From assembly GCA_029556545.1 (NCBI GenBank), contig JAKQEQ010000067.1:1-58616 (forward strand): 58,616 nt of DNA, in the 5' to 3' direction. This document shows, piece after piece, positions 1-58,616 of this stretch. Each line of letters opens with the position of its first letter. Position 1 is the first letter of the stretch. Below the pieces are notes generated by a model. It saw only the letters and a list, made by a program, of their open reading frames with translations, was not told the DNA's origin and ran no database searches. The DNA is from Candidatus Hydrogenedentota bacterium. GTDB lineage: Bacteria; Hydrogenedentota; Hydrogenedentia; Hydrogenedentales; JAGMZX01. The position numbers and the translations under genes were made by a program.

Positions 1-88
1 CCGGCGGACGGCCTCCCTTGGGGCTTCGCGGAGCGTCCGGGAGACGCTCGACGAGCCAATCGAGTTGAGCATCAGTAAGTTTTAGCAT
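1..88 (-). CDS. IS5-type transposase, N-terminal fragment (runs off the window)
   Basis: Only the first 29 codons are present. The protein begins MLKLTDAQLDWLVERLP and continues with a Ser-Pro-Lys-Gly-Gly-Arg-Pro-Pro segment. This opening resembles the N-terminal (DUF4096-like) domain of IS5/IS1182-type DDE transposases, where a short helix precedes a KGGRP-type turn. The start is the ATG at 88. The catalytic residues lie beyond the left edge, so activity cannot be judged. Confidence 0.55.
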   Translation of the reverse strand, partial: MLKLTDAQLDWLVERLPDAPRSPKGGRPP

Positions 89-142
89 ACCACATAAACA
101 CATAACTCGAACTGAATATTCCGGTTTTGGGATAGCTTCTAG
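1..142. mobile_element. End of an IS5-family-like insertion sequence
   Basis: An AT-richer stretch at about 71-138 carries a terminal sequence (reading inward on the minus strand AAGCTATCCCAAAACCGG) next to CTAG at 139-142, which fits the YTAR-type target duplication of many IS5-group elements. Inside it, on the minus strand, lies the start of a transposase frame that runs off the left edge. The host reading frame of the yqhA-like gene is broken exactly here. The other end of the element lies outside the window, so the target duplication cannot be confirmed. Confidence 0.6.
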
Positions 143-557
143 TGATGACAAGCTTGCCGAGCTTGTCCTTGAGCGTGTCAAGGGAATCGAAGACAAACCA
201 GTCGGTTCGGATGTCCCGCTGCATTCTGGCGGGTTCGAGGCGGGAAATGAACAGATCGTAGGTACCCATGCCGAAAACCACGAGCGCAATACCAACGAGC
301 AGGATATCCACGAGGGTAATAACCTTGACCAGCACTTCGTTGTAGAACTTTGAGTCGATCCGGGTCCCCTGGTCGAATACGGCGTGCGTCGTATGCAGCA
401 CAAGGGACACGGCCTCGAGCGCGCCGACAAGGAATACGATAAGGGCGCCCACGAGCAGCCCGCCGACCGCGAGCAGAATGACCATGCGCCCCTTCCACAA
501 GAACGCCTCGAAAACGCGCTCCACCTTGTTTATACGCGACCCTGATGCGTCTGCCAT
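72..557 (-). pseudogene. YqhA/UPF0114-family membrane protein, 3' end disrupted by an insertion sequence
   Basis: The frame starts at the ATG at 557 behind a GGAGAAGGGAA ribosome binding site. It shows the two N-terminal hydrophobic segments of the YqhA (UPF0114) family, then a FGMGTYDLFIS stretch and a SLDTLKDKLGKL segment typical of that family. After residue 138 the protein should continue into another membrane segment. Instead it enters insertion-sequence DNA at the CTAG of 139-142 and picks up about 23 unrelated residues before a stop. The function of YqhA proteins is not well defined. The missing last membrane segment suggests the gene is inactive here. Confidence 0.7.
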
Positions 558-723
558 GAGTTCCCTTCTCCGGGCGAATCTGTGGGGGAAGGCGGCCACT
601 TCGCCGCCGCCGTGAGAACACACGACCGCGCGTGATAATTCCGGTATCGCGCCATGGGACGTAGTGGGTACGGGGACGGAACCAATGGGACACATGAGAC
701 TCATGACACCGGGAATAGCGGGG

Positions 724-753
724 TTTCCGTTCCTTCAGAGGGGGCGCTATAAT
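724..753 (+). promoter_or_regulatory. Putative promoter of the sugar transporter genes
   Basis: A perfect -10 hexamer TATAAT lies at 748-753, about 54 bases before the chosen start of the binding protein gene. The expected -35 position holds only a weak match (TTTCCG at 724-729), so this is a -10-led prediction. Confidence 0.4.
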
Positions 754-806
754 CCGGCGCGGCGGCCCGACAATGGCGTCGGGGACGCCGGGTGGGAGAC
801 ATCATC

Positions 807-1793
807 ATGTGTTCACGTCACTTGATGCGGATGTGCGGCGCGCTGCTGGTCGCGTTGACGGTCGTCACCGCGTGCGGCTGCCGCGAGACCACGGACAAGC
901 CGCGCATCGCGCTCATCATGAAGTCGCTGGCGAACGAATTCTTCATGACGATGGAGAACGGCGCACGGGATCATCAGAAGGCCCAGGCGGACAAATACGA
1001 ACTGATCGCCCAGGGCATCAAAGACGAATTGGACGTCAGCCGGCAGATTCAATTGGTCGAGCAGATGATCGCGCAAGGCGTCGACGCCATTGTGATCGCG
1101 CCGGCGGACTCGAAATCGCTCGTGGCGGTCTGTAAACGCGCCCGGGACGCGGGAATCGTCGTGGTCAACATTGACAACCGGCTCGACGCCGAGGTTCTGC
1201 GCGAGAAGGGCGTCGCCATACCGTTTGTCGGTCCGGATAACCGAAAAGGCGCGCGCAAAGTCGGCGAGCACGTGGCGGCGCAACTGGCCCAGGGCGACCC
1301 CGTGGCGATCATCGAAGGCGCGCCGAACGCCTACAACGCCGTGCAGCGAAGACTCGGCTTCGAGGACGCCTGCAACGCCGCCGGGCTTGACGTCGTGGCC
1401 TCCCAGCCGGCGCACTGGGAAATGGCCCGGGCAAACGAGATTGTATCGGGAATCATCACGGAGCACCCGGCCATCAAGGCGGCCCTGTGTGCGAACGACA
1501 GCATGGCGCTAGGCGCTGTCGCGGCGCTGCGCGCCGCCGGCAAGCTGAACTCGGTCCTGGTGGCCGGGTTCGACAATATCTCCGCCGTTCAGGGGCTGTT
1601 GGCGAAAGGCGAGATCGTCGCCACGGCAGACCAGCACGCGGACCAACTCGCGGTCTTCGGCATCGAATACGCGCTGGCCATCCTGCGCGGCGACACGACG
1701 CCCGCCGATAAGGAAACGCCGGTGGACCTGGTCACGCGCGAGACGCTGCAAGGCGGCGTCTCGGGCGCGCTTGCGACCGGAGCCGCGGGCTGA
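807..1793 (+). CDS. Sugar ABC transporter substrate-binding lipoprotein (RbsB-like)
   Basis: A 328-residue protein of the periplasmic-binding-protein type 1 family (Peripla_BP_4), the class that binds ribose, galactose, allose or inositol. The N-terminus is a lipoprotein signal with a lipobox ending VVTAC. The mature part opens with the RIALIMKSLANEFF strand-helix typical of RbsB, followed by IAQGIKDELDVSRQI, a DAIVIAPADS loop and a VVVNIDNRL strand, and ends with the VAGFDNI / VATADQ pattern of this family. The start at 807 was chosen because GGGAGA lies just upstream. It overlaps the permease gene by one base (TGATG), so the two are translationally coupled. The sugar cannot be read from the sequence. 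Confidence 0.85.
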   Translation: MCSRHLMRMCGALLVALTVVTACGCRETTDKPRIALIMKSLANEFFMTMENGARDHQKAQADKYELIAQGIKDELDVSRQIQLVEQMIAQGVDAIVIAPADSKSLVAVCKRARDAGIVVVNIDNRLDAEVLREKGVAIPFVGPDNRKGARKVGEHVAAQLAQGDPVAIIEGAPNAYNAVQRRLGFEDACNAAGLDVVASQPAHWEMARANEIVSGIITEHPAIKAALCANDSMALGAVAALRAAGKLNSVLVAGFDNISAVQGLLAKGEIVATADQHADQLAVFGIEYALAILRGDTTPADKETPVDLVTRETLQGGVSGALATGAAG

Positions 1794-2758
1794 TGCGCGG
1801 CGCGGGCCGCCGTTTCCTGGGCGATTCGCTGGGGCTCGTGCTCGTCTTGGCGACGCTGGTCGTCTTCTTCGGCCTGATCACGCGGCACTTCTTCAGTTTC
1901 ACCACGCTGCAGACCATCGTGAATCAGATACCGGATTCGCTCGTGATCGCGGTCGGGATGACCTTTGTGCTCGTGATTGCGGGAATCGATCTCTCCGTCG
2001 GATCGGTGCTGGCCCTGAGCGGCGCGGTGCTCGGGGTGTGTCTCGCCCGCCTGCACTGGCCCCTGCCGCCCGCGATCGTGGCGTGCCTCTTTACCGGCCT
2101 GCTTGCCGGAACCGTCAACGGGGCCGTGACCGTGCGCTGGGCCCTGCCGTCGTTCATCGTCACCTTGGGCATGCTCGAGGCGGCGCGCGGCGCGGCGTAC
2201 CTCGTGACCACTTCGCAGACGCAATATATCGGCGAGCCCATCGAGCGCATCGCGGAGGCGGGGCTCTTCGGCATCTCGCTCCCGTTTCTTATCGCGTTCC
2301 TAATCGTGATAATCGGCCAGACCGTCCTCTCGCACACGACTTTCGGGCGGTACATGCTCGCCGTGGGCGCGAACGAAGAGACGGCGCGCCTGTCCGGCGT
2401 GCCGACGCGCATGGTCCGCTTGTCGGTCTTCATGATAAGCGGACTGCTGGCGAGCGTAGCCGCGGTGATTCATTGCGCGCGCATGTCCGCCGCCGACCCG
2501 AACACGGGGATCGGCTATGAACTCAACGCGATCGCCGCGGTGGTCATCGGCGGCACGAGCCTCATGGGCGGGCGCGGCAGCGTGGCCAATACCTTCCTGG
2601 GCGTGCTCATCATCGCCGTGCTTCAGAACGGCCTTGTCCAGGCGGGCGCGCAAGACCCGACGAAGCGGATCGTGACCGGCGCGGTTATCGTGGCGGCGGT
2701 GATTGTCGATTACTACCGGCGACGAAGCGGCGGCCTTACCGCCCGAGTTGGCGGATGA
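1793..2758 (+). CDS. Sugar ABC transporter permease (RbsC-like)
   Basis: A 321-residue inner-membrane protein of the BPD_transp_2 family used by ribose-type importers. It has about eight to ten hydrophobic segments and the family signatures GIDLSVGSVLALSGAV, PSFIVTLGML, and the cytoplasmic coupling region around VGANEETARLSGV, then AAVVIGGTSLMGGRGSV. It starts within the stop codon of the binding protein gene. No ATPase (RbsA-like) gene follows or precedes it, so the complete importer must borrow an ATPase encoded elsewhere. Its last 23 bases overlap the 3' end of the convergent esterase gene. Confidence 0.88.
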   Translation: MRGAGRRFLGDSLGLVLVLATLVVFFGLITRHFFSFTTLQTIVNQIPDSLVIAVGMTFVLVIAGIDLSVGSVLALSGAVLGVCLARLHWPLPPAIVACLFTGLLAGTVNGAVTVRWALPSFIVTLGMLEAARGAAYLVTTSQTQYIGEPIERIAEAGLFGISLPFLIAFLIVIIGQTVLSHTTFGRYMLAVGANEETARLSGVPTRMVRLSVFMISGLLASVAAVIHCARMSAADPNTGIGYELNAIAAVVIGGTSLMGGRGSVANTFLGVLIIAVLQNGLVQAGAQDPTKRIVTGAVIVAAVIVDYYRRRSGGLTARVGG

Positions 2759-3596
2759 AGAAATCCAGCGCCAGTTCGGCGATGGCCATCTCATCGACGC
2801 GCGCCTCCCAAAGCGCGTGGCCGGGTACATCGAGCGGCAGGAATTCGTAAGGCACACCCGCGACGTTGAGGTTTTCCTGCAACTTCAGGACGGGACCCAG
2901 CGGGGTGTCCCGCTTCGGGTCGTACAGACCGTGGACGAACAAAATCGGCGAATCGTACTCATCGACCGAGCGGAGATACTGCGCCGGGTTGCCCCACAGG
3001 GCGACGCACGCTTGCAGGCGTGAGGAATAGCCGGGGTTATCTGAGGGATACGCGCCGTCCATCTCGTCCGCCGTGTCATCAAAGGCCATGCCATACATGC
3101 AGGTCCCGCCCGCCGAACTGCCGATGCCCACCACCTTCTCCGGGTCAATACCATAGAGCGCGGCGTTCGCGCGTATCCAACGCACCGCCGCCCGACAGTC
3201 CGCCAGCGCCGCTTGTTGCGCAAGATACGTGGCGCACCGCTCAGACAGTCCCGCGGTCTCGGGCAGGTCCTGCACCTGGCGGTAGTCGATGCAGAAAGCG
3301 GCGAAACCGCGCGCGGCGAAGAAGCGGCCCGACGCCACGTGAGGCCGCTGCGACTTATCGAGAAAACGGAATTGGCCGCCATGCACGATAATCACGGCGG
3401 GTTTGAGCGGGTCCGGGCAGTTTTCCGGCAGGTAAGTGTCCATCAGCAACGACTTGAAGCCGCTCTCCTGAGCCCCCGACACCCCCAACCCGTACACTAC
3501 ATCCTTCCCGACCACGACGCGGTAATCGCCCTCGGCGGCCAATGTAGCCGTCGGGACAGCCAGTAAGAGCGTAAAGAGCAACGTGCAACGCAACAT
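2736..3596 (-). CDS. Secreted alpha/beta-hydrolase (carboxylesterase/BD-FAE type)
   Basis: A 286-residue protein with an N-terminal signal peptide (MLRCTLLFTLLLAVPTATLA). It has an esterase-lipase oxyanion segment VIIVHGGQF, the nucleophile elbow GIGSSAGG, an Asp-bearing FVHGLYDPKRDTP segment and a final His in VPGHALWE, giving a plausible Ser-Asp-His triad. The order and spacing resemble hormone-sensitive-lipase-like and feruloyl-esterase-like (BD-FAE) enzymes that act on polysaccharide esters. The start at 3596 follows an AAAGGA ribosome binding site. A TACAAT -10-like hexamer lies on this strand at 3656-3651. It converges with the permease gene. Confidence 0.8.
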   Translation of the reverse strand: MLRCTLLFTLLLAVPTATLAAEGDYRVVVGKDVVYGLGVSGAQESGFKSLLMDTYLPENCPDPLKPAVIIVHGGQFRFLDKSQRPHVASGRFFAARGFAAFCIDYRQVQDLPETAGLSERCATYLAQQAALADCRAAVRWIRANAALYGIDPEKVVGIGSSAGGTCMYGMAFDDTADEMDGAYPSDNPGYSSRLQACVALWGNPAQYLRSVDEYDSPILFVHGLYDPKRDTPLGPVLKLQENLNVAGVPYEFLPLDVPGHALWEARVDEMAIAELALDFFIRQLGR

Positions 3597-3985
3597 GATC
3601 ACATTCCTTTCAGCCGCCGGCATGCAAGCCGGTCCAGCCTGCGTGTCTCTATTGTAGCATGTGCGCCCGGCGAAATACGATGGCGCCGCGGCGGCCACGG
3701 CGAGCAGCCGACGGGAATGCAGCGGTCTACTTGTGCAGATGGTGTAGTTCGCGGAAAGGAAGCACGGCTGGATTCGAGGGAGTCCGAGTACGAGTTGTCA
3801 TGAAATCCTCCTGCGGCGGACTTCTCCCGCAGAGCATGAAAATGGATGCTGAAGCAGTGCACAAGCGGCGCTGAAGCGCCCTCTGGAAGGCAAGACCTCG
3901 TTACCCCCCGGCTAAAGCCGGGGGCAAAGAAGAGCCCGCTGAAGCGGGCTGACAAAGTGGGCTGGCGGGATGGCGCGCGTGCCCT
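3597..3985. other. Non-coding region with palindromic repeats
   Basis: No convincing gene is present. After a promoter-like stretch for the minus-strand esterase, the region from about 3868 to 3952 holds three palindromes with an A-rich loop: GGCGCTGAAGCGCC, CCCCGGCTAAAGCCGGGG and GCCCGCTGAAGCGGGC. They share the layout GC stem, tgaa or taaa loop, GC stem, like REP-type intergenic repeats. Confidence 0.6.
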
Positions 3986-4230
3986 GGCCCCGAAGGGGCC
4001 GAACGTGAGTAGCCGTAGGCGAAAGCCTACGGATAAAGGACCCCCATCCCCGTTCCCTGGCCCCGAAGGGGCCGAACGTGAGTAGCCGTAGGCGAAAGCC
4101 TACGGATAAAGGACCCCCATCCCCGTTCCCTGGCCCCGAAGGGGCCAAACGTGAGTAGCCGTAGGCGAAAGCCTACGGATAAGTGACCCCCATCCCCCTT
4201 CCCTGGCCCCGAAGGGGCCGAACGTGAATA
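3986..4230. repeat. 73-bp palindromic tandem array (three full units plus a partial one)
   Basis: Units begin at 3986, 4059, 4132 and 4205, giving an exact 73-base period. Each unit holds two inverted repeats, GGCCCCGAAGGGGCC and CCGTAGGCGAAAGCCTACGG, separated by GAACGTGAGTAG and followed by a C-rich linker. The first two units are almost identical. The third has substitutions, and the fourth diverges after GAACGTGA. The structure resembles dispersed REP/BIME-type repeats of planctomycete-like genomes. It lies upstream of the DUF47 gene. Confidence 0.9.
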
Positions 4231-4421
4231 CTCGCGGGTACGCACCTGGCAAGACATCAAGTCGATTTTCGGGGTAGTACGAGTGCGAGTGCGAGCATGC
4301 ATGCCGCCAAGGGCTGCGGAACCCTGCTTGGCGATACGCACGGGACGATGGACAGAAGAACAAGGCACTTGGAAGCGCATTCTTGCGAGTGATACCGTAT
4401 CAACAACCGAGGTATCGAGCC

Positions 4422-5066
4422 ATGTTCTACACCAGACAACGGGAAGTCGAGGCGTTGATCGCGGAGTACCGGGAACAGGCTGCGCTTTGCGTGCGGCGGT
4501 TTCACGACAGCCTCATGCGCTATTGCAGGACGGGAGACCTGGCCCAGTTAACGCGGGACGTGGTTGAGGTACACCGCGCGGAGAGCCGGGCGGACGACTT
4601 GCGGCGGGACATCGAGACCATGATGTATGCGAAAGCGCTCTTTCCGGAGTCTCGGGGGGACGTGCTCGGCCTGCTCGAGACACTCGATACGGTGCCGAAT
4701 CAGGCGGAATTGGCGGTGCGCTCGATTGTGAATCAATACATCGCGATACCCGAGCCGCTGCATCCCCAGTTGTCCGAGTTGGTGAATCTGTGCAGCCGTT
4801 GCGTGGACGCGACGATGGAGGCGGTGGCCAAACTCTTCGAGGACTTCACGAACGCGGCGGCCCTGTTGGGCAAGATCGATGAAATCGAGAGTCGCGCCGA
4901 CGCTATCGAGGCACAGTTGACGCAGCGGATTTTCGCCTCGGGCGACATCAAGGACCTCGACAAGCTCCTGCTCCGCGACCTGGTCCGCGACATCTCGGGC
5001 ATCTGCGACATGGCGGAAAGCGTGGCGGACCGGATTCGCATCATCGTCGTCAAGAGGGTGTCGTAA
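4422..5066 (+). CDS. DUF47 (PhoU-like) protein, partner of a phosphate permease
   Basis: A 214-residue all-helical protein of the DUF47/PhoU_div family (PF01865). It shows the ExxRADDLRRDIETMMYAKALFPESRGD segment near residues 55-80 and the second helical repeat with EIESRADAIEAQLTQRIFA near 165-185, the metal-binding type helices of PhoU-like proteins. Such proteins are almost always encoded beside PiT phosphate permeases and are thought to regulate or stabilise them. The start at 4422 follows a GAGG ribosome binding site. The permease gene begins one base after its stop. Confidence 0.85.
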   Translation: MFYTRQREVEALIAEYREQAALCVRRFHDSLMRYCRTGDLAQLTRDVVEVHRAESRADDLRRDIETMMYAKALFPESRGDVLGLLETLDTVPNQAELAVRSIVNQYIAIPEPLHPQLSELVNLCSRCVDATMEAVAKLFEDFTNAAALLGKIDEIESRADAIEAQLTQRIFASGDIKDLDKLLLRDLVRDISGICDMAESVADRIRIIVVKRVS

Positions 5067-5067
5067 C

Positions 5068-6012
5068 ATGGGCGCGCTCGTCGGGCTCGCGCCGCTGAGC
5101 GGCGGCCTGTTCTTGGGTTGGGCGCTGGGCGCGAACGACGCGGCGAACGTCTTCGGCACGGCGGTGGCCGCGCGGATCATTCCGTATTGGCGCGCGGCCC
5201 TTCTGTGCGCCTGTTTCGTGGTCTTGGGCGCGGCGCTGCAGGGCGCCGCGGGCATCGAAACGCTGAGCGCCATCACGACGCAAACAGTGACGACGGCGGT
5301 AATCGTGAGCATCGCATCCGCGATCACGGTAACGGCGATGACCATACTGAAGCTGCCGGTGAGCACGTCTCAGGGCGTGGTCGGCGCGATCCTCGGCATC
5401 GGCCTCGCCACGGACCGTACGGAACTCGGGCCGTTGCTCAAGGTCGTTCTGTGCTGGATCGGCACGCCCATCGGATCGCTGATCATCGCCGTGATTGCCT
5501 ACAAGGTCCTGGCGTTCGGCTTTCGCCGCGCGCCGATGAGCATGTTCACACGCGACAAGATACTCTGGTCCGGCCTGTTGCTGGTCGGCCTCTACGGTTC
5601 GTACGCGCTCGGCGCGAACAACGTCACGAACACCGTCGGCATGTTTTCCGGCCTGCTGCCGGGCGTTTCGGACCGGCTGCTGGCGGTGATTGGCGGCCTG
5701 GCGATAGCATCGGGAACAATTACCTTCGGCCGACGCGTCATGCTGCGCCTCGGGTCCGGGATCATGCGGCTCGACGCCTTCACGGCCTTTGTCGCCGTGC
5801 TCAGCATGTCAATCACCGTCCACGTCTTCGCCATCGTCGGCGCGCCGATCAGCACTACTCAAGGGATCGTCGGCGCGACTCTGGGCATCGGCTTCTTGCG
5901 CGGCGCGCACGCGATTCATTTCAACGCGCTGCGCCATATCGTGGTCGGCTGGGTCTTCACACCGATCATGGCACTCATTCTCGCCGCGGCCGGATACGCC
6001 ATCTTCTGTTGA
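5068..6012 (+). CDS. PiT-family inorganic phosphate permease
   Basis: A 314-residue membrane protein of the PiT family (PF01384), which moves inorganic phosphate, often as a metal-phosphate complex, with protons or sodium. Both inverted-repeat signatures are present: LGANDAANVFGTAV near residue 20 and LGANNVTNTVGMF near 180, together with the paired LPVSTSQGVVGAI and APISTTQGIVGATLG motifs. It has about ten hydrophobic segments and lacks the large central cytoplasmic domain of E. coli PitA, so it is of the short type. It forms a two-gene operon with the DUF47 gene just upstream. Confidence 0.9.
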   Translation: MGALVGLAPLSGGLFLGWALGANDAANVFGTAVAARIIPYWRAALLCACFVVLGAALQGAAGIETLSAITTQTVTTAVIVSIASAITVTAMTILKLPVSTSQGVVGAILGIGLATDRTELGPLLKVVLCWIGTPIGSLIIAVIAYKVLAFGFRRAPMSMFTRDKILWSGLLLVGLYGSYALGANNVTNTVGMFSGLLPGVSDRLLAVIGGLAIASGTITFGRRVMLRLGSGIMRLDAFTAFVAVLSMSITVHVFAIVGAPISTTQGIVGATLGIGFLRGAHAIHFNALRHIVVGWVFTPIMALILAAAGYAIFC

Positions 6013-6062
6013 TAACGGGGGCACAAAATGGACGAGTTCGCGCGACAACACGCCGCGCGGCG

Positions 6063-6686
6063 TCAGAACAGGGCGGGCAAGAGGCCCTTGAGCGTAATCA
6101 AGTCCAGGCTGAGGTTTTCGAGCAGGATGCGCGCAACGTCGGGCTTCGCGATGAGTTGATCGTCGCCGGACCGCTCGATCTCGAAGGGACGCAGTTTCAC
6201 CGGCACCATCTTGCCGCGCAATTCGCCGCCGGTACAGGCCAGCCGCCGCACCTTGAGGCGCGGCTCGCCCGCATCGACACGCGTGGGCGTCGCCGCCGCG
6301 CCCGCGAGCGTGCGCAGATTCTTCCCCATGCCCTTTTCATGGAGCGCGATCTGATCGAGCAGCAGCCGGTCGATGGTGACCTTGTCCGCAAACACCGTGC
6401 GCAGGTCGAATTGCAGCAGGACACGCTCGATTTCCGCGGCGGGCTCGGGATCGAAGCCCTCGGGGTTGTACACCGTTACACGGCGGAGGACCACGCCCCG
6501 CTGCAACGGGGCCAATTCGAGCGCTTCGATCTCGACGCGAGTATTGAACAAGGTGGACAGGCGGTCTTCCATCCACGTCCTGCCGAATCGTGCAAGCTGC
6601 GTCGAGAAGGCGACGGCGGCCACGGCCAGCGCAATCAGGAGCACGCCGACGCCGATCATGAAGAACCGAATAATGAACACCAGCAC
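6063..6686 (-). CDS. AsmA-like membrane-anchored protein
   Basis: A 207-residue protein with one N-terminal membrane helix (about residues 5-30) followed by a domain that resembles the first unit of AsmA/DUF748 proteins: a segment on a short amphipathic helix, then VEIEALELAPLQRGVVLRRVTVYNP and VLLQFDLRTVFADKVTIDRLLLD. AsmA-like proteins are envelope proteins connected with outer-membrane lipid transport, and are usually much longer than this. The start is a GTG at 6686 behind AAAGGAG; another GTG two codons later has better spacing. It converges with the phosphate permease gene. The specific role is unknown. Confidence 0.6.
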   Translation of the reverse strand: MLVFIIRFFMIGVGVLLIALAVAAVAFSTQLARFGRTWMEDRLSTLFNTRVEIEALELAPLQRGVVLRRVTVYNPEGFDPEPAAEIERVLLQFDLRTVFADKVTIDRLLLDQIALHEKGMGKNLRTLAGAAATPTRVDAGEPRLKVRRLACTGGELRGKMVPVKLRPFEIERSGDDQLIAKPDVARILLENLSLDLITLKGLLPALF

Positions 6687-6767
6687 GCTGCTCCTTTGCG
6701 TTATGCAGATGGTCTTCAGACTGCCTGCCAGGCAAGCTGAAGCTTGTATTGCGAACCTATGCCCCGG

Positions 6768-7430
6768 TCAATCGAACGTGTGCATGACCTCGCGCGCCGT
6801 GCCCCATGCCTCGCGCGCCGCGTCGGCGGTCGGACGCTTCGGCGGCGGCGCGGGGGGCATGCCGGCAAGGTTCGCGGGCCACTCGAACTGATAGACGGCG
6901 CCGTGCGCTTCGAGCACGAGCCGCGCCGATGGCGGACCGCCCGGGGGCACGCGCAATTCCAGCGCGCGCAACGGGAACAGCAGGCGGTTCGTGCGCGCGA
7001 AGTAACGAAGCGCGCCCCGGGCCTCCTCGATCAGTTCCGTCCCACGCTGTATCTGGATGGGCCGCACCTGCGCGCCGTCCGGCGTAATCAGATAGACATC
7101 GACCCCGCGCAATCCGACGACGTCGTACGCAATGCTTGTGTCGGCGAATTCCGAGGCGATATGACAGGCGATATCGAGGTACATGGCGGCTGCGGGCGCG
7201 GCCTCGCCCTCCCCCGTCGCAACCGGCCACACGGCGTAGGAAGACGGCGAAAACAGATTGGGGTATCGCCCCGCCACCCATTGAATGGACGCCTTTGCCG
7301 CCACCGGCGTAAACAGCGGCATCACGGTCGCCTGGCCGCCCGAGCCGCTTTCTCGCGTCGTGCCGCATCCCGCGAATGCGCCGGCAAGGCACAGGCAAAC
7401 GCCGCCCCAAACGAGCATCCCGTTTCTCAT
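6768..7430 (-). CDS. Hypothetical lipoprotein
   Basis: A 220-residue protein with a lipoprotein signal (MRNGMLVWGGVCLCLAGAFAG followed by Cys). The start at 7430 was chosen over upstream in-frame codons because GGGAGA precedes it. The mature part has predicted beta strands, a DVYLITPDGAQVRP hairpin and a Pro-rich tail before the C-terminus. I do not recognise a family. Position suggests an outer-membrane or periplasmic lipoprotein transcribed with the AsmA-like gene downstream. Confidence 0.6.
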   Translation of the reverse strand: MRNGMLVWGGVCLCLAGAFAGCGTTRESGSGGQATVMPLFTPVAAKASIQWVAGRYPNLFSPSSYAVWPVATGEGEAAPAAAMYLDIACHIASEFADTSIAYDVVGLRGVDVYLITPDGAQVRPIQIQRGTELIEEARGALRYFARTNRLLFPLRALELRVPPGGPPSARLVLEAHGAVYQFEWPANLAGMPPAPPPKRPTADAAREAWGTAREVMHTFD

Positions 7431-7755
7431 GGCGTTCTCTCCCACTTTTCGTCCGTCTCGCGTCGGTCCGCTTGTTCCGGATCCCGGCCGCGCGGACGAC
7501 ATGCTCATCGTATCATACGCGCGCGCTGCGGTGATCATGGGCCGAAGACACGCATGGGACCAAGCGCGCCGCCGCGTCGGATGGGGCCGAAAGCCGTCAC
7601 TTGAAAGATCAGCCGTTTTTCGCCCATAATGCCGCCGCTTTCCGCCGTGTTTCCAGACTAACCGAGGGGACACGTGCATGGTTTCGCGCCGCGCGCGCGT
7701 GTGGTCCGCGACACGCCCCCCGGGGCGTTCCCGCAAACAGAAATCGGAGGCCGCG

Positions 7756-9450
7756 ATGGCCGAAAAAGCACCTGGAACCAGTTCGGATTTCATCCGAGAC
7801 ATCATTCGCAAGGACATCGAGTCGGACAAGTGGGGCGGCCGCGTCGCCACGCGGTTCCCCCCCGAGCCGAACGGCTATCTGCACATCGGGCACGCCAAGT
7901 CGATTTGCCTGAACTTCGGGATCGCGCGGGATTTCGGCGGCGTGTGCCATCTGCGCATGGACGATACGAACCCGACGAAGGAAGAGCAGGAATACATTGA
8001 CGCCATCCACGAGGATGTGCGGTGGTTGGGTTTCGATTGGGGCGAGCATGAGTACTACGCCTCGGACTATTTCGAGCAATTGCACGAATGGGCGGTGCAG
8101 TTGGTCAAGGCGGGCAAGGCCTACGTCTGCGACCTGAACCCGGACGAGGTGCGCGCGCATCGCGGCACGCTGACCCAGCCGGGCAAGGAAAGCCCTTATC
8201 GCAACCGGTCCATCGAGGAAAACCTCGATCTCTTCGCGCGCATGCGGGCCGGCGAGTTCGAGAACGGGTCGCGCACGCTGCGCGCCAAGATCGACATGGC
8301 CTCGCCGAACCTGAACCTGCGCGACCCGGTCATGTACCGTATTCTCAAGGCGACCCATCCCCACACGGGCGACCAGTGGTGCATCTATCCCATGTACGAC
8401 TTCGCCCACGGGCAGTCGGACTCGATTGAGCACATCACGCACTCGATATGCACGCTCGAATTCGAGGACCATCGGCCGCTCTACGACTGGTACTGCGAGC
8501 AACTCGGCATCTGGCATCCGCAACAGATCGAGTTCGCGCGCCTGAACCTGAATTACACCGTCATGAGCAAGCGCCGGCTCCTGCAACTGGTCCAGGAGGG
8601 ACTCGTCAGCGGCTGGGACGACCCCCGCATGCCCACCATCCGCGGCATGCGTCGCAGGGGCTATCCCCCGGAGGCCATCCGCGCGTTTTGCGACGCCATC
8701 GGTGTGGCCAAGGCCGACAATACGGTGGACATCGCGTACCTCGAACATTTCGTGCGCGAGGCGCTCAACAAGGCCGCCCCCCGCTACTTGGCGGTGATCG
8801 ACCCGCTGCGCGTCGTCATCGAGAACTACCCCGAAGGGCAGGTCGAGGAGTTTGACGCGGTCAACAACCCCGAAGACCCAAGCATGGGCACGCGCAAGGT
8901 CCCGTTCTCGAAGGTCATCCACATCGAGCGGGAAGACTTCATGGAGGACCCGCCGCCGAAGTATTACCGGCTCGCGCCGGGCCGCGAGGTACGGTTGCGC
9001 TACGCCTATTTCATCAAGTGCACGGACGTGATCAAGGACGCCGACGGGAACGTGGTCGAGCTGCGCTGCACCTACGACCCGGCGACGCGCGGCGGCGACG
9101 CGTCGGACGGGCGCAAGGTGAAGGCGACGCTGCACTGGGTGTCGGAGGCGCACGCCTTCGACGCCGAGGTCCGCCTGTACAGCCACCTATTCTCTAAACC
9201 GGACCCGGACGACGTGGAGGAAGGCCGGGACTGGCTGTCGAACTTGAACCCGGACTCGCTGAAGGTGCTGCAAGGCTGCAAGCTCGAACCCGCGCTCAAG
9301 CAGGCGGCCCCGGGCGACCGTATCCAGTTCGAGCGGCTTGGCTATTTCCGCGTGGACACCCGGGACTCGAAGATGGACGCGCCGGTCTTCAACCGCACCG
9401 TCACGCTCCGCGACGCCTGGGCGCGCATCAAGAACCGGGCAGCGTCTTGA
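7756..9450 (+). CDS. glnS: Glutaminyl-tRNA synthetase
   Basis: A 564-residue class I aminoacyl-tRNA synthetase that charges tRNA-Gln with glutamine using ATP. The HIGH motif is at residues 43-46 (YLHIGHAKS) and the KMSKS equivalent is VMSKR near 269. GlnRS-specific features include the [10 protein letters not shown] segment, the [21 protein letters not shown] stretch and [20 protein letters not shown]. The C-terminal half is the two-barrel anticodon-binding domain. The start at 7756 follows GGAGG. A tRNA-Gln (CTG) lies elsewhere in the window. Having GlnRS means this organism need not rely on the amidotransferase route for Gln-tRNA. Confidence 0.95.
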
Positions 9451-9481
9451 CGCCGAGGTAACCATCCCCCTTCCCCTCGGG

Positions 9482-9517
9482 GATCTGTCCGATCTGTCCG
9501 ATCTGTCCGATCTGCCC
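9482..9517. repeat. 9-bp tandem repeat
   Basis: GATCTGTCC is repeated three times and followed by a partial fourth copy, directly downstream of glnS. It is a short intergenic microsatellite. Confidence 0.9.
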
Positions 9518-9544
9518 TTCCCCTCTCACTCGGGGAGAGGGAAG
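9517..9544. terminator. Hairpin between convergent genes, possible terminator
   Basis: CTTCCCCTCTC at 9517-9527 pairs with GAGAGGGAAG at 9535-9544 with one bulged base. It lies between the stop of glnS and the stop of the convergent gene at 9548. There is no strong T tract on either side. Confidence 0.4.
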
Positions 9545-9547
9545 CGC

Positions 9548-10462
9548 TCATTCGATCTCACTGACCACGTTCATGTCCATGACCATGTCCATCTTCTGGC
9601 CGAGTTGCTCCATCGTCATGCGCATGATCGAGTCGACGTTGCTCTTCACGAGATTGCCGCGCGCCGCGTCGAAGAGAATCCAGCCCTTATACTCCTCCAT
9701 CTTCATATCCATCACGGCGACGGCGCCCTCCTTCGGCTTGAACGTCACGGTAACCAAAGGATCGAGCAACACCTGCGTCTCGTCGCCCGAGACCGCGCGG
9801 ACCTTGTACCGCAGGTCGAGCACCATGTCCCCCATGTCCGGAACGCTCTGTGTGACTGTGCCGCCTTCATAGGTTTCACCCGCTTTCACGGGCTCTTCCG
9901 GCAAGGCAATAAAGGCGTTCTTCATCATCTGGTTCATCTGCTCGATCATCGGTTCGGCCTGCGGATCGACCCCTGCGACGCCCGCAGTGAGTTCCGCCGT
10001 ATCGAACGTGACTATTTCGCCGCGCGGCGACATGGCCGCGGTCATGCGCTTGTCCACCATCGCGGCCAACGGTTTGAATTGCGGCTGCGACGGCGCGGCG
10101 TCGGTCTTTGAATCATAGGCAAGCGGCGTTCCCATCATCTCCATCTTCATCGCGACGCGGCCAATGCGCATCTCCAGTTGATAGTTGCCGCTGTCATCCA
10201 CGCCGGACACCTTGCACATCATCTCCATGTTCATTTCCATGGGCGCTTCCATCTTCATCCCGCCCATGTCCATCTTCATCGTCATGGTCATCGCGATACG
10301 GCCGACAAATTCGTCCCCTTTCGCGTACTTATAGCGCAATAGCACCGGAGCGTCGCTTGTGGACTCGAAGGTCGGGGCCTCAAGCGCCGACGCGATGGGA
10401 AGGACCGCGCAGACAAGAAGCAGGACAAGACGCATCGTTTGAATAGTGACGCCACGGTTCAT
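9548..10462 (-). CDS. Secreted methionine-rich protein, DUF6263-like
   Basis: A 304-residue protein with an N-terminal signal peptide (RLVLLLVCAVLPIASA). The mature part is rich in Met and Lys in a repeated strand pattern (MTMTMKMDMGG, MEMNMEMM, and a similar MVMDMNVVSEIE at the C-terminus) and contains LRYKYAKGDEFVGRI and GETYEGGTVTQSVPD. The overall pattern resembles the DUF6263 type of beta-rich envelope proteins, but I am not sure of that. The start at 10462 was chosen for the GAGGAG site seven bases upstream. Function unknown. Confidence 0.6.
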   Translation of the reverse strand: MNRGVTIQTMRLVLLLVCAVLPIASALEAPTFESTSDAPVLLRYKYAKGDEFVGRIAMTMTMKMDMGGMKMEAPMEMNMEMMCKVSGVDDSGNYQLEMRIGRVAMKMEMMGTPLAYDSKTDAAPSQPQFKPLAAMVDKRMTAAMSPRGEIVTFDTAELTAGVAGVDPQAEPMIEQMNQMMKNAFIALPEEPVKAGETYEGGTVTQSVPDMGDMVLDLRYKVRAVSGDETQVLLDPLVTVTFKPKEGAVAVMDMKMEEYKGWILFDAARGNLVKSNVDSIMRMTMEQLGQKMDMVMDMNVVSEIE

Positions 10463-10557
10463 AAGGAGTCTCCTCAAGTTCTGTCAGGTTAGACCTCATA
10501 TTCCGTTTGCCGCATTCCCGATGTCGCGGGAACGACTAAAATGCCGACCGCGAATGC

Positions 10558-11877
10558 TCAAATCAGCGCCAGCGGATTCGTATAGACCCACGGCGTCCAC
10601 TCGCCAAGAATTTCGAGTTCCGCCTCGACGCGGTACTTGCCGGGTTCTTCCGGCTGCCACGACATGCTGGTCCCGACCTGTTGCCGCACCGGCTCGCCGT
10701 GGCGAAGGATGGTGAAGCGGCAGCGGTGCGGCGCCGCGACGCGCAGCGTGATTTCCGGGCTGAACGCCAGCCGCTCGCCCATAACCGCGCGTTCGTCGCC
10801 CGCCTCCGCCAGAAACGTAAAGCCGGTGCTGTCCGCAATCATGTCGAACGCGACGTAGACCCGGCCCGCTCTTAGCGCGTCAAGCACGCTTTCCTTCGAC
10901 AACTCGTTCGCGAGAATGTGGGTGCTCACGTAGCGCACCATCCGCTCGTACGGATCGAGCTGGAAGCGGAACAATTCCCGATTCGCCTCGAGGGGACCGA
11001 ACAGCAGACGCAGCAACAGCCACGTCGCCGGATTCAAGGCAATCGTCTTTACGTCTGCCGGGCTGGTGTCCCGAATGAGGAGTTCCCCGTTTTCGGTGTA
11101 GATGAGAACGATACCGTTGTTCTGGTGACAGTCGTTGGCGGCGATGCCGACTATCTTGCGGGTCCTGTTCAATTCGTCCCAGTTCTCAAGAATAGCAGTC
11201 TGCCGGTCGAATAGGAGACGAAATGTCTGGTCGGGGTATGCGCCCAGATTCAGCAGCAGGTCCGGGGCGAGTTTTCCAACACTCTCGTCTTTGAAATCCG
11301 TATGAATGTTGTAGATTTCCATGCCGACAAGCTGGGGCAGGTCCCACCGCCGCTCTTCCTCCGTGTGCGCGAAGAACAGCATCCCGCCCAGTTCCTCGAT
11401 CTGCCGCGCGAGAACCTCGACGTCTTCGCCGCAATCCAGCACCGTCTCCCGAGGAAGTCCCCAGGGCATGAACCCGTGAGACATCTCGAATCCCGGCACG
11501 AACACGATGCCGTCGTGGGTCCCGTTCCACTGAAGCGAATAATCCGCCTTGCCGTCGACGCAATGGTCCGACATGCAGATGAAATCGCGGCCCGTGTCCT
11601 TGAGCACCCGCAGGATTTCCTCGAAAGGGACATTGCAGTCGTGCGAGAACTCGGAGTGACTGTGGCATACTCCGCGATAGTCGCGCCATCCGTCGTCGAG
11701 GGTTACCTCGATACGGTCCGCACGAATGGCCTCCCATGCGCGGGCTTCGCGCGGGAACTGGACGAAGCGGTTGTAGAGCGCGCCCCGTAAGAACACGCCG
11801 GCGGCAATGATCACGAGGATTACGACCAACAGTATGAGCCGGACGCACCAACGCAAGACGAATCGAATCTTCCGCAT
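10558..11877 (-). CDS. Membrane-anchored PHP-domain phosphoesterase-like protein
   Basis: A 439-residue protein with one N-terminal membrane helix (residues 10-32), then a PHP (polymerase and histidinol phosphatase) domain. Metal-binding candidates are H72 and H74 in GVCHSHSEFSHD, D104 and H105 in CMSDHC, a later FFAHTEEE and ANDCHQN. The C-terminal 100 residues are beta-rich and look like an Ig-like or carbohydrate-binding accessory domain. PHP proteins hydrolyse phosphate esters with a trinuclear metal site; the substrate is unknown. The domain should face the periplasm or outside given the N-terminal anchor. Confidence 0.7.
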   Translation of the reverse strand: MRKIRFVLRWCVRLILLVVILVIIAAGVFLRGALYNRFVQFPREARAWEAIRADRIEVTLDDGWRDYRGVCHSHSEFSHDCNVPFEEILRVLKDTGRDFICMSDHCVDGKADYSLQWNGTHDGIVFVPGFEMSHGFMPWGLPRETVLDCGEDVEVLARQIEELGGMLFFAHTEEERRWDLPQLVGMEIYNIHTDFKDESVGKLAPDLLLNLGAYPDQTFRLLFDRQTAILENWDELNRTRKIVGIAANDCHQNNGIVLIYTENGELLIRDTSPADVKTIALNPATWLLLRLLFGPLEANRELFRFQLDPYERMVRYVSTHILANELSKESVLDALRAGRVYVAFDMIADSTGFTFLAEAGDERAVMGERLAFSPEITLRVAAPHRCRFTILRHGEPVRQQVGTSMSWQPEEPGKYRVEAELEILGEWTPWVYTNPLALI

Positions 11878-12059
11878 AAAAAAGTGTCCTTACCACGTGG
11901 CGGTTACGTATTCGAGAGAAGCGCCGCGGAGAGCCACCCAAGCGTCCCACCAAACGAACCATCTTCCTCGGGCAACGCGCCCACAAGTGCTCGAACTTGC
12001 AGGAACCATACTGCAAACACGGCGGAGATTCCAATCATGCCCCCGCAATCACGCCCGGA

Positions 12060-12548
12060 CTATCGGCGTTGCCCGACAACTTGGAGGATCGCTGCGCACA
12101 GGGCCTCCGGCGTCTCGGAACCGATGATGTAGGGTTTCCCGGCGGTTTCGAGGAAGACCCCCCGGCGCCCGCGCGCATTCAAGAACCGGCAGGGCTTGCC
12201 CTCGAAACGCCCGAAGCGAATGCCCCAGCCGCCCGCGTTGCGGAGGGGCCGGTATTCGACACATCGCGCCGCGCGGATATCCTCTATCGGGAATCGCTTG
12301 CGGTAATAGGTGAAGAATACGCCGAAACGCACGGTCAGGGCGTCGCGCGCGACCTCGGTGGTCATGCCGAGCACGTTTGCCCCGAAGACCGCCCCCGCCA
12401 GCCAGGCACACCCGGCAAGGATCGGTCCGAGCGTCAGTCCCTCTACAAGAAGGGCCGGCAAGAGGGCGCATCCGGCGCCGCCCATAGCGACGGCTATTCC
12501 GACGTACGCCAGCCAGTGGAAACGCTGTGTCTCGGTATAGAATGGCAC
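12060..12548 (-). CDS. Small membrane protein with PH-like domain
   Basis: A 162-residue protein with two N-terminal hydrophobic segments (about residues 14-60) followed by a soluble part with LTVRFGVFFTYYRKRFPIEDIRAARCVEY, the strand-turn-strand start of bacterial PH-like domains. It also has VFLETAGKPYIIGSETPEALCAAI, the typical last strand and helix. The start is a GTG with AGGAG about 12 bases upstream. Such proteins are widespread and poorly characterised. Confidence 0.6.
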   Translation of the reverse strand: MPFYTETQRFHWLAYVGIAVAMGGAGCALLPALLVEGLTLGPILAGCAWLAGAVFGANVLGMTTEVARDALTVRFGVFFTYYRKRFPIEDIRAARCVEYRPLRNAGGWGIRFGRFEGKPCRFLNARGRRGVFLETAGKPYIIGSETPEALCAAILQVVGQRR

Positions 12549-12677
12549 TCTTGAGCGAGGCTCCTGATGCCTATCAATACACCCGCCGAGTCCGATTATT
12601 CGCTACGAGACGGGACTTTCACTCGAAGGCTCGACCGTCCGCGATTTCCCCACGATGTACGCGGCACAACAGGTGCG

Positions 12678-14375
12678 CTACGGCTGACTCGGTTGACCCA
12701 GCATATTCATGTCGCCCTGCTGCAGCACCAGTCCCACGATGTTGTTGATCAGGTCCAGGTCGCCCGAGGCGAGGATGGCGTTGTAGGTCTCGATGTAGGA
12801 GCGCAGGTCGGTGAAGGCCTGGGCCAGCAAGGCGAAACTCTGCATCAACGCGTTGATGGTTTCCGGGTCGCCGAGTACATTGTACAGACCCTGTAGACTC
12901 CCGAGGGCTTCGTGCTGAATCTCGAGCCCCGCCAGGTGCTCGTTGATATAGTTGCCGCCAGCGACCACGTCCTCGCCGAACTGCCGCACCGCGCCGTAGA
13001 TCGTTTCCGCCGTCGCATAGTCGCCGATGGACTCGTAATACCGACCGGCGTCCAGCAGCTTCGTCGCCAGGTCGCGCATCTGGAGATATTCGTCCGCGCC
13101 CGCGGTGGCGGCGGCCAGGAGGCGCGCCTCGTTCGCGCCGTAGCCGGCGGCCATGAGGGCTTGTGCGCGTTGACTGGCGGTCTGCGAGACATAGCCGTAG
13201 GCCTGCCCAAAGCCCGCGGACTGTTCGAAGGCCAGCAGGGCGGCCTGAATATCCGCTTCGCGCAGCGCCAGTTCCGCCTCCATCAGATACGGCATGGCGT
13301 TGTTCGGGTCCGTGCGGCGCCATTCGGCCAACTGCCGCCGCGCCTCGTCGGCCCCGCCCTCGATGCCGCTGAGGCTTTTCGCCAGCGCATAGCGAAGATA
13401 CGGGTCGTTCGGCGCCTGGCTCAGCTTCGCCAGCAACAGATTGACCGCCTCCTCGGGCGGTAGAAACAGCACCGCGCCGAGCACCGCCTCGATGGATAAC
13501 CCGGCCTGTTCGACCAGCCGCCGCGCTTCTTCAGGCGACAGGCCCGCAAGTCTGGCCAGAAGTGCGCGATCCGCTTCCGTGCCGTTAATGGCGTTGGCTC
13601 GGGCCAGGAGGATGCTCTCCAGCGTGATGTCGTCGTAAGAATTCGATGGGGGCGCTTCCTCGTCCGGCGCGTCCGGGGCGTCGATGGCGGCGCTGGGCGG
13701 TGAAATCGGACCGGGCCGAACCGGAGCGATGCTTCCGTCCGCGGCCGGCGTCCCACTCGAGGCCGACGGGCCTCCCGCTACCGCAGGGTCCGTCGAGCGC
13801 GCAACAACGGGGCCTTCCGTGGCCGTGTCGGGCGGCAGCAACCATCGGGCGCCAAGCCACGATGCGAACAACAGGCACGCCGCGGCAGCCAAAGCAAGAC
13901 TGGCCGAAAGGACGGGACGACGACCGCGCCCCGGCCTCGCCGCGCGCGGCCGTAACTTGACGACATTGCCCTTCGCCCGTTCCGCGGCGACCGCCGCCAT
14001 CACCGCATCCTCAATATCCACGCGGGGCGCGGATCCGGCGAAGCGTTCCCCGAGGGCCACGAGATCGGCCCGCAGCATCACGTCCTCGGTCAAGTCGACC
14101 TCCGGAACCCCGGCGGCGGACGCCTCGCCCGCCGCTTCGAGGTCCACGCAAAGCATGACATCCTCGACCAAGTCGATTTCCGGGGTCCGCGCCGCGAGGG
14201 CTTCGCCAATCCCATCGAGTTCGCCCGCCAACGCCTTCAGTTCCGCGTACGCTTCCCAGGCCGATTCGGACGCACGAAGGCGCGCCTCGAGCGCGTCCGC
14301 TGCGGCGGCCTCCAACCCGCCGCCGAGCAGCGTCTCGATATCCTCGCGGTAATTCTCGTCCGAATGTCCGTTCAC
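12678..14375 (-). CDS. Putative membrane anti-sigma factor with helical-repeat C-terminus
   Basis: A 565-residue protein that starts with a GTG overlapping the sigma factor stop codon (GTGA), so it is translationally coupled to it. The N-terminal 140 residues are acidic and cytoplasmic, with three similar DxxEDVMLxxDL-type repeats. A membrane helix follows near residues 150-170 (ASLALAAAACLLFASWLGARWLL). After a Pro/Ala-rich linker comes a long TPR-like helical region (about 270-480). The gene order matches ECF sigma and anti-sigma pairs, and the repeats near the N-terminus could bind the sigma factor, but no zinc-binding anti-sigma motif (HxxxCxxC) is visible. The role is inferred from context. 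Confidence 0.55.
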   Translation of the reverse strand: MNGHSDENYREDIETLLGGGLEAAAADALEARLRASESAWEAYAELKALAGELDGIGEALAARTPEIDLVEDVMLCVDLEAAGEASAAGVPEVDLTEDVMLRADLVALGERFAGSAPRVDIEDAVMAAVAAERAKGNVVKLRPRAARPGRGRRPVLSASLALAAAACLLFASWLGARWLLPPDTATEGPVVARSTDPAVAGGPSASSGTPAADGSIAPVRPGPISPPSAAIDAPDAPDEEAPPSNSYDDITLESILLARANAINGTEADRALLARLAGLSPEEARRLVEQAGLSIEAVLGAVLFLPPEEAVNLLLAKLSQAPNDPYLRYALAKSLSGIEGGADEARRQLAEWRRTDPNNAMPYLMEAELALREADIQAALLAFEQSAGFGQAYGYVSQTASQRAQALMAAGYGANEARLLAAATAGADEYLQMRDLATKLLDAGRYYESIGDYATAETIYGAVRQFGEDVVAGGNYINEHLAGLEIQHEALGSLQGLYNVLGDPETINALMQSFALLAQAFTDLRSYIETYNAILASGDLDLINNIVGLVLQQGDMNMLGQPSQP

Positions 14376-14962
14376 GTCACTTCTCGCAGGTGCGCGCACT
14401 CGTCGCGCAATTGTCGGAGAATGCGGTGTAATCGGGTCCGCACCGCGCCCTCCGTGCTCTCTATGATTTCGGCGATATCCCGAGCGGGCAAGCGCTCGAA
14501 AAACCGCAATTTCACTATCTCTTGCGCCTCATCCGGCAGCCGATCCAGCGTTTCCAGCAGGAGCCGCCGCCGTTCCGACGCCATCAGCAATTCCGCCGGA
14601 CCGTCCAGCGGGGACGCCGCCAGTTCCCCGGATTCCTCCCGGGCGGAACTGGCGTATTCTTCGAGGGTTTCCATGCCCACGGTCTTCTTGCGCTTCAACT
14701 CGTTCAGGCAGAGATTACGCGCAATACACAACATCCAGGGCTTGAACCTGCGGGTGACGTCAAATCGATGCCGCGCCGTATAAATCCGCAGGAACGTTTC
14801 CTGCGCCGATTCCTTCGCCTCCTCCACGTTTTTCAGGTAGTGGAGACAGAACCGGAACACGTCGTTTTGATACCGCCGCACCAAGTCCGCCAGCGCATGG
14901 TCCATGCCCTGACTGAGCAGGCCCATAAGCTCCTCGTCGGTCCGTTCTTCTACTGTGCCCAT
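14372..14962 (-). CDS. ECF-type RNA polymerase sigma factor
   Basis: A 196-residue sigma-70 family protein with only regions 2 and 4. Region 2 shows ALADLVRRYQNDVFRFCLHYLKN, AKESAQETFLRIY and FKPWMLCIARNLCLNELKRKK. Region 4 shows LDRLPDEAQEIVKLRFFERLPARDIAEII then TEGAVRTRLHRILRQL, the helix-turn-helix that reads the -35 element. Start chosen at the ATG at 14962; an in-frame TTG lies further upstream. It is immediately followed by its probable membrane partner gene. Confidence 0.88.
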   Translation of the reverse strand: MGTVEERTDEELMGLLSQGMDHALADLVRRYQNDVFRFCLHYLKNVEEAKESAQETFLRIYTARHRFDVTRRFKPWMLCIARNLCLNELKRKKTVGMETLEEYASSAREESGELAASPLDGPAELLMASERRRLLLETLDRLPDEAQEIVKLRFFERLPARDIAEIIESTEGAVRTRLHRILRQLRDECAHLREVT

Positions 14963-15300
14963 GCGGATTCTCGCACCGGGGAACGCCTCGCGCGACGCCG
15001 GGTTATGGGAATCGACGCGGGTTTTCCTGTCACTGTACAATCAAAACTCGAAAATATCACACTGTCTTCCTCGTCCGACTTCGGTAACCGCCGGCCATTG
15101 TAATGAAGCGTCCGCGCCAAGGCAATCCGCGGCGGACCGCCATCGTAGACCGGCGGCCGAAGCGCGCCTCTGAGATCGCAGATCTGAAATCTCAAATCTG
15201 GAATTCCCAGCCAATGACGATTCCTGGTGCTTGTTGGGGCCGCGCCCCCCAATTCTTCGCGCGGCCTCCCGGGCGGCTTCCCCCGACTTTCGACTCTTGA

Positions 15301-15852
15301 TCACGAATCCTCGCTGAAGCGGGGCCGGTACGGGGCCGTGTGCAGATACCTGCCGACGTTCCAGCGGCCAATGGCGGCCTCGATGCCCTTGGCGGCGTCG
15401 AGGACGGCCCGCAATGTCGCGCGGCGCAGTTCGAGGTCCTCGGGTCGGCCCGCCATGGCGCGCAGGCGCGCCGCGGCGTTTTCCACGATCCGCAGTTCCT
15501 GCTCGGGCAACGCATACGACGCCGCCAGGTCCCCCACGCGCAACCGGAACCCATTTAACCGCGCACCGAACTCGCGGTCGGTCCACTGCCGCGTCGTCGG
15601 AGCGGCGGGCTTGTCGCTCCTTGCGACTTCCCGGACGTACAGGTCCGCCAGTTCGAGCAACCCGTTGGCGAGCAGCCGCAGTTGCTCGGCCTTTTCGATG
15701 GTTGCGGCGTCCGGCGGACGCGTGCCGCCGGTCTCCCGGACGTGGCCGCGCACGAGCACGAACGACACCGCCATCGCGATGAGGAAACCGACCAGGGTTA
15801 TGGCCAGAAAGCGAACGGCTTTCGCCCAGGACCGCAAGAAGGACAGGGCCAT
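15301..15852 (-). CDS. Hypothetical single-pass membrane protein
   Basis: A 183-residue protein with one membrane helix near the N-terminus (residues 12-35) and a mostly helical, charged remainder (about 50-170). The start at 15852 follows GGAAGAG. I recognise no family. It sits just downstream of the SprT-like protease gene on the same strand with a 28-base gap and is probably co-transcribed. Confidence 0.55.
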   Translation of the reverse strand: MALSFLRSWAKAVRFLAITLVGFLIAMAVSFVLVRGHVRETGGTRPPDAATIEKAEQLRLLANGLLELADLYVREVARSDKPAAPTTRQWTDREFGARLNGFRLRVGDLAASYALPEQELRIVENAAARLRAMAGRPEDLELRRATLRAVLDAAKGIEAAIGRWNVGRYLHTAPYRPRFSEDS

Positions 15853-15880
15853 GGAGTGCTCTTCCTTGGTATTTCCCCGG

Positions 15881-16726
15881 CTATCGGTTCATGCGCAAGA
15901 CGCGGCGGAAATTGTGCTTGTCGTCGCACCAAGCCGAAGCGCGCGCGAAATCGGGGTAGGCCGCCTCGAGCCGCTTGAACTCCGGCGGGTGGACGCGCCG
16001 CCGCCCGTTCGGGCCCTCCTCGACGCCGAGCAGCGCGTGAAGCATTTCGTGGAACACGATGTACCGGACCACGAACTCGGGCACGAATTCCTGGTCCAGC
16101 AGCGGGTGTATCCGAATCACGTTGTCCTGGTGCATATAGCTGCCGTAACGGATCGAGCGTCTGGGCCAGCTCGACAGTTTGCCCCAGGTGATGTGCGCCG
16201 TGATCTTGCCGTCGAAATGGGCCGCGTTCACCTCGTCGAAGAGCCGTTGCAGGTCGAAATACCGCCCCTTCGTCCGTAGATAGACGGTCCGCCGCCGCCC
16301 CGGGCGAATCTTCTCGCGATGGGCGCGAATAAACGCATCGATCACCTCGCCGGCCTGTGGCACCTTCGGCTTCCGAATCCACTCGGACAGCGCCTGGCGC
16401 ACCTCGGGCGGCGCTTCGAGAAACATATGATGCAACCGAACCTTGGCGAACTTCTTCTCCGGATATCTCTGCACGGTCATCATCGTCGAACTGTTGTTCG
16501 TGACGTGCAGCCGTATGATCAGGCTTGTGCGCCGCGTCAGGTCCTCGAGCAAAGCTTCCGCCGCCGCCTGCATCGCCTGCCGATGCGTCGCCCGGTCCTC
16601 CCCCGCGGCGGCAGGTGTTGCCGCGGGCGCATCGGGGCGCGAAACACGCTCCGGCGGCGCGGGTTCCACCGGGGCCGCGCCCTGTGGCGGCCCCGCCCAG
16701 GGGAACTCCAGTTGATCCGTGGACAT
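15881..16726 (-). CDS. SprT-like zinc metalloprotease domain protein
   Basis: A 281-residue protein. The C-terminal half holds a SprT-like domain: LQRLFDEVNAAHFDGKITAHITWGK is the classical start, IRIHPLLDQEFVPEFVVRYIVFHEMLHALLG carries the HExxH zinc and catalytic motif, and HPPEFKRLEAAYPDFARA carries the third candidate ligand. The N-terminal third is Ala/Pro-rich, then a region of about 90 residues (LTRRTSLIIRLHVTNNSSTMM) that I do not recognise. The start at 16726 was chosen as the last ATG before the conserved part; an upstream ATG at 16750 is possible. SprT-like proteins in bacteria are little studied. Confidence 0.72.
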   Translation of the reverse strand: MSTDQLEFPWAGPPQGAAPVEPAPPERVSRPDAPAATPAAAGEDRATHRQAMQAAAEALLEDLTRRTSLIIRLHVTNNSSTMMTVQRYPEKKFAKVRLHHMFLEAPPEVRQALSEWIRKPKVPQAGEVIDAFIRAHREKIRPGRRRTVYLRTKGRYFDLQRLFDEVNAAHFDGKITAHITWGKLSSWPRRSIRYGSYMHQDNVIRIHPLLDQEFVPEFVVRYIVFHEMLHALLGVEEGPNGRRRVHPPEFKRLEAAYPDFARASAWCDDKHNFRRVLRMNR

Positions 16727-16812
16727 GGCGCGTGTAGTGCTTCTCTTCATACCGATGCGTTGTGTTGAGCCGCGCACACGATACCAGAAACGCGCCGCAC
16801 CGCCAAGCCGGA

Positions 16813-16843
16813 TTGCCCGTCGGCGCGGCGAAGTTGCTATACT
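16813..16843 (+). promoter_or_regulatory. Putative promoter of the epimerase-aminotransferase gene
   Basis: TATACT at 16838-16843 serves as a -10 element. TTGCCC at 16813-16818 is a -35 candidate with a long 19-base spacer. The start codon lies 32 bases downstream. Confidence 0.4.
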
Positions 16844-16874
16844 GGCGGGGCAACACCTTTCGGGAGACCCTTCC

Positions 16875-19049
16875 ATGCGCGTTCTTGTGACCGGCGGCGG
16901 CGGCTATCTCGGGTGTCACCTTGTGCCCATGCTTCTCGAACGGGGCCACACGGTCCGCGTGCTCGATCGCTTCTGCTTTGGCCGGGCGGCCCTCGAAGCA
17001 ATCGCGGGGCAAAGCCGTTGCGAGGTGCTCGAAGGCGACGTGCGGCGGCTTCAGGAACACCCCGGCCTCCTGGACAACGTCGAGGCCGTCGTGCATCTTG
17101 CGGGACTGGCCAACGACCCCTCGTGCTATCTGGACGAGGACATGGCCTTCGATATCAACGTCGAGAGCACGGTCGAACTCGCGCGACAGGCCCTCGAGCG
17201 CGGCGTCCGCCGCTTCGTCTTCGCCTCGTCGGTAAGCGTTTACGGCCACGGCGTCTTCGATATCGTGGACGAGCAGAGCGCGGCGCGGCCCGTCTCGACC
17301 TTCGCGCGCACGAAACTCGCCGCCGAGGAGGCGCTCCTCGAACTACGCGAGGGAGATTTCGAGCCCGTCGTCTCGCGCGCGGCCACGTTGTTCGGCTGGT
17401 CGCCCCGGATGCGCTTCGACCTCGCCATCAACCAGATGGTCGCGACCGCCGTCCGCGAGGGGGCCATCGAGGTGCGCGGCGGCGGCAACCAGTGGCGGCC
17501 TTTCCTGCACGTGCGCGACGCGGCCCGGGCGATGGCGCTCCTGATCGAAGCGCCGCGCGAACAGGTCAGCGGCGAGGTATTCAACGTCGGTTGCGACGAG
17601 TTCAACGTTCGCGTGATGGACCTTGCGGAGCGCGTGGCGCGCGCCATCGGGGACGTGCGCCTCGACCGCGCAAATGACGATGAGGACCTGCGCCGCTGCC
17701 GCATCCGCTTCGCGAAAATCCGGGATCGCCTCGGCTTCACCCCCGAGTACACTATAGACGACGGCATCGCCGAGGTGCGCGCGCGCCTCGAAGACCCCGC
17801 GATTGATCCCGCCGCGCCCATCTACGCGAACGCGACCCGCCTCAAGGAATTGCGCGCGATCCCGGCGGAGGCCGGCGGCGAACCCATCGCCGCGCGCTTC
17901 ATCCCCCTGTCGAAGCCCAGTCTCGGCCCCGAGGAAGAGGAGGCGGTCCTGCGCGCGCTCCGCTCAGGCTGGCTGACCTCCGGACCGCAGATCGCCGCCT
18001 TCGAACGCGCCTTCGCGGATACCGTGCGCGCGCCGCGCGCCATCGCGGTGTCGTCCTGCACGGCGGCGCTGCACCTCGGGCTCGTGGCCCTCGGCGTGCG
18101 GCCCGGCGACGAAGTGATCACCTCACCTATCAACTGGGCCTCGACCGGCAACACCATCCTCAATATGGGCGCGAAGATCGTCTTCGTCGACGTGGATCCG
18201 GCCACGCTCAATCTCGACCCGGCCCAACTCGAACAGGCCGTCACCGAGCGCACGCGCGTCGTCATGCCCGTTCACATGGCCGGTCATCCCTGCGACATGG
18301 ACGCCGTCCGCGCGATTGCCGCCCGGCACGGACTGCCCGTCCTCGAAGACGCCGCCCACGCCCTCGGCGCCGCGTATAAGGGCCGCCCCATCGGCGCGTT
18401 CGACAACCTCGCCTGCTTCAGTTTCTACGCCATCAAGAACATCACCACCATGGAAGGCGGCATGATCACGCTGCGGGACGAGGAATACGAGAAGACGCTG
18501 CGCCTGCTCGCCGCCAACGGCATGAGCGCCACTGCCTGGGACCGCTACTCGCGCAGCGCCGTCGCCGCGCCTCCCGAAGTCGTGCTGCCGGGCTACAAAT
18601 ACGTCCTGAACAACGTCGGCGCGGCGATGGGCCTCGAACAGATCAAGAAATTCCCCGCGTTCAAGGCCGCGCGCGCGCGACTCGCCATGATGTACCGCGA
18701 GGTGCTCGGGGAAGTCGAGGAGATCATCCTGCCCGAGGCGCGCGGCGACATCGAGCACGCCTGGCACCTCTTCATCATCCGCCTGCGGCTCGATAGACTC
18801 GCCAAGAACCGCAACGAGATCGCGCACGCGCTTCGCCGCGAAAACATCGGTACGGGCGTGCACTTCCACGGCCTGCACCTGCACCAGTACTACCGCGAAC
18901 GCCTCGGCATGAAGCCCGAAGACTGCCCCAACGCCACGCGCGTATCCCACGAAATCATCTCCCTCCCGCTCCATCCCCAACTCACCGAAAAAGACATGCG
19001 CGACATCGTCGCAGCCCTCAAGAAAGTCCTCGCCCACGCCGTCAGATGA
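16875..19049 (+). CDS. Fused NAD-dependent epimerase and DegT-type aminotransferase
   Basis: A 724-residue two-domain enzyme. Residues 1 to about 335 form an extended short-chain dehydrogenase: the nucleotide-binding GGGGYLGCH, the FASSVSVYG segment and a conserved FARTK at 142-146, where most relatives have Tyr in place of Phe. Residues from about 342 form a DegT/DnrJ/EryC1 PLP-dependent sugar aminotransferase (opening IPLSKPSLGPEEEEAVLRAL, VSSCTAALHLGL, a DAAHALGA segment, and the PLP lysine K521 in FYAIKNITTMEGG). The pair would convert an NDP-sugar to an amino sugar for cell-surface glycans. The start at 16875 directly precedes MRVLVTGGGG. No glycan cluster surrounds it. Confidence 0.85.
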   Translation: MRVLVTGGGGYLGCHLVPMLLERGHTVRVLDRFCFGRAALEAIAGQSRCEVLEGDVRRLQEHPGLLDNVEAVVHLAGLANDPSCYLDEDMAFDINVESTVELARQALERGVRRFVFASSVSVYGHGVFDIVDEQSAARPVSTFARTKLAAEEALLELREGDFEPVVSRAATLFGWSPRMRFDLAINQMVATAVREGAIEVRGGGNQWRPFLHVRDAARAMALLIEAPREQVSGEVFNVGCDEFNVRVMDLAERVARAIGDVRLDRANDDEDLRRCRIRFAKIRDRLGFTPEYTIDDGIAEVRARLEDPAIDPAAPIYANATRLKELRAIPAEAGGEPIAARFIPLSKPSLGPEEEEAVLRALRSGWLTSGPQIAAFERAFADTVRAPRAIAVSSCTAALHLGLVALGVRPGDEVITSPINWASTGNTILNMGAKIVFVDVDPATLNLDPAQLEQAVTERTRVVMPVHMAGHPCDMDAVRAIAARHGLPVLEDAAHALGAAYKGRPIGAFDNLACFSFYAIKNITTMEGGMITLRDEEYEKTLRLLAANGMSATAWDRYSRSAVAAPPEVVLPGYKYVLNNVGAAMGLEQIKKFPAFKAARARLAMMYREVLGEVEEIILPEARGDIEHAWHLFIIRLRLDRLAKNRNEIAHALRRENIGTGVHFHGLHLHQYYRERLGMKPEDCPNATRVSHEIISLPLHPQLTEKDMRDIVAALKKVLAHAVR

Positions 19050-19075
19050 CCGGTGGAGTGGCGGCCCTTGCGCCC

Positions 19076-19215
19076 TCAAGCCATTCCCGGACAGAACCCG
19101 TCTTCCGTGGCATCACCCGGACAATAATGACAGCCGCCGGAGTTGAAGAACTGGATGACCCGCAGGAGTTCCGTCAAGACGATCTTCCAGTCCGGCCCGG
19201 AAGGCAATACTCCCC
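19076..19215 (-). pseudogene. Truncated dockerin-like C-terminus of a surface protein
   Basis: The minus strand carries the end of a reading frame with PSGPDWKIVLTELLRVIQFF, a NSGGCHYCPGD stretch and a final EDGFCPGMA before a stop. This matches the two C-terminal modules of the protein at 37406-40450. Upstream of the module the frame has no continuing homology and runs into the phage-like element. The rest of the host gene is not seen on the far side of the element, so this is a remnant. Confidence 0.7.
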
Positions 19216-19276
19216 CACACCGACGATCACGCACCTTGCCGAGCCAAGTTACCGCACCCCAACAACTTACCGCCAC

Positions 19277-19303
19277 TTGAAAAAAAAAAAAATGGTGTAC
19301 ACT
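19277..19303 (+). promoter_or_regulatory. Weak promoter candidate at the left end of the phage-like element
   Basis: TTGAAA at 19277-19282 and TACACT at 19298-19303 are separated by 15 bases, mostly a run of A. The spacing is short, but this is the only promoter-like pair before the first gene of the element. Confidence 0.3.
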
Positions 19304-19339
19304 GGAGAGTAGATTAGGGACAATATGGAGGGATTACCA

Positions 19340-19729
19340 ATGTCCAATCGCAAACGCTACGCCCGACCAGAAGACATCAAGTACCTACTCTTCCCAACCG
19401 ACTGGTTTGACTACCACTCTGACCCAACCACACACCCCACTTACCACGACGAACTAGAACAGAACCTCGCCGCACACCGAAGACGACTCGCCCTCCTCGT
19501 CTACCTGCAGTTTTGGGCCGCAACCCTCCTCACCGACTGCGAACGCCGCGCCATACTCTCACACTACTTCGAGGCCCTTGCCCTCAGAACAATCGCCCAA
19601 CACGACGGAAAACAGCCATCCAGCGTCATGCGCGCATGCCGCCGTGCCGAGCGCAAGCTCCGCCAACAAGCACGCCACGACGACATGTTCCCACTCGCCC
19701 GCACCCTTGGCTACGGATCCTACTCGTAG
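19340..19729 (+). CDS. Sigma-70 region-4-like DNA-binding protein of the phage-like element
   Basis: A 129-residue basic protein. Its C-terminal half (LTDCERRAILSHYFEALALRT, then IAQHDGKQPSSVMRACRRAERKL) has the layout of sigma-factor region 4: a helix, a conserved ERRAI turn and a helix-turn-helix. Region 2 is absent, so it cannot be a complete sigma factor. It could be a phage regulator of the ArpU/late-gene type. The start at 19340 is preferred over the ATG at 19325 because GGAGGG lies in between at the right distance. Confidence 0.55.
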   Translation: MSNRKRYARPEDIKYLLFPTDWFDYHSDPTTHPTYHDELEQNLAAHRRRLALLVYLQFWAATLLTDCERRAILSHYFEALALRTIAQHDGKQPSSVMRACRRAERKLRQQARHDDMFPLARTLGYGSYS

Positions 19730-19762
19730 CCTCACACCCCCACACACTACGAGTGTCACCCT

Positions 19763-19870
19763 ATGGCCATTCTATGCCCAATCGCCAAATTCTTCGGCTT
19801 CGCCGCCCTTTGGGTCGCCGCCCTCATTTTTCACCACCTTGTCAAACGCCTGAGGTCCCGACGAATGTAG
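19763..19870 (+). CDS. Possible 35-residue single-pass membrane peptide
   Basis: A short frame with a hydrophobic stretch (FFGFAALWVAALIF) followed by a basic tail (KRLRSRRM). It could be a small holin-like or membrane peptide of the element, given the lysin gene further on. There is no clear ribosome binding site, so the call is tentative. Confidence 0.3.
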   Translation: MAILCPIAKFFGFAALWVAALIFHHLVKRLRSRRM

Positions 19871-19912
19871 GCCCGAGTGCAACACACCACCCTATAAAGG
19901 TGGAGACCACTC

Positions 19913-20722
19913 ATGCAAACTCTCTACACCAAAGGCCACGCCCGCGTCGGCATACTCCTCGACGACGAGGACGCCGAACGCCTGAAACCCCACCGCCTCT
20001 ACTTCTACCCCAAAAAGTCCCGCTACCCCATCGTCCGACTGCGCAATAGGCGCACCATTTCCGTCCACCGCTTCGTACTCAACCTCCCCTACCGCGACGG
20101 CAAAACCGTCGACCACCGCAACCATGATCCCCTCGACAACCGCAAGGCCAACCTCCGAATCTGCACCGCATCCCTCAACCTCCTGAACATGCGCAAACAC
20201 TCCGACCGCCCCATCGGCGTATCCCCCGACCGCAACGCCTATCAGACCCAATTCAGTTCCAACAACTTCGACCTCAGGCTACGCTTCCAAGACCCCACTC
20301 TTGCAGCCATCGCCTACGACACCGCAAAACGCGCACTCGGTATCCCCGAACTCTCCTACAACTTCCCCACCCTCGCCGGTGAAACCCTCGCAACCAATCA
20401 CGGCCTCCCCCGCCAACGCTGCGAACGCATAGCCAAAGCCTACACCCCCCTATGGCGCATCTTCGCATCCCAGCCCCCCTATGCCAAGCGTCGCGCAACA
20501 TGGCGCCTCCACTACTACACCATCACCCTCGACCCCGAAGCCCAACGCCTCGAAATCCGATTCAAAGCACGCCTTCTCGGCGTCGGCGGCATGCCCAACG
20601 ACCACGACGACATAGCCTGGCCCCACAGACCCGACGCCGCACGATGGTGGCACATCGTCGACAAGCTCCACGCCGGTCTCCGCCCCCGTCGCGTCAAAAA
20701 CCCCGAAAGGAACAACCCGTGA
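19913..20722 (+). CDS. HNH endonuclease with AP2-like DNA-binding domain
   Basis: A 269-residue protein. The HNH_3-type nuclease motif spans residues 52-83: H52 in SVHRFV, the DHRNHDPLDNRKANLR core with D67, H68 and N76, followed by a LNLLNM helix. Residues 98-150 form an AP2-like domain (IGVSPDRNAYQTQF, then AAIAYDTAKRALG). This is the classic layout of phage-borne homing-type endonucleases. The last 115 residues are unlike the usual family and end in a basic tail. The start follows GGTGGAGA. Phages often use such enzymes near the terminase to process packaged DNA or to spread. Confidence 0.8.
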   Translation: MQTLYTKGHARVGILLDDEDAERLKPHRLYFYPKKSRYPIVRLRNRRTISVHRFVLNLPYRDGKTVDHRNHDPLDNRKANLRICTASLNLLNMRKHSDRPIGVSPDRNAYQTQFSSNNFDLRLRFQDPTLAAIAYDTAKRALGIPELSYNFPTLAGETLATNHGLPRQRCERIAKAYTPLWRIFASQPPYAKRRATWRLHYYTITLDPEAQRLEIRFKARLLGVGGMPNDHDDIAWPHRPDAARWWHIVDKLHAGLRPRRVKNPERNNP

Positions 20723-20862
20723 AAACACTCCAAATCCCCTTGTCCGAGTCGAACTGGCAGCAAATACAGCGCCTTGCCGCCGTCACCGGCGTCGACCCGC
20801 TTCACTACGCGATCACCGTCCTTATCCGACACCTTGAAACCACCACCCGACACTGGAACTAA
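20719..20862 (+). CDS. Small hypothetical protein, possible short DNA-binding or ribbon protein
   Basis: A 47-residue frame with GTG start overlapping the HNH stop (GTGA), with AAAGGA upstream. It reads KTLQIPLSESNWQQIQRLA and continues with a helical segment, a pattern like small ribbon-helix-helix repressors (a strand, then two helices). The call rests on pattern only. Confidence 0.45.
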   Translation: MKTLQIPLSESNWQQIQRLAAVTGVDPLHYAITVLIRHLETTTRHWN

Positions 20863-20876
20863 GGAATCACCAACCC

Positions 20877-21401
20877 ATGATCAATATCCTCGAATTCCTC
20901 AAGCGACTCATCGGAATCAACACCCTACCCGACATCGCCCTCACCTTCCACGCCTCGTTCGGCGACCGCCTCGTCAACGGCTCCAAGCGCGAAACCGCCG
21001 TCGCTCTCCTCGTCGAAGACCTGACCGCCCATTATGCGATTATTGCGGACCTGTATTTGCGGAAGCCGTCTCTGGACGGGGATACCAAGCTTCAGAGCGG
21101 TTGGCTCGATGACATGCTGAAGGCGCGGCAGCGCACACGAGAAATCCTCAAGATATTCCTCGACCTCGACGACCCCGACGCACTCAAGGCCGTCGACCTC
21201 GCAGCCGTCTATCAGTACCTTTCCGAACTTGCCCCGGACCCGCGCGACAAGGCCCACTTCTACCGCAGACGCCGCAAAGACGCCCGGCAGCCCGAACCCG
21301 CCGCACTCCCCACCCAAGCCCGCACCGACGATCAGGCCGTGCAAGACCTGCTCCCTGATGTACAGGAAAGGGAGCCGTCTCTGGACCTTAACCACTACTA
21401 G
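20877..21401 (+). CDS. Hypothetical protein of the phage-like element
   Basis: A 174-residue protein with two predicted helical regions (residues 30-60 and 78-120) and a basic, disordered C-terminal third. The start at 20877 follows AAGGA. No family is recognised. The DNA between about 21040 and 21130 is richer in G than the rest of the element, and a 14-base sequence (AGCCGTCTCTGGAC) occurs twice in the gene, at about 21065 and 21373. Both points suggest patchwork sequence. Confidence 0.55.
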   Translation: MINILEFLKRLIGINTLPDIALTFHASFGDRLVNGSKRETAVALLVEDLTAHYAIIADLYLRKPSLDGDTKLQSGWLDDMLKARQRTREILKIFLDLDDPDALKAVDLAAVYQYLSELAPDPRDKAHFYRRRRKDARQPEPAALPTQARTDDQAVQDLLPDVQEREPSLDLNHY

Positions 21402-21413
21402 GAGCAACCACCA

Positions 21414-21713
21414 ATGCGAGCAATCGAAGCCATCATGGGACAAGGCAAAAACATGGGCGACATCAAGCCCGAACACGCCTGCTACGACCTGCCCCCCAAA
21501 AAACGCACCCCAAAATACCTCACCCGCGAATTCTTCCAACTCCCCCGCGTCGAGGCCATGCTCAACACCCTCATTTCCGTCATCAAGGAAATCGACCAAT
21601 GGCACCTCGAACACACAACCAACGAGGAAAACCCCCGAGGCATCCACTGCAAGCAACTTGAAGACCTCATCAAGCAAATCCGACGCATCCGATCCCACGC
21701 AGGACGAAATTGA
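21414..21713 (+). CDS. Hypothetical 99-residue protein of the phage-like element
   Basis: A small protein, with a moderately charged N-terminal half and two helices at residues 46-66 and 79-95 (QLPRVEAMLNTLISVIKEID and KQLEDLIKQIRRIRS). AGGAG precedes the start at 21414. It sits directly before the replication initiator gene, with the stop close to the next start. No family recognised. Confidence 0.5.
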   Translation: MRAIEAIMGQGKNMGDIKPEHACYDLPPKKRTPKYLTREFFQLPRVEAMLNTLISVIKEIDQWHLEHTTNEENPRGIHCKQLEDLIKQIRRIRSHAGRN

Positions 21714-21715
21714 CC

Positions 21716-22635
21716 ATGGCCACACACATGATCTACCGCACCGTCTCACCAACAATCTGGAACAGTCCCACGTTCCACTACCTGCTTCACCACGAGCAGG
21801 TTACCATGCTCTGCCTCCTCACCCACAGCCAGCTGAAAAGGTTCGGACTTCTCTCCATATTCCCCGACGAACTCGGCCACATCACCCGCCAAACCAAGAA
21901 TCAAGTCCTCGGCGTCCTCGCTACCCTCGAACGCCACCGTATCATCGAATGGGACCCCAAGGCCCCCATGGTCGCCTTCCCCAAGTACTTCCGCTACAAC
22001 GCCATCGAGACCATCAGCGAACTCGCCCTTGCTGCCCGTCAACTCCCGCTCCTACCCAAGTCCACTGTCCGCGACCGCCAGACAGACCGCTTCGTCGCCC
22101 ACATCAACACCAGACCCCCAAAAATCAGAAATGCCGCCAAGCGCATCTTCCCCGACTTGCCAATCATGAGTGCAACACCTCTCCGCACTCCTACACGCGC
22201 ACACGCGGGCCCGCCCGCGTCTGTCTCTGTCTCTGATCCTGTTTCTGATCCTGTCCCTGTCTCCAAGACCTACGAACTCGGTGGCCCCGGCGACGAAGCA
22301 AGCGTCGACGGCGCCATCACCCGGCACCGCCCCCTCCACTCCGATGACTACCTCCAGGCCTTCTGGGCCGCATACCCCAGAAAGCAGCAGCACATGAAAG
22401 CCGCCCAAGCCTGGACCAAGCTCAACCCCGACACCGACACCGCACTCGCTATCCTCGACGCCGTCACCGCATGGGCGCGCTCACGACAGTGGCGCACCCA
22501 AAACGGTCGCTTCATCCCCCTTGCCCACAACTTCCTGCTCAACCACGTTTGGGAAGACGACCCCGGACCCCCGACAACATCGCCGAATCCAACAACCCCG
22601 ACCAAACCCCCGACCCCAACAAGCCCACATTCTAA
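21716..22635 (+). CDS. Phage replication initiator-like protein (apparent frameshift near 22561)
   Basis: The N-terminal part contains a winged-helix-like segment (LLSIFPDELGHITRQTKNQVLGVLATLERHRIIEWDPKAPMVAFPKYF). The C-terminal segment, AFWAAYPRKQQHMKAAQAW followed by RFIPLAHNFLLNHVWEDD, is the signature of DnaT/O-like replication proteins that recruit the host helicase. The open frame does not stop but runs on to 23689 through two other genes. After the CCCC run at 22561-22564 the plus-one frame gives a natural-looking tail PRTPDNIAESNNPDQTPDPN ending KPTF and a TAA at 22633-22635, 20 bases before the next start. A missing C there, real or from sequencing, is the simplest explanation. The start is ATG at 21716 with AGGA upstream. 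Confidence 0.7.
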
Positions 22636-22655
22636 CCTCAGGAGAAACCAATACC

Positions 22656-23192
22656 ATGGCCTTGCCCGATATGCCATCCACATTCACAACCCGGGAAACC
22701 CTCCGCATCGGCGGCGGCTACAACGCCCCAGAAGAGGGCATTTCGCCAGCCGGAGGCCTCGATATCGACGGAACCGGAAATCTCGCCACAAACGGCGACG
22801 TCACCATCGACGGCGACCTCAGCGCCGCAAACATCGCCGCCGGCCAGTGGGCCCCCACCTGCACCAACGTCGCCAACTGCGACAGCTTCGCAAACCAGAT
22901 CGGCTACTACCACCGCATCGGCACCTGGGTCGTCTTCTCCCTCTACGTCGCCGTCACCCCAACCGCCGCAAGCACCGCCACCTCCTTCCGCTTCTCGCTC
23001 CCCATCCCCTCAAACTTCGCCAGCACGCGACAAATGCACGCCGCCGGAGCATTCCGAAGGGCCACCGAATACAACGCCGTCTTCTGCGACGCCGACACCA
23101 CCAACGACGAGGGCATCGTCCAATTCGTCACCGCCGCCAGCACCAGCACTCACGCCGTCCACCTCACCGGCTTCTACGCCATCATCGCCTAA
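22656..23192 (+). CDS. Phage tail-fibre or receptor-binding-like protein
   Basis: A 178-residue protein. The N-terminal part is Gly/Asp-rich (IDGTGNLATNGDVTIDGDLSA), the type of repeat seen in phage fibres, and the C-terminal 125 residues match a common phage domain: WAPTCTNVANCDS, then YHRIGTWVVFSLYVAVTPT, FSLPIPSNFASTRQ and a final ATEYNAVFC-type strand. Such domains sit at the tips of tail fibres or spikes and bind host surfaces. AGGAG lies 12 bases before the ATG. The family assignment comes from recalled patterns, not a search. Confidence 0.6.
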   Translation: MALPDMPSTFTTRETLRIGGGYNAPEEGISPAGGLDIDGTGNLATNGDVTIDGDLSAANIAAGQWAPTCTNVANCDSFANQIGYYHRIGTWVVFSLYVAVTPTAASTATSFRFSLPIPSNFASTRQMHAAGAFRRATEYNAVFCDADTTNDEGIVQFVTAASTSTHAVHLTGFYAIIA

Positions 23193-23201
23193 GGAGACCC
23201 C

Positions 23202-23618
23202 ATGGCTACCTACGCAACCGAAGAAGACGTCCGACTCTGGCTACAGGCCACCGACAACGTCCAGGTCACCAGCGACCTCATCACAGCCGCCTTGAACGCC
23301 GCGCACGGCCTCATACTCGACCGACTCGCCGACGCCGCCTTCGCAGGCGACCCGCCCATCCCCCTCGTACTCGGCGAGGCCACGCTCGCCGGGGCCTTCG
23401 CCCTCCGCGCTCTCGCCCGCAAGCAGGCCCTCGACCAGATGGACTTCACCATCGGCGGACAGCGCATCAAAAACACCGACCGATTCCACTACCTCATGCA
23501 AGCCGCCAACGAAGCCGAAGAAGCCGCGTGGGCTACCCTGGCCCCCCTGCTCCGCGCCGTCAAACACGTAGCCCCCCTGGGCGTAACCGACTCCGTACCA
23601 GTACTAGGACAGGAGTAA
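23202..23618 (+). CDS. Phage head-tail connector-like protein
   Basis: A 138-residue mainly helical protein that opens MATYATEEDVRLWLQATDNV and continues with a helix-rich core (LNAAHGLILDRLADAA, LAGAFALRALARKQAL), like gp6-type head-completion/connector proteins of siphophages. Preceded by AAGGAG. The lack of a capsid and portal gene nearby is odd for such a gene, so the assignment remains tentative. Confidence 0.4.
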   Translation: MATYATEEDVRLWLQATDNVQVTSDLITAALNAAHGLILDRLADAAFAGDPPIPLVLGEATLAGAFALRALARKQALDQMDFTIGGQRIKNTDRFHYLMQAANEAEEAAWATLAPLLRAVKHVAPLGVTDSVPVLGQE

Positions 23619-23622
23619 CCCT

Positions 23623-24753
23623 ATGCCGCCAGATACCCGATCAGCCAAATGCGCCAAGTGCAACGCCGCCATTGCCGTCCCCATCATGACCGGCATTGTC
23701 GCCCGACTCAACACCGCGCACGCCGTTTGCGACCAATGCGCCCAGGCCCTCGACCGCGCCGTAAGGCTAAGGGCCTTGAAGAATGACATGCAGGACCGAC
23801 GACGAAACCTTACCCGACTCGGACTCCTCTCCCACGCAACCAATCACGACCCCTACTGCTTTTTCGACCACCCAGGAGCCATCGCACGCGCCGAAGCCGA
23901 GAACGCCCACCACTGGGAAGCCCTCGACAACGGTCTCCAGACCCGAAACGCCTTCTTCTGGGGTCCCCCAGGTTCCGGAAAGTCCACGCTCGCCCGCGCT
24001 GTCATCAACCGCGCCCTCGACAACAACCTCACAGCGGCGGAAATCTCCGCCCGAGCCTTCATCAAAACCGCACGCGCTTTTTCCGAAATGCGCACCATGA
24101 CCCTGCTCTTTACCGCCAAAATCCTCCTTCTCGACGACATCGACAAGGCCGAATGGCAGCAGCCCGACGCACTGCCCGCCCTTTGGGAGCTTTTCGACCG
24201 AAGACAGCACCTCCAGACCCTCGTTACTTCCAATCTCAGGCCCCAAATGCTCGTCGCACTCATCCGCGACGCCGCACCGACCAACACAAGCACCGTCGAA
24301 GCCGCTTTTGACCGTTTCAGCCAGTCTTGCTCCTATCTCGAATGCTCCCAAGCCAATTTCCGCGCAAAATCGCAACAATCCGTCGTTCTGCCCGCTCGAA
24401 ACGCCAAAGGAAACGAAAAACCATGCAAAACCCCTTCTACTCCGTCAGGCACGCCCGAAACGCGCTCAAACGCGCCAATCTCGACCACGCAGCCGCTACC
24501 CTCTACCTCGCGCTCTCGGACATCCTCACTTTCGCACTCCGATTCATCCGAAACGCCGACGGCTCCCAGTTCATCCCGCACAACTACCAGATTCCTTCCC
24601 TTTGCTCCACAGCCGTCAGGAAGTGTCACTGCGACGGCCGCGACGTCGGCAAGACCACCGAAATCCTCACAACCGCCCTCTTTCTCGCCGTCACCCGCCC
24701 CCACAAGCAAACACTCCTTGCTTGCCCGTTTCAAGCACATGTTGAAGCCTTGA
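23623..24753 (+). CDS. DnaC-like helicase loader ATPase with zinc finger (overlong frame)
   Basis: The N-terminal part holds a CxxC-x22-CxxC zinc finger (C10, C13, C36, C39). The AAA+ core follows: Walker A GPPGSGKS at 114-121, Walker B ILLLDDID at 167-174, sensor 1 TLVTSNLRP near 199-207 and an AFDRF arginine-finger segment near 228-232. This is the layout of the DnaC/DnaI-type loaders that place the replicative helicase at the origin. The protein should end near residue 250-266. The frame continues as a Ser/Pro/Thr-rich stretch overlapping the terminase gene by 331 bases, most likely because C-rich DNA lacks stop codons. Confidence 0.72.
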   Translation: MPPDTRSAKCAKCNAAIAVPIMTGIVARLNTAHAVCDQCAQALDRAVRLRALKNDMQDRRRNLTRLGLLSHATNHDPYCFFDHPGAIARAEAENAHHWEALDNGLQTRNAFFWGPPGSGKSTLARAVINRALDNNLTAAEISARAFIKTARAFSEMRTMTLLFTAKILLLDDIDKAEWQQPDALPALWELFDRRQHLQTLVTSNLRPQMLVALIRDAAPTNTSTVEAAFDRFSQSCSYLECSQANFRAKSQQSVVLPARNAKGNEKPCKTPSTPSGTPETRSNAPISTTQPLPSTSRSRTSSLSHSDSSETPTAPSSSRTTTRFLPFAPQPSGSVTATAATSARPPKSSQPPSFSPSPAPTSKHSLLARFKHMLKP

Positions 24754-25916
24754 CACCAAGGCTCAATCAACTCCTCGAATTGCCCTGGTTCAAGCGCGCT
24801 ATCGCTTCCGACAGGAAAGCGCCGCACCGAATCGTCACCTTCACCAACGGACACATGCTCCACATCAGGCACGCCGGGTATCAGGGCGTCAACTTCCAGG
24901 GAATGCACGTCGATGCGCATCTCGTCGACGAGGCAGCCGAAATGACCGAAAAGCAGTGGAGAAACCTTGCCCAGTCCCTGAATGAGCCGGGAATCCGCTT
25001 CGTTTACGGCGTTCCGAACGGCCTGCTTTCTACCTTTTATCGGATTTCGCATGACCCCGGTTACGAACAATACAACTGGCCCTCTACCCTCAACCCCGCT
25101 TTCACCCCCGAGAAAAAGGCCGAACTCGAAGTCCTCTACGGAGGCCTCGACAGCCCCGGTTTCGTCCACAACGTCCTCGGAAAGCACGGAAGACCCCTCC
25201 ATGCCGTCTTCAGCCTCGACTTGCCGTGCTGGAAGCACCCCAACATCAGCCCCCACAACCTCGGAACCCATGACTTCATCCCCAATTCCCCCGATCCCAT
25301 CAACGCTTGGCCCGAATCCCCCGAAAATTACCCCTGCTACATCGGCGCGGACCTCGGTTTCGCCCAGGACCCCTCAATCTTCACCGTCTACCACGAAATC
25401 GACGGTACCCTCGTCAATTTCCTCAATATCGGCCTGTCCCACGTGCCCTATCCCGTACAGCAGTCCATCCTCATCGCCCTCATCAACAACTACTCCCCCG
25501 AAGTCATCGCTATCGACGCCGGTCACAGCGGCCTTGCCGTCGGCCAGGCTTTGTCCGCTACCCAGCCCGATATCGCCGACAAAATCGAGCTCGTCAACTT
25601 CGCCTCAGCCGTTATCTGGGACAATCATGGCCGCGCACTCCCCGTCAAGCGTCAGGTCAAGGAACTCCTTACCGAAATCCTCCTTCGCCATATGCACGAC
25701 GGAACCATCCTCTTCAACAACGAGCCTGAGCGCTTTCGACAGTACGCAAAGCACACCTTCGCCTATTCGCCCTCCGGTCGTATCATCTATTCCAAGGGCG
25801 ATGACCATATCATCGACGCCGACAGGCTCGCGGTCTATGCCTATCACCGCGCCGCTCTCAGGCCCATCCCCGAAACCCCACACGGTATCGCCGTCGGCTT
25901 CTTCGACGCCGCATAA
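24423..25916 (+). CDS. Large terminase (DNA packaging ATPase-nuclease)
   Basis: A 497-residue packaging motor. The N-terminal ATPase has a Walker A GRDVGKTT at 72-79 and a Walker B HLVDEAAEM with D169 and E170. The C-terminal RNase H-like nuclease has D310 in CYIGADLGFAQDPS, D365 in VIAIDAGHSG and a final acidic cluster KGDDHIIDADRLA at 458-470. All core motifs seem intact. It starts at the ATG at 24423 behind AAAGGA. No small terminase or portal gene is next to it, which is unusual for a complete phage. Confidence 0.85.
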   Translation: MQNPFYSVRHARNALKRANLDHAAATLYLALSDILTFALRFIRNADGSQFIPHNYQIPSLCSTAVRKCHCDGRDVGKTTEILTTALFLAVTRPHKQTLLACPFQAHVEALTPRLNQLLELPWFKRAIASDRKAPHRIVTFTNGHMLHIRHAGYQGVNFQGMHVDAHLVDEAAEMTEKQWRNLAQSLNEPGIRFVYGVPNGLLSTFYRISHDPGYEQYNWPSTLNPAFTPEKKAELEVLYGGLDSPGFVHNVLGKHGRPLHAVFSLDLPCWKHPNISPHNLGTHDFIPNSPDPINAWPESPENYPCYIGADLGFAQDPSIFTVYHEIDGTLVNFLNIGLSHVPYPVQQSILIALINNYSPEVIAIDAGHSGLAVGQALSATQPDIADKIELVNFASAVIWDNHGRALPVKRQVKELLTEILLRHMHDGTILFNNEPERFRQYAKHTFAYSPSGRIIYSKGDDHIIDADRLAVYAYHRAALRPIPETPHGIAVGFFDAA

Positions 25917-25938
25917 CACCACGAAAGGACACCACATC

Positions 25939-26295
25939 ATGAACATCACCCTTCGCCCCAACTTCTCAACCTGGGAATTCCGTTGCCGATGCGGTTGCGG
26001 CCTCTTCATCCGACCCCCCGAACCCTTGCTCGATGCCCTACAAGCCGCCCGAAACATCTTCGGACCCGTCTTCATCAATTCCGGTACCCGATGCCCCTTC
26101 CATAACCGAATGGTCGGAGGCGAGAAATTCTCCATGCACCTCCTCGGATCCGCCGCAGATATCACCGTCCCCGGCGTCCCGATTGCCGACATCGCCGCAT
26201 GGTTCACCGGTTGGAGCGGCGGTCTCGGCGTCTACCCGTCCCGAGGCTTCATCCACATCGACGCCGGACCGAACCGCCGATTCGGCGAAAAATAG
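25939..26295 (+). CDS. M15-family peptidase, probable endolysin
   Basis: A 118-residue peptidase of the M15A (PF08291) type, a zinc D-Ala or L-Ala-D-Glu peptidase that cuts peptidoglycan cross-links. Zinc-ligand candidates are H67 and D74 in SMHLLGSAADI and H106 in GFIHIDAGPNRRFG, with an NSGTRCPFHN turn earlier. It has no signal peptide, as expected for an endolysin that leaves via a holin. Preceded by AAAGGA and lies directly downstream of the terminase gene. Confidence 0.85.
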   Translation: MNITLRPNFSTWEFRCRCGCGLFIRPPEPLLDALQAARNIFGPVFINSGTRCPFHNRMVGGEKFSMHLLGSAADITVPGVPIADIAAWFTGWSGGLGVYPSRGFIHIDAGPNRRFGEK

Positions 26296-26718
26296 CCCAT
26301 CCCCCGGGGTCGCGCTGCGCCTTGGTCTACCACGGGTTGCCAAGAACGGGCGCGGCCCCGTCCCCTGTTTCGCCCCTTCAGGGCTTGAATCCCAATCCCC
26401 CCCTCTCCCAGGGCCTTGCCCTGGGCTATCCTCTTACGGGCCTTCGGCCCTCTTCACCACTTCACCGCCGCCAACATCCTACGATGCCCTACACCGTGCC
26501 CGCCCCTGTCTTCCGCTGTCCTACCCCTACCCGCCCCCCTCTCGCGCGTTAGTCCCGCCCCCGAGGCCCTCCAATCCCCCCTGTCATCCCGCCACTCGCA
26601 GTCCTCTTTTGCACTCTAACCGCATTTTGATTTACGATGCGTCCGCAACAGGCCCGCGGGCGCGGTAGTCCATAGCGGGTCTGAAATCATCATTCCGCGT
26701 ATCTCGGAGGAATCTCGC
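26296..26718. other. Non-coding right end of the phage-like element with hairpins
   Basis: No gene is seen in these 423 bases. Three GC-rich palindromes are clear: GCCC-CTTCA-GGGC at 26372-26384, CCCAGGGC-CTT-GCCCTGGG at 26407-26425, and GGGCC-TTC-GGCCC at 26438-26450 (followed by TCTT), possibly terminators at the end of the element operon. The C bias fades near 26600-26640, and host composition returns before the cupin gene. The GGAGGA site for the cupin gene lies at about 26707. Confidence 0.5.
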
Positions 26719-27090
26719 ATGGCCGTCTACAGGCAATGGAAACCAATTCATTTCACGCCGGAGACCCCGGTGGAAAAGCACTTCCACGATTATGACGAAA
26801 CTTGGGTTATTTCGGACGGGCGCTGTCGCGCGTTCATGGTCGATCACGACGGCAATCGGCACGAGTTCGAGCTTCAGGCGGGCGACATCTGGATGGTCGA
26901 GGCGGGCGTCGAGCACGGCTGCGACCCCTATGAAGAGGGCGTGGACATTTTCCCCTTCGCGGGCACCATCCCCGAGGGTTCCCACGCGCCCGGACGGCAT
27001 TACTACATGGAACAGGAAGGCTACATCCCGCGGCTGGTCGTCACGAAAACGCCGACCGACCGCTACGCGAAGGACGCCGCCCATGCGTAA
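26719..27090 (+). CDS. Cupin-domain protein
   Basis: A 123-residue single-domain cupin. The first cupin motif is seen as KHFHDYDETWVISDGRCR, and the second as GDIWMVEAGVEHGCDPYEEG. The metal ligands fit the usual H-x-H ... E ... H pattern. Preceded by GGAGGAA. The last bases overlap the start of the dehydrogenase gene, so the two are co-translated. Cupins of this kind near dehydrogenases often act on sugar acids or polyols; the substrate is not known. Confidence 0.75.
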   Translation: MAVYRQWKPIHFTPETPVEKHFHDYDETWVISDGRCRAFMVDHDGNRHEFELQAGDIWMVEAGVEHGCDPYEEGVDIFPFAGTIPEGSHAPGRHYYMEQEGYIPRLVVTKTPTDRYAKDAAHA

Positions 27091-28054
27091 GACCGGCATC
27101 GAGTACCCGGCGGCGCGCGAAGTCCGCTTCAAGGACCTTGGCGACCCGCCCGCGCTGGCGCCCACGCAGGTGCTGCTCGTGACGCGGCACTCGGGAATCA
27201 CGAACGGCACCGAACGGCACGCGCTCCTCGGCGAGCATTTCTGGGCGGGCGTGTTTCCGAGCGCCCACGGCTACCAGCACATCTGTACCGTCGAGGCCGT
27301 CGGTGAGGCGGTGCGACAGTTCCAGCCGGGCGACGTCGTCTTCCACGGCCAATACGTCGGCCACCGCGGCTGGCACGTCGTCGAGGTCGGGGCCGCGGCC
27401 GCCGCGGCCTACGACGCGCACCTGACCATCAAGCTGCCGGACTCCGTGGACGCGAAACACTGCGCGTTGCTCGGCGTGGCCGGCGTGGCCATGCGCGGCG
27501 CGCGCCGGTGTCGCGTCGCTCCGGCGCAGCGTGTCTGGGTCGCCGGGCTCGGCCTTATCGGCCAATTCGCCGCACAATCGGCGCGCGCGCTGGGCGCGCA
27601 CGTCACCGTGTCCGATATCAACCCGCAACGGCTCGCCCTCGCGCAACAGTGCGGCGCGCACCGCGCTCTCGACGCGAACGACGCCGGTTTCTGGGCAGCG
27701 CTGAAGGAAGGCGGCCCCTACGACCGCATCATCGACTGCTGCGGCGTTCCGCCCCTGCTCATGGACATCTACCAGCATCAGTTGCTGGCGTACCAGGGCG
27801 TCGTGACGCTGTTGGCCGTGCGCACCGAGACCGTCTTCAACTGGGGCATGATGCACACGAAAGAAGCCTCGATCGAGGTGTCCTGTCATTTCAGTCTCGA
27901 CGACCTGAAGGTGCTGCTCCATTTTATCGGCCAAGGCGTCATGCGAGTTGGCCCGCTCATCACGCACAACGTCCCCATCGACGACGCCATCGGCGTCTAC
28001 GAACTCCTGCGAGACAAACCCGGCGATTTGCTCGGGGTCGTGTTTGACTGGTAA
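27083..28054 (+). CDS. Medium-chain zinc-type dehydrogenase-like protein
   Basis: A 323-residue protein of the MDR (alcohol/polyol dehydrogenase) superfamily. It has a GroES-like N-terminal domain (VTRHSGITNGTERHALLG, GYQHICTVEAVGEAV, QFQPGDVVF) and a Rossmann domain opening VWVAGLGLIGQFAAQSARALGAHVTVSDI. The catalytic zinc-site pattern is weak: the usual Cys at the start of the domain is missing, and the structural zinc Cys cluster is not seen, so it may be a zinc-free type. Starts within the cupin 3' end. Probably works on an inositol- or sugar-derived substrate with its neighbours. Confidence 0.75.
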   Translation: MRKTGIEYPAAREVRFKDLGDPPALAPTQVLLVTRHSGITNGTERHALLGEHFWAGVFPSAHGYQHICTVEAVGEAVRQFQPGDVVFHGQYVGHRGWHVVEVGAAAAAAYDAHLTIKLPDSVDAKHCALLGVAGVAMRGARRCRVAPAQRVWVAGLGLIGQFAAQSARALGAHVTVSDINPQRLALAQQCGAHRALDANDAGFWAALKEGGPYDRIIDCCGVPPLLMDIYQHQLLAYQGVVTLLAVRTETVFNWGMMHTKEASIEVSCHFSLDDLKVLLHFIGQGVMRVGPLITHNVPIDDAIGVYELLRDKPGDLLGVVFDW

Positions 28055-28090
28055 GAAAGGCCGGATAAAGTTCGTTACGAGCACAGGCAT

Positions 28091-28321
28091 ATGGCGAAGC
28101 CCACTACAGTCCCCCGATTTGCGGTGTGCGTGCGAAATGAGGCATGTGAGGACTTGGAACTCCGCAAGGTGTACCAGGTGCTATCCGACGCTCGAGCGGA
28201 ACGGGACGGCTATCTTCGGGTGATCGACGAATCCGGAGAAGACTACCTCTACCCGGAGTCCTATTTCGTTGTCGTCAAGCTTCCCAAGCGCGCGCGGAAC
28301 GCCCTGACAGCCGCGGTATAG
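28091..28321 (+). CDS. Small conserved hypothetical protein
   Basis: A 76-residue protein with a compact beta-type pattern: FAVCVRNEACEDLELRKVYQVL, an Asp/Glu-rich turn (DESGEDYLYP) and ESYFVVVKLP. I recall this pattern as a small family seen across several phyla, without a known function. The ribosome binding site is weak. It lies 36 bases after the dehydrogenase gene. Confidence 0.6.
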   Translation: MAKPTTVPRFAVCVRNEACEDLELRKVYQVLSDARAERDGYLRVIDESGEDYLYPESYFVVVKLPKRARNALTAAV

Positions 28322-28435
28322 GAAGACCGATGCCCCCCACCCGCGCGCTTCTGGACCGCGCGCCGTAGCCTTTGCTAGACTCCGGCTCCGCCGCGTGTGA
28401 CGCGCGGTGTCGCACATGATTCGGGGACTCCGGCC

Positions 28436-29527
28436 ATGCCCATCGTCGATTTCGCGCGGTATTGCGCCATGCTCGACAGCGCGCTCGAGGGGCGCTACGC
28501 CTATCCCGCCGTGAACGTGTTGCAGATGGACACGCTCAACGCGGCCATCGAAGGCTTCGCGGCGGCGCGGAGCGACGGCATCATCCAAATTTCCGTCGCG
28601 GCGGGCGTGTGCGCCTCCGGCAAGGCCGCCGACCCGGTGCTCGGCGCGATTTCGCTGGCGGAACATGCGCACCGTATCGCCGCCAAGCATGACGTGGGGA
28701 TCGCGGTCCATTCGGACCATTGCCCCACCCAGAAAGTGGATTCGTTTCTCAGGCCGCTTATCGCGGAGACGGCCCGGCGCCGCGCCCGCGGCGAAGCGAA
28801 CCTGTTTCAGAGCCACATGTACGACGGCAGCGCGCTGCCCCTGAAGGAGAACCTGCGTCGCTCGGTCGAGTTGCTGCAGTTGTGCCGCGAGAACGACCTC
28901 ATTCTGGAAGTCGAGGCGGGCGTGGTCGGCGGCGAGGAGGACGGTATTCGAGGCGCGGTTCAAGTACCCGCGCTAACGAGTGGGAGACCTTCGGTCGGCG
29001 CGGTGGCGCGGCCGGGAGACCGGCCACAACGCGAAAGACTCTATACGACGCCGGAAGACATGCTCGATGTCTATGAGACGCTCAGCGCCGTCGAGGGGGC
29101 GCGGTTCCTGCTCGCGGCGACCTTCGGCAACGTGCACGGCGTCTACAAGCCGGGGCGGGTTCAATTGCGCCCCGCGATACTCAAGGCAGGACAGGACGCA
29201 GTCATGGCGAAGCACGGCCCGCGGGCGCGGATGCACTTGGTCTTCCACGGCGGATCGGGGACCCCCGAGGCCGAGATCCGCGAGACCATCGAGTACGGCG
29301 TCGTAAAGATGAACATACACACCGATACGCAATACGCTTTCACGCGCGCCGTGGCCGACTTCATGTTCAAGCACTACGACGGCGTTCTGCGCATCGACGG
29401 CGAGGTCGGCGTGAAACAACAGTATCTCGCAAGCACGTGGCTCGAAGCGGGCCGCGACGCCATGGCCGCGCGCGTCGTCGAGGCGTGCCGGATTCTTGGA
29501 AGCGCTGGAAGGTCGATGGGTCAATGA
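28436..29527 (+). CDS. Class II fructose-bisphosphate-type aldolase (IolJ/FbaA-like)
   Basis: A 363-residue zinc-dependent class II aldolase. The zinc His region VHSDHCPTQK, the LEVEAGVVGGEEDG glutamate segment, AATFGNVHGVYKPG and FHGGSGTPEAEIRETIEYGVVKMNIHTDTQ are all clear. In inositol clusters IolJ, a member of this family, cleaves 2-deoxy-5-keto-D-gluconate-6-phosphate, so this is a plausible role given iolB and iolC downstream. Between the EEDG segment and the LYTTPEDM segment the spacing is about 21 residues longer than in FbaA; the added DNA holds a perfect palindrome. The start is at 28436, with a weak ribosome binding site. Confidence 0.82.
   Translation: MPIVDFARYCAMLDSALEGRYAYPAVNVLQMDTLNAAIEGFAAARSDGIIQISVAAGVCASGKAADPVLGAISLAEHAHRIAAKHDVGIAVHSDHCPTQKVDSFLRPLIAETARRRARGEANLFQSHMYDGSALPLKENLRRSVELLQLCRENDLILEVEAGVVGGEEDGIRGAVQVPALTSGRPSVGAVARPGDRPQRERLYTTPEDMLDVYETLSAVEGARFLLAATFGNVHGVYKPGRVQLRPAILKAGQDAVMAKHGPRARMHLVFHGGSGTPEAEIRETIEYGVVKMNIHTDTQYAFTRAVADFMFKHYDGVLRIDGEVGVKQQYLASTWLEAGRDAMAARVVEACRILGSAGRSMGQ
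28975..29030. repeat. Palindromic insertion inside the aldolase gene
   Basis: GGCCGG-GAGA-CCGGCC at 29010-29025 is a perfect stem-loop. With neighbouring GGGAGACCTTCGGTC it forms the part of the coding sequence that has no counterpart in relatives. It keeps the reading frame open. Confidence 0.5.
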
Positions 29528-29549
29528 CTGCCCGCGCGGTGAAAATGCA

Positions 29550-30140
29550 ATGACGGGCCTGCTTACGGAACACGGCGGCTGGCTTATCCCGCTGCTCATC
29601 TTTCTGGCGCGCATCGCCGACGTATCGATCGGCACGATGCGCATCATCTTTCTGTCCCGGGGCATGCGACTGCTCGCGCCGCTCTGCGGCTTTGTGGAGG
29701 TCCTGATTTGGCTGCTCGCGCTCAGTCAGATCATGCAGAATCTGACCTCGTGGCAGAATTACTTCGCGTATGCGCTGGGCTACGCCGCCGGAAACTACAT
29801 CGGACTGATCATCGAGGACAAACTGGCCATGGGCCTGCTGTCCCTGTGGGTGGTCACGAAGGAAGACGCCTTGGACATGCTCGAAAGGCTGCGAAAAGCG
29901 GGATTCGGCTTGACCCGGGTCGCCGCGCGCGGACTCCAGGGCGACGTGCGGATCGCGGTCCTGGTAATCCGGCGCAAGAACCTGGACAAGGTGATCGCTA
30001 TCGTGCGCGAAACACACCCGGAGGCGTTTGTGACGGTCAACGACGTCCGCGCGGTGCGGGGCGGTTTCTTCGCGACCGCGCCGCCGCGCGCGACACGGTT
30101 CCGCGGGCTGCGCCTCTGGCGTGTGCGTAAAGGACGGTAA
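29550..30140 (+). CDS. DUF2179/DUF5698 membrane protein (UPF0316 family)
   Basis: A 196-residue inner-membrane protein. The N-terminal half has two to three hydrophobic segments with GTMRIIFLSRGM, then VEVLIWLLALSQIMQNL and YFAYALGYAAGNYIG. This is followed by a soluble DUF2179 domain with a KAGFGLTRVAARGLQGD segment and RRKNLDKVIAIVRETHPEAFVTVNDVR. Members of this family are of unknown role. Start set at the ATG at 29550, 23 bases after the aldolase stop, so probably co-transcribed with it. The basic C-terminal tail is short. Confidence 0.8.
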   Translation: MTGLLTEHGGWLIPLLIFLARIADVSIGTMRIIFLSRGMRLLAPLCGFVEVLIWLLALSQIMQNLTSWQNYFAYALGYAAGNYIGLIIEDKLAMGLLSLWVVTKEDALDMLERLRKAGFGLTRVAARGLQGDVRIAVLVIRRKNLDKVIAIVRETHPEAFVTVNDVRAVRGGFFATAPPRATRFRGLRLWRVRKGR

Positions 30141-30155
30141 CAGGAGTACGTGACA

Positions 30156-31040
30156 ATGCAATACACGGCGGAATCGCTGCTGGTCCGGCCCGAGACACGG
30201 CCGGACGATCCCGGCCTCCTTCTCGAGGTCACGCCGGAGCGCGCGGGTTGGGAATACATCCATTTTCAGGCGCGCCGGCTCGATGTCGGCGAAACATGGC
30301 GATTCGCGACGGGGGAACACGAACTCGCACTCGTGAATCTCAGCGGCATGTACGCAGTCCGGTCGAATCGGGGCGACTGGGCCTTCGGCGGCCGCGCGAA
30401 CCCGTTCACCGGGCCCGCCCACGCCCTGTACTTGCCGCGAAGGACCGAGTTCGCCGTCGTGGCCAAACAAGCCGGGGAATTCGCCGCGGCGTGGGTCCCC
30501 ACCGATGAGGACCGCGCGCCGTGGCCGATCCGGCCCGAGGACGTGCGCGTATCGATTCGCGGCGGCGACAACGTAAGTCGTCAAATCAATGATTTGTTGC
30601 CGCCCGGGTCGCCGGTGCATCGACTCGTGCTCGTCGAGGTGTACACGCCCGGCGGCAACTGGAGTAGCTACCCGCCGCACAAGCATGACCTGCACACGGT
30701 CGGCAAAGACGGGGAGTTGATTGAGGCGGACCTTGAGGAGGTGTATTTCTACAAGTTCGACCGGCCCGACGGCTACGCCTTCCAGCGCGTCTACACCGAT
30801 GAAAGCTGTCCGATCCATCAACAAGGAACGCCTATCGACGCGGTGCTCATGCCGACGGAAAACTGCGCGGTCCTCGTGCCCGAGGGGTACCATCCGGTGG
30901 CCAGCCCGCCGGGCTACACCACCTATTACCTGAACGTGCTCGCGGGCAGCGCCCAGAGCCTCGCGAACCGCGATGATCCCCGATACGCTTGGGTGAAGCA
31001 CACGTACCGGGGCGTCGACGACCGGCTGCCGCTCTATTAG
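30156..31040 (+). CDS. iolB: 5-deoxy-glucuronate isomerase
   Basis: A 294-residue bicupin enzyme of myo-inositol catabolism, converting 5-deoxy-D-glucuronate to 5-keto-deoxy-D-gluconate. Diagnostic segments are WEYIHFQARRLDVGETW, SYPPHKHDLHT (metal-binding histidines), LEEVYFYKFDRPDGYAFQRVYT and VPEGYHPVASPPGYTTYYLNVLAG. The start at 30156 was preferred over a GTG at 30150 because AGGAG lies at the right distance. It is followed 26 bases later by iolC. Confidence 0.92.
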   Translation: MQYTAESLLVRPETRPDDPGLLLEVTPERAGWEYIHFQARRLDVGETWRFATGEHELALVNLSGMYAVRSNRGDWAFGGRANPFTGPAHALYLPRRTEFAVVAKQAGEFAAAWVPTDEDRAPWPIRPEDVRVSIRGGDNVSRQINDLLPPGSPVHRLVLVEVYTPGGNWSSYPPHKHDLHTVGKDGELIEADLEEVYFYKFDRPDGYAFQRVYTDESCPIHQQGTPIDAVLMPTENCAVLVPEGYHPVASPPGYTTYYLNVLAGSAQSLANRDDPRYAWVKHTYRGVDDRLPLY

Positions 31041-31066
31041 GGCCGGAGAAGAAGGAGTAAGGCCAC

Positions 31067-32080
31067 ATGCCCCCCACCTACGACACCCTGCACATGGGGC
31101 GATCCTCGATTGACCTGTACAGCAACGACATCGGCGCGCCGTTCCCGGAGATCGCGAGCTTCGCGGCCTACGTCGGCGGATCGCCGACCAACATCAGCGT
31201 CGGCGTCCGGCGGCTCGGGTTCAAGAGCGCGCTGTTGACCGCCCTGGGCGCGGACCCCGTCGGCGACTTTATCCTCGAATTCCTCGTGAAGGAAGGCGTC
31301 GATACCCGCTTCATACCGCGCAAGCCGGACAAGCGCACGAGCGCGGTGATCCTCGGCATCGAGCCGCCGGACAAGTTCCCGCTCGTGTATTACCGCGAAA
31401 ACTGCGCCGATATCGCGCTGACCATCGACGACGTGCTCGCCGCGCCGGTAACGGACTGCCGCGTCTTCCAATTCGCCGGCACGAACCTGAGCCGGGAGCC
31501 GAGCCGCAGCGCCACCTTCTTCGCCGCCGAACGCGCGCGCCAATCGGGGGCCGAAGTCGTCTTCGACATCGACTTTCGTCCCGACCAGTGGCACGATCCC
31601 CGCGCCTTCGGCGTCATGGCCCGCGCCATACTCCCCCACGTCGATATCGTCCTCGGCACCGAAGATGAGATCAACGCCGCCATGCTCGATGACCCCGCGC
31701 GGATCACCCTCACGCACTCGCAGGTCTCGGACACGAAAGTGGGCGGCGACCTCGATGCGAACATCGGCGCCCTGCTCGCCCTCGGGCCGAAGGCGCTGCT
31801 CCAGAAGCGCGGCGGCGAGGGGCTGCGCATCCACCTCGCCGACGCCGGGCGCACTATCGACTGTCCCGGATTCCCCGTCGAGGTGTACAACATCCTCGGC
31901 GCGGGGGACGCCTTCGCCGCGGGCTTCCTGTGCGGCAGGCTGCGCGGCGAAGACTGGTACCGGGCCGGGCGCATGGCCACCGCCTGCGGCGCCATTGTCG
32001 TCACCCGCCACGGCTGCGCGAATTTCATGCCCACCTTCGACGAGATAACGGCCTTCATCGAGAGCAAGGGCGGGTTCTGA
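31067..32080 (+). CDS. iolC: 5-dehydro-2-deoxygluconokinase (PfkB family)
   Basis: A 337-residue carbohydrate kinase that phosphorylates 5-keto-2-deoxy-D-gluconate to feed the IolJ-type aldolase. The N-terminal segment AYVGGSPTNISVGVRRLG is the PfkB signature 1. VVFDIDFRPDQW and VLGTEDEI are found in IolC relatives, and the ATP/catalytic motif is NILGAGDAFAAGF. A GGAG site lies before the start. With iolB and the aldolase it makes three consecutive-type steps of inositol breakdown; iolD, iolE and iolG are not seen in this window. Confidence 0.88.
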   Translation: MPPTYDTLHMGRSSIDLYSNDIGAPFPEIASFAAYVGGSPTNISVGVRRLGFKSALLTALGADPVGDFILEFLVKEGVDTRFIPRKPDKRTSAVILGIEPPDKFPLVYYRENCADIALTIDDVLAAPVTDCRVFQFAGTNLSREPSRSATFFAAERARQSGAEVVFDIDFRPDQWHDPRAFGVMARAILPHVDIVLGTEDEINAAMLDDPARITLTHSQVSDTKVGGDLDANIGALLALGPKALLQKRGGEGLRIHLADAGRTIDCPGFPVEVYNILGAGDAFAAGFLCGRLRGEDWYRAGRMATACGAIVVTRHGCANFMPTFDEITAFIESKGGF

Positions 32081-32438
32081 ATGTCGTTGCGTGCGCCCGC
32101 CCAAGGAAATGAATGGAAGGGACGAAAAGGACGGAAGGGATGGAAGAAGACGACGACGGGCAGCCCGACGAGAGTGAAAAGTCGTTCCGCGTTCTCGGCT
32201 GCGGCGCCGCCCAACGGGTCGGTTACGGCTCCGTGATCAGCGATGTCCTCGTGTTCCTTCTCGGCTTGTGGGGCGTGCGCCGATTCGGGAAAAACCGGCC
32301 GTACACAGACTTGGGATAAGCGCCTGGACAATCGCTCGGGAACAAGGCTGGACGCTGCGCCGCGCTATGGCTAGACTTCCAAAGGCGAGCCGTTTCCTAC
32401 CCTTATGAACACGTTTCTTAGCCGGTTGTGGGCTGAAT
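32081..32438. other. Non-coding region with a purine-rich microsatellite
   Basis: A stretch of 358 bases after iolC. At about 32110-32155 it holds degenerate GGAAGGGACGGAA-type repeats. No convincing gene is present; a 68-codon frame at 32113-32319 is built partly on the repeat. The next promoter follows at 32439. Confidence 0.5.
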
Positions 32439-32476
32439 TTGACAAATTGACCCGCGTTATCCTACAATGTCGTAGG
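32439..32476 (+). promoter_or_regulatory. Promoter of the NifA-like activator gene, with an operator-like inverted repeat
   Basis: TTGACA at 32439-32444 and TACAAT at 32463-32468 are separated by 18 bases, a good sigma-70-type promoter. The -10 element lies within an inverted repeat CCTAC-AATGTC-GTAGG at 32461-32476 that could be an operator. The GTG start is 71 bases downstream of the -10. Confidence 0.65.
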
Positions 32477-32539
32477 TTTACCTTTGCAGGTGGCTTCGAG
32501 CCCGATTCCATCAATTTCTTAGCTATCGGAGTTTTGTAA

Positions 32540-34099
<1,560 letters not shown>

Positions 34100-34697
34100 A
34101 AGCGGGCGACCTCGAGTTGATACCGAGGGGTACGAATCCCACCCGGAACCTACGTCGATGTATCCTCGGTACACGCGATCAGCCCCGCCGTACCGTTCCC
34201 GTCCCGCAACAGGTGAACTACGCACATCACCACCCACGGCGTAGCGTCTCGGGACTCATGCAGCCGGTAACTCCATGTATCAGAATCAGTTATGCATCGC
34301 AAGCAACAGGCGGTTCATCGGGTTGGACAGCAGCACGTTTCAACTGGTCTCCGCGATCCGCGAAGCGGACAATGAACTTCGCAACAGAACGAACGCGTTG
34401 GCACCGGAATTGCTCACCCGTCGAAGCGGGACTGATCGACGGCGACGGAAATCGTCGCCCGGGTCCTCGAAGATTGTTCGCCTACCAGGGTGCGGTTCGG
34501 ATCTCCCCGGACCGTGCCTCCCGTAGCGGAGGCGCGTCAAGCGCTTCCCCCCTTGCCCAAAGGGGGCGCGCATACCTTGCTCAGGCATGCGCGCTTCCTT
34601 TATTTTTTGTCTCGGCAGAGCGGCGCACAGCATCCCGGTCGAGGAAGCGCGGCCCGTCTCCCCTGTTCAACTTTTTCGTGTGCGCAGAATTTTCATC
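34100..34697. other. Non-coding region containing a terminator
   Basis: About 600 bases between the activator gene and the next promoter. Frames in it lack ribosome binding sites and protein-like composition. It holds a C-rich palindrome (CCCCCTTGCCCAAAGGGGG near 34547-34565) and the hairpin described separately. Confidence 0.5.
34566..34608 (+). terminator. Rho-independent terminator
   Basis: GCGCGCAT at 34566-34573 pairs with ATGCGCGC at 34587-34594 (8 bp, 13-base loop) and is followed by TTCCTTTATTTTTTG. This fits an intrinsic terminator reading in the plus direction, between the activator gene and the promoter at 34698. Confidence 0.6.
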
Positions 34698-34749
34698 TTG
34701 ACAGATCACGGTAAACTATTTATACTTGCAGCGGAAGGTAAACTTTACC
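34698..34749 (+). promoter_or_regulatory. Strong promoter with flanking operator-like repeats
   Basis: TTGACA at 34698-34703 and TATACT at 34721-34726 are 17 bases apart, near consensus. GGTAAACT occurs twice, at 34710-34717 (between -35 and -10) and at 34737-34744 (just after the likely start site). The second copy is part of a perfect inverted repeat GGTAAA-C-TTTACC at 34737-34749. This layout suggests a repressor-controlled promoter. Confidence 0.7.
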
Positions 34750-34761
34750 TGGATGCATGGC

Positions 34762-36135
34762 ATGAGCGAGCTGACTAAGCCGGATCAATTACATGACTTT
34801 GACGCCGCGCTCAGCGCGTTCTGCGCGCGCGTGCAAGCGTCTTTCGACGAACTGGGGCGGGAAGCCCAGCAGGCAAGAGAGCTGGTCGATTCCCTCGGGG
34901 CGCGTCTCGAATCCCTGCAACAGGAAAGCAAGGGCTCGCAGGACGCGCTGCGTGATCGACTGAAGGCGCTGGCTGCATGGATGGCGGAGGAGCGAAGCGG
35001 AGACGCGCGCGCGGAGGAACGCCTGGCGGCCCTGGAACAGGACCGCGACGCACAGCAACAGGCGGCCGCCGCCGAGCGGGATCGCGCCGAAGAGTTGACG
35101 CGCCGTCTTGCGACGGCGGACGACGGCGCCAGTATGCTGCGGGAGAATGTGGCCACACTGGAAGAGGACCTGGCCGAAGCCCGCGCGGAACTAGCCCGCG
35201 CCCGTGACGCGCTCGAAGCCGCGCCGAACGCCGAGGCGCTGGCGGCCGAACGTGATCGCATCGCGGCGGAACTCCAAGACGCGCGCAACGCAGTGGCGGG
35301 CGCGCTGAGCGCGGATAAGGCCGCGGAACTTCGGGATGCGCTCGAGCGACAGACCCGGGAACTTGAGGAGGCGCGCCGCGCGCTCGAACAAAGCGTCAGC
35401 GCGACGGAGTTGCAGGAACTGCGCGAGTCGTTCAAAGCGGAACAGACCCGCGCGCTGGAGCTCGAGGAACGCCTGCGGCAGGAGGCTGCACGGAACAAGC
35501 AGTCGGTGCTTGCGGAACAACTCGCGGAAGCGCTGAAGGAAAACGAGGCGCTACGCGAGGAACTAGCGCGGCGCGATCAAGCGGACGGAGCCGCCTTGAA
35601 CGGGAGCGTAGCGGCCGGCCCGGCGAAACCGGCCTCCCGCAGGTTGGACCAACTGGAGACCGAGCGGCTGCGGCAAGTGGCTGGCAACCTGCGCGACGGT
35701 CACAAACGGAGCATCGGTGAAATCCTGATCGATGCCGAGTTGATCACCCCCGAGCAATTGGAAGAAGCGCTCGACGAGCAGCGTCGAAACCCTCACACGC
35801 ATCTGGGGGCGCTGCTTGCACGCAAAGGGTTCACGAGCAGCGAGGCTGTTGCTCAGGCCTTGGCGTTGCAGTGCGGTGTCCCGTTCATCCAGTTGGACGA
35901 CATGGCGGTAGACGCCGCCGTAGCGCCGCTGATCAGCGGCAGATTGGCCCGGCAACATCAGTGTGTGCCGCTGCGCATGCAGGACAATGATACGCTCGTG
36001 GTCGCCTTGGGCAATCCGTTGGATTTGGTGGCCATCGAGGACATCGAACGGGCCACCAACCATCGCGTCGAGGTCGTTGTGGCGATGGAAGAAGATATTC
36101 TGCAAGTCATTGAGGCCAACTATCCCGCCGAATAG
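34762..36135 (+). CDS. Coiled-coil protein with C-terminal GspE N-domain (MshEN-like)
   Basis: A protein of 457 residues. The first 290 residues are a long coiled coil with many Ala, Glu, Arg and Leu heptads. The last 160 residues (from RSIGEILIDAELITPEQLEEALDEQRRN to the end) have the T2SSE_N/MshEN fold: LGALLARKGFTSSEAVAQALALQCGVPFIQL, then LISGRLARQHQCVPLRMQDNDTLVVALGNPLD, and a final VEVVVAMEEDILQVIEANY. In MshE-type ATPases this domain binds c-di-GMP; here no ATPase follows. Start at 34762 (an ATG three codons earlier is possible). Its role may be signalling or assembly, unproven. Confidence 0.75.
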   Translation: MSELTKPDQLHDFDAALSAFCARVQASFDELGREAQQARELVDSLGARLESLQQESKGSQDALRDRLKALAAWMAEERSGDARAEERLAALEQDRDAQQQAAAAERDRAEELTRRLATADDGASMLRENVATLEEDLAEARAELARARDALEAAPNAEALAAERDRIAAELQDARNAVAGALSADKAAELRDALERQTRELEEARRALEQSVSATELQELRESFKAEQTRALELEERLRQEAARNKQSVLAEQLAEALKENEALREELARRDQADGAALNGSVAAGPAKPASRRLDQLETERLRQVAGNLRDGHKRSIGEILIDAELITPEQLEEALDEQRRNPHTHLGALLARKGFTSSEAVAQALALQCGVPFIQLDDMAVDAAVAPLISGRLARQHQCVPLRMQDNDTLVVALGNPLDLVAIEDIERATNHRVEVVVAMEEDILQVIEANYPAE

Positions 36136-36252
36136 CGACGCTGCCGCGTCTGGCCTCGATTTCCATCTTCTCTCGTGCATTTGGGATGCGCTCTGTGATA
36201 TGGTTGCCCTTGCCGGGATGGGCCACCTATTGACCACGAGGGGATGCTTACG

Positions 36253-37323
36253 ATGGCCAGAGAACCGCTGTATATCCGAATTCGCGAAGACCTGAAAGAG
36301 GCGATTGACAAAGGAACTCTGCCGGAAGGGGCTCGTATTCCGGCGGAACTGGAGTTAGCCGCCCAATATCGGGTAAGCCGAAACCCCACCCGTCAGGCCC
36401 TCCGCGAACTCGAATTGGCGGGGTATATCGTGCGATCGCGACGGCGCGGATCGTTCGTCGCCCCGCGCAGCCACCGGACACGCCCCCTGCACCTCGGCGA
36501 GAGCCGGGTACTGGCGCTGATCTGTCCCCCGATGCTCAGCCATCACGTGCAGCGAATTATTCACGGCTTCGTCGAGGGCGTCTCCGCCGCGCATTACAAT
36601 GCACTGTTGTACTTCATGGACAGCGCGGGCAAGACCCAGGCAGAGTTGCTGCGCGATATCCGGCAGAGCGGACTTGCGGGTGTCGCGCTATGGCTGTACG
36701 AAGAAGGCGAAGGGCCTATCCGGGAACTTCGCGAGTGCCAGGCGGCAGGTTTTCCCTTTGTGTTGCTCGACCGGTATGACCGAAACTTGGATTGCGACCT
36801 GGTGGTGAGCGACAACGAGCGAATCGGCTATGAGGCGGCACACGCGCTCATCGAGCGCGGCCACCGCACCATCGGCTTCTTCGGCAGCGAGTACAACAAC
36901 ACGGCGACCGAGGAGCGCTTGCAGGGATTCCTGCGCGCATTACGCGAGGCCGGACTCGAACGCAACCAGGAACTGACCGCGGCGCTCTCGCCCCGCGAGG
37001 ATATTCGCGCGTTCCCCATCCACCGCGTGGTAGCGCACAAGAGCCGTCCTACCGCCTTCTTCTGCGCCGAAGCCTGGATCGCCATACTCGCCGCCCAGGA
37101 ACTGCGCCGTCTCGGCTATGCCCTGCCGGGCGACGCGGAACTCGCCTGCCTCGATGACGGGGAACTTGTCGGCGAACATGCAAACCTCACCGACTTGACC
37201 CTGCAGCAGCAATCGTTTCTGATGGGCCGCACCGCCGTCGAGACGCTCGTCCAGCGCATCGAGGAACCCGCCGCCCCGCCGCGCAAGACCTTCCTGGAAC
37301 CGACGCATAATAACGGTTTCTGA
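36253..37323 (+). CDS. GntR-LacI hybrid transcriptional repressor (AraR-like)
   Basis: A 356-residue regulator. Residues 1-75 form a GntR winged helix (EPLYIRIREDLKEAIDKGTLPEGARIPAELELAAQYRVSRNPTRQALRELELAGYIVRS). The rest is a LacI/periplasmic-binding-type sensor domain (VLALICPPMLSHHVQRIIHGFVEGV, GVALWLYEEGE, AFPFVLLDRYD-type core, HRTIGFFGSEYNN, DAELACLDDGE). Such hybrids, like AraR, sense a sugar and repress sugar-use genes. Start at 36253 rather than 36244 because GAGGGG directly precedes 36244 and would be too close. It lies between the sensor-type gene and the minus-strand surface protein, so its target is unknown. Confidence 0.82.
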   Translation: MAREPLYIRIREDLKEAIDKGTLPEGARIPAELELAAQYRVSRNPTRQALRELELAGYIVRSRRRGSFVAPRSHRTRPLHLGESRVLALICPPMLSHHVQRIIHGFVEGVSAAHYNALLYFMDSAGKTQAELLRDIRQSGLAGVALWLYEEGEGPIRELRECQAAGFPFVLLDRYDRNLDCDLVVSDNERIGYEAAHALIERGHRTIGFFGSEYNNTATEERLQGFLRALREAGLERNQELTAALSPREDIRAFPIHRVVAHKSRPTAFFCAEAWIAILAAQELRRLGYALPGDAELACLDDGELVGEHANLTDLTLQQQSFLMGRTAVETLVQRIEEPAAPPRKTFLEPTHNNGF

Positions 37324-37405
37324 AAAGAGGCACTTCGCGGGCCAGGTATCAGCCTCCGGGCCGGCAATCCGCCGCGAGTGACTCGAACGATACGCGAGAC
37401 GCGGT

Positions 37406-40400
37406 CTACTTTCCCGGGGGCGGACCGACGCAGAAGCCATCCTCCGTGGCTGGTTCCGCGTTGGGGCAGGCGTAGTAGCCGCCGGAATTGTAGAACTGGA
37501 TCAGCCGGAGCAGTTCGGTCAACGCGATGCTCCAATCCGGGCCGGACGGCGCATAGTCACTGTCATGCGCGCAACAGGTCGTGTTTGGCCCGGAACCGGG
37601 AACATAACCGTCTTCCGTATCGCCGGGACTCGCCGCGCAATGAAACCCGCCCGAATTGTAGAACTGGATAACCCGCAAAAGTTCCGTTAATTCGATCCAA
37701 TTATTGCGGGACTGGTCTGCCGTGTGCCACTCGTCGACGCATTGAACTTCCCCTTCCCCTTCGCCTTCCCCTTCGCCTTCACCCTCGCCTTCCCCTTCCC
37801 CTTCCCCTTCACCCTCGCCTTCGCCTTCCCCTTCCCCTTCACCCTCGCCTTCACCTTCCCCTTCACCTTCCCCTTCGCCTTCACCCTCGCCTTCCCCTTC
37901 GCCTTCACCCTCGCCTTCACCTTCACCTTCCCCTTCACCTTCGCCTTCCCCTTCACCTTCGCCTTCACCCTCCCCTTCACCTTCCCCTTCCCCTTCACCT
38001 TCACCTTCACCTTCACCTTCGCCCTCGCTGCCAGGGACGATCTCAGGATCCAAGACTGCGGCTAGAAAGCCATCCGGTCCGAACGCATCCCATTCTTCCT
38101 GATTGGTCGCGCCATCGCCGTCCAGATCGCCAGTGGGCAACAGCTCCGGTTCGGTCATGAAGTTGTTGACGTCGAGGCTCAGTGAATTCAGTTGACCAAA
38201 ACCGAAGCTATTGAGACCATTGCCGAAGAACGCGAAATATCCATTCATGATGCCGAAAGAACCTGTGGCCGTCAGGGTATTCGACGTCATGGAAGTGATC
38301 TCGCCATCGCCAAACATGGAGTAGGCCGCAATCACGTTGATGAGTTCCGGAGCATTGAATCGCACAATGGGGCCCAGCGTGTCGCCAAGTACGTTTTCCG
38401 TGATCTCCCGGCAATTATGCTGAAAGCTCTCGCCTATTTGCTTGCCGCTGACAATACCGTTATCGAAATCGGGGTCTGCTGCGAGCAACTTGACGACGCC
38501 GAACTCTTGCGCGTCCGGGATGCCGTTGCCGAAGAATTCCACGCCGTCCACGAGGCCGTTCTTGTTCTCGCCTGGCAGCGCGGAGACGGTAAGGTTGATA
38601 CCTCCGTTGAAATCGCCGTTTTGGATGCCTTGCCCTAAGAGATAGCTCTTGTAAGGTTCGGGGATATACCCCAACAGCGGATTGTTCTGCAGCGATTGGA
38701 GGTCTCCGGGGATGTCAATATCCACGGGACCCTCGCCTTCTCCTTCCCCTTCGCCCTCGCCTTCTGCGGACACCGGCATCGGAACCGGTGCGCTAAACGC
38801 AGACGTATTCGACGCATCAGTGGCGGTAGCCGTGATGTTCGTGCCCCCGAACGCGCCGAAGGAGCCAAACACGGTCCAGCCGCCTCCCGTGTCGACGGAA
38901 GTGCCAGCAAGAAATGTGCGGCCTTCCTCGTCACTGTCGCTGTAGACCTCGATCATTTGATAATCGCCCGCCGTTCCGGAAATTTCGCTTTCGCCCACCG
39001 CGGTGATCACCGGTGGCGCGATGTCGCCATTGGCGCCTTCGCTCAGTATTATCCCCTTGCCGGGATGATCGCTGATCTGGTTGCGCGAGATAGTAACACC
39101 GGTCGTTCCGGCCCCTTTCGCCTTGATCCCTGTCGTTCCGTTGAACTGAATACAGTTTCCCTGCTCCGGCGACCAACCTCCGATAAATGTATTGGTCGGA
39201 CCGTCTTCAACAATAATGCCCGCCAGGCGATTCGGAATTGCGATGTCGCCGGCGATGCTGGGCACGCCGCCGATGGCGTTGTTGGAAATCGTAGTCCCTT
39301 CAACCCCCGGGCCATCCACTTTGATGCCGACATTGTTGCCGCCGATAATGTTGCTGTAGTTCTCATAATCCAACTCCGAGCCAATAAAGGTTCCGTTCGG
39401 CCCGAACTGGACGTGTACGCCTTCCTCCTCGTTGGGCAGGATGCTCGCGCCGTCGAAAGCCGTCCCGATCAAGCACCCGGAAATGAAGTTGTAGTCCGTG
39501 CCCACTCCATACACTTTAATACCGTACCAATAATTACCGGCTATGATGGACGGCTCAAGTTCAATATTGCCGGAGATGCCGTTGCTTGACGCCCCGAAGG
39601 CAATGAGTATGCCGCCGCCCCGGGCGAACCCGTCGATAAGTTCAATTCCCTCGGCATTCGTTTCCTTCGGAACAGCACGAAGAGCTCCGTCGCCCTCTCC
39701 CTCGCCTTCTCCCTCTCCTTCCTCCGAGCGCGGAGCGACCCAGATTCCACGAAGGTCATCACTTCGCCAGCCGTTGCCAATCGGCAGCGAGCCGAAGCTA
39801 TTCGTGCCAATTCGGTTCCCGGAAACGTAGACGTAACTTGTGTTCTCGCCAACGATACGTATGCCGTCATAACCATTACCGGATATGACGTTCCCGCCGT
39901 AATACCCGCCAATGATTCCCCCGTTGGCCCCGTCCCGAACAAGAATCCCGTGATGCCGGTTGCCAAAGCACTCGATTCCGTCCGTGCCCACAAGGCAATT
40001 GCTGACTCGGAAGTCGCTCGTGCCCGCCCCTTCCGCTACGATACCGGACCGCTCGAAACTAATGATCGTCAGACCGTCGATAACGATCCCAGCCGCCTGA
40101 ATGATCAGGCCGTCTGCATCCCCGGCAAACTGGCCGTCGATAATGAGGGCGTCCGGCACGACCGCGCCCATGAAACGAGAGATGGTGGTATTGGCTTCCG
40201 TCAACGCCGGGAGCGGCGAGAGGGGGGCGATTAGCTCTTCACCCACGGGGAGGTCGAAGACGATGATGTCCGGCACGCCGTTGCCGTTTGCGATGGTGAT
40301 CGCTTCACGCAAAGATCCTTCGCCGGAATCGGCATTCGACGTAACTTCAAGAAACTCCAAGGCAGGCGCGGTATCTCCGAACAGCGCCACCGCGCCAATG

Positions 40401-40450
40401 GCAAGCACACAAACAACACGCCGAGCAAGAAGACATGCAAGCGATTTCAT
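37406..40450 (-). CDS. Secreted beta-helix protein with Glu-Gly linker and dockerin-like C-terminus
   Basis: A 1014-residue exported protein: signal peptide (ending GDTAPAL), then a NADSGEGSLREAITIANG segment typical of CSLREA/right-handed beta-helix surface proteins. The parallel beta-helix follows (repeated GNVISGNGYDGI, GENTSYVYVSGNRIGTN patterns), then a Thr/Asp-rich domain and a 93-residue (Glu-Gly) linker. The C-terminus has two modules (IELTELLRVIQFYNSGG and IALTELLRLIQFYNSGG) each followed by Cys residues, resembling type I dockerin calcium loops. The start at 40450 follows GGGGAGA. It is likely displayed at the cell surface; the ligand is unknown. Confidence 0.8.
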   Translation of the reverse strand: MKSLACLLARRVVCVLAIGAVALFGDTAPALEFLEVTSNADSGEGSLREAITIANGNGVPDIIVFDLPVGEELIAPLSPLPALTEANTTISRFMGAVVPDALIIDGQFAGDADGLIIQAAGIVIDGLTIISFERSGIVAEGAGTSDFRVSNCLVGTDGIECFGNRHHGILVRDGANGGIIGGYYGGNVISGNGYDGIRIVGENTSYVYVSGNRIGTNSFGSLPIGNGWRSDDLRGIWVAPRSEEGEGEGEGEGDGALRAVPKETNAEGIELIDGFARGGGILIAFGASSNGISGNIELEPSIIAGNYWYGIKVYGVGTDYNFISGCLIGTAFDGASILPNEEEGVHVQFGPNGTFIGSELDYENYSNIIGGNNVGIKVDGPGVEGTTISNNAIGGVPSIAGDIAIPNRLAGIIVEDGPTNTFIGGWSPEQGNCIQFNGTTGIKAKGAGTTGVTISRNQISDHPGKGIILSEGANGDIAPPVITAVGESEISGTAGDYQMIEVYSDSDEEGRTFLAGTSVDTGGGWTVFGSFGAFGGTNITATATDASNTSAFSAPVPMPVSAEGEGEGEGEGEGPVDIDIPGDLQSLQNNPLLGYIPEPYKSYLLGQGIQNGDFNGGINLTVSALPGENKNGLVDGVEFFGNGIPDAQEFGVVKLLAADPDFDNGIVSGKQIGESFQHNCREITENVLGDTLGPIVRFNAPELINVIAAYSMFGDGEITSMTSNTLTATGSFGIMNGYFAFFGNGLNSFGFGQLNSLSLDVNNFMTEPELLPTGDLDGDGATNQEEWDAFGPDGFLAAVLDPEIVPGSEGEGEGEGEGEGEGEGEGEGEGEGEGEGEGEGEGEGEGEGEGEGEGEGEGEGEGEGEGEGEGEGEGEGEGEGEGEGEGEGEGEGEGEGEGEGEVQCVDEWHTADQSRNNWIELTELLRVIQFYNSGGFHCAASPGDTEDGYVPGSGPNTTCCAHDSDYAPSGPDWSIALTELLRLIQFYNSGGYYACPNAEPATEDGFCVGPPPGK
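37748..38026. repeat. Glu-Gly coding hexanucleotide repeat
   Basis: An almost pure six-base repeat (GAAGGN-type on the minus strand, CTTCNC on plus) covers 279 bases and encodes 93 residues of alternating Glu and Gly in the surface protein. Two shorter tracts of the same type lie at about 38725-38765 and 39695-39722 in the same gene. The repeats are likely to vary in length between strains. Confidence 0.95.
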
Positions 40451-40601
40451 GGCCGGTCTCCCCTCAGTTCCGACTGGCACCGTACCTACCCCACAGCGGT
40501 TCAAGTCCGCCGCAAGGTACTGGAGCCACTATAGACCACCTTAAGCCAGAACACAACCCCTCGCAAACCCTTAGGCGAGCGCAACGTGAGGTCGCAGATC
40601 A

Positions 40602-41831
40602 CTACGGGTGTTCCCCACCCCGATCCAGCCCGGCCTGATCGAACCGCGCCAAGGCGGCAAGCGTGACGCGCATCCCTTGTTCGATACACTCCGCGCTAAG
40701 GTTGTCCGGCCCGTCCAGCCGGGTGTGGTAATAGCGCGCGGGCGTGGGGTCCATGGCCGCGAGCGCCGCGGCCGGGACTCCCGCCTGCGTGAAGGCCGCG
40801 GCGTCGGTCGAGCCCAGATACACGGTCGACAGCGGCAATTGTCGGCCGCAATCGCGGCCGGCCTGTTCCAGCAGGGCGCAGACCCGGGGGGCGTTCCGAA
40901 CCGTGCCGCTCATGTCGCGGGCGTACACCGCCATGTGTTCGAGATCGCGCAACGTCTCCAGGACAATCACCGCGGTTTCCACTTGCGCAAGTTCATCCGC
41001 GTGCGCCCGCGCATAGGCCTTCGCGCCCCGTAGGCCCGCTTCCTCGGAACCGGTGATCAGATATTGCACCTCGGTGTGATCGAAGCGCGTGTCGGTTTCG
41101 TGGAGATACTTTGCAATCGCGATGGCGAGGAGCGATCCGGTGAGGTTGTCGTTCGCGCCGGGCACGACGCGCCGGAAATCAGAGAAGAAGAACATGGCGA
41201 TAAAAAACGGTGAACCGGCCCATTGCACGAAGCCCAGGGTGCGCCAGAGGCCCTCGGGCGCCGCCAAGGGACCGCCCAGGGCGACGCAAAGGAGGTCCGT
41301 GGCCAGTTTGAATACGCCCGCGATCACCATGCCTATCACAACGGCGCTCAGCGATGCCGGGCCGCCGTGATAGTGGAACGGCCACTCATACGCGGCGTCT
41401 GCGTGGCCACACAAGATGAGCACGCGCTTGCGTTCGTCGGCAGCGCGCTGGGTCCCGACGACATTGTGCGAAGTCCGGGCGGGATACAACGGATCGAGGA
41501 ACTCGCGGTAGAAGAGGAATTGTAGCAGCACCACAGCGACCGCGCCCGAGGAGAACGCCAGCGCCAGGATCGGCAACAGCCAGTAAGCAAGCATCGCCGC
41601 AAGGAACAGCGTTCCCGCAACGCGCAGGAAGCCCATGAACGCCCGTGGACGGACCGTGAAGGGCTCTGTGCGCACCTCGTCGGTCCACGCCTGCAATTGT
41701 TCCGCGAAATGGGTCTGCGCACGGGTCTCGCCCTCACCGCCCGGTTCCCGTGGCCCGAACGTCGCGATTACGTGGCGAATACCCGCGATCGCGTACGCGA
41801 CACAACGCTGCAATACATCCTCTCGTAGCAT
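40602..41831 (-). CDS. Membrane-associated M28 zinc aminopeptidase
   Basis: A 409-residue protein of the M28 family. The metal-site segments are LCGHADAAYEW (His, Asp-type), RVVPGANDNLTGSLLAIAIAKYL (bridging Asp), LITGSEEAGLRGAKAY (catalytic and metal Glu), LGSTDAAAF and YYHTRLDGPDN (final His). Two hydrophobic segments at about residues 68-108 and more near 160-205 suggest a membrane-anchored form with an intervening loop, different from soluble M28 enzymes. AGGAG precedes the ATG. It may process peptides in the envelope; its substrate is not known. Confidence 0.8.
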   Translation of the reverse strand: MLREDVLQRCVAYAIAGIRHVIATFGPREPGGEGETRAQTHFAEQLQAWTDEVRTEPFTVRPRAFMGFLRVAGTLFLAAMLAYWLLPILALAFSSGAVAVVLLQFLFYREFLDPLYPARTSHNVVGTQRAADERKRVLILCGHADAAYEWPFHYHGGPASLSAVVIGMVIAGVFKLATDLLCVALGGPLAAPEGLWRTLGFVQWAGSPFFIAMFFFSDFRRVVPGANDNLTGSLLAIAIAKYLHETDTRFDHTEVQYLITGSEEAGLRGAKAYARAHADELAQVETAVIVLETLRDLEHMAVYARDMSGTVRNAPRVCALLEQAGRDCGRQLPLSTVYLGSTDAAAFTQAGVPAAALAAMDPTPARYYHTRLDGPDNLSAECIEQGMRVTLAALARFDQAGLDRGGEHP

Positions 41832-41894
41832 CGCGCGCTCCTGTCTTGTTCGTAGGTCCCAGCTCTACCAGGGGGCCACAAAGACTATGAGAAT

Positions 41895-43187
41895 TCACGC
41901 CAGCGCGGGCGCCTCGAATTCGGCGTGATACTCGCGCGTGAGCAGCGCGTTCGCTTCCGCGTCGCCCGGGCAGGTCTCGGTTTCGGGGTCGAATTCAATG
42001 GTGCGGCTCAGCCGATAAGCGACGTTCGCGAGATGGCAATGCGCGGAGGCGACGTGGCCGTCAAGGGCCGTGCCGCGAATGAGCGACTCGTCGCGCTCGT
42101 GTACGGCGCGCAGGAAGTTGTCGTAGGGCCCCATCGACTTCGGCTCGGGATACTTCGCGGCGTCGACGGTAATGCTTTCGCCTTTCTCGTTGAAGAAGCC
42201 TTTGCCCTCGACGTAGTACCCGCGGTCCGCGTAGAAGAGGTTGCCGACGCCGACGCCTTCCTCCTTGTTTGTCCAGCGTCCGCGCACCTCGAAGGCCGTC
42301 ATCGTGCCGTCGGCGTACGTAAACGTGGCAACTTGCGTGTTCGGCGTCTCACAAGGGTCGTTATACGTGTAGCGCCCGCCCGCGCTCTGAATCTTGACCG
42401 GAAGCCCCTTGTTCATACCCCACGCGGCGACGTCCATCTGGTGCACGCCCTGGTTCCCGATGTCGCCGTTGCCGTAATGCCAGAACCAGTGCCAGTTGTA
42501 ATGGACGTAGAGCGGGTTGTACGGCTTCTCGGCGGCGGGACCCTGCCAGAGACGCCAGTGCAAGTGCGCGGGCGGATCCTGATCAGCGGCGGCCGGCAGC
42601 CCGTCGCGGCGCTTGTAACACAAGGCGCGCGCCATGTAGACGGGGCCGATGATCTCGCCCGATTGCAGCAGGGCGATGTCGCGCATCCAGTTGCTCTCGG
42701 ATCGGCGTTGCGTGCCGTGCTGCACGATGCGGCCATATTTCTTCGCCGCCGCGACGACCTGCCGTCCCTCCCAGACGTTGTGGGATAGAGGCTTTTCGAC
42801 GTACACGTCCTTACCGGCCTGGCAGGCCCAGATCGTGGCCAGCGAATGCCAGTGGTTCGGCGTGGCGATACCGATCGCGTGGACCGTCTCATCGGCGAGG
42901 GCGTCGCGAATGTCCACGTATTTCTTCGGCGTCTTTCCAGTTTTCGCGGCGAGCTGCTTCGCCCGCTCGTCGAGCACCCGCTCGTCCGGGTCGCACAGCG
43001 CCACCACTTCCGACATGGCCGAGTCGGTAAAGCCGCTCATGTGCGACTGGCCGCGCCCGTTCACGCCCACGACGCACACGCCGACGCGGTCGTTCGCGCC
43101 GAACACGCTGTGCCGCGACCGCACGCACGCGGCGGTGACCGCCGCCGCGGACGCGCCCAGGAATTGCCGTCTCGATAGCCCGTTCAT
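41895..43187 (-). CDS. Tat-exported Gfo/Idh/MocA-family oxidoreductase
   Basis: A 430-residue protein with a twin-arginine signal (SRRQFLGASAAAVTA) that sends it folded to the periplasm. The Rossmann motif is VGVCVVGVNGRGQSH, the active-site region YVEKPLSHN includes the conserved EKP lysine, and the C-terminal beta-sheet domain has the WHWFWHYGNGDIGNQGVHQMD stretch typical of planctomycete-type members. NAD(P)-dependent action on a sugar or polyol is the family role. The strong AAGGAGG site sets the start at 43187. Confidence 0.85.
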   Translation of the reverse strand: MNGLSRRQFLGASAAAVTAACVRSRHSVFGANDRVGVCVVGVNGRGQSHMSGFTDSAMSEVVALCDPDERVLDERAKQLAAKTGKTPKKYVDIRDALADETVHAIGIATPNHWHSLATIWACQAGKDVYVEKPLSHNVWEGRQVVAAAKKYGRIVQHGTQRRSESNWMRDIALLQSGEIIGPVYMARALCYKRRDGLPAAADQDPPAHLHWRLWQGPAAEKPYNPLYVHYNWHWFWHYGNGDIGNQGVHQMDVAAWGMNKGLPVKIQSAGGRYTYNDPCETPNTQVATFTYADGTMTAFEVRGRWTNKEEGVGVGNLFYADRGYYVEGKGFFNEKGESITVDAAKYPEPKSMGPYDNFLRAVHERDESLIRGTALDGHVASAHCHLANVAYRLSRTIEFDPETETCPGDAEANALLTREYHAEFEAPALA

Positions 43188-43257
43188 GATCGCTTCCTCC
43201 TTGAGTATTCGGTTGCGGAGACTATACACCGCCGCGCCGCTGCAAGCACGCGCGCGA

Positions 43258-44712
43258 TCAGGTCACCGCCGTAATTCCGTACAGTTGGCAGAACCGGCGC
43301 AGATCGCGCGCGTGGTCGCCGTAGAAGATCGCCTGGTGCATGCCCTTCACGTCGCAGACGTCGTCCACCTCGTTGATGCGCATCAACAGGTTCGTGCGGC
43401 AACCGCCCGCCGGCGGCATCGGGGGGCACTCGACGATCTCGCCGGAGTATACCAGCATGCGGGGCGACTCGCCCGACTCGTAGAGGGCGATCGTCGCGGG
43501 CTGCCCCGGCGTGAACAGGACGCGCGGCACGCAGCCCCAGCCCGCCTCGGCGTGACTGCGCAGGATGTACCGCTCGGCGGGGCCGTCGGGGCCATTCATT
43601 TTCGACGGACTCGTGCAGTGCGCACCAAAATAAAGGTTGCGCTCGGTGTCCATGCCCGCGTTCTGTTGAAATCCCGGCAGGCCGAACAATGCCTGGACCA
43701 GCATCATCGTCAACGTCGGGTTGAGGTCCGCTTGGCAGCCCGCCGGGATGCCCTCGTCGCGCAGGCTCATGAAGCCCATGCACGGCGGCACGTGCTTGTG
43801 CGGCCGGCTGAGCCCCGGCAGACAGTCCATCATGATCGCGTCCGCCTGTTCCTCCGCAATCAGCGTCTTGAGCGCGAAATACGCGCGGGCCGCCTCCGTG
43901 ATGTCGTCATCGCCGGGCTCGACGATTTCGAGGGCGCTTTGCCGGTAGTCGCGGGCAAGCCGGGCGACGGCGTCGTCGATATTCGTTTGGGCGTAGGTAT
44001 CATAGAACCGCTGAAGGGGGACCGTGCGCACCAGCGTGCCAAGGCCCGCGACTACGTCCTCGCGCGCCTGTTGACCGGCGAGGTTCAGCAGGCAGGCCTC
44101 CTTCATGCGGCGCGCGGCGCGGATCATACGCAGGCCGTATTCGACGGCATCAAGGTTCTCGAAGGAGTTCACGAGGTACACGCCGGGGCGCTTACGCATT
44201 TCGTTGATGTGGTCCACGAGCAACACGCCGAGGGTCGCCAGAACAATGGCGGGCAGGCCCGTCTCTTCGATGATTCGCTTGACGTGCCCCCAGTGGCCTT
44301 TCTTGAACGGAATCAGCAACAGTCCGTCCGGCGATTCGGCTTTCACCTCCGCGATGAAGCGCGTGGCGTCCTCGTTCGTATCCAGCGGCTGCGCGTCCAT
44401 TTGGACCGTGATACCGAGCCGCCGCTGGATCTCGTCAATGCGGGACGTATATTCCTGTTGCCGGCCCTCCGCGTTGAAACTCGAACCGGGCCAACTATAG
44501 TACCCGGCCTCATCGAGGGTCTTGGTGGGTGGATAGACAAAGGCGCCGCGGACCTTGGCGGGGCGCTTCTCACGAACCACCGCCCCCTGCCCCATCGTCA
44601 TCACGGGCATAAGCCCCGGCGCCGCGGCGATCCCCGCCGCAGACGCGCTCATCGCCTGGAGAAAGCTCCGCCTCGAAATACCGCCCCCGCAACATAGGTG
44701 TTCATGCTTCAT
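43258..44712 (-). CDS. Tat-exported sugar isomerase-like protein (L-fucose/L-arabinose isomerase fold)
   Basis: A 484-residue protein with a twin-arginine signal (SRRSFLQAMSASAAG). The mature part resembles the FucI/AraA superfamily: an N-terminal Rossmann-like domain (PDGLLLIPFKKGHWGHVKRIIEETGLPAIVLATLG), AIMMDCLPGL, and a C-terminal stretch with CQADLNPTLTMMLVQALFG and NLYFGAHCTSPSKMNG. Whether isomerase metal ligands are kept cannot be settled from sequence alone. It lies between the two Gfo/Idh genes, 71 bases from the first. GAAAGGGG precedes the ATG. Confidence 0.65.
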   Translation of the reverse strand: MKHEHLCCGGGISRRSFLQAMSASAAGIAAAPGLMPVMTMGQGAVVREKRPAKVRGAFVYPPTKTLDEAGYYSWPGSSFNAEGRQQEYTSRIDEIQRRLGITVQMDAQPLDTNEDATRFIAEVKAESPDGLLLIPFKKGHWGHVKRIIEETGLPAIVLATLGVLLVDHINEMRKRPGVYLVNSFENLDAVEYGLRMIRAARRMKEACLLNLAGQQAREDVVAGLGTLVRTVPLQRFYDTYAQTNIDDAVARLARDYRQSALEIVEPGDDDITEAARAYFALKTLIAEEQADAIMMDCLPGLSRPHKHVPPCMGFMSLRDEGIPAGCQADLNPTLTMMLVQALFGLPGFQQNAGMDTERNLYFGAHCTSPSKMNGPDGPAERYILRSHAEAGWGCVPRVLFTPGQPATIALYESGESPRMLVYSGEIVECPPMPPAGGCRTNLLMRINEVDDVCDVKGMHQAIFYGDHARDLRRFCQLYGITAVT

Positions 44713-44808
44713 GACAGTCCCCTTTCACGCGCCGCCGGGCCAGGCGCATTGGTACAGTTGACCGTTCCCAAGAACTCCATGGTAACCGAACGCGGTCTCT
44801 CCTACAAG

Positions 44809-44866
44809 CCGTGGCACGGGCGTCCCACCCGTGATTCCGGACATGGGCAAGATACCCATGCCACGG
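44809..44866. repeat. Palindromic repeat forming a three-way junction
   Basis: An outer stem CCGTGGCA (44809-44816) with TGCCACGG (44859-44866) encloses two hairpins: CACGGG-CGTCCCA-CCCGTG (44815-44833) and CATGGG-CAAGATA-CCCATG (44842-44860). It lies between two genes of the minus-strand sugar cluster. I recall similar dispersed repeats in planctomycete-like genomes. Confidence 0.75.
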
Positions 44867-44938
44867 CAAACCCGCTCCCTCGGAGACAGGAGATATAAGG
44901 CGTCGCGGAATACGGCAGAGAGGCAAGAGGCTGATGCC

Positions 44939-46303
44939 CTACCAGATTTTCCATTCTTCACGGTGGGGCCGGGTAGTCATCCTCGCCGCTTCCTCGTCGC
45001 CGAGAATCTGCTCGGCCTTCGGGTCCCAGCGAATGACCCGCTTGGTTTGCGCGGCGATATTGACCATGTGCGCGATAGTGTCGCAGCGAATCGCCATCTC
45101 CACCGGGCACACGGTTTCGGCCCTCGATTTCACGCAGTCGATGAAGTTGCGGACGTGTCCCTTCGATTCGTAGACGCGCTCGTCTCCCGGCTTCAGTTCC
45201 AGCTTCCACAACGCCTGATTACTTGCATAGAATGATCCGAAGTTGAAGTCCCCGATCCAGCCTTCCGTGCCGTGAAACACCACGCCGTCTCCGTCCTTCC
45301 ACTCGAGCGGATAATACTCCGTGACCCGGTCCTTGGCCGTTGTCATGTCCATCATGCGGAGCGTCACCCCGTTCTCGTATTCGCACAGGACATCCCAACG
45401 CTCGAGCGTCCGGAATATCCCCTCCGTCGGCACGCGTCCGGTCCCTTCATAGCGCGTCGGACTGGTATGGTCGGTCCTGTTGCCCCACTGCGCGATCCCG
45501 AGCGGATGAATAGCGCATCCCGCGACAAACCCGAGGGAGGTCTCCGGGCAATGGTAGCCGCCCCACGGCGTGCAGCGGTCCACGGTATAGGGAACCATGG
45601 GCGACGGCCCTTGCCAGACATCGAAATCCAGGTCCTCCGGCACCGGCGCCTCTTCCGAGGACCCGTATGGCGCGACGTGATACTGGTCGGTGTCGTTCAA
45701 TACATTACGGCACCAGACGTCTATCCGCTGCAATTCGCCGATGTATCCGTTGCGGACCAGTTCAACCATCTTCGGATACGACGACTCGGACCGATACTGG
45801 GTCCCGAACTGAAAGACGCGCTTGTTCTCATTGACGGCGGCTCTCAAGAGCTTGGCCTGCTCCAGGTCCAGGGTCAGCGGCTTCTGACAGAAGATATCCT
45901 TGCCGTTTCGCGCCGCGGCGATCGCCATCGGGGTGTGCCAGTTGTCGTGCGCCCCGATGAATATGGCGTCGACTTCCGGGTGCGAGAGCACCTCACGGGA
46001 ATCGTCGTACACCTTGGTGGTATCCGCGGCCCCGTAATGGGCGTTGAGTTCCTCCGCCATTGCGATGCGGCGCGACTTGTACGCGTCGCAGACCGCGATG
46101 ACCCGAACGTCGTCCCATTGTTTGAGCCAGTTCTTGTGGTAATGGCCGATGTTGCCGCAGCCGACCAGCCCCACGTTCACGCGATTGCTCGGCGCATTCG
46201 CGCCGAAGGCGCTTCCGGGAATGATCGCCGGCATCCCGAACGCCGCCGAAGCGGCGATTCCGCGCTTGAAAAAACTCCGTCTGCTGATGCCATGCTTGCG
46301 CAC
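44939..46303 (-). CDS. Tat-exported Gfo/Idh/MocA-family oxidoreductase
   Basis: A 454-residue protein with a twin-arginine signal (ISRRSFFKRGIAASAAFG). Its Rossmann motif is VGLVGCGNIGHYH and the active-site region is FCQKPLTLDLEQ, where the usual EKP is QKP, as in several planctomycete-type relatives. The C-terminal domain has the GLVAGCAIHPLGIAQWG-type segment seen in this subfamily (here GFVAGCAIHPLGIAQWG). A GTG at 46303 with AGGAGG nine bases upstream is a better start than the upstream in-frame codons. It probably acts with its two neighbours on an envelope glycan sugar. Confidence 0.85.
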   Translation of the reverse strand: MRKHGISRRSFFKRGIAASAAFGMPAIIPGSAFGANAPSNRVNVGLVGCGNIGHYHKNWLKQWDDVRVIAVCDAYKSRRIAMAEELNAHYGAADTTKVYDDSREVLSHPEVDAIFIGAHDNWHTPMAIAAARNGKDIFCQKPLTLDLEQAKLLRAAVNENKRVFQFGTQYRSESSYPKMVELVRNGYIGELQRIDVWCRNVLNDTDQYHVAPYGSSEEAPVPEDLDFDVWQGPSPMVPYTVDRCTPWGGYHCPETSLGFVAGCAIHPLGIAQWGNRTDHTSPTRYEGTGRVPTEGIFRTLERWDVLCEYENGVTLRMMDMTTAKDRVTEYYPLEWKDGDGVVFHGTEGWIGDFNFGSFYASNQALWKLELKPGDERVYESKGHVRNFIDCVKSRAETVCPVEMAIRCDTIAHMVNIAAQTKRVIRWDPKAEQILGDEEAARMTTRPHREEWKIW

Positions 46304-46587
46304 TGTTTGATTCCTCCTGTCGCCGATCAGCGGTGTCGCGCCCATGCGCACTCCGGTTGGCCGGCGCCTCTCCAAAGGATACAAGACGGCCGGGTTTGTG
46401 GCAAGCCGGACGTGTTCCTCTTGCGCATCGTGTGACACGCGTATTCCAGAATATGGCGTCCGAAGCCGGCCTCCGGGCTGGAAAGCGCGCAAAGACGGCT
46501 GAGCAAGGCGGATTCTGGTCTTTCGAGTTCGGAAAGTGGTTCTGAAACGCACAGTTGACGGCGTGTCTTACCCATCGGCCGCATTAC
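46304..46587. other. Non-coding region between divergent genes
   Basis: No gene found. It separates the minus-strand oxidoreductase gene from the plus-strand small protein gene and must hold the promoters of both. Confidence 0.4.
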
Positions 46588-46617
46588 TTGAAACCGACCG
46601 AGAGTCCGTTTGATACT
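46588..46617 (+). promoter_or_regulatory. Putative promoter of the small Cys-containing protein
   Basis: TTGAAA at 46588-46593 and GATACT at 46612-46617 with 18 bases between them and a TG directly before the -10. The ATG is 39 bases downstream. Confidence 0.5.
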
Positions 46618-46655
46618 GATGACGCATGGGGTGATTTAACCCAGGGAGAAGTACG

Positions 46656-46850
46656 ATGAGCGATTCCGGATGTGCTACCTGTGCGTTTCGGGCCAAGTAC
46701 GACAAGAACCCCCGGTCCATCCTGGGACGTCTGTGGCGCTGGCACACCAACTTCTGTCCCGGCTGGAAAGCCTACATGAAATCGCTTTCGGAGGACGAGC
46801 GCGGGGAACTCATCGTGAAGTATTCGTTTCCGCCCGACAAGTTCGGCTGA
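46656..46850 (+). CDS. Small conserved protein with Cys pair
   Basis: A 64-residue protein with a CATCAF N-terminal Cys pair, then FRAKYDKNPRSILGRLWRWH, and TNFCPGWKAYMKSL with another Cys. I recall very similar short proteins, of unknown function, in several delta-proteobacteria and other anaerobes. The three Cys and one His suggest a small metal site. GGGAGAAG precedes the start. Confidence 0.7.
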   Translation: MSDSGCATCAFRAKYDKNPRSILGRLWRWHTNFCPGWKAYMKSLSEDERGELIVKYSFPPDKFG

Positions 46851-47046
46851 CCGTGATGTATTGGATGTTAGCGCCTCCCAGCCAAGCCCTCCGGTGAGAT
46901 GGGAAGGCTTAGCTCTTGATCATGGTGCGGGAAGTATCCTGAAAGGCGACAAAGATGACCGTCGCACCTCACGCCCCTGAGCGTCCACGCTTCCTGTGTC
47001 TCTTGTCGTTCATCGCCATCATCGCCATCCATCCCTGATTCTCGGC

Positions 47047-50000
47047 CTACTGTCTTCCCCGCATGATCAACAGCGTTAAGGCGTCAAGCACCCTGCCTTG
47101 TAGGTCTTCGTCGGCTGTGCGGTCTTCGATCAACTCCCGTAGCCGCTGCTCCCGTTGCGCAAGAAACTGCTCATAGCTTACGCGGACTCGTTGGCATTCC
47201 GTGTCGTCATGGGGAACGCGGATAAAATCGCGTCTTGCGGAATTCGCCACCAACGCAAGAAGATGCTCTTGCCCGGGGACCCTCGTTTCAATAAGCGCCA
47301 CGTTCTTCTTATTCCGCGCCACAAATTGCACGCCATGCGTAACGAGCATATCTGAATAGACTTCGGCTCTCCCTTCCGCGGGGACCTCATAAGTGTCAAA
47401 CGGCTTCGACGTATCGAGGAAATCAGGCTCATACTGCCGTAACAACCCCCCTTCATGGTCAACGATTTCCTGATACACCTGCAAGGCGATATCGGCGGGG
47501 CTACTGGGTCCTTTCCGCTTTGCCTTTTTCTTGTTCTCGATGCCCTTCTCTTCCTTTTGCCGTGTCCATTCAAAGAATTCCCGTAAGTAATCGTAGAGTT
47601 CATCAATCAGGCGTTGACGTTCACGCTTGGACTTGACCCCCAGCATTTCAAGCACGGCGTCGTCGAGTTCCCGTCTGTCGGGCATGTCAAGCTCGCATTC
47701 CGTAGACAGGGAAGCTAGATCCTCCGTTCTTCCTGCTTGCATATACGCCATTTCTCGCATACGGCGTTCTGAGAGGAATTGAAGCGGCTGCCGTGATTGC
47801 ATGCGCCTGAAACTGCGCCCGATCTCTTCCTTGCTGCGCGCCGTTCCGCTACGATAATCTGGAACAAGCATCATGCTCACGTCAATTACTTCAGTCTTCA
47901 GATTTCCTTCTACGCCTACGGGTCTGCCGTACTGAAATTTGGATAGGACGGCAAACGTGGAATTCAGGATTCCCGCCAGAACGTCCGCACCGCCTGTCTT
48001 GGGCGATACATCGAAAAGATTATGATTGCAAATCAAATCATGGTCATTTGTCGGGATTACATGTTTGTATTGCTGTGCCATAGGCCAAAACATTGCGCCG
48101 CGAACATGCCCCGTGAGATCGTACCACGCCCTATCAGCGGTAACGCGAGATGCACACGTCGAGCCCGCGTTATAGCCTTGCTCTTCACCCCATTCGATAT
48201 ATTTCAGAGCATGAGTTCCTTTAAGCGCCTTCTTGGGCTTATCAACAAGCAGAATGCAGCGGCTGCAATCCTCCGGGGAGACAGAGAATCGCGAAATTTC
48301 CATGAGGCTATGAACTTCTGCTTCGAGGTATTCAGCCTCTATAGCGCGGATTTCGCCACGTCCCTCACCACAAAGGACAAGTTTCACATGTCCGTTCTCC
48401 ACTTCCCGGCGCGGTACTCCATATGTGGTTTCAAAATCGGTGGGTTCTGGATGAGCTTGAAGGCACTCGCTGCTACAGTCCTTTGGGAAGAAGAATACAT
48501 CCTTGCCGGATTTCACGCCGAACCATACATCGGCTATGTCGGCAAGGGGTACAAATCGCTTTCCAAACGCATCGAGTAGGTCAAACCAGAGGTCGGGCGC
48601 TCTGAGATGAATACCCCACTTGCCGCCGAAATACTCGCCGGTTGACGTGTCTTCCTCGTCTTCATCCCCCGAAGCCGTCGTCTTGCCCATCATGACGCCA
48701 AGCTGAACACCTTGCCGCCAAAGATCGCCTTGTCGTACGAGTCGGGCGCGGTAACGTTCGTTGACCGTGTTGACGGTTAAGGCAAGTACTTCGTCGCGGA
48801 ATTGATTTGCCGACGCAATGGCCCCGGCTGTTGTGCCGTCATGCCCCAATATGTCCGCCATTGGGCGGCGGAGTTGGACAAAGCGCACGGTGTTATTCAT
48901 GCGCGCGGTTTCATCTTTCTGCTTGCGTAGAATCGTTACCGCGGTGGCCACGCGCGCGCCAATGAACCACGGTTCATCGATACTTTCAAAGACCGCTATA
49001 ATCTCGAAATTGCGGAGAATCCAGTCTTGCAGGCGGAAACCGTATTCAACATCGAGCCATTGGCTTGACGTAAGCAAGCACAGGTAGCCGCAATCCTTGA
49101 GAAAGCTTGTCGCGTGGGGCCAGAAGTAGCAGTGAATGTCGCTACGCCCGGATAGGATCGCGGCGCTCTCGTCTCGTACAAGCTTGAGATAGTACTCTTT
49201 CGTTCCGGGCTTCGGCGGCTTACCCGTTGCCTTGGGAATCCCTTCTTGCCGGACATAGGGCGGATTGCCGACTACCGCGTCAAGCGGTGGAATGGCTACA
49301 TCGCGGTGCTGAATCTTGCCCAGTCCCTTGCTCTTGGTTCGTCTTGGCAGGACCACAAAGGTCTTGTGCGGCAAAACGTCAAAGAAGTCGCTCCGAACGA
49401 TCTGCGGGTAGTTCTCGTCATCAATCAGATCGCGCGTTGCCAAGTTGATCGTGGTTAGGTGCGTGGCAAAATGAGACACATCCACGCCATACAGATCGGT
49501 AAGCCGCTGCCCGTGGGATCGGGTCAGGTCAAGTTCCTTCTTTCGCGCATAGGCGCGGACAAGGAACGTGCCCCCGCCGCACGCGGGGTCCATGACCTTC
49601 TCGCTGCCGTCTCGAATGCAAAAGCTGTTGATAAGGTCCACGACTTCCACGCGTGTATAGAATTGACCGTACTTGCGCCGTTCTTCGGGCGCAATCAGGC
49701 GCTCAAAGATACTGCCGATGATTTCGTAGTCCAGCTTGGAGAAGTCGAACTCGTGAATCTGGTTGATCAAGACTCGCCAATGAATTACAGCATTGTCGGA
49801 ATAGAACGGAATCCGATTACCTATAGTGGAATGCTCTTCGCCGAAGACGGTTTCATAGTCCCCGGTTACTTCCTTCGCGTTGGCAAAGTAGGATTCGAGG
49901 TGGCTTCGCAATCCTTCGCCCGTGTCGATATGTTCAGGTACGGCAAGCTTGCCCATGCGCGCGCCGTGTCGTTTCAAGAGGGCTTCATAGAAGACAAGCT

Positions 50001-50712
50001 TATTGACAAGGGCATAGCAGGCAAACTTTGCCGCGCGCTCAAGGTTATCGCGGATTCCTTCCGCGTCATCGTAGATGATCCAACCTTGATCGTTGCGCAT
50101 CCACTTGTCAAGTTCCGCCTTTGACTTCTTCTTTTCGTACCGTTTCGCTAATTCTTCGATAGTCATCAGGATCGGCATGCTCAAGGACGACTCCAAGGCT
50201 TCGATGAATTTTTCATCGGGGGACTTGAAGCCTATGAGCGAAGTACCGCGAAGAATGTTCGCGAATTCGTGAAGAAACTTCACGAGCCAATGCTGAATAG
50301 CCTGCAAAGTGATCGGGTTTTCAAGCTGAGACTCGCGATTGATGTTCGCGACAGTCCAAGATTGATAATTGCGCTCACTCAATGCGGTCTTGGCAGGCGT
50401 GGTTTCCCACAAGACGCATTGATTGACGTTCCACGTAAAGAAGAAGCGCGCCTGTGCCCGCTGCGCCTTCTTTCGGGCATCATCGACCACGGCATTGACA
50501 AAGGGACTACTGCCATCTTGCTGATACGGAAGCTTGACTTCCCCGGTCAAACACGGACGGCGTTGCCGGTCAAGCAGGGTTAGATCGCGCCGCTTCCGTG
50601 AACCTGCGCCCCGTTGCTCGCACTTAGCGCGCGCAAACGGCAGGCTGGGGTTTCTGGCCAGGATTTCGTTAATCCAGCTTGCTACATCCGCCGTAAATTC
50701 CCATTCGTTCAT
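47047..50712 (-). CDS. Type IIG-like fused restriction endonuclease and N6-adenine methyltransferase
   Basis: A 1221-residue single-chain enzyme. The N-terminal nuclease has the PD-(D/E)xK pattern D43 ... E58-x-K60 (RRDLTLLD and TGEVK). A long helical region leads to an N6-adenine methyltransferase: RRKYGQFYTRVEVVDLI near 346-360, motif I DPACGGGTF at 375-383 and motif IV NPPY at 483-486. The C-terminal half (WFGVKSGKDVFFFPKD, then LAGILNSTFAVLSKFQYGR) fits a target-recognition domain. It is less GC-rich than its neighbours and lacks separate partner genes, so it should act alone as a cut-and-methylate enzyme. Its target site is unknown; probably horizontally acquired. Confidence 0.85.
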   Translation of the reverse strand: MNEWEFTADVASWINEILARNPSLPFARAKCEQRGAGSRKRRDLTLLDRQRRPCLTGEVKLPYQQDGSSPFVNAVVDDARKKAQRAQARFFFTWNVNQCVLWETTPAKTALSERNYQSWTVANINRESQLENPITLQAIQHWLVKFLHEFANILRGTSLIGFKSPDEKFIEALESSLSMPILMTIEELAKRYEKKKSKAELDKWMRNDQGWIIYDDAEGIRDNLERAAKFACYALVNKLVFYEALLKRHGARMGKLAVPEHIDTGEGLRSHLESYFANAKEVTGDYETVFGEEHSTIGNRIPFYSDNAVIHWRVLINQIHEFDFSKLDYEIIGSIFERLIAPEERRKYGQFYTRVEVVDLINSFCIRDGSEKVMDPACGGGTFLVRAYARKKELDLTRSHGQRLTDLYGVDVSHFATHLTTINLATRDLIDDENYPQIVRSDFFDVLPHKTFVVLPRRTKSKGLGKIQHRDVAIPPLDAVVGNPPYVRQEGIPKATGKPPKPGTKEYYLKLVRDESAAILSGRSDIHCYFWPHATSFLKDCGYLCLLTSSQWLDVEYGFRLQDWILRNFEIIAVFESIDEPWFIGARVATAVTILRKQKDETARMNNTVRFVQLRRPMADILGHDGTTAGAIASANQFRDEVLALTVNTVNERYRARLVRQGDLWRQGVQLGVMMGKTTASGDEDEEDTSTGEYFGGKWGIHLRAPDLWFDLLDAFGKRFVPLADIADVWFGVKSGKDVFFFPKDCSSECLQAHPEPTDFETTYGVPRREVENGHVKLVLCGEGRGEIRAIEAEYLEAEVHSLMEISRFSVSPEDCSRCILLVDKPKKALKGTHALKYIEWGEEQGYNAGSTCASRVTADRAWYDLTGHVRGAMFWPMAQQYKHVIPTNDHDLICNHNLFDVSPKTGGADVLAGILNSTFAVLSKFQYGRPVGVEGNLKTEVIDVSMMLVPDYRSGTARSKEEIGRSFRRMQSRQPLQFLSERRMREMAYMQAGRTEDLASLSTECELDMPDRRELDDAVLEMLGVKSKRERQRLIDELYDYLREFFEWTRQKEEKGIENKKKAKRKGPSSPADIALQVYQEIVDHEGGLLRQYEPDFLDTSKPFDTYEVPAEGRAEVYSDMLVTHGVQFVARNKKNVALIETRVPGQEHLLALVANSARRDFIRVPHDDTECQRVRVSYEQFLAQREQRLRELIEDRTADEDLQGRVLDALTLLIMRGRQ

Positions 50713-51006
50713 ATACTGTCCCGTCCCTCCGCTTCCAGATGCACTTCAAGAATTCCGCGTTGCTGACAGTGTAAGCGGCAGTTCCCGACAAACGCAAGGC
50801 TTGGAACGCTGTGTTTCGCTTGTCTCGCTGAACAACTGGCCTAGAGCGGTTGGCCAAAGAAGCCCTGTTGGCGGGTGTCGAAGACCAAGACTACGAGACC
50901 TCCGCTGAGTGCGTTGAGTGAATTTGCACGAGGCCGCCGCTTCCTCGGCGCATTGGCCGGGCAATTCAGGAACAGGGGACGAAACACGAAGCACGGGAAG
51001 AAGAAT

Positions 51007-51081
51007 TGGCAGCCCGTAGGGGGATCGAACCCCTGTGACGGGACTGAGAATCCCGCATCCTAACCACTAGATGAACGGGCC
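51007..51081 (-). tRNA. tRNA-Glu (CTC)
   Basis: On the minus strand GGCCCGT pairs with ACGGGCT (one G-U pair) to close the acceptor stem. The anticodon loop TTCTCAG between CGGGA and TCCCG gives CTC, reading the GAG codon. The T loop GGTTCGATCC is standard, and CCA is encoded at 51007-51009. Confidence 0.95.
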
Positions 51082-51126
51082 GCGCAGTGGTCAACCCCGC
51101 TCGGGGGGCGGGATTGTCGGCATAAC

Positions 51127-51202
51127 TGGCTGCCGGACTAGGAGTCGAACCTAGACAAGCCTGATCCAGAGTCAGGTGCACTACCAATTATGCTATCCGG
51201 CA
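51127..51202 (-). tRNA. tRNA-Gln (CTG)
   Basis: On the minus strand TGCCGGA pairs with TCCGGCA. The anticodon stem CCTGA/TCAGG holds the loop CTCTGGA, giving CTG, which reads CAG. GGTTCGACTCC forms the T loop, and CCA is encoded at the 3' end. It sits 45 bases from the tRNA-Glu gene and is the substrate type of the glutaminyl-tRNA synthetase found at 7756. Confidence 0.95.
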
Positions 51203-51487
51203 AGGCGCAGGAATGATAGCGAAAATGCGGGCGCATAGTCAAATTGCCCGCGTGGCGGATTGACGGGAGGGCCATGTCGCGGGCGGCGATGTTCGGCGGG
51301 ATGCGCGCTGTGTGTGGCGGGTTCGGTGTGACGGATTGGCCTCGCCGGCGCGGGCGGCGCCCGCGCGTTGCCACTGGTCGCGCCGCTGTGCTACGATCCG
51401 TCCCACGCGGCGGGAGAAGGGGCGCGTGGGTAGTTTTGCGTCCGCGCGGCCTTGGTTATGACTGACATGCAGAAAGGAGTCATGTAG

Positions 51488-51805
51488 ATGGGGAACGCGA
51501 TGGAATTGACCGCGGGCAACTTCGCGGAGACGGTGTCGAGCGGCGTCACGCTGGTGGATTTTTGGGCGGAATGGTGCGGTCCGTGCCGCTTGATTGCGCC
51601 GGTGATCGAGGAGTTGGCGGACCAGTACGCGGGCAAGGCGAAGGTCGGCAAGGTTAACGTGGACCACGAGTCGGACCTCTCCCAGCAGTTTGGGGTGTCG
51701 AGCATCCCGACGCTGCTCGTCATGAAGGACGGGCAGGAGGTCAGCCGCTTCGTCGGGGTGACGCAGAAGGACCAACTGGTGAAGGCGCTTGACGCGGCCC
51801 TGTAA
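51488..51805 (+). CDS. trxA: Thioredoxin
   Basis: A 105-residue thioredoxin with the redox active site W29-C-G-P-C33, preceded by VDFWAE and followed by the cis-Pro segment SSIPTLLVMKDGQEVSRFVG. It reduces disulfides in cytoplasmic proteins such as ribonucleotide reductase. An AAGGAG site lies before the ATG at 51488. The likely promoter -10 (TACGAT in GCTACGATCC) lies near 51391. Confidence 0.95.
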   Translation: MGNAMELTAGNFAETVSSGVTLVDFWAEWCGPCRLIAPVIEELADQYAGKAKVGKVNVDHESDLSQQFGVSSIPTLLVMKDGQEVSRFVGVTQKDQLVKALDAAL

Positions 51806-51904
51806 CCGGCTGCTTTTCGGACGCGTTTGCGTGGGTATTCCAGGCCTCCGGGCGGACCGGGGGCCTGTTTGCTTCCCGGTGCGCGCGCGATAGGAGATGC
51901 TAAG

Positions 51905-52567
51905 ATGCGTGGATTTTGGGGCAAGACGGGCGTGTGGCTGCTTATGTTCTCCTCCGCGGTGTTTGTTGGCGCGGAGGAACCAACCAGCCCCGCCCCGACC
52001 GAGGAGGAGGCGAATCGCCCCGAGGAGAACGCCTCGGGCCTGCTGGGGCGTGTGCAGCGCTTCCTTGACGAAGACGCCTGGCGCTATGAGCGGGTCGGCG
52101 AGTCGGCGCTTCTGCGCATGGGATTCGAGGGCACGCACGGCAGTTGGACGGTCATCGCGCAAGTCAAGGAAGACTACGAGCAGGTGTGTTTTTACTCGGT
52201 CTGGCCGAACAAGACGCCGGAATCCAAGCGCGCGGCAACGGCGGAATACCTCATGCGCGCGAATTTCGGCATGCCGCTGGTCTGTTTCGAGATGGACTAC
52301 GAAACGGGCGAGGTGCGGTGCCGCACGGGGATCGACGTGGAAGGCGGCGAACTCGCGCCGACCATGATCAAGAACCTTCTATACATGAACGTGCTGACGT
52401 TTGACCGCTATCTTCCGGGGCTGAACAAGGTCGTCTACGGAGACGTGAGCCCGGCCGCGGCGATTCAGGAAGTGGAACAGGGGACGTCGGAACAGAGCCC
52501 CGCGGCGCAGGACGAGACCAGCCGCGTCAGGTCGCCGCATCCCCCACTCCGGCGCGCGCGCGGTTAG
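51905..52567 (+). CDS. Exported YbjN-domain protein
   Basis: A 220-residue protein with a signal-peptide-like start (GVWLLMFSSAVFVGAEEP), then a YbjN-type domain (PF10722): WTVIAQVKEDYEQVCFYSVWPNKTPE, a LMRANFGMPLVCFEMDYETGEVRCRTGIDVEGG stretch and a helix around IKNLLYMNVLTFDRYLPGL. YbjN-like proteins are linked to stress responses and have a type-III-secretion-chaperone-like fold; the export signal is unusual for them. The C-terminal tail is acidic to polar. Start at the ATG at 51905, with GGAGA 10 bases upstream. Confidence 0.7.
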   Translation: MRGFWGKTGVWLLMFSSAVFVGAEEPTSPAPTEEEANRPEENASGLLGRVQRFLDEDAWRYERVGESALLRMGFEGTHGSWTVIAQVKEDYEQVCFYSVWPNKTPESKRAATAEYLMRANFGMPLVCFEMDYETGEVRCRTGIDVEGGELAPTMIKNLLYMNVLTFDRYLPGLNKVVYGDVSPAAAIQEVEQGTSEQSPAAQDETSRVRSPHPPLRRARG

Positions 52568-52615
52568 CAGGGGCGAGGCGGTCTCGCGGACGGTGTGACG
52601 GGCAGGCAAACACGT

Positions 52616-53401
52616 ATGGAAACGACGCTCAAAGGCATCGTGCGTTACGACGGCTCGGGGTTTGCCGGATGGCAGACGCAGCCGGGCCGCCGCACGGTGC
52701 AAGGGGAACTCGAAGCGGCCATGAGCCGCATTGCGGGATCGCGCGTGCGCGTGCAGGGGGCGAGCCGGACCGACGCCGGCGTACACGCGCTCGGGCAAGT
52801 CTTCTCGTGCCGGTGGCCCGGCCCGTTTCCGGCGCGTCTGCGTTGCGCGCTCTCGCGGATGCTGGGCCCGGAAATCCGCGTGACGGACCTGACGGAGGCG
52901 CCCGCCGATTTCAACGCGCGCTTCCGGGCCACCGCGAAATGCTATGTGTATTCGCTCGACCTGGGGCGCGAGCCGGACCCGCTTTCCGCGCGGTATGCCT
53001 GGCACGTGCCGTTCCCGATCGATCTCGAACGCTTGCGCGCGTTGCTGCCGCTGCTCGAGGGCACACACGATTTCGCCGGATTCCAGAGCGTGGGCAATCC
53101 GGCGAAGCGCACGGTGCGGACGCTGTTTTCGGCGCGGCTCGACCCGGGCGGGCTAATCCAGAGTCGCGACGCGGCGGTTCTCTGGCGCATCGAATTCCGC
53201 GGCGACGGGTTCCTGTATCACATGGTGCGCAACATCACGGGCACGGTCATCGAGATTGCGCGCGGGCGTTTCGCGCCCGAATTCCTCGAGGAGTCCCTGC
53301 AATCGCCGGGTCCTTTTCGGGGGCATTGCGCGCCGGCGCACGGCCTGGCGCTGGCGTCGGTGGAATACGCGGCGTTCGCGGCGAATGAAAGTGCGCCATA
53401 A
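52616..53401 (+). CDS. truA: tRNA pseudouridine(38-40) synthase
   Basis: A 261-residue TruA that converts uridines 38, 39 and 40 in the tRNA anticodon arm to pseudouridine. It starts with the TruA-type YDGSGFAGWQTQPGRRTVQGELE. The catalytic Asp is D53 in GASRTDAGVHALGQV. Further conserved parts are FNARF, then GTHDFAGFQSVG and GFLYHMVRNITGTVIEIARGR. Start chosen at the ATG at 52616. Confidence 0.93.
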   Translation: METTLKGIVRYDGSGFAGWQTQPGRRTVQGELEAAMSRIAGSRVRVQGASRTDAGVHALGQVFSCRWPGPFPARLRCALSRMLGPEIRVTDLTEAPADFNARFRATAKCYVYSLDLGREPDPLSARYAWHVPFPIDLERLRALLPLLEGTHDFAGFQSVGNPAKRTVRTLFSARLDPGGLIQSRDAAVLWRIEFRGDGFLYHMVRNITGTVIEIARGRFAPEFLEESLQSPGPFRGHCAPAHGLALASVEYAAFAANESAP

Positions 53402-53873
53402 CCGAGGCTATGACGCACTTAAGGAGATAAGATCATGAGGCGTATTACCGGTTCTCTGTGCCGGGACGCACTCCCCGGGTCCCCTCGCGGGACTGTTCCT
53501 ACGGTCTCATGACTGCCGCACGCTATATCGGCAGACGGGCGGATAACTTGACGCGAAGGCGACGAAAGGACGTGACTACGGTGGGAAAAAGGAATGAACG
53601 CCACAACGCGAAGTCATGGCGCCATTCAAGAAGGGATTATGGGGATGTTCGCGCCGGTCGCGTGGTGTGGGGAGGACACCGCAGCGCGTCCATCATCTTC
53701 GACCTCCGTGTCGCAAGTGCCTCGACCTCCTTGTCTCGGCGTTCCCGTGTTTACTATCGGCTCGCGGGCGGGAAACTTGAGAGGCGCCAGAGGCGGGGGA
53801 AGCTTGGGAGCAGCATGGACGATATGGACGACACGAACACAATGGGCGATAGCGCTAGGGAACCGGCGCGGTG
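53402..53873. other. Non-coding region between truA and mntP
   Basis: About 470 bases with no convincing gene; a 138-codon frame lacks protein-like composition. An AAGGAGATAAG sequence near 53420 suggests a lost short gene. A short tandem-like stretch (GGACGATATGGACGACAC) lies near 53817. I looked for a manganese-sensing (yybP-ykoY) riboswitch and did not see its conserved core. Confidence 0.4.
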
Positions 53874-54458
53874 ATGCATGACCTGCTGTCACAACCTCCG
53901 GGGATGCTGCTGTGGGCCGCGCTGGGCGTGGGGCTGGCGATGGACGCCTTCGCGGTGGCCGTGGCCACAAGCATCACCCTCGAGCGGGTGTCCAAGCGCC
54001 AGATATTCCGATTCGGGTTCCACTTTGGATTGTTCCAGGCGCTCATGCCGATCCTCGGCTGGTTCGCGGGCAAGGCCGCGCGCGATTACATCATCGCGTG
54101 GGATCACTGGGTCGCCTTCGGCCTGCTCGGGTTCATCGGCGTCAAGGCGATAGTGGACGCGCTCCTGGGCGGGCCGGATCACGTGATGGACCGCGACCCG
54201 ACGCGCGGGCTGAGCCTCGTCGTGTTTTCGATAGCGACGAGTGTGGACGCGTTCGCCGTCGGCATCAGCCTGGCCATGATCGGCGTGGCGATCTGGATCC
54301 CGGCCCTGGTGATCGGCGTCGTCACCAGCGCGTTGACGACGGTGGGCATGTTGATTGGCGCGCGGATCGGCCCGCGCCTCGGGCGCGGCGCGGCCATCGT
54401 GGGCGGCGTGGTGCTCATCGCGATAGGTCTGCGTATATTGGCGTCGCACGGGGTGTAG
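53874..54458 (+). CDS. mntP: Manganese efflux pump MntP
   Basis: A 194-residue membrane protein with six hydrophobic segments in two inverted halves. The first carries VGLAMDAFAVAVATSITL and the second SLVVFSIATSVDAFAVGISLAM, both with the conserved Asp needed for manganese transport. GFHFGLFQALMPILGWFAG is the typical central segment. The ATG at 53874 was used; a GTG at 53871 is also possible. It is not obviously in an operon with truA, 470 bases upstream. Confidence 0.9.
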   Translation: MHDLLSQPPGMLLWAALGVGLAMDAFAVAVATSITLERVSKRQIFRFGFHFGLFQALMPILGWFAGKAARDYIIAWDHWVAFGLLGFIGVKAIVDALLGGPDHVMDRDPTRGLSLVVFSIATSVDAFAVGISLAMIGVAIWIPALVIGVVTSALTTVGMLIGARIGPRLGRGAAIVGGVVLIAIGLRILASHGV

Positions 54459-54468
54459 GAACTACAAT
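54438..54468 (+). promoter_or_regulatory. Putative promoter of hisF
   Basis: TACAAT at 54463-54468 with TTGGCG at 54438-54443 (19-base spacer), inside and after the 3' end of mntP. hisF starts 35 bases after the -10. Confidence 0.35.
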
Positions 54469-54503
54469 CTCGGCACACGGCGGAAACAACGGAGGGAGCA
54501 AGC

Positions 54504-55268
54504 ATGGCTGAACCGGTTCGTATCATGCCCTGCCTGGACATGCGGAACGGCCGGGTGGTGAAAGGGGTGCATTTCGTGGACATCCGCGACGCGGGGGACC
54601 CGGTCGAATGCGCGCGGGCCTATTGCGCCGCCGGCGCGGACGAACTGGCGCTGCTCGACATCACGGCGACGGTCGAGAACCGCCCCACCATGATCGAGAT
54701 CGTGCGCAAGGTCGCGGCCGCGACCACGATTCCCTTTACGGTCGGCGGCGGCATCAGCAGCGTCGAAGTCGCCGCGGCGGTGTTCGATGCGGGCGCGAAC
54801 ACGGTGTCCGTGAGCAGCGCGGCGTACCGCAACCCCGAGTTGATCCGCGAACTGGTCGCGCGGTTCGGATCACGGGCGGTGACGGTCGCCATCGACGTGG
54901 ACCGGAATGCGGCAATGCCGTCCGGGTACGAGGTCTATATTGACGGCGGGCGGACGCCGACGGGCGGCGACGCGGCGGCCTTCGCGCGGAAGATGGCGGA
55001 CTACGGCGCGGGGTGCATCCTCCCGACGAGCAAGGCGGGCGACGGCGCAAAGACAGGGTATGACTTGCCGATCATCCGCGCGATCGCGAATGCCGTGTCC
55101 GTGCCGGTGGTGGCGTCCGGCGGGGCGGGCGCACTCGAACATTTCCGCGACGCGGTCGAAGCAGGCGCGACCATTCTACTCGCGGCGTCGGTATTTCATT
55201 TTCATATGATCGATATTCAGGAACTGAAGGCGTATCTTCGCGATCATGGCGTGGCGGTCTTGCAGTAA
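54504..55268 (+). CDS. hisF: Imidazole glycerol phosphate synthase subunit HisF (variant)
   Basis: A 254-residue TIM barrel that makes imidazole glycerol phosphate and AICAR in histidine synthesis, with ammonia from HisH. The first catalytic Asp is D12 in PCLDMRNGRVVKG and the second is D131 in AIDVDRN. LDITATVENRPTM, FTVGGGISS and VVASGGAGALEHF are conserved. The loop usually reading TSIDRDGTK is TSKAGDGAK here, so one of two conserved Asp residues is replaced by Ala (A178). GGAGGGAG precedes the start. It is an orphan with no other his genes near. Confidence 0.88.
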   Translation: MAEPVRIMPCLDMRNGRVVKGVHFVDIRDAGDPVECARAYCAAGADELALLDITATVENRPTMIEIVRKVAAATTIPFTVGGGISSVEVAAAVFDAGANTVSVSSAAYRNPELIRELVARFGSRAVTVAIDVDRNAAMPSGYEVYIDGGRTPTGGDAAAFARKMADYGAGCILPTSKAGDGAKTGYDLPIIRAIANAVSVPVVASGGAGALEHFRDAVEAGATILLAASVFHFHMIDIQELKAYLRDHGVAVLQ

Positions 55269-55306
55269 TAGACGTTGCTATTTGTTGCGTTGAGCGCGGT
55301 ATAGAA

Positions 55307-55336
55307 GCGCCCTTCCCGATTCACCGGGAAGGGCGC
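55307..55336. terminator. Bidirectional hairpin terminator
   Basis: A perfect 12-bp stem, GCGCCCTTCCCG at 55307-55318 with CGGGAAGGGCGC at 55325-55336 and a six-base loop, lies between the convergent ends of hisF and the large surface protein gene. T tracts are poor on both sides. Confidence 0.6.
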
Positions 55337-55361
55337 GTTGCTTCAGGCTTACGCAGTGCGA

Positions 55362-58300
55362 TCAGCGCCGGCGACGCAGCGTGATCAGTCCCGCAAGGCT
55401 GCACGCGGCCGTCAGCAGCGTCAAGCCGATCGCGCCGCCGACGGGAATCCCGTGGCTGACGGTCACGCACACGGCCTCGGAGACTTCAAAATCCGATCCG
55501 CCGTCGCTGACTTCCACCGTGTAGCAGCCCGAGTCGCTCGGCACGACGTTCTCGATGATCCATTCCGGACCCAGGGGCGGGCTGGCTTTCACACCGCCGT
55601 CGCGTGACGTCACGACCCAGTGATAGGACACTGGCGGGATGCCGCCCGTGACTTGAGCGGAGAGTATAAGGTTATCGCCAACGAGGCATTCCACCACCGT
55701 GCCCGGGACCGGATCCTCGTTCACACTGGCCGTTACCAGCGGCTTGCCCAAGTGGGCGAATACGCTGAGGTCCACGGACTCCGATTCGGTCACGCCGCGG
55801 TCGTCCGCTATCTTGCAGTGATAGGCGCCGGCGTCGTCGTATGCGGCGACGGCAATGACGAATCCGTCGAACGTGAACGTCTCGTCCGTCGATTGGACGG
55901 ACGGACCGACCGGCGCGTCGCCCTTGTACCACTGGTAGGTGCGTATCCCGAGCCCGTATTGCGTGGAGACCGAGAAGGCGACCGCATCGCCGAGGTAGAC
56001 CACGCCGCCGCCCATCAGGTCCGTGATTTCCAGCGCATTCCCGACGACGAGCCGCGCGCGGTCGGAAACAACCGGCCCGGTATTGACGGTGGCGATGCTC
56101 GAAACGGCGCAGTCGTAGAGGCCGTCGTCGTCTTCCGAAGCAATCGGGATGCTGTAGGTCGCATCCTCCGCGCCGGGGATATCCGTCGGCGCCAGTGTGA
56201 CCGGGTCCGTGTACCGCCACTGGTACGTGACAGGGAATGGGCTGTCCACGGCGATGGTGAACGACGCCGGGTCGCCGATATCGACGCGCAGGTCTTCCGG
56301 TTGCTGCGTGATGACCGGCAAGTCGTTCACGGTCAGCGTGGCCGTGCTCGAAGTCACGTCGCCGCCGGGGCCGTCGATGCGCACCTTGTAGCCGCCCTCG
56401 TCCTCCTCGACCGCCTGGACGATTTCGAGCGTGGGCGATTGCGCCGTCGCGTTCTGCTCGATCGCGATGGCGACGTCATCCTTGAACCACTGGTACGTCA
56501 GGTCGTCCGGGTCGCCGGCCGTGACGGAGACCACGGTGAAGCTCGCGAAGTCGAGCGGGTTCACTGTCAGCGACTGCGGTTGCTGGAGGATACCCGGGTC
56601 GCCAACGAGCAGCACCGCTTCGTTGGAGAGCACGCCGCCCCCCAAGCCTTCGGAGTCGTCGTAAGGCAGGCCGCCATTGGCGACGCGGCAGCGATACTGT
56701 CCTACGTCGGATGTTTGCAGGAACGGGATTGTCAGCACATCCGCAGTTGCGCCGGGGATAATCTCCCAGTCGCCGCTGCGATTCGTCTCCCAGCGGTATT
56801 CGAGGGCTGCTCCGGTAGCCACCACGGAGAAGATGATGTTGGGCGTGCCCTCCGGCGCGACCACGTTATCCGGGTGCTTCACGATGAAGGGCAGGTCTTT
56901 CACCGTCAACGTGGCGGCATTCGATTCCACCGAATTAACCGGATTCGACACGACGCAGCGGTAATCGCCCTCGTGCGATTCCTGCACGGGGTCGATTTCG
57001 AGCGTGGCTGTTATGGCCAAGGGCAAGTTCTGCCACGGCGCGGAACTGGTGGGTTGGAACTGCCACTGATAGTTCAGGCCGGGACCCGTCGCGAGGACGG
57101 CGAACGTCGCCGACTCGCCCGGCCACACCGCAAGCGGAACCGGGTGCACCACAATCTCCGGTCCGTCGAAGACATTCAGGAAGGCCCGGTTCGATTGCAC
57201 GGTGCGGGCCACGTTGGTGACCGTGCACAGATAATACCCTTGGTCGCTTTCCTGGATGTCATACAGATACAAGTCCGGCGTCACCTCGCCGTCCAACACC
57301 TCCTCGGGATCCGGGTTCCCATTGTCGTTCCAGTCGCGGTACCACTGATAGGTTAGCGGCGCGTCACCGACCGCCGTGACCGAGAAGCGCACGCTTGCGG
57401 CGTCGGGCCAGCGGTCCCTGTTTTCCGGATGGGACGTGATCGTAGCGCCCTGAATCAGTAACGGCAACTCCGCGAGCCCCGCAGTGACGGTGGTGGTCCA
57501 GATGTCGCCCGCGGCCAGGTCGCCGGTGCTGTTGATGGGCACGGGCGGATATCCCGCGACTTGCAGGAACATCCCCACGACCGGGCCGCCCGACACGTTC
57601 TTGACCACCACCTGATCGAAACCGTCATAGACGCTGCCCGCGCCGGACAACAGGTAGAGTTCACAGCCGTTTTTCGTTTGAAGCGCCACCGATCCGTCCA
57701 CCACCGCCTGATTCCAATAGTTCGGTTTGAGCAACCCGGCCACCGCGGGGCCCGTCGTCAGTTCGGGCACCAACGGGCACTGCACCGCCGCGCCCGCGTA
57801 GATGCTGTCCGCCTTCAGTACCGGATTATTGGTCGTCACGCCGACATGGACCCGGTCGACGTTGCTCGGATTTGAGAGCAGCGGCAAATGGTCGTTGATC
57901 GCCGTGTCGCTCATGTTCGAGATAATGGTCACTTTGCCTTGGTAATCCGTGTTGTCCGTGCCGGGGTTGTACCGATTGTCCGCGACCACGGTCAACGACT
58001 CCGCCAACACCACCGATCCATGCAGCTTGACCATGCCGGGCAGACCCCAGCCGCCGTTGCCGCCCGCGCCGCCCGCGCCGCCTGTGCCGCCTGTGCCGCC
58101 CGTGCCGCCCCCGCCACCGTACGCGCCATTACCTCCCGCGCAGCCTGTAGGTCCTGGAAGCACGTACCAACAACAGCAAACAATAGTACCGCCTTGAGAG
58201 CCGGCGCCGCCGTTTGTCCGCCCTGACGCTCCGCCTCCAGAACCGCCGGAAGAACCGCCTCCTCCTGTGTTTCCTGCCGTTCCACCGGCCCCACCGGTTC

Positions 58301-58616
58301 GGTCCGTACCGCTCGACACATTAATCTGCGATGCCGCGGTCCACTCGATGATTCCTCGCGCGGCCAAGACAATGGCGCCGCCTCCCGACTGTCCATGTCC
58401 GCCTATGCCTCCCGCACCTCCCAATCCACCTGAACCACCCGATCCGCCGCTTTCGCCTTGTCCGCCGTGTCCACCCGCTCCACCCGAGCCGCTGGAAAAT
58501 GAACAATTGGACCAGAATAGATAGTTTGCACCTCCTCCTCCGCCCCCTCCGCCCCCTTGTGCACCCCCGCCCGCGCCTCCGCCTTGGCCCCCGGCGCCGC
58601 CCCCTCCGCCTCCGCC
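55362..58616 (-). CDS. Giant glycine-rich plus Ig-repeat surface protein (N-terminus outside the window)
   Basis: The frame remains open to the right edge; in-frame coding continues upstream of the TTG at 58424, with GGGANYLFWSNCSF encoded near 58500-58541, so this is a 5'-partial gene of at least 1085 residues. The part seen begins with a Gly/Ala-rich region, then a beta-rich unit, then seven Ig-like domains, each with a YQWY- or YRWE-type strand and a paired YxCxVxN- or YRCRVAN-type strand. The C-terminus has a Pro-Val-Gly-Gly motif, a hydrophobic helix and a terminal RRRR (GLTLLTAACSLAGLITL), like a C-terminal sorting signal. Probably an adhesin or surface-matrix protein. Confidence 0.8.
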   Translation of the reverse strand, partial: GGGGGGGAGGQGGGAGGGAQGGGGGGGGGANYLFWSNCSFSSGSGGAGGHGGQGESGGSGGSGGLGGAGGIGGHGQSGGGAIVLAARGIIEWTAASQINVSSGTDRTGGAGGTAGNTGGGGSSGGSGGGASGRTNGGAGSQGGTIVCCCWYVLPGPTGCAGGNGAYGGGGGTGGTGGTGGAGGAGGNGGWGLPGMVKLHGSVVLAESLTVVADNRYNPGTDNTDYQGKVTIISNMSDTAINDHLPLLSNPSNVDRVHVGVTTNNPVLKADSIYAGAAVQCPLVPELTTGPAVAGLLKPNYWNQAVVDGSVALQTKNGCELYLLSGAGSVYDGFDQVVVKNVSGGPVVGMFLQVAGYPPVPINSTGDLAAGDIWTTTVTAGLAELPLLIQGATITSHPENRDRWPDAASVRFSVTAVGDAPLTYQWYRDWNDNGNPDPEEVLDGEVTPDLYLYDIQESDQGYYLCTVTNVARTVQSNRAFLNVFDGPEIVVHPVPLAVWPGESATFAVLATGPGLNYQWQFQPTSSAPWQNLPLAITATLEIDPVQESHEGDYRCVVSNPVNSVESNAATLTVKDLPFIVKHPDNVVAPEGTPNIIFSVVATGAALEYRWETNRSGDWEIIPGATADVLTIPFLQTSDVGQYRCRVANGGLPYDDSEGLGGGVLSNEAVLLVGDPGILQQPQSLTVNPLDFASFTVVSVTAGDPDDLTYQWFKDDVAIAIEQNATAQSPTLEIVQAVEEDEGGYKVRIDGPGGDVTSSTATLTVNDLPVITQQPEDLRVDIGDPASFTIAVDSPFPVTYQWRYTDPVTLAPTDIPGAEDATYSIPIASEDDDGLYDCAVSSIATVNTGPVVSDRARLVVGNALEITDLMGGGVVYLGDAVAFSVSTQYGLGIRTYQWYKGDAPVGPSVQSTDETFTFDGFVIAVAAYDDAGAYHCKIADDRGVTESESVDLSVFAHLGKPLVTASVNEDPVPGTVVECLVGDNLILSAQVTGGIPPVSYHWVVTSRDGGVKASPPLGPEWIIENVVPSDSGCYTVEVSDGGSDFEVSEAVCVTVSHGIPVGGAIGLTLLTAACSLAGLITLRRRR

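Follow-up and report, generated by a model that had tools for sequence, protein, structure and literature searches.

Known phage satellites parasitise phages. Most satellites of the P4 and PICI types carry an integrase and use the TerL of their helper, and the capsid-forming PICIs (cfPICI) have their own terminase plus portal and capsid genes. The P4-like AH14b carries an integrase (PMC4936722). The Streptomyces satellite phages Mulch and Flayer are described as having genes for encapsidation machinery but not key genes for replication (PMC10690885). No literature was found on satellites of gene transfer agents (GTAs), or joining gene transfer agents and Hydrogenedentes.

Results

The window (the whole stretch of DNA analysed, 58,616 nucleotides from an uncultured Hydrogenedentota bacterium) carries between 19.3 and 26.3 kb a compact block of ~7 kb, with all genes on the + strand. 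The close-packed plus-strand open reading frames and their order were as given in a preliminary description. They encode sigma-like, HNH, initiator, fibre-like, DnaC-like and M15 proteins and a complete TerL, and are listed here with the two junctions.

19076..19276, - strand: left junction, remnant of the C-terminus of a host repeat protein, LTELLRVIQFFNSGGCHYCPGDATEDGFCPG (sequence comparison)
19340..19729, + strand: sigma-factor-like or HTH small protein, 129 aa (phrog_3512 sigma factor, 9e-5; HTH_38, 4.5e-4, under the curated cut-off)
19763..19870, + strand: possible 35-aa peptide with a single membrane span, MAILCPIAKFFGFAALWVAALIFHHLVKRLRSRRM (from sequence alone)
19913..20722, + strand: HNH endonuclease (HNH_3), 269 aa (phrog_99, 4e-19; PF13392, 2e-6)
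20719..20862, + strand: 47-aa small protein with weak ParD / ribbon-helix-helix similarity (phrog_5333, 0.008; ParD, 0.1)
20877..21401, + strand: 174-aa protein, very weakly like the TerS candidate c1 (8.1 bits against the c1 profile in a 6-sequence database; hhalign probability 45%)
21414..21713, + strand: 99-aa protein (no convincing Pfam/PHROG family match)
21716..22635, + strand: replication initiator (phrog_9474, 3e-16; phrog_270, 8e-16; C75 homologue, 44%)
22656..23192, + strand: fibre-like protein, 178 aa (weak tail-protein match and N-terminal motif)
23202..23618, + strand: 138-aa k5 protein (50% to the copy on contig C61 of the same genome, E 6e-37)
23623..24420, + strand: DnaC/IstB-like helicase loader (PF00004, 4e-9; PF01695, 5e-6; phrog_50, 2e-15)
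24423..25916, + strand: large terminase TerL, 497 aa (phrog_2, 4e-18; ATPase and nuclease motifs intact)
25939..26295, + strand: M15 peptidase, endolysin-like, motif SMHLLGSAADI ... FIHID (PF08291, 1e-18; phrog_894, 3e-29)
26310..26480, no strand: right junction, copies of a palindromic repeat that the host carries interspersed (found several times in 208 kb of the genome's own sequence)

No element protein gave an above-chance Pfam or PHROG match to a portal, capsid, tape measure or integrase, in agreement with the preliminary description's reading of the sequence, and several small proteins had no Pfam/PHROG match at all. Profile matches backed its assignments of the M15 peptidase, DnaC-like loader, initiator and HNH nuclease, and the complete large terminase was upheld by its intact motifs and phrog_2 match. 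The strong ribosome-binding sites that it reported were present, as a purine-rich site just 5' of the start, in 10 of the 11 main genes and absent for the initiator. The gene borders, which it saw as intact, are not all so: compared with its C75 homologue, the initiator is shifted by one base within a run of Cs near 22570, and the DnaC/IstB-like frame has no stop up to terL. The shifted initiator frame runs on, and the C-terminus of the C75 protein (DNIAESN...) is found in a different frame at the window locus. Together the frameshift and the missing stop hint at decay, or at an assembly error. Origin-like repeats inside the initiator genes were suggestive in two of four cases and unconvincing.

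The block stands out as non-random: its GC skew was -0.21 to -0.42 over 19-27 kb, the flanks having about 0 to -0.15, and skew at third codon positions ran from -0.41 to -0.80 in element genes and from -0.36 to +0.13 in the window's host genes. Such a strand bias at silent sites, which is foreign to the host and absent from the host's own GTA-like genes and chromosomal TerL (see below), suggests that the element came in recently or replicates in another way. No initiator homologue was found in any of the other 67 genomes of the phylum; in the element's own genome, contig C75 holds a two-gene HNH-initiator fragment that lacks TerL. Homologues of the window HNH protein are the one adjoining the C75 initiator (37%) and one in the L087 block described below (34.5%).

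Around the element, no convincing att sites or flanking direct or inverted short repeats were found within the window. Both flanks resemble a genome of the same genus, G001 (87% protein and 81% DNA identity), the left flank gene matching contig C29 and the right flank cluster contig C180, so that synteny breaks at the element. As these counterparts lie on different contigs, no empty site can be read in G001.

The window TerL has Walker motifs A (GRDVGKT) and B (LVDEA) as well as the nuclease aspartates, all of them at sites that are invariant or nearly so among its relatives; its catalytic residues are retained across long branches, and the family profile matches solved TerLs (2e-8). Its closest relatives (44% and 40% identity) lie in two other Hydrogenedentota genomes, in separate compact blocks of 3.7-4 kb between host genes (L087 and L111), in the order HNH, replication gene, small ORFs, TerL. 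Shell genes are absent from both blocks, and so are the genes for the 138-aa, fibre and M15 proteins. Because two other genomes carry such shell-less TerL blocks, the capsid-less state is not a one-off deletion. With the window block they number three in 68 genomes and are called type B. As to the gene order, whose recurrence elsewhere the preliminary description had proposed as a check, the three blocks share HNH and TerL, and the type of replication protein and the small ORFs vary.

In a tree where long branches meet (tool warning), the type B TerLs (window, L087, L111) form a clade (support 100/96) that is sister to the GTA-like TerLs (100/98) and apart from phage TerLs. The window TerL is 42% identical to the GTA-like TerL of its own host and 38-45% to other GTA-like TerLs, so it is not closest to its own. 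No full phage with this TerL type was found in the phage collection or in IMG/VR scans; these scans, whose sensitivity is limited because short, almost exact peptide matches were required, also returned no close viral relatives of TerL, the initiator, the GTA-like capsid or the 138-aa protein.

Across the phylum, chromosomal homologues exist for both TerL and the 138-aa protein, usually in single copy. The TerL homologue is present in 37 of 38 good genomes and in 57 of all 68. The classical portal PF04860 and capsid PF05065, considered as its partners, occur in just 3/40 and 5/40 genomes, which fits scattered prophages. Likely partner genes of the conserved TerL emerged via the 138-aa protein (23202..23618), which the preliminary description had left unnamed. 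Its homologue, k5, found in 40/68 genomes, directly follows the major capsid gene in a conserved cluster of ~8.6 kb that encodes portal, protease-like and decoration proteins as well as the major capsid protein. The cluster's major capsid gene occurs once in 34/38 good genomes and has a match in 52/68, nearly always one.

In the element's own genome the cluster lies on contig C61 and the TerL gene on C142, both apart from the element's contig, and both are homologous to tailed-phage virion proteins by profile matches. The C61 cluster encodes a portal (phrog_3753, 5e-46), a capsid (phrog_3922, 3e-49) and a Dit-like protein (1e-11), the decoration-like match (4e-13) coming from the same-genus copy in G001; it has no fibre or M15 gene. 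The cluster peptidase k15 showed no similarity to the window M15. The GTA-like genes are under purifying selection (dN/dS 0.11-0.16), and TerL and capsid distances are correlated (Mantel r = 0.69, p = 0.0002, 12 genomes). Single copy, scattered loci and purifying selection suggest that the host set is a split, GTA-like one. No GTA-like capsid gene was seen in the type B host G060, an assembly of 1130 contigs with 7% contamination. Contig C119 of the element's genome carries a prophage-type TerL and portal fragment.

The 138-aa protein stands beside the k5 copies of its host family in an unrooted tree (88/93). A connector role for k5 is a guess from gene position. Virion roles, which the preliminary description had proposed to look for, were sought by structure and profile. 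The AF2 model of k5 (four-helix, pLDDT 80) had no significant PDB match (HK97 TerS at E = 0.86), and comparison with a phage head-tail adaptor profile was negative; the c1 model (pLDDT 83), considered as TerS, had no PDB match under E = 1. The assignment of the 178-aa protein as a fibre, made earlier, is weak: residues 61-176 are 33% identical over 116 aa to a minor tail protein of a Stenotrophomonas phage (E = 0.01), and its N-terminal part scores 36.8 bits against the k10 fibre of some GTA-like clusters (1000 shuffles reached at most 9.1). Where a GTA-like cluster includes a fibre gene, that gene precedes k5, the same relative order as in the element.

Discussion

Our preferred reading, to which we give a probability of about 0.42, is a self-replicating satellite-like element with its own motor and a borrowed shell, plausibly the host's GTA-like one. 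Since its TerL and 138-aa protein have homologues in a phylum-wide shell gene set, the element may hitch-hike on the host shell. It would copy its own DNA with the initiator and helicase loader, and its TerL would thread the copies into a shell that others supply. Two possible providers are present in the same genome: the shell would most plausibly come from the GTA-like proteins of C61, the C119 prophage fragment being the other candidate. The element's 138-aa and fibre proteins might join the borrowed particle, and a recipient might take up the DNA through homologous recombination; this would account for the missing integrase. The packaging-competent satellite first proposed gains from the capsid-less TerL blocks and from the lack of a close viral relative in the IMG/VR scans, whose sensitivity is limited, but the borrowing of a shell is inferred and the initiator is frameshifted. 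The transfer-agent-like remnant, also proposed, agrees with the presence of a GTA-like set in the host, but that set lies on C61 and C142, and the element is separate and compositionally foreign.

The main rival, only a little less probable, is that the locus remains from a prophage of the virus lineage behind the host GTA-like set, its capsid, portal and tail genes having been deleted in place. The fibre-before-k5 order looks as if intervening genes had been deleted, and the initiator frameshift, the stop-less DnaC frame, the failure to find att sites or an integrase and the HNH-initiator fragment on C75 all agree with such a loss. Nevertheless, no full phage of this TerL type was found in the phage collection or IMG/VR scans, capsid-less blocks of different composition exist in two other genomes, TerL and M15 are intact, and the strand bias is unameliorated. 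It is improbable that the locus is an unpackaged phage-type replicon or plasmid-like element merely retaining a terminase and a lysis gene: the conserved TerL motifs and the virion-cluster homologue point to packaging, although the blocks share a core of HNH, replication gene and TerL and the C75 relative has no TerL. That the element is one scattered locus of the host's own GTA-like system, supplying the fibre and M15 genes missing from C61 alongside its GTA-like homologues, is very unlikely, given that none of the other 67 genomes yielded the initiator, that the strand bias is foreign and that this genome already has separate TerL and k5 genes. A stray contig joined to the host by assembly or binning would put the element at a synteny break (C29 left, C180 right in G001), but is hardly credible when both flanks resemble the same genus and similar blocks lie between host genes in two independent assemblies.

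It is doubtful, but conceivable, that the satellite-like element is the first satellite of a GTA, a selfish replicon with its own terminase, 138-aa head-associated protein and fibre that seizes host-made particles of an undescribed phylum-wide system. If true, it would be a parasite of a domesticated, host-owned particle. It would then show that GTAs, too, are exploited by genetic parasites, and would bear on the reasons why GTA particles persist. Independently of the element, the split portal/capsid cluster and terminase, conserved in uncultured Hydrogenedentota, would extend the few known GTA groups by one lineage.

Compared with RcGTA, BaGTA and BhGTA (PMC9662315), the host chromosomal homologues look GTA-like in their single copy, scattered loci and purifying selection. 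The element itself is not the GTA, because of its replication genes, foreign composition and lack of conservation; where GTAs are marked by vertical inheritance, its initiator occurs only in its own genome and its strand bias is foreign. It resembles P4, the P4-like AH14b, PICI/SaPI and PLE in its small size, own replication genes, incomplete virion set and presumed foreign shell. Mulch and Flayer are also satellites with odd gene content, their split of genes being the reverse of the element's. Like cfPICI, the element has its own terminase, but the cfPICI portal and capsid genes are absent from it. An end integrase with att sites, the hallmark of PICI/P4-like elements, was not found within the window, and the element differs from P4/PICI-type satellites in that it encodes a TerL of its own, lacks an integrase and has a chromosomal GTA-like set as its candidate provider.

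The block and its borders

Contig C66, which makes up the window (58,616 bases), belongs to a 6.1 Mb genome in 195 contigs. The block fills about 7 kb between two neighbours:

ends 19049: DegT/epimerase gene, left neighbour
starts 26719: cupin/dehydrogenase cluster, right neighbour

The open reading frames confirmed the earlier view of a one-strand block, all main genes lying on the plus strand. They encode a sigma-like protein, an HNH nuclease, a 47-aa protein, unknown proteins of 174 and 99 aa and a replication initiator, followed by a fibre-like protein, a 138-aa protein (k5), a DnaC-like ATPase, TerL and an M15 peptidase. GC skew shifts at either end of the block, and most of the bias is carried by silent third positions (-0.41 to -0.80 in block genes, compared with -0.36 to +0.16 in host genes of the window, virion-like genes of the same genome and the chromosomal TerL). 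Such a bias identifies the block as foreign or as a recent arrival.

The preliminary description saw the gene borders as looking intact, which does not hold for all of them: the window initiator leaves its frame near the end, the DNIAESN... at which its homologue on contig C75 stays in frame being found in another frame, and the DnaC frame has no stop codon ahead of terL. Mild decay or an assembly error would explain both blemishes. The block lies at a synteny break relative to G001, the only same-genus genome compared, and metagenome-derived assemblies may be flawed.

An exact GAGTGCAACAC occurs at 19875-19885, before the HNH gene, and at 22168-22178, inside the initiator; the C75 initiator has a further copy at the equivalent position (L068, 11696-11706). 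These copies are possibly a binding site, or a coincidence at the protein level. Separately, of a 49-bp stretch at about 28982-29032, inside an ORF (28397-29527), the rest of the genome contains over 40 near copies.

Terminase families in the phylum

TerL homologues were found in 57 of 68 phylum genomes, and in 37 of the 38 good ones (at least 90% complete, at most 5% contaminated). Most belong to one type (A), typically present once in a genome; identity to the copy on contig C142 is 58-74% in most cases and 82% for the G001 copy. A small helical protein (c1) precedes type A TerL in 34 of 45 loci, and a 3D-domain protein lies upstream in 19 of 45. No portal or capsid cluster was found around type A TerLs, whose flanking genes mostly differ between genomes. 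The TerL of the C142 cassette is kept in most of the phylum, and the majority of the genomes looked at have it away from the capsid cluster. One type A TerL, at G004:C17:347-1738 (L060), is part of a 967-aa open frame and apparently fused to an upstream HGG-motif domain.

The window TerL forms a second type (B) with those of L087 and L111, loci from two other Hydrogenedentota genomes (support 100/96); these three are the only ones to stand out in the 68 genomes. Type B and type A are sister groups (100/98) that lie away from ordinary phage TerLs; for this tree the program warned that long branches meet. Terminase and initiator loci outside the window are:

G000:C142:28042-30636 (L004:9043-11640): chromosomal c1, 3D-domain, TerL cassette
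L087:7644-11362: HNH with AP2-like tail, primosomal-type replication protein (phrog_9327, 5e-6), 141-aa and 151-aa ORFs, TerL
L111:998-4959: HNH, presumed initiator, two small ORFs, 174-aa c1 homologue (34.5 bits in a database of six sequences; hhalign 96%), TerL, small ORF
G000:C75 (L068:11304-13084), minus strand: HNH-initiator pair without terL, beside murI
G000:C119 (L005), 5-kb contig: phage-type TerL (33%) and phrog_2739 portal

The L111 ORF after HNH is read as an initiator from its position alone, and the C75 pair as a smaller relative or remnant. The fetched flanks of L087 and L111 showed no portal or capsid gene, so terminase blocks without a capsid gene recur, and their gene content varies. 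In L087, 132-bp direct repeats (98% identical; 6984-7115 and 13645-13776) flank the block plus the genes after it, and the contig terminates in the second copy.

A conserved portal and capsid cluster

Of the 68 genomes, 40 have a homologue of k5, almost always a single one if the window copy is left aside. Surrounding regions were fetched for 18 of these homologues, and there the gene lies inside a conserved cluster, represented in this genome on contig C61 (L236, about 6230-14827, minus strand; homologous loci L237-L253):

portal: phrog_3753 (5e-46); Portal_Mu
protease-like protein: our own reading; phrog_16951 is a family of unknown function
LigD-3'-phosphoesterase-like protein: weak match
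decoration-like protein: phrog_4588 (4e-13), a match of the G001 copy
major capsid protein: phrog_3922 (3e-49); PF25209; profile against HK97 gp5, 1e-3
k5, 138 aa: after the major capsid gene
Dit-like tail protein: phrog_33 (1e-11)
579-aa protein: weak SNase domain
173-aa protein, then a possible holin

The portal, protease-like, decoration, capsid, k5 and Dit-like genes form a conserved, single-copy set in Hydrogenedentota; some clusters also include a k10 fibre or a peptidase-like protein. Capsid matches occur in 52 of 68 genomes (34 of the 38 good ones), one per genome except for two genomes with split fragments, and the proteins of 14 other genomes are 71-88% identical to the C61 copy. An IMG/VR scan seeded by short peptides found no capsid relative. 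Between this genome and G001, dN/dS was 0.14 for capsid, 0.16 for portal and 0.11 for type A TerL. TerL distances correlate with those of capsid (Mantel r = 0.69) and portal (0.87), with p = 0.0002 over 12 genomes, even though most genomes have TerL and capsid on different contigs or separated by tens of kb; in G014, TerL is one or two genes away from the cluster. In two of three distant phages inspected, the terminase adjoins a similar portal and capsid.

Origin of the block

Several features link the block to this cluster. Its TerL is sister to those of the cluster-bearing phylum. The k5 of the block matches the C61 copy best, at 50% identity, and in an unrooted tree it joins next to those of the host family (88/93). 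The N-terminus of its fibre carries the k10 motif (36.8 bits, against 9.1 for the best of 1000 shuffles), a motif that might be more general; the C61 cluster has no k10 fibre. From these likenesses of TerL, k5 and fibre, the element holds a motor, a head-region protein and a fibre; it also has replication and lysis genes, and it lacks portal and capsid. Connector (k5) and TerS (c1) are candidate roles that rest on position.

We infer that this content is what a satellite of a GTA-like particle would need: it would bring its own motor, head-region protein and fibre and take portal and capsid from elsewhere, and entry by delivery and then homologous recombination could account for the absence of an integrase. 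We tentatively favour such a shell-borrowing, DNA-delivering element, at a probability of about 0.4. Close behind comes the reading, itself quite conceivable, that the block is what deletions left of a sister phage. For the satellite-like element, C119 is a prophage fragment and a possible alternative helper, its portal being the only one of that family among 40 genomes. In one type B host, no capsid gene was detected.

Set against published GTA criteria (PMC9662315), the cluster and the separate TerL are a candidate for a GTA split over loci, and the Hydrogenedentota cluster is apparently an undescribed GTA-like gene set.
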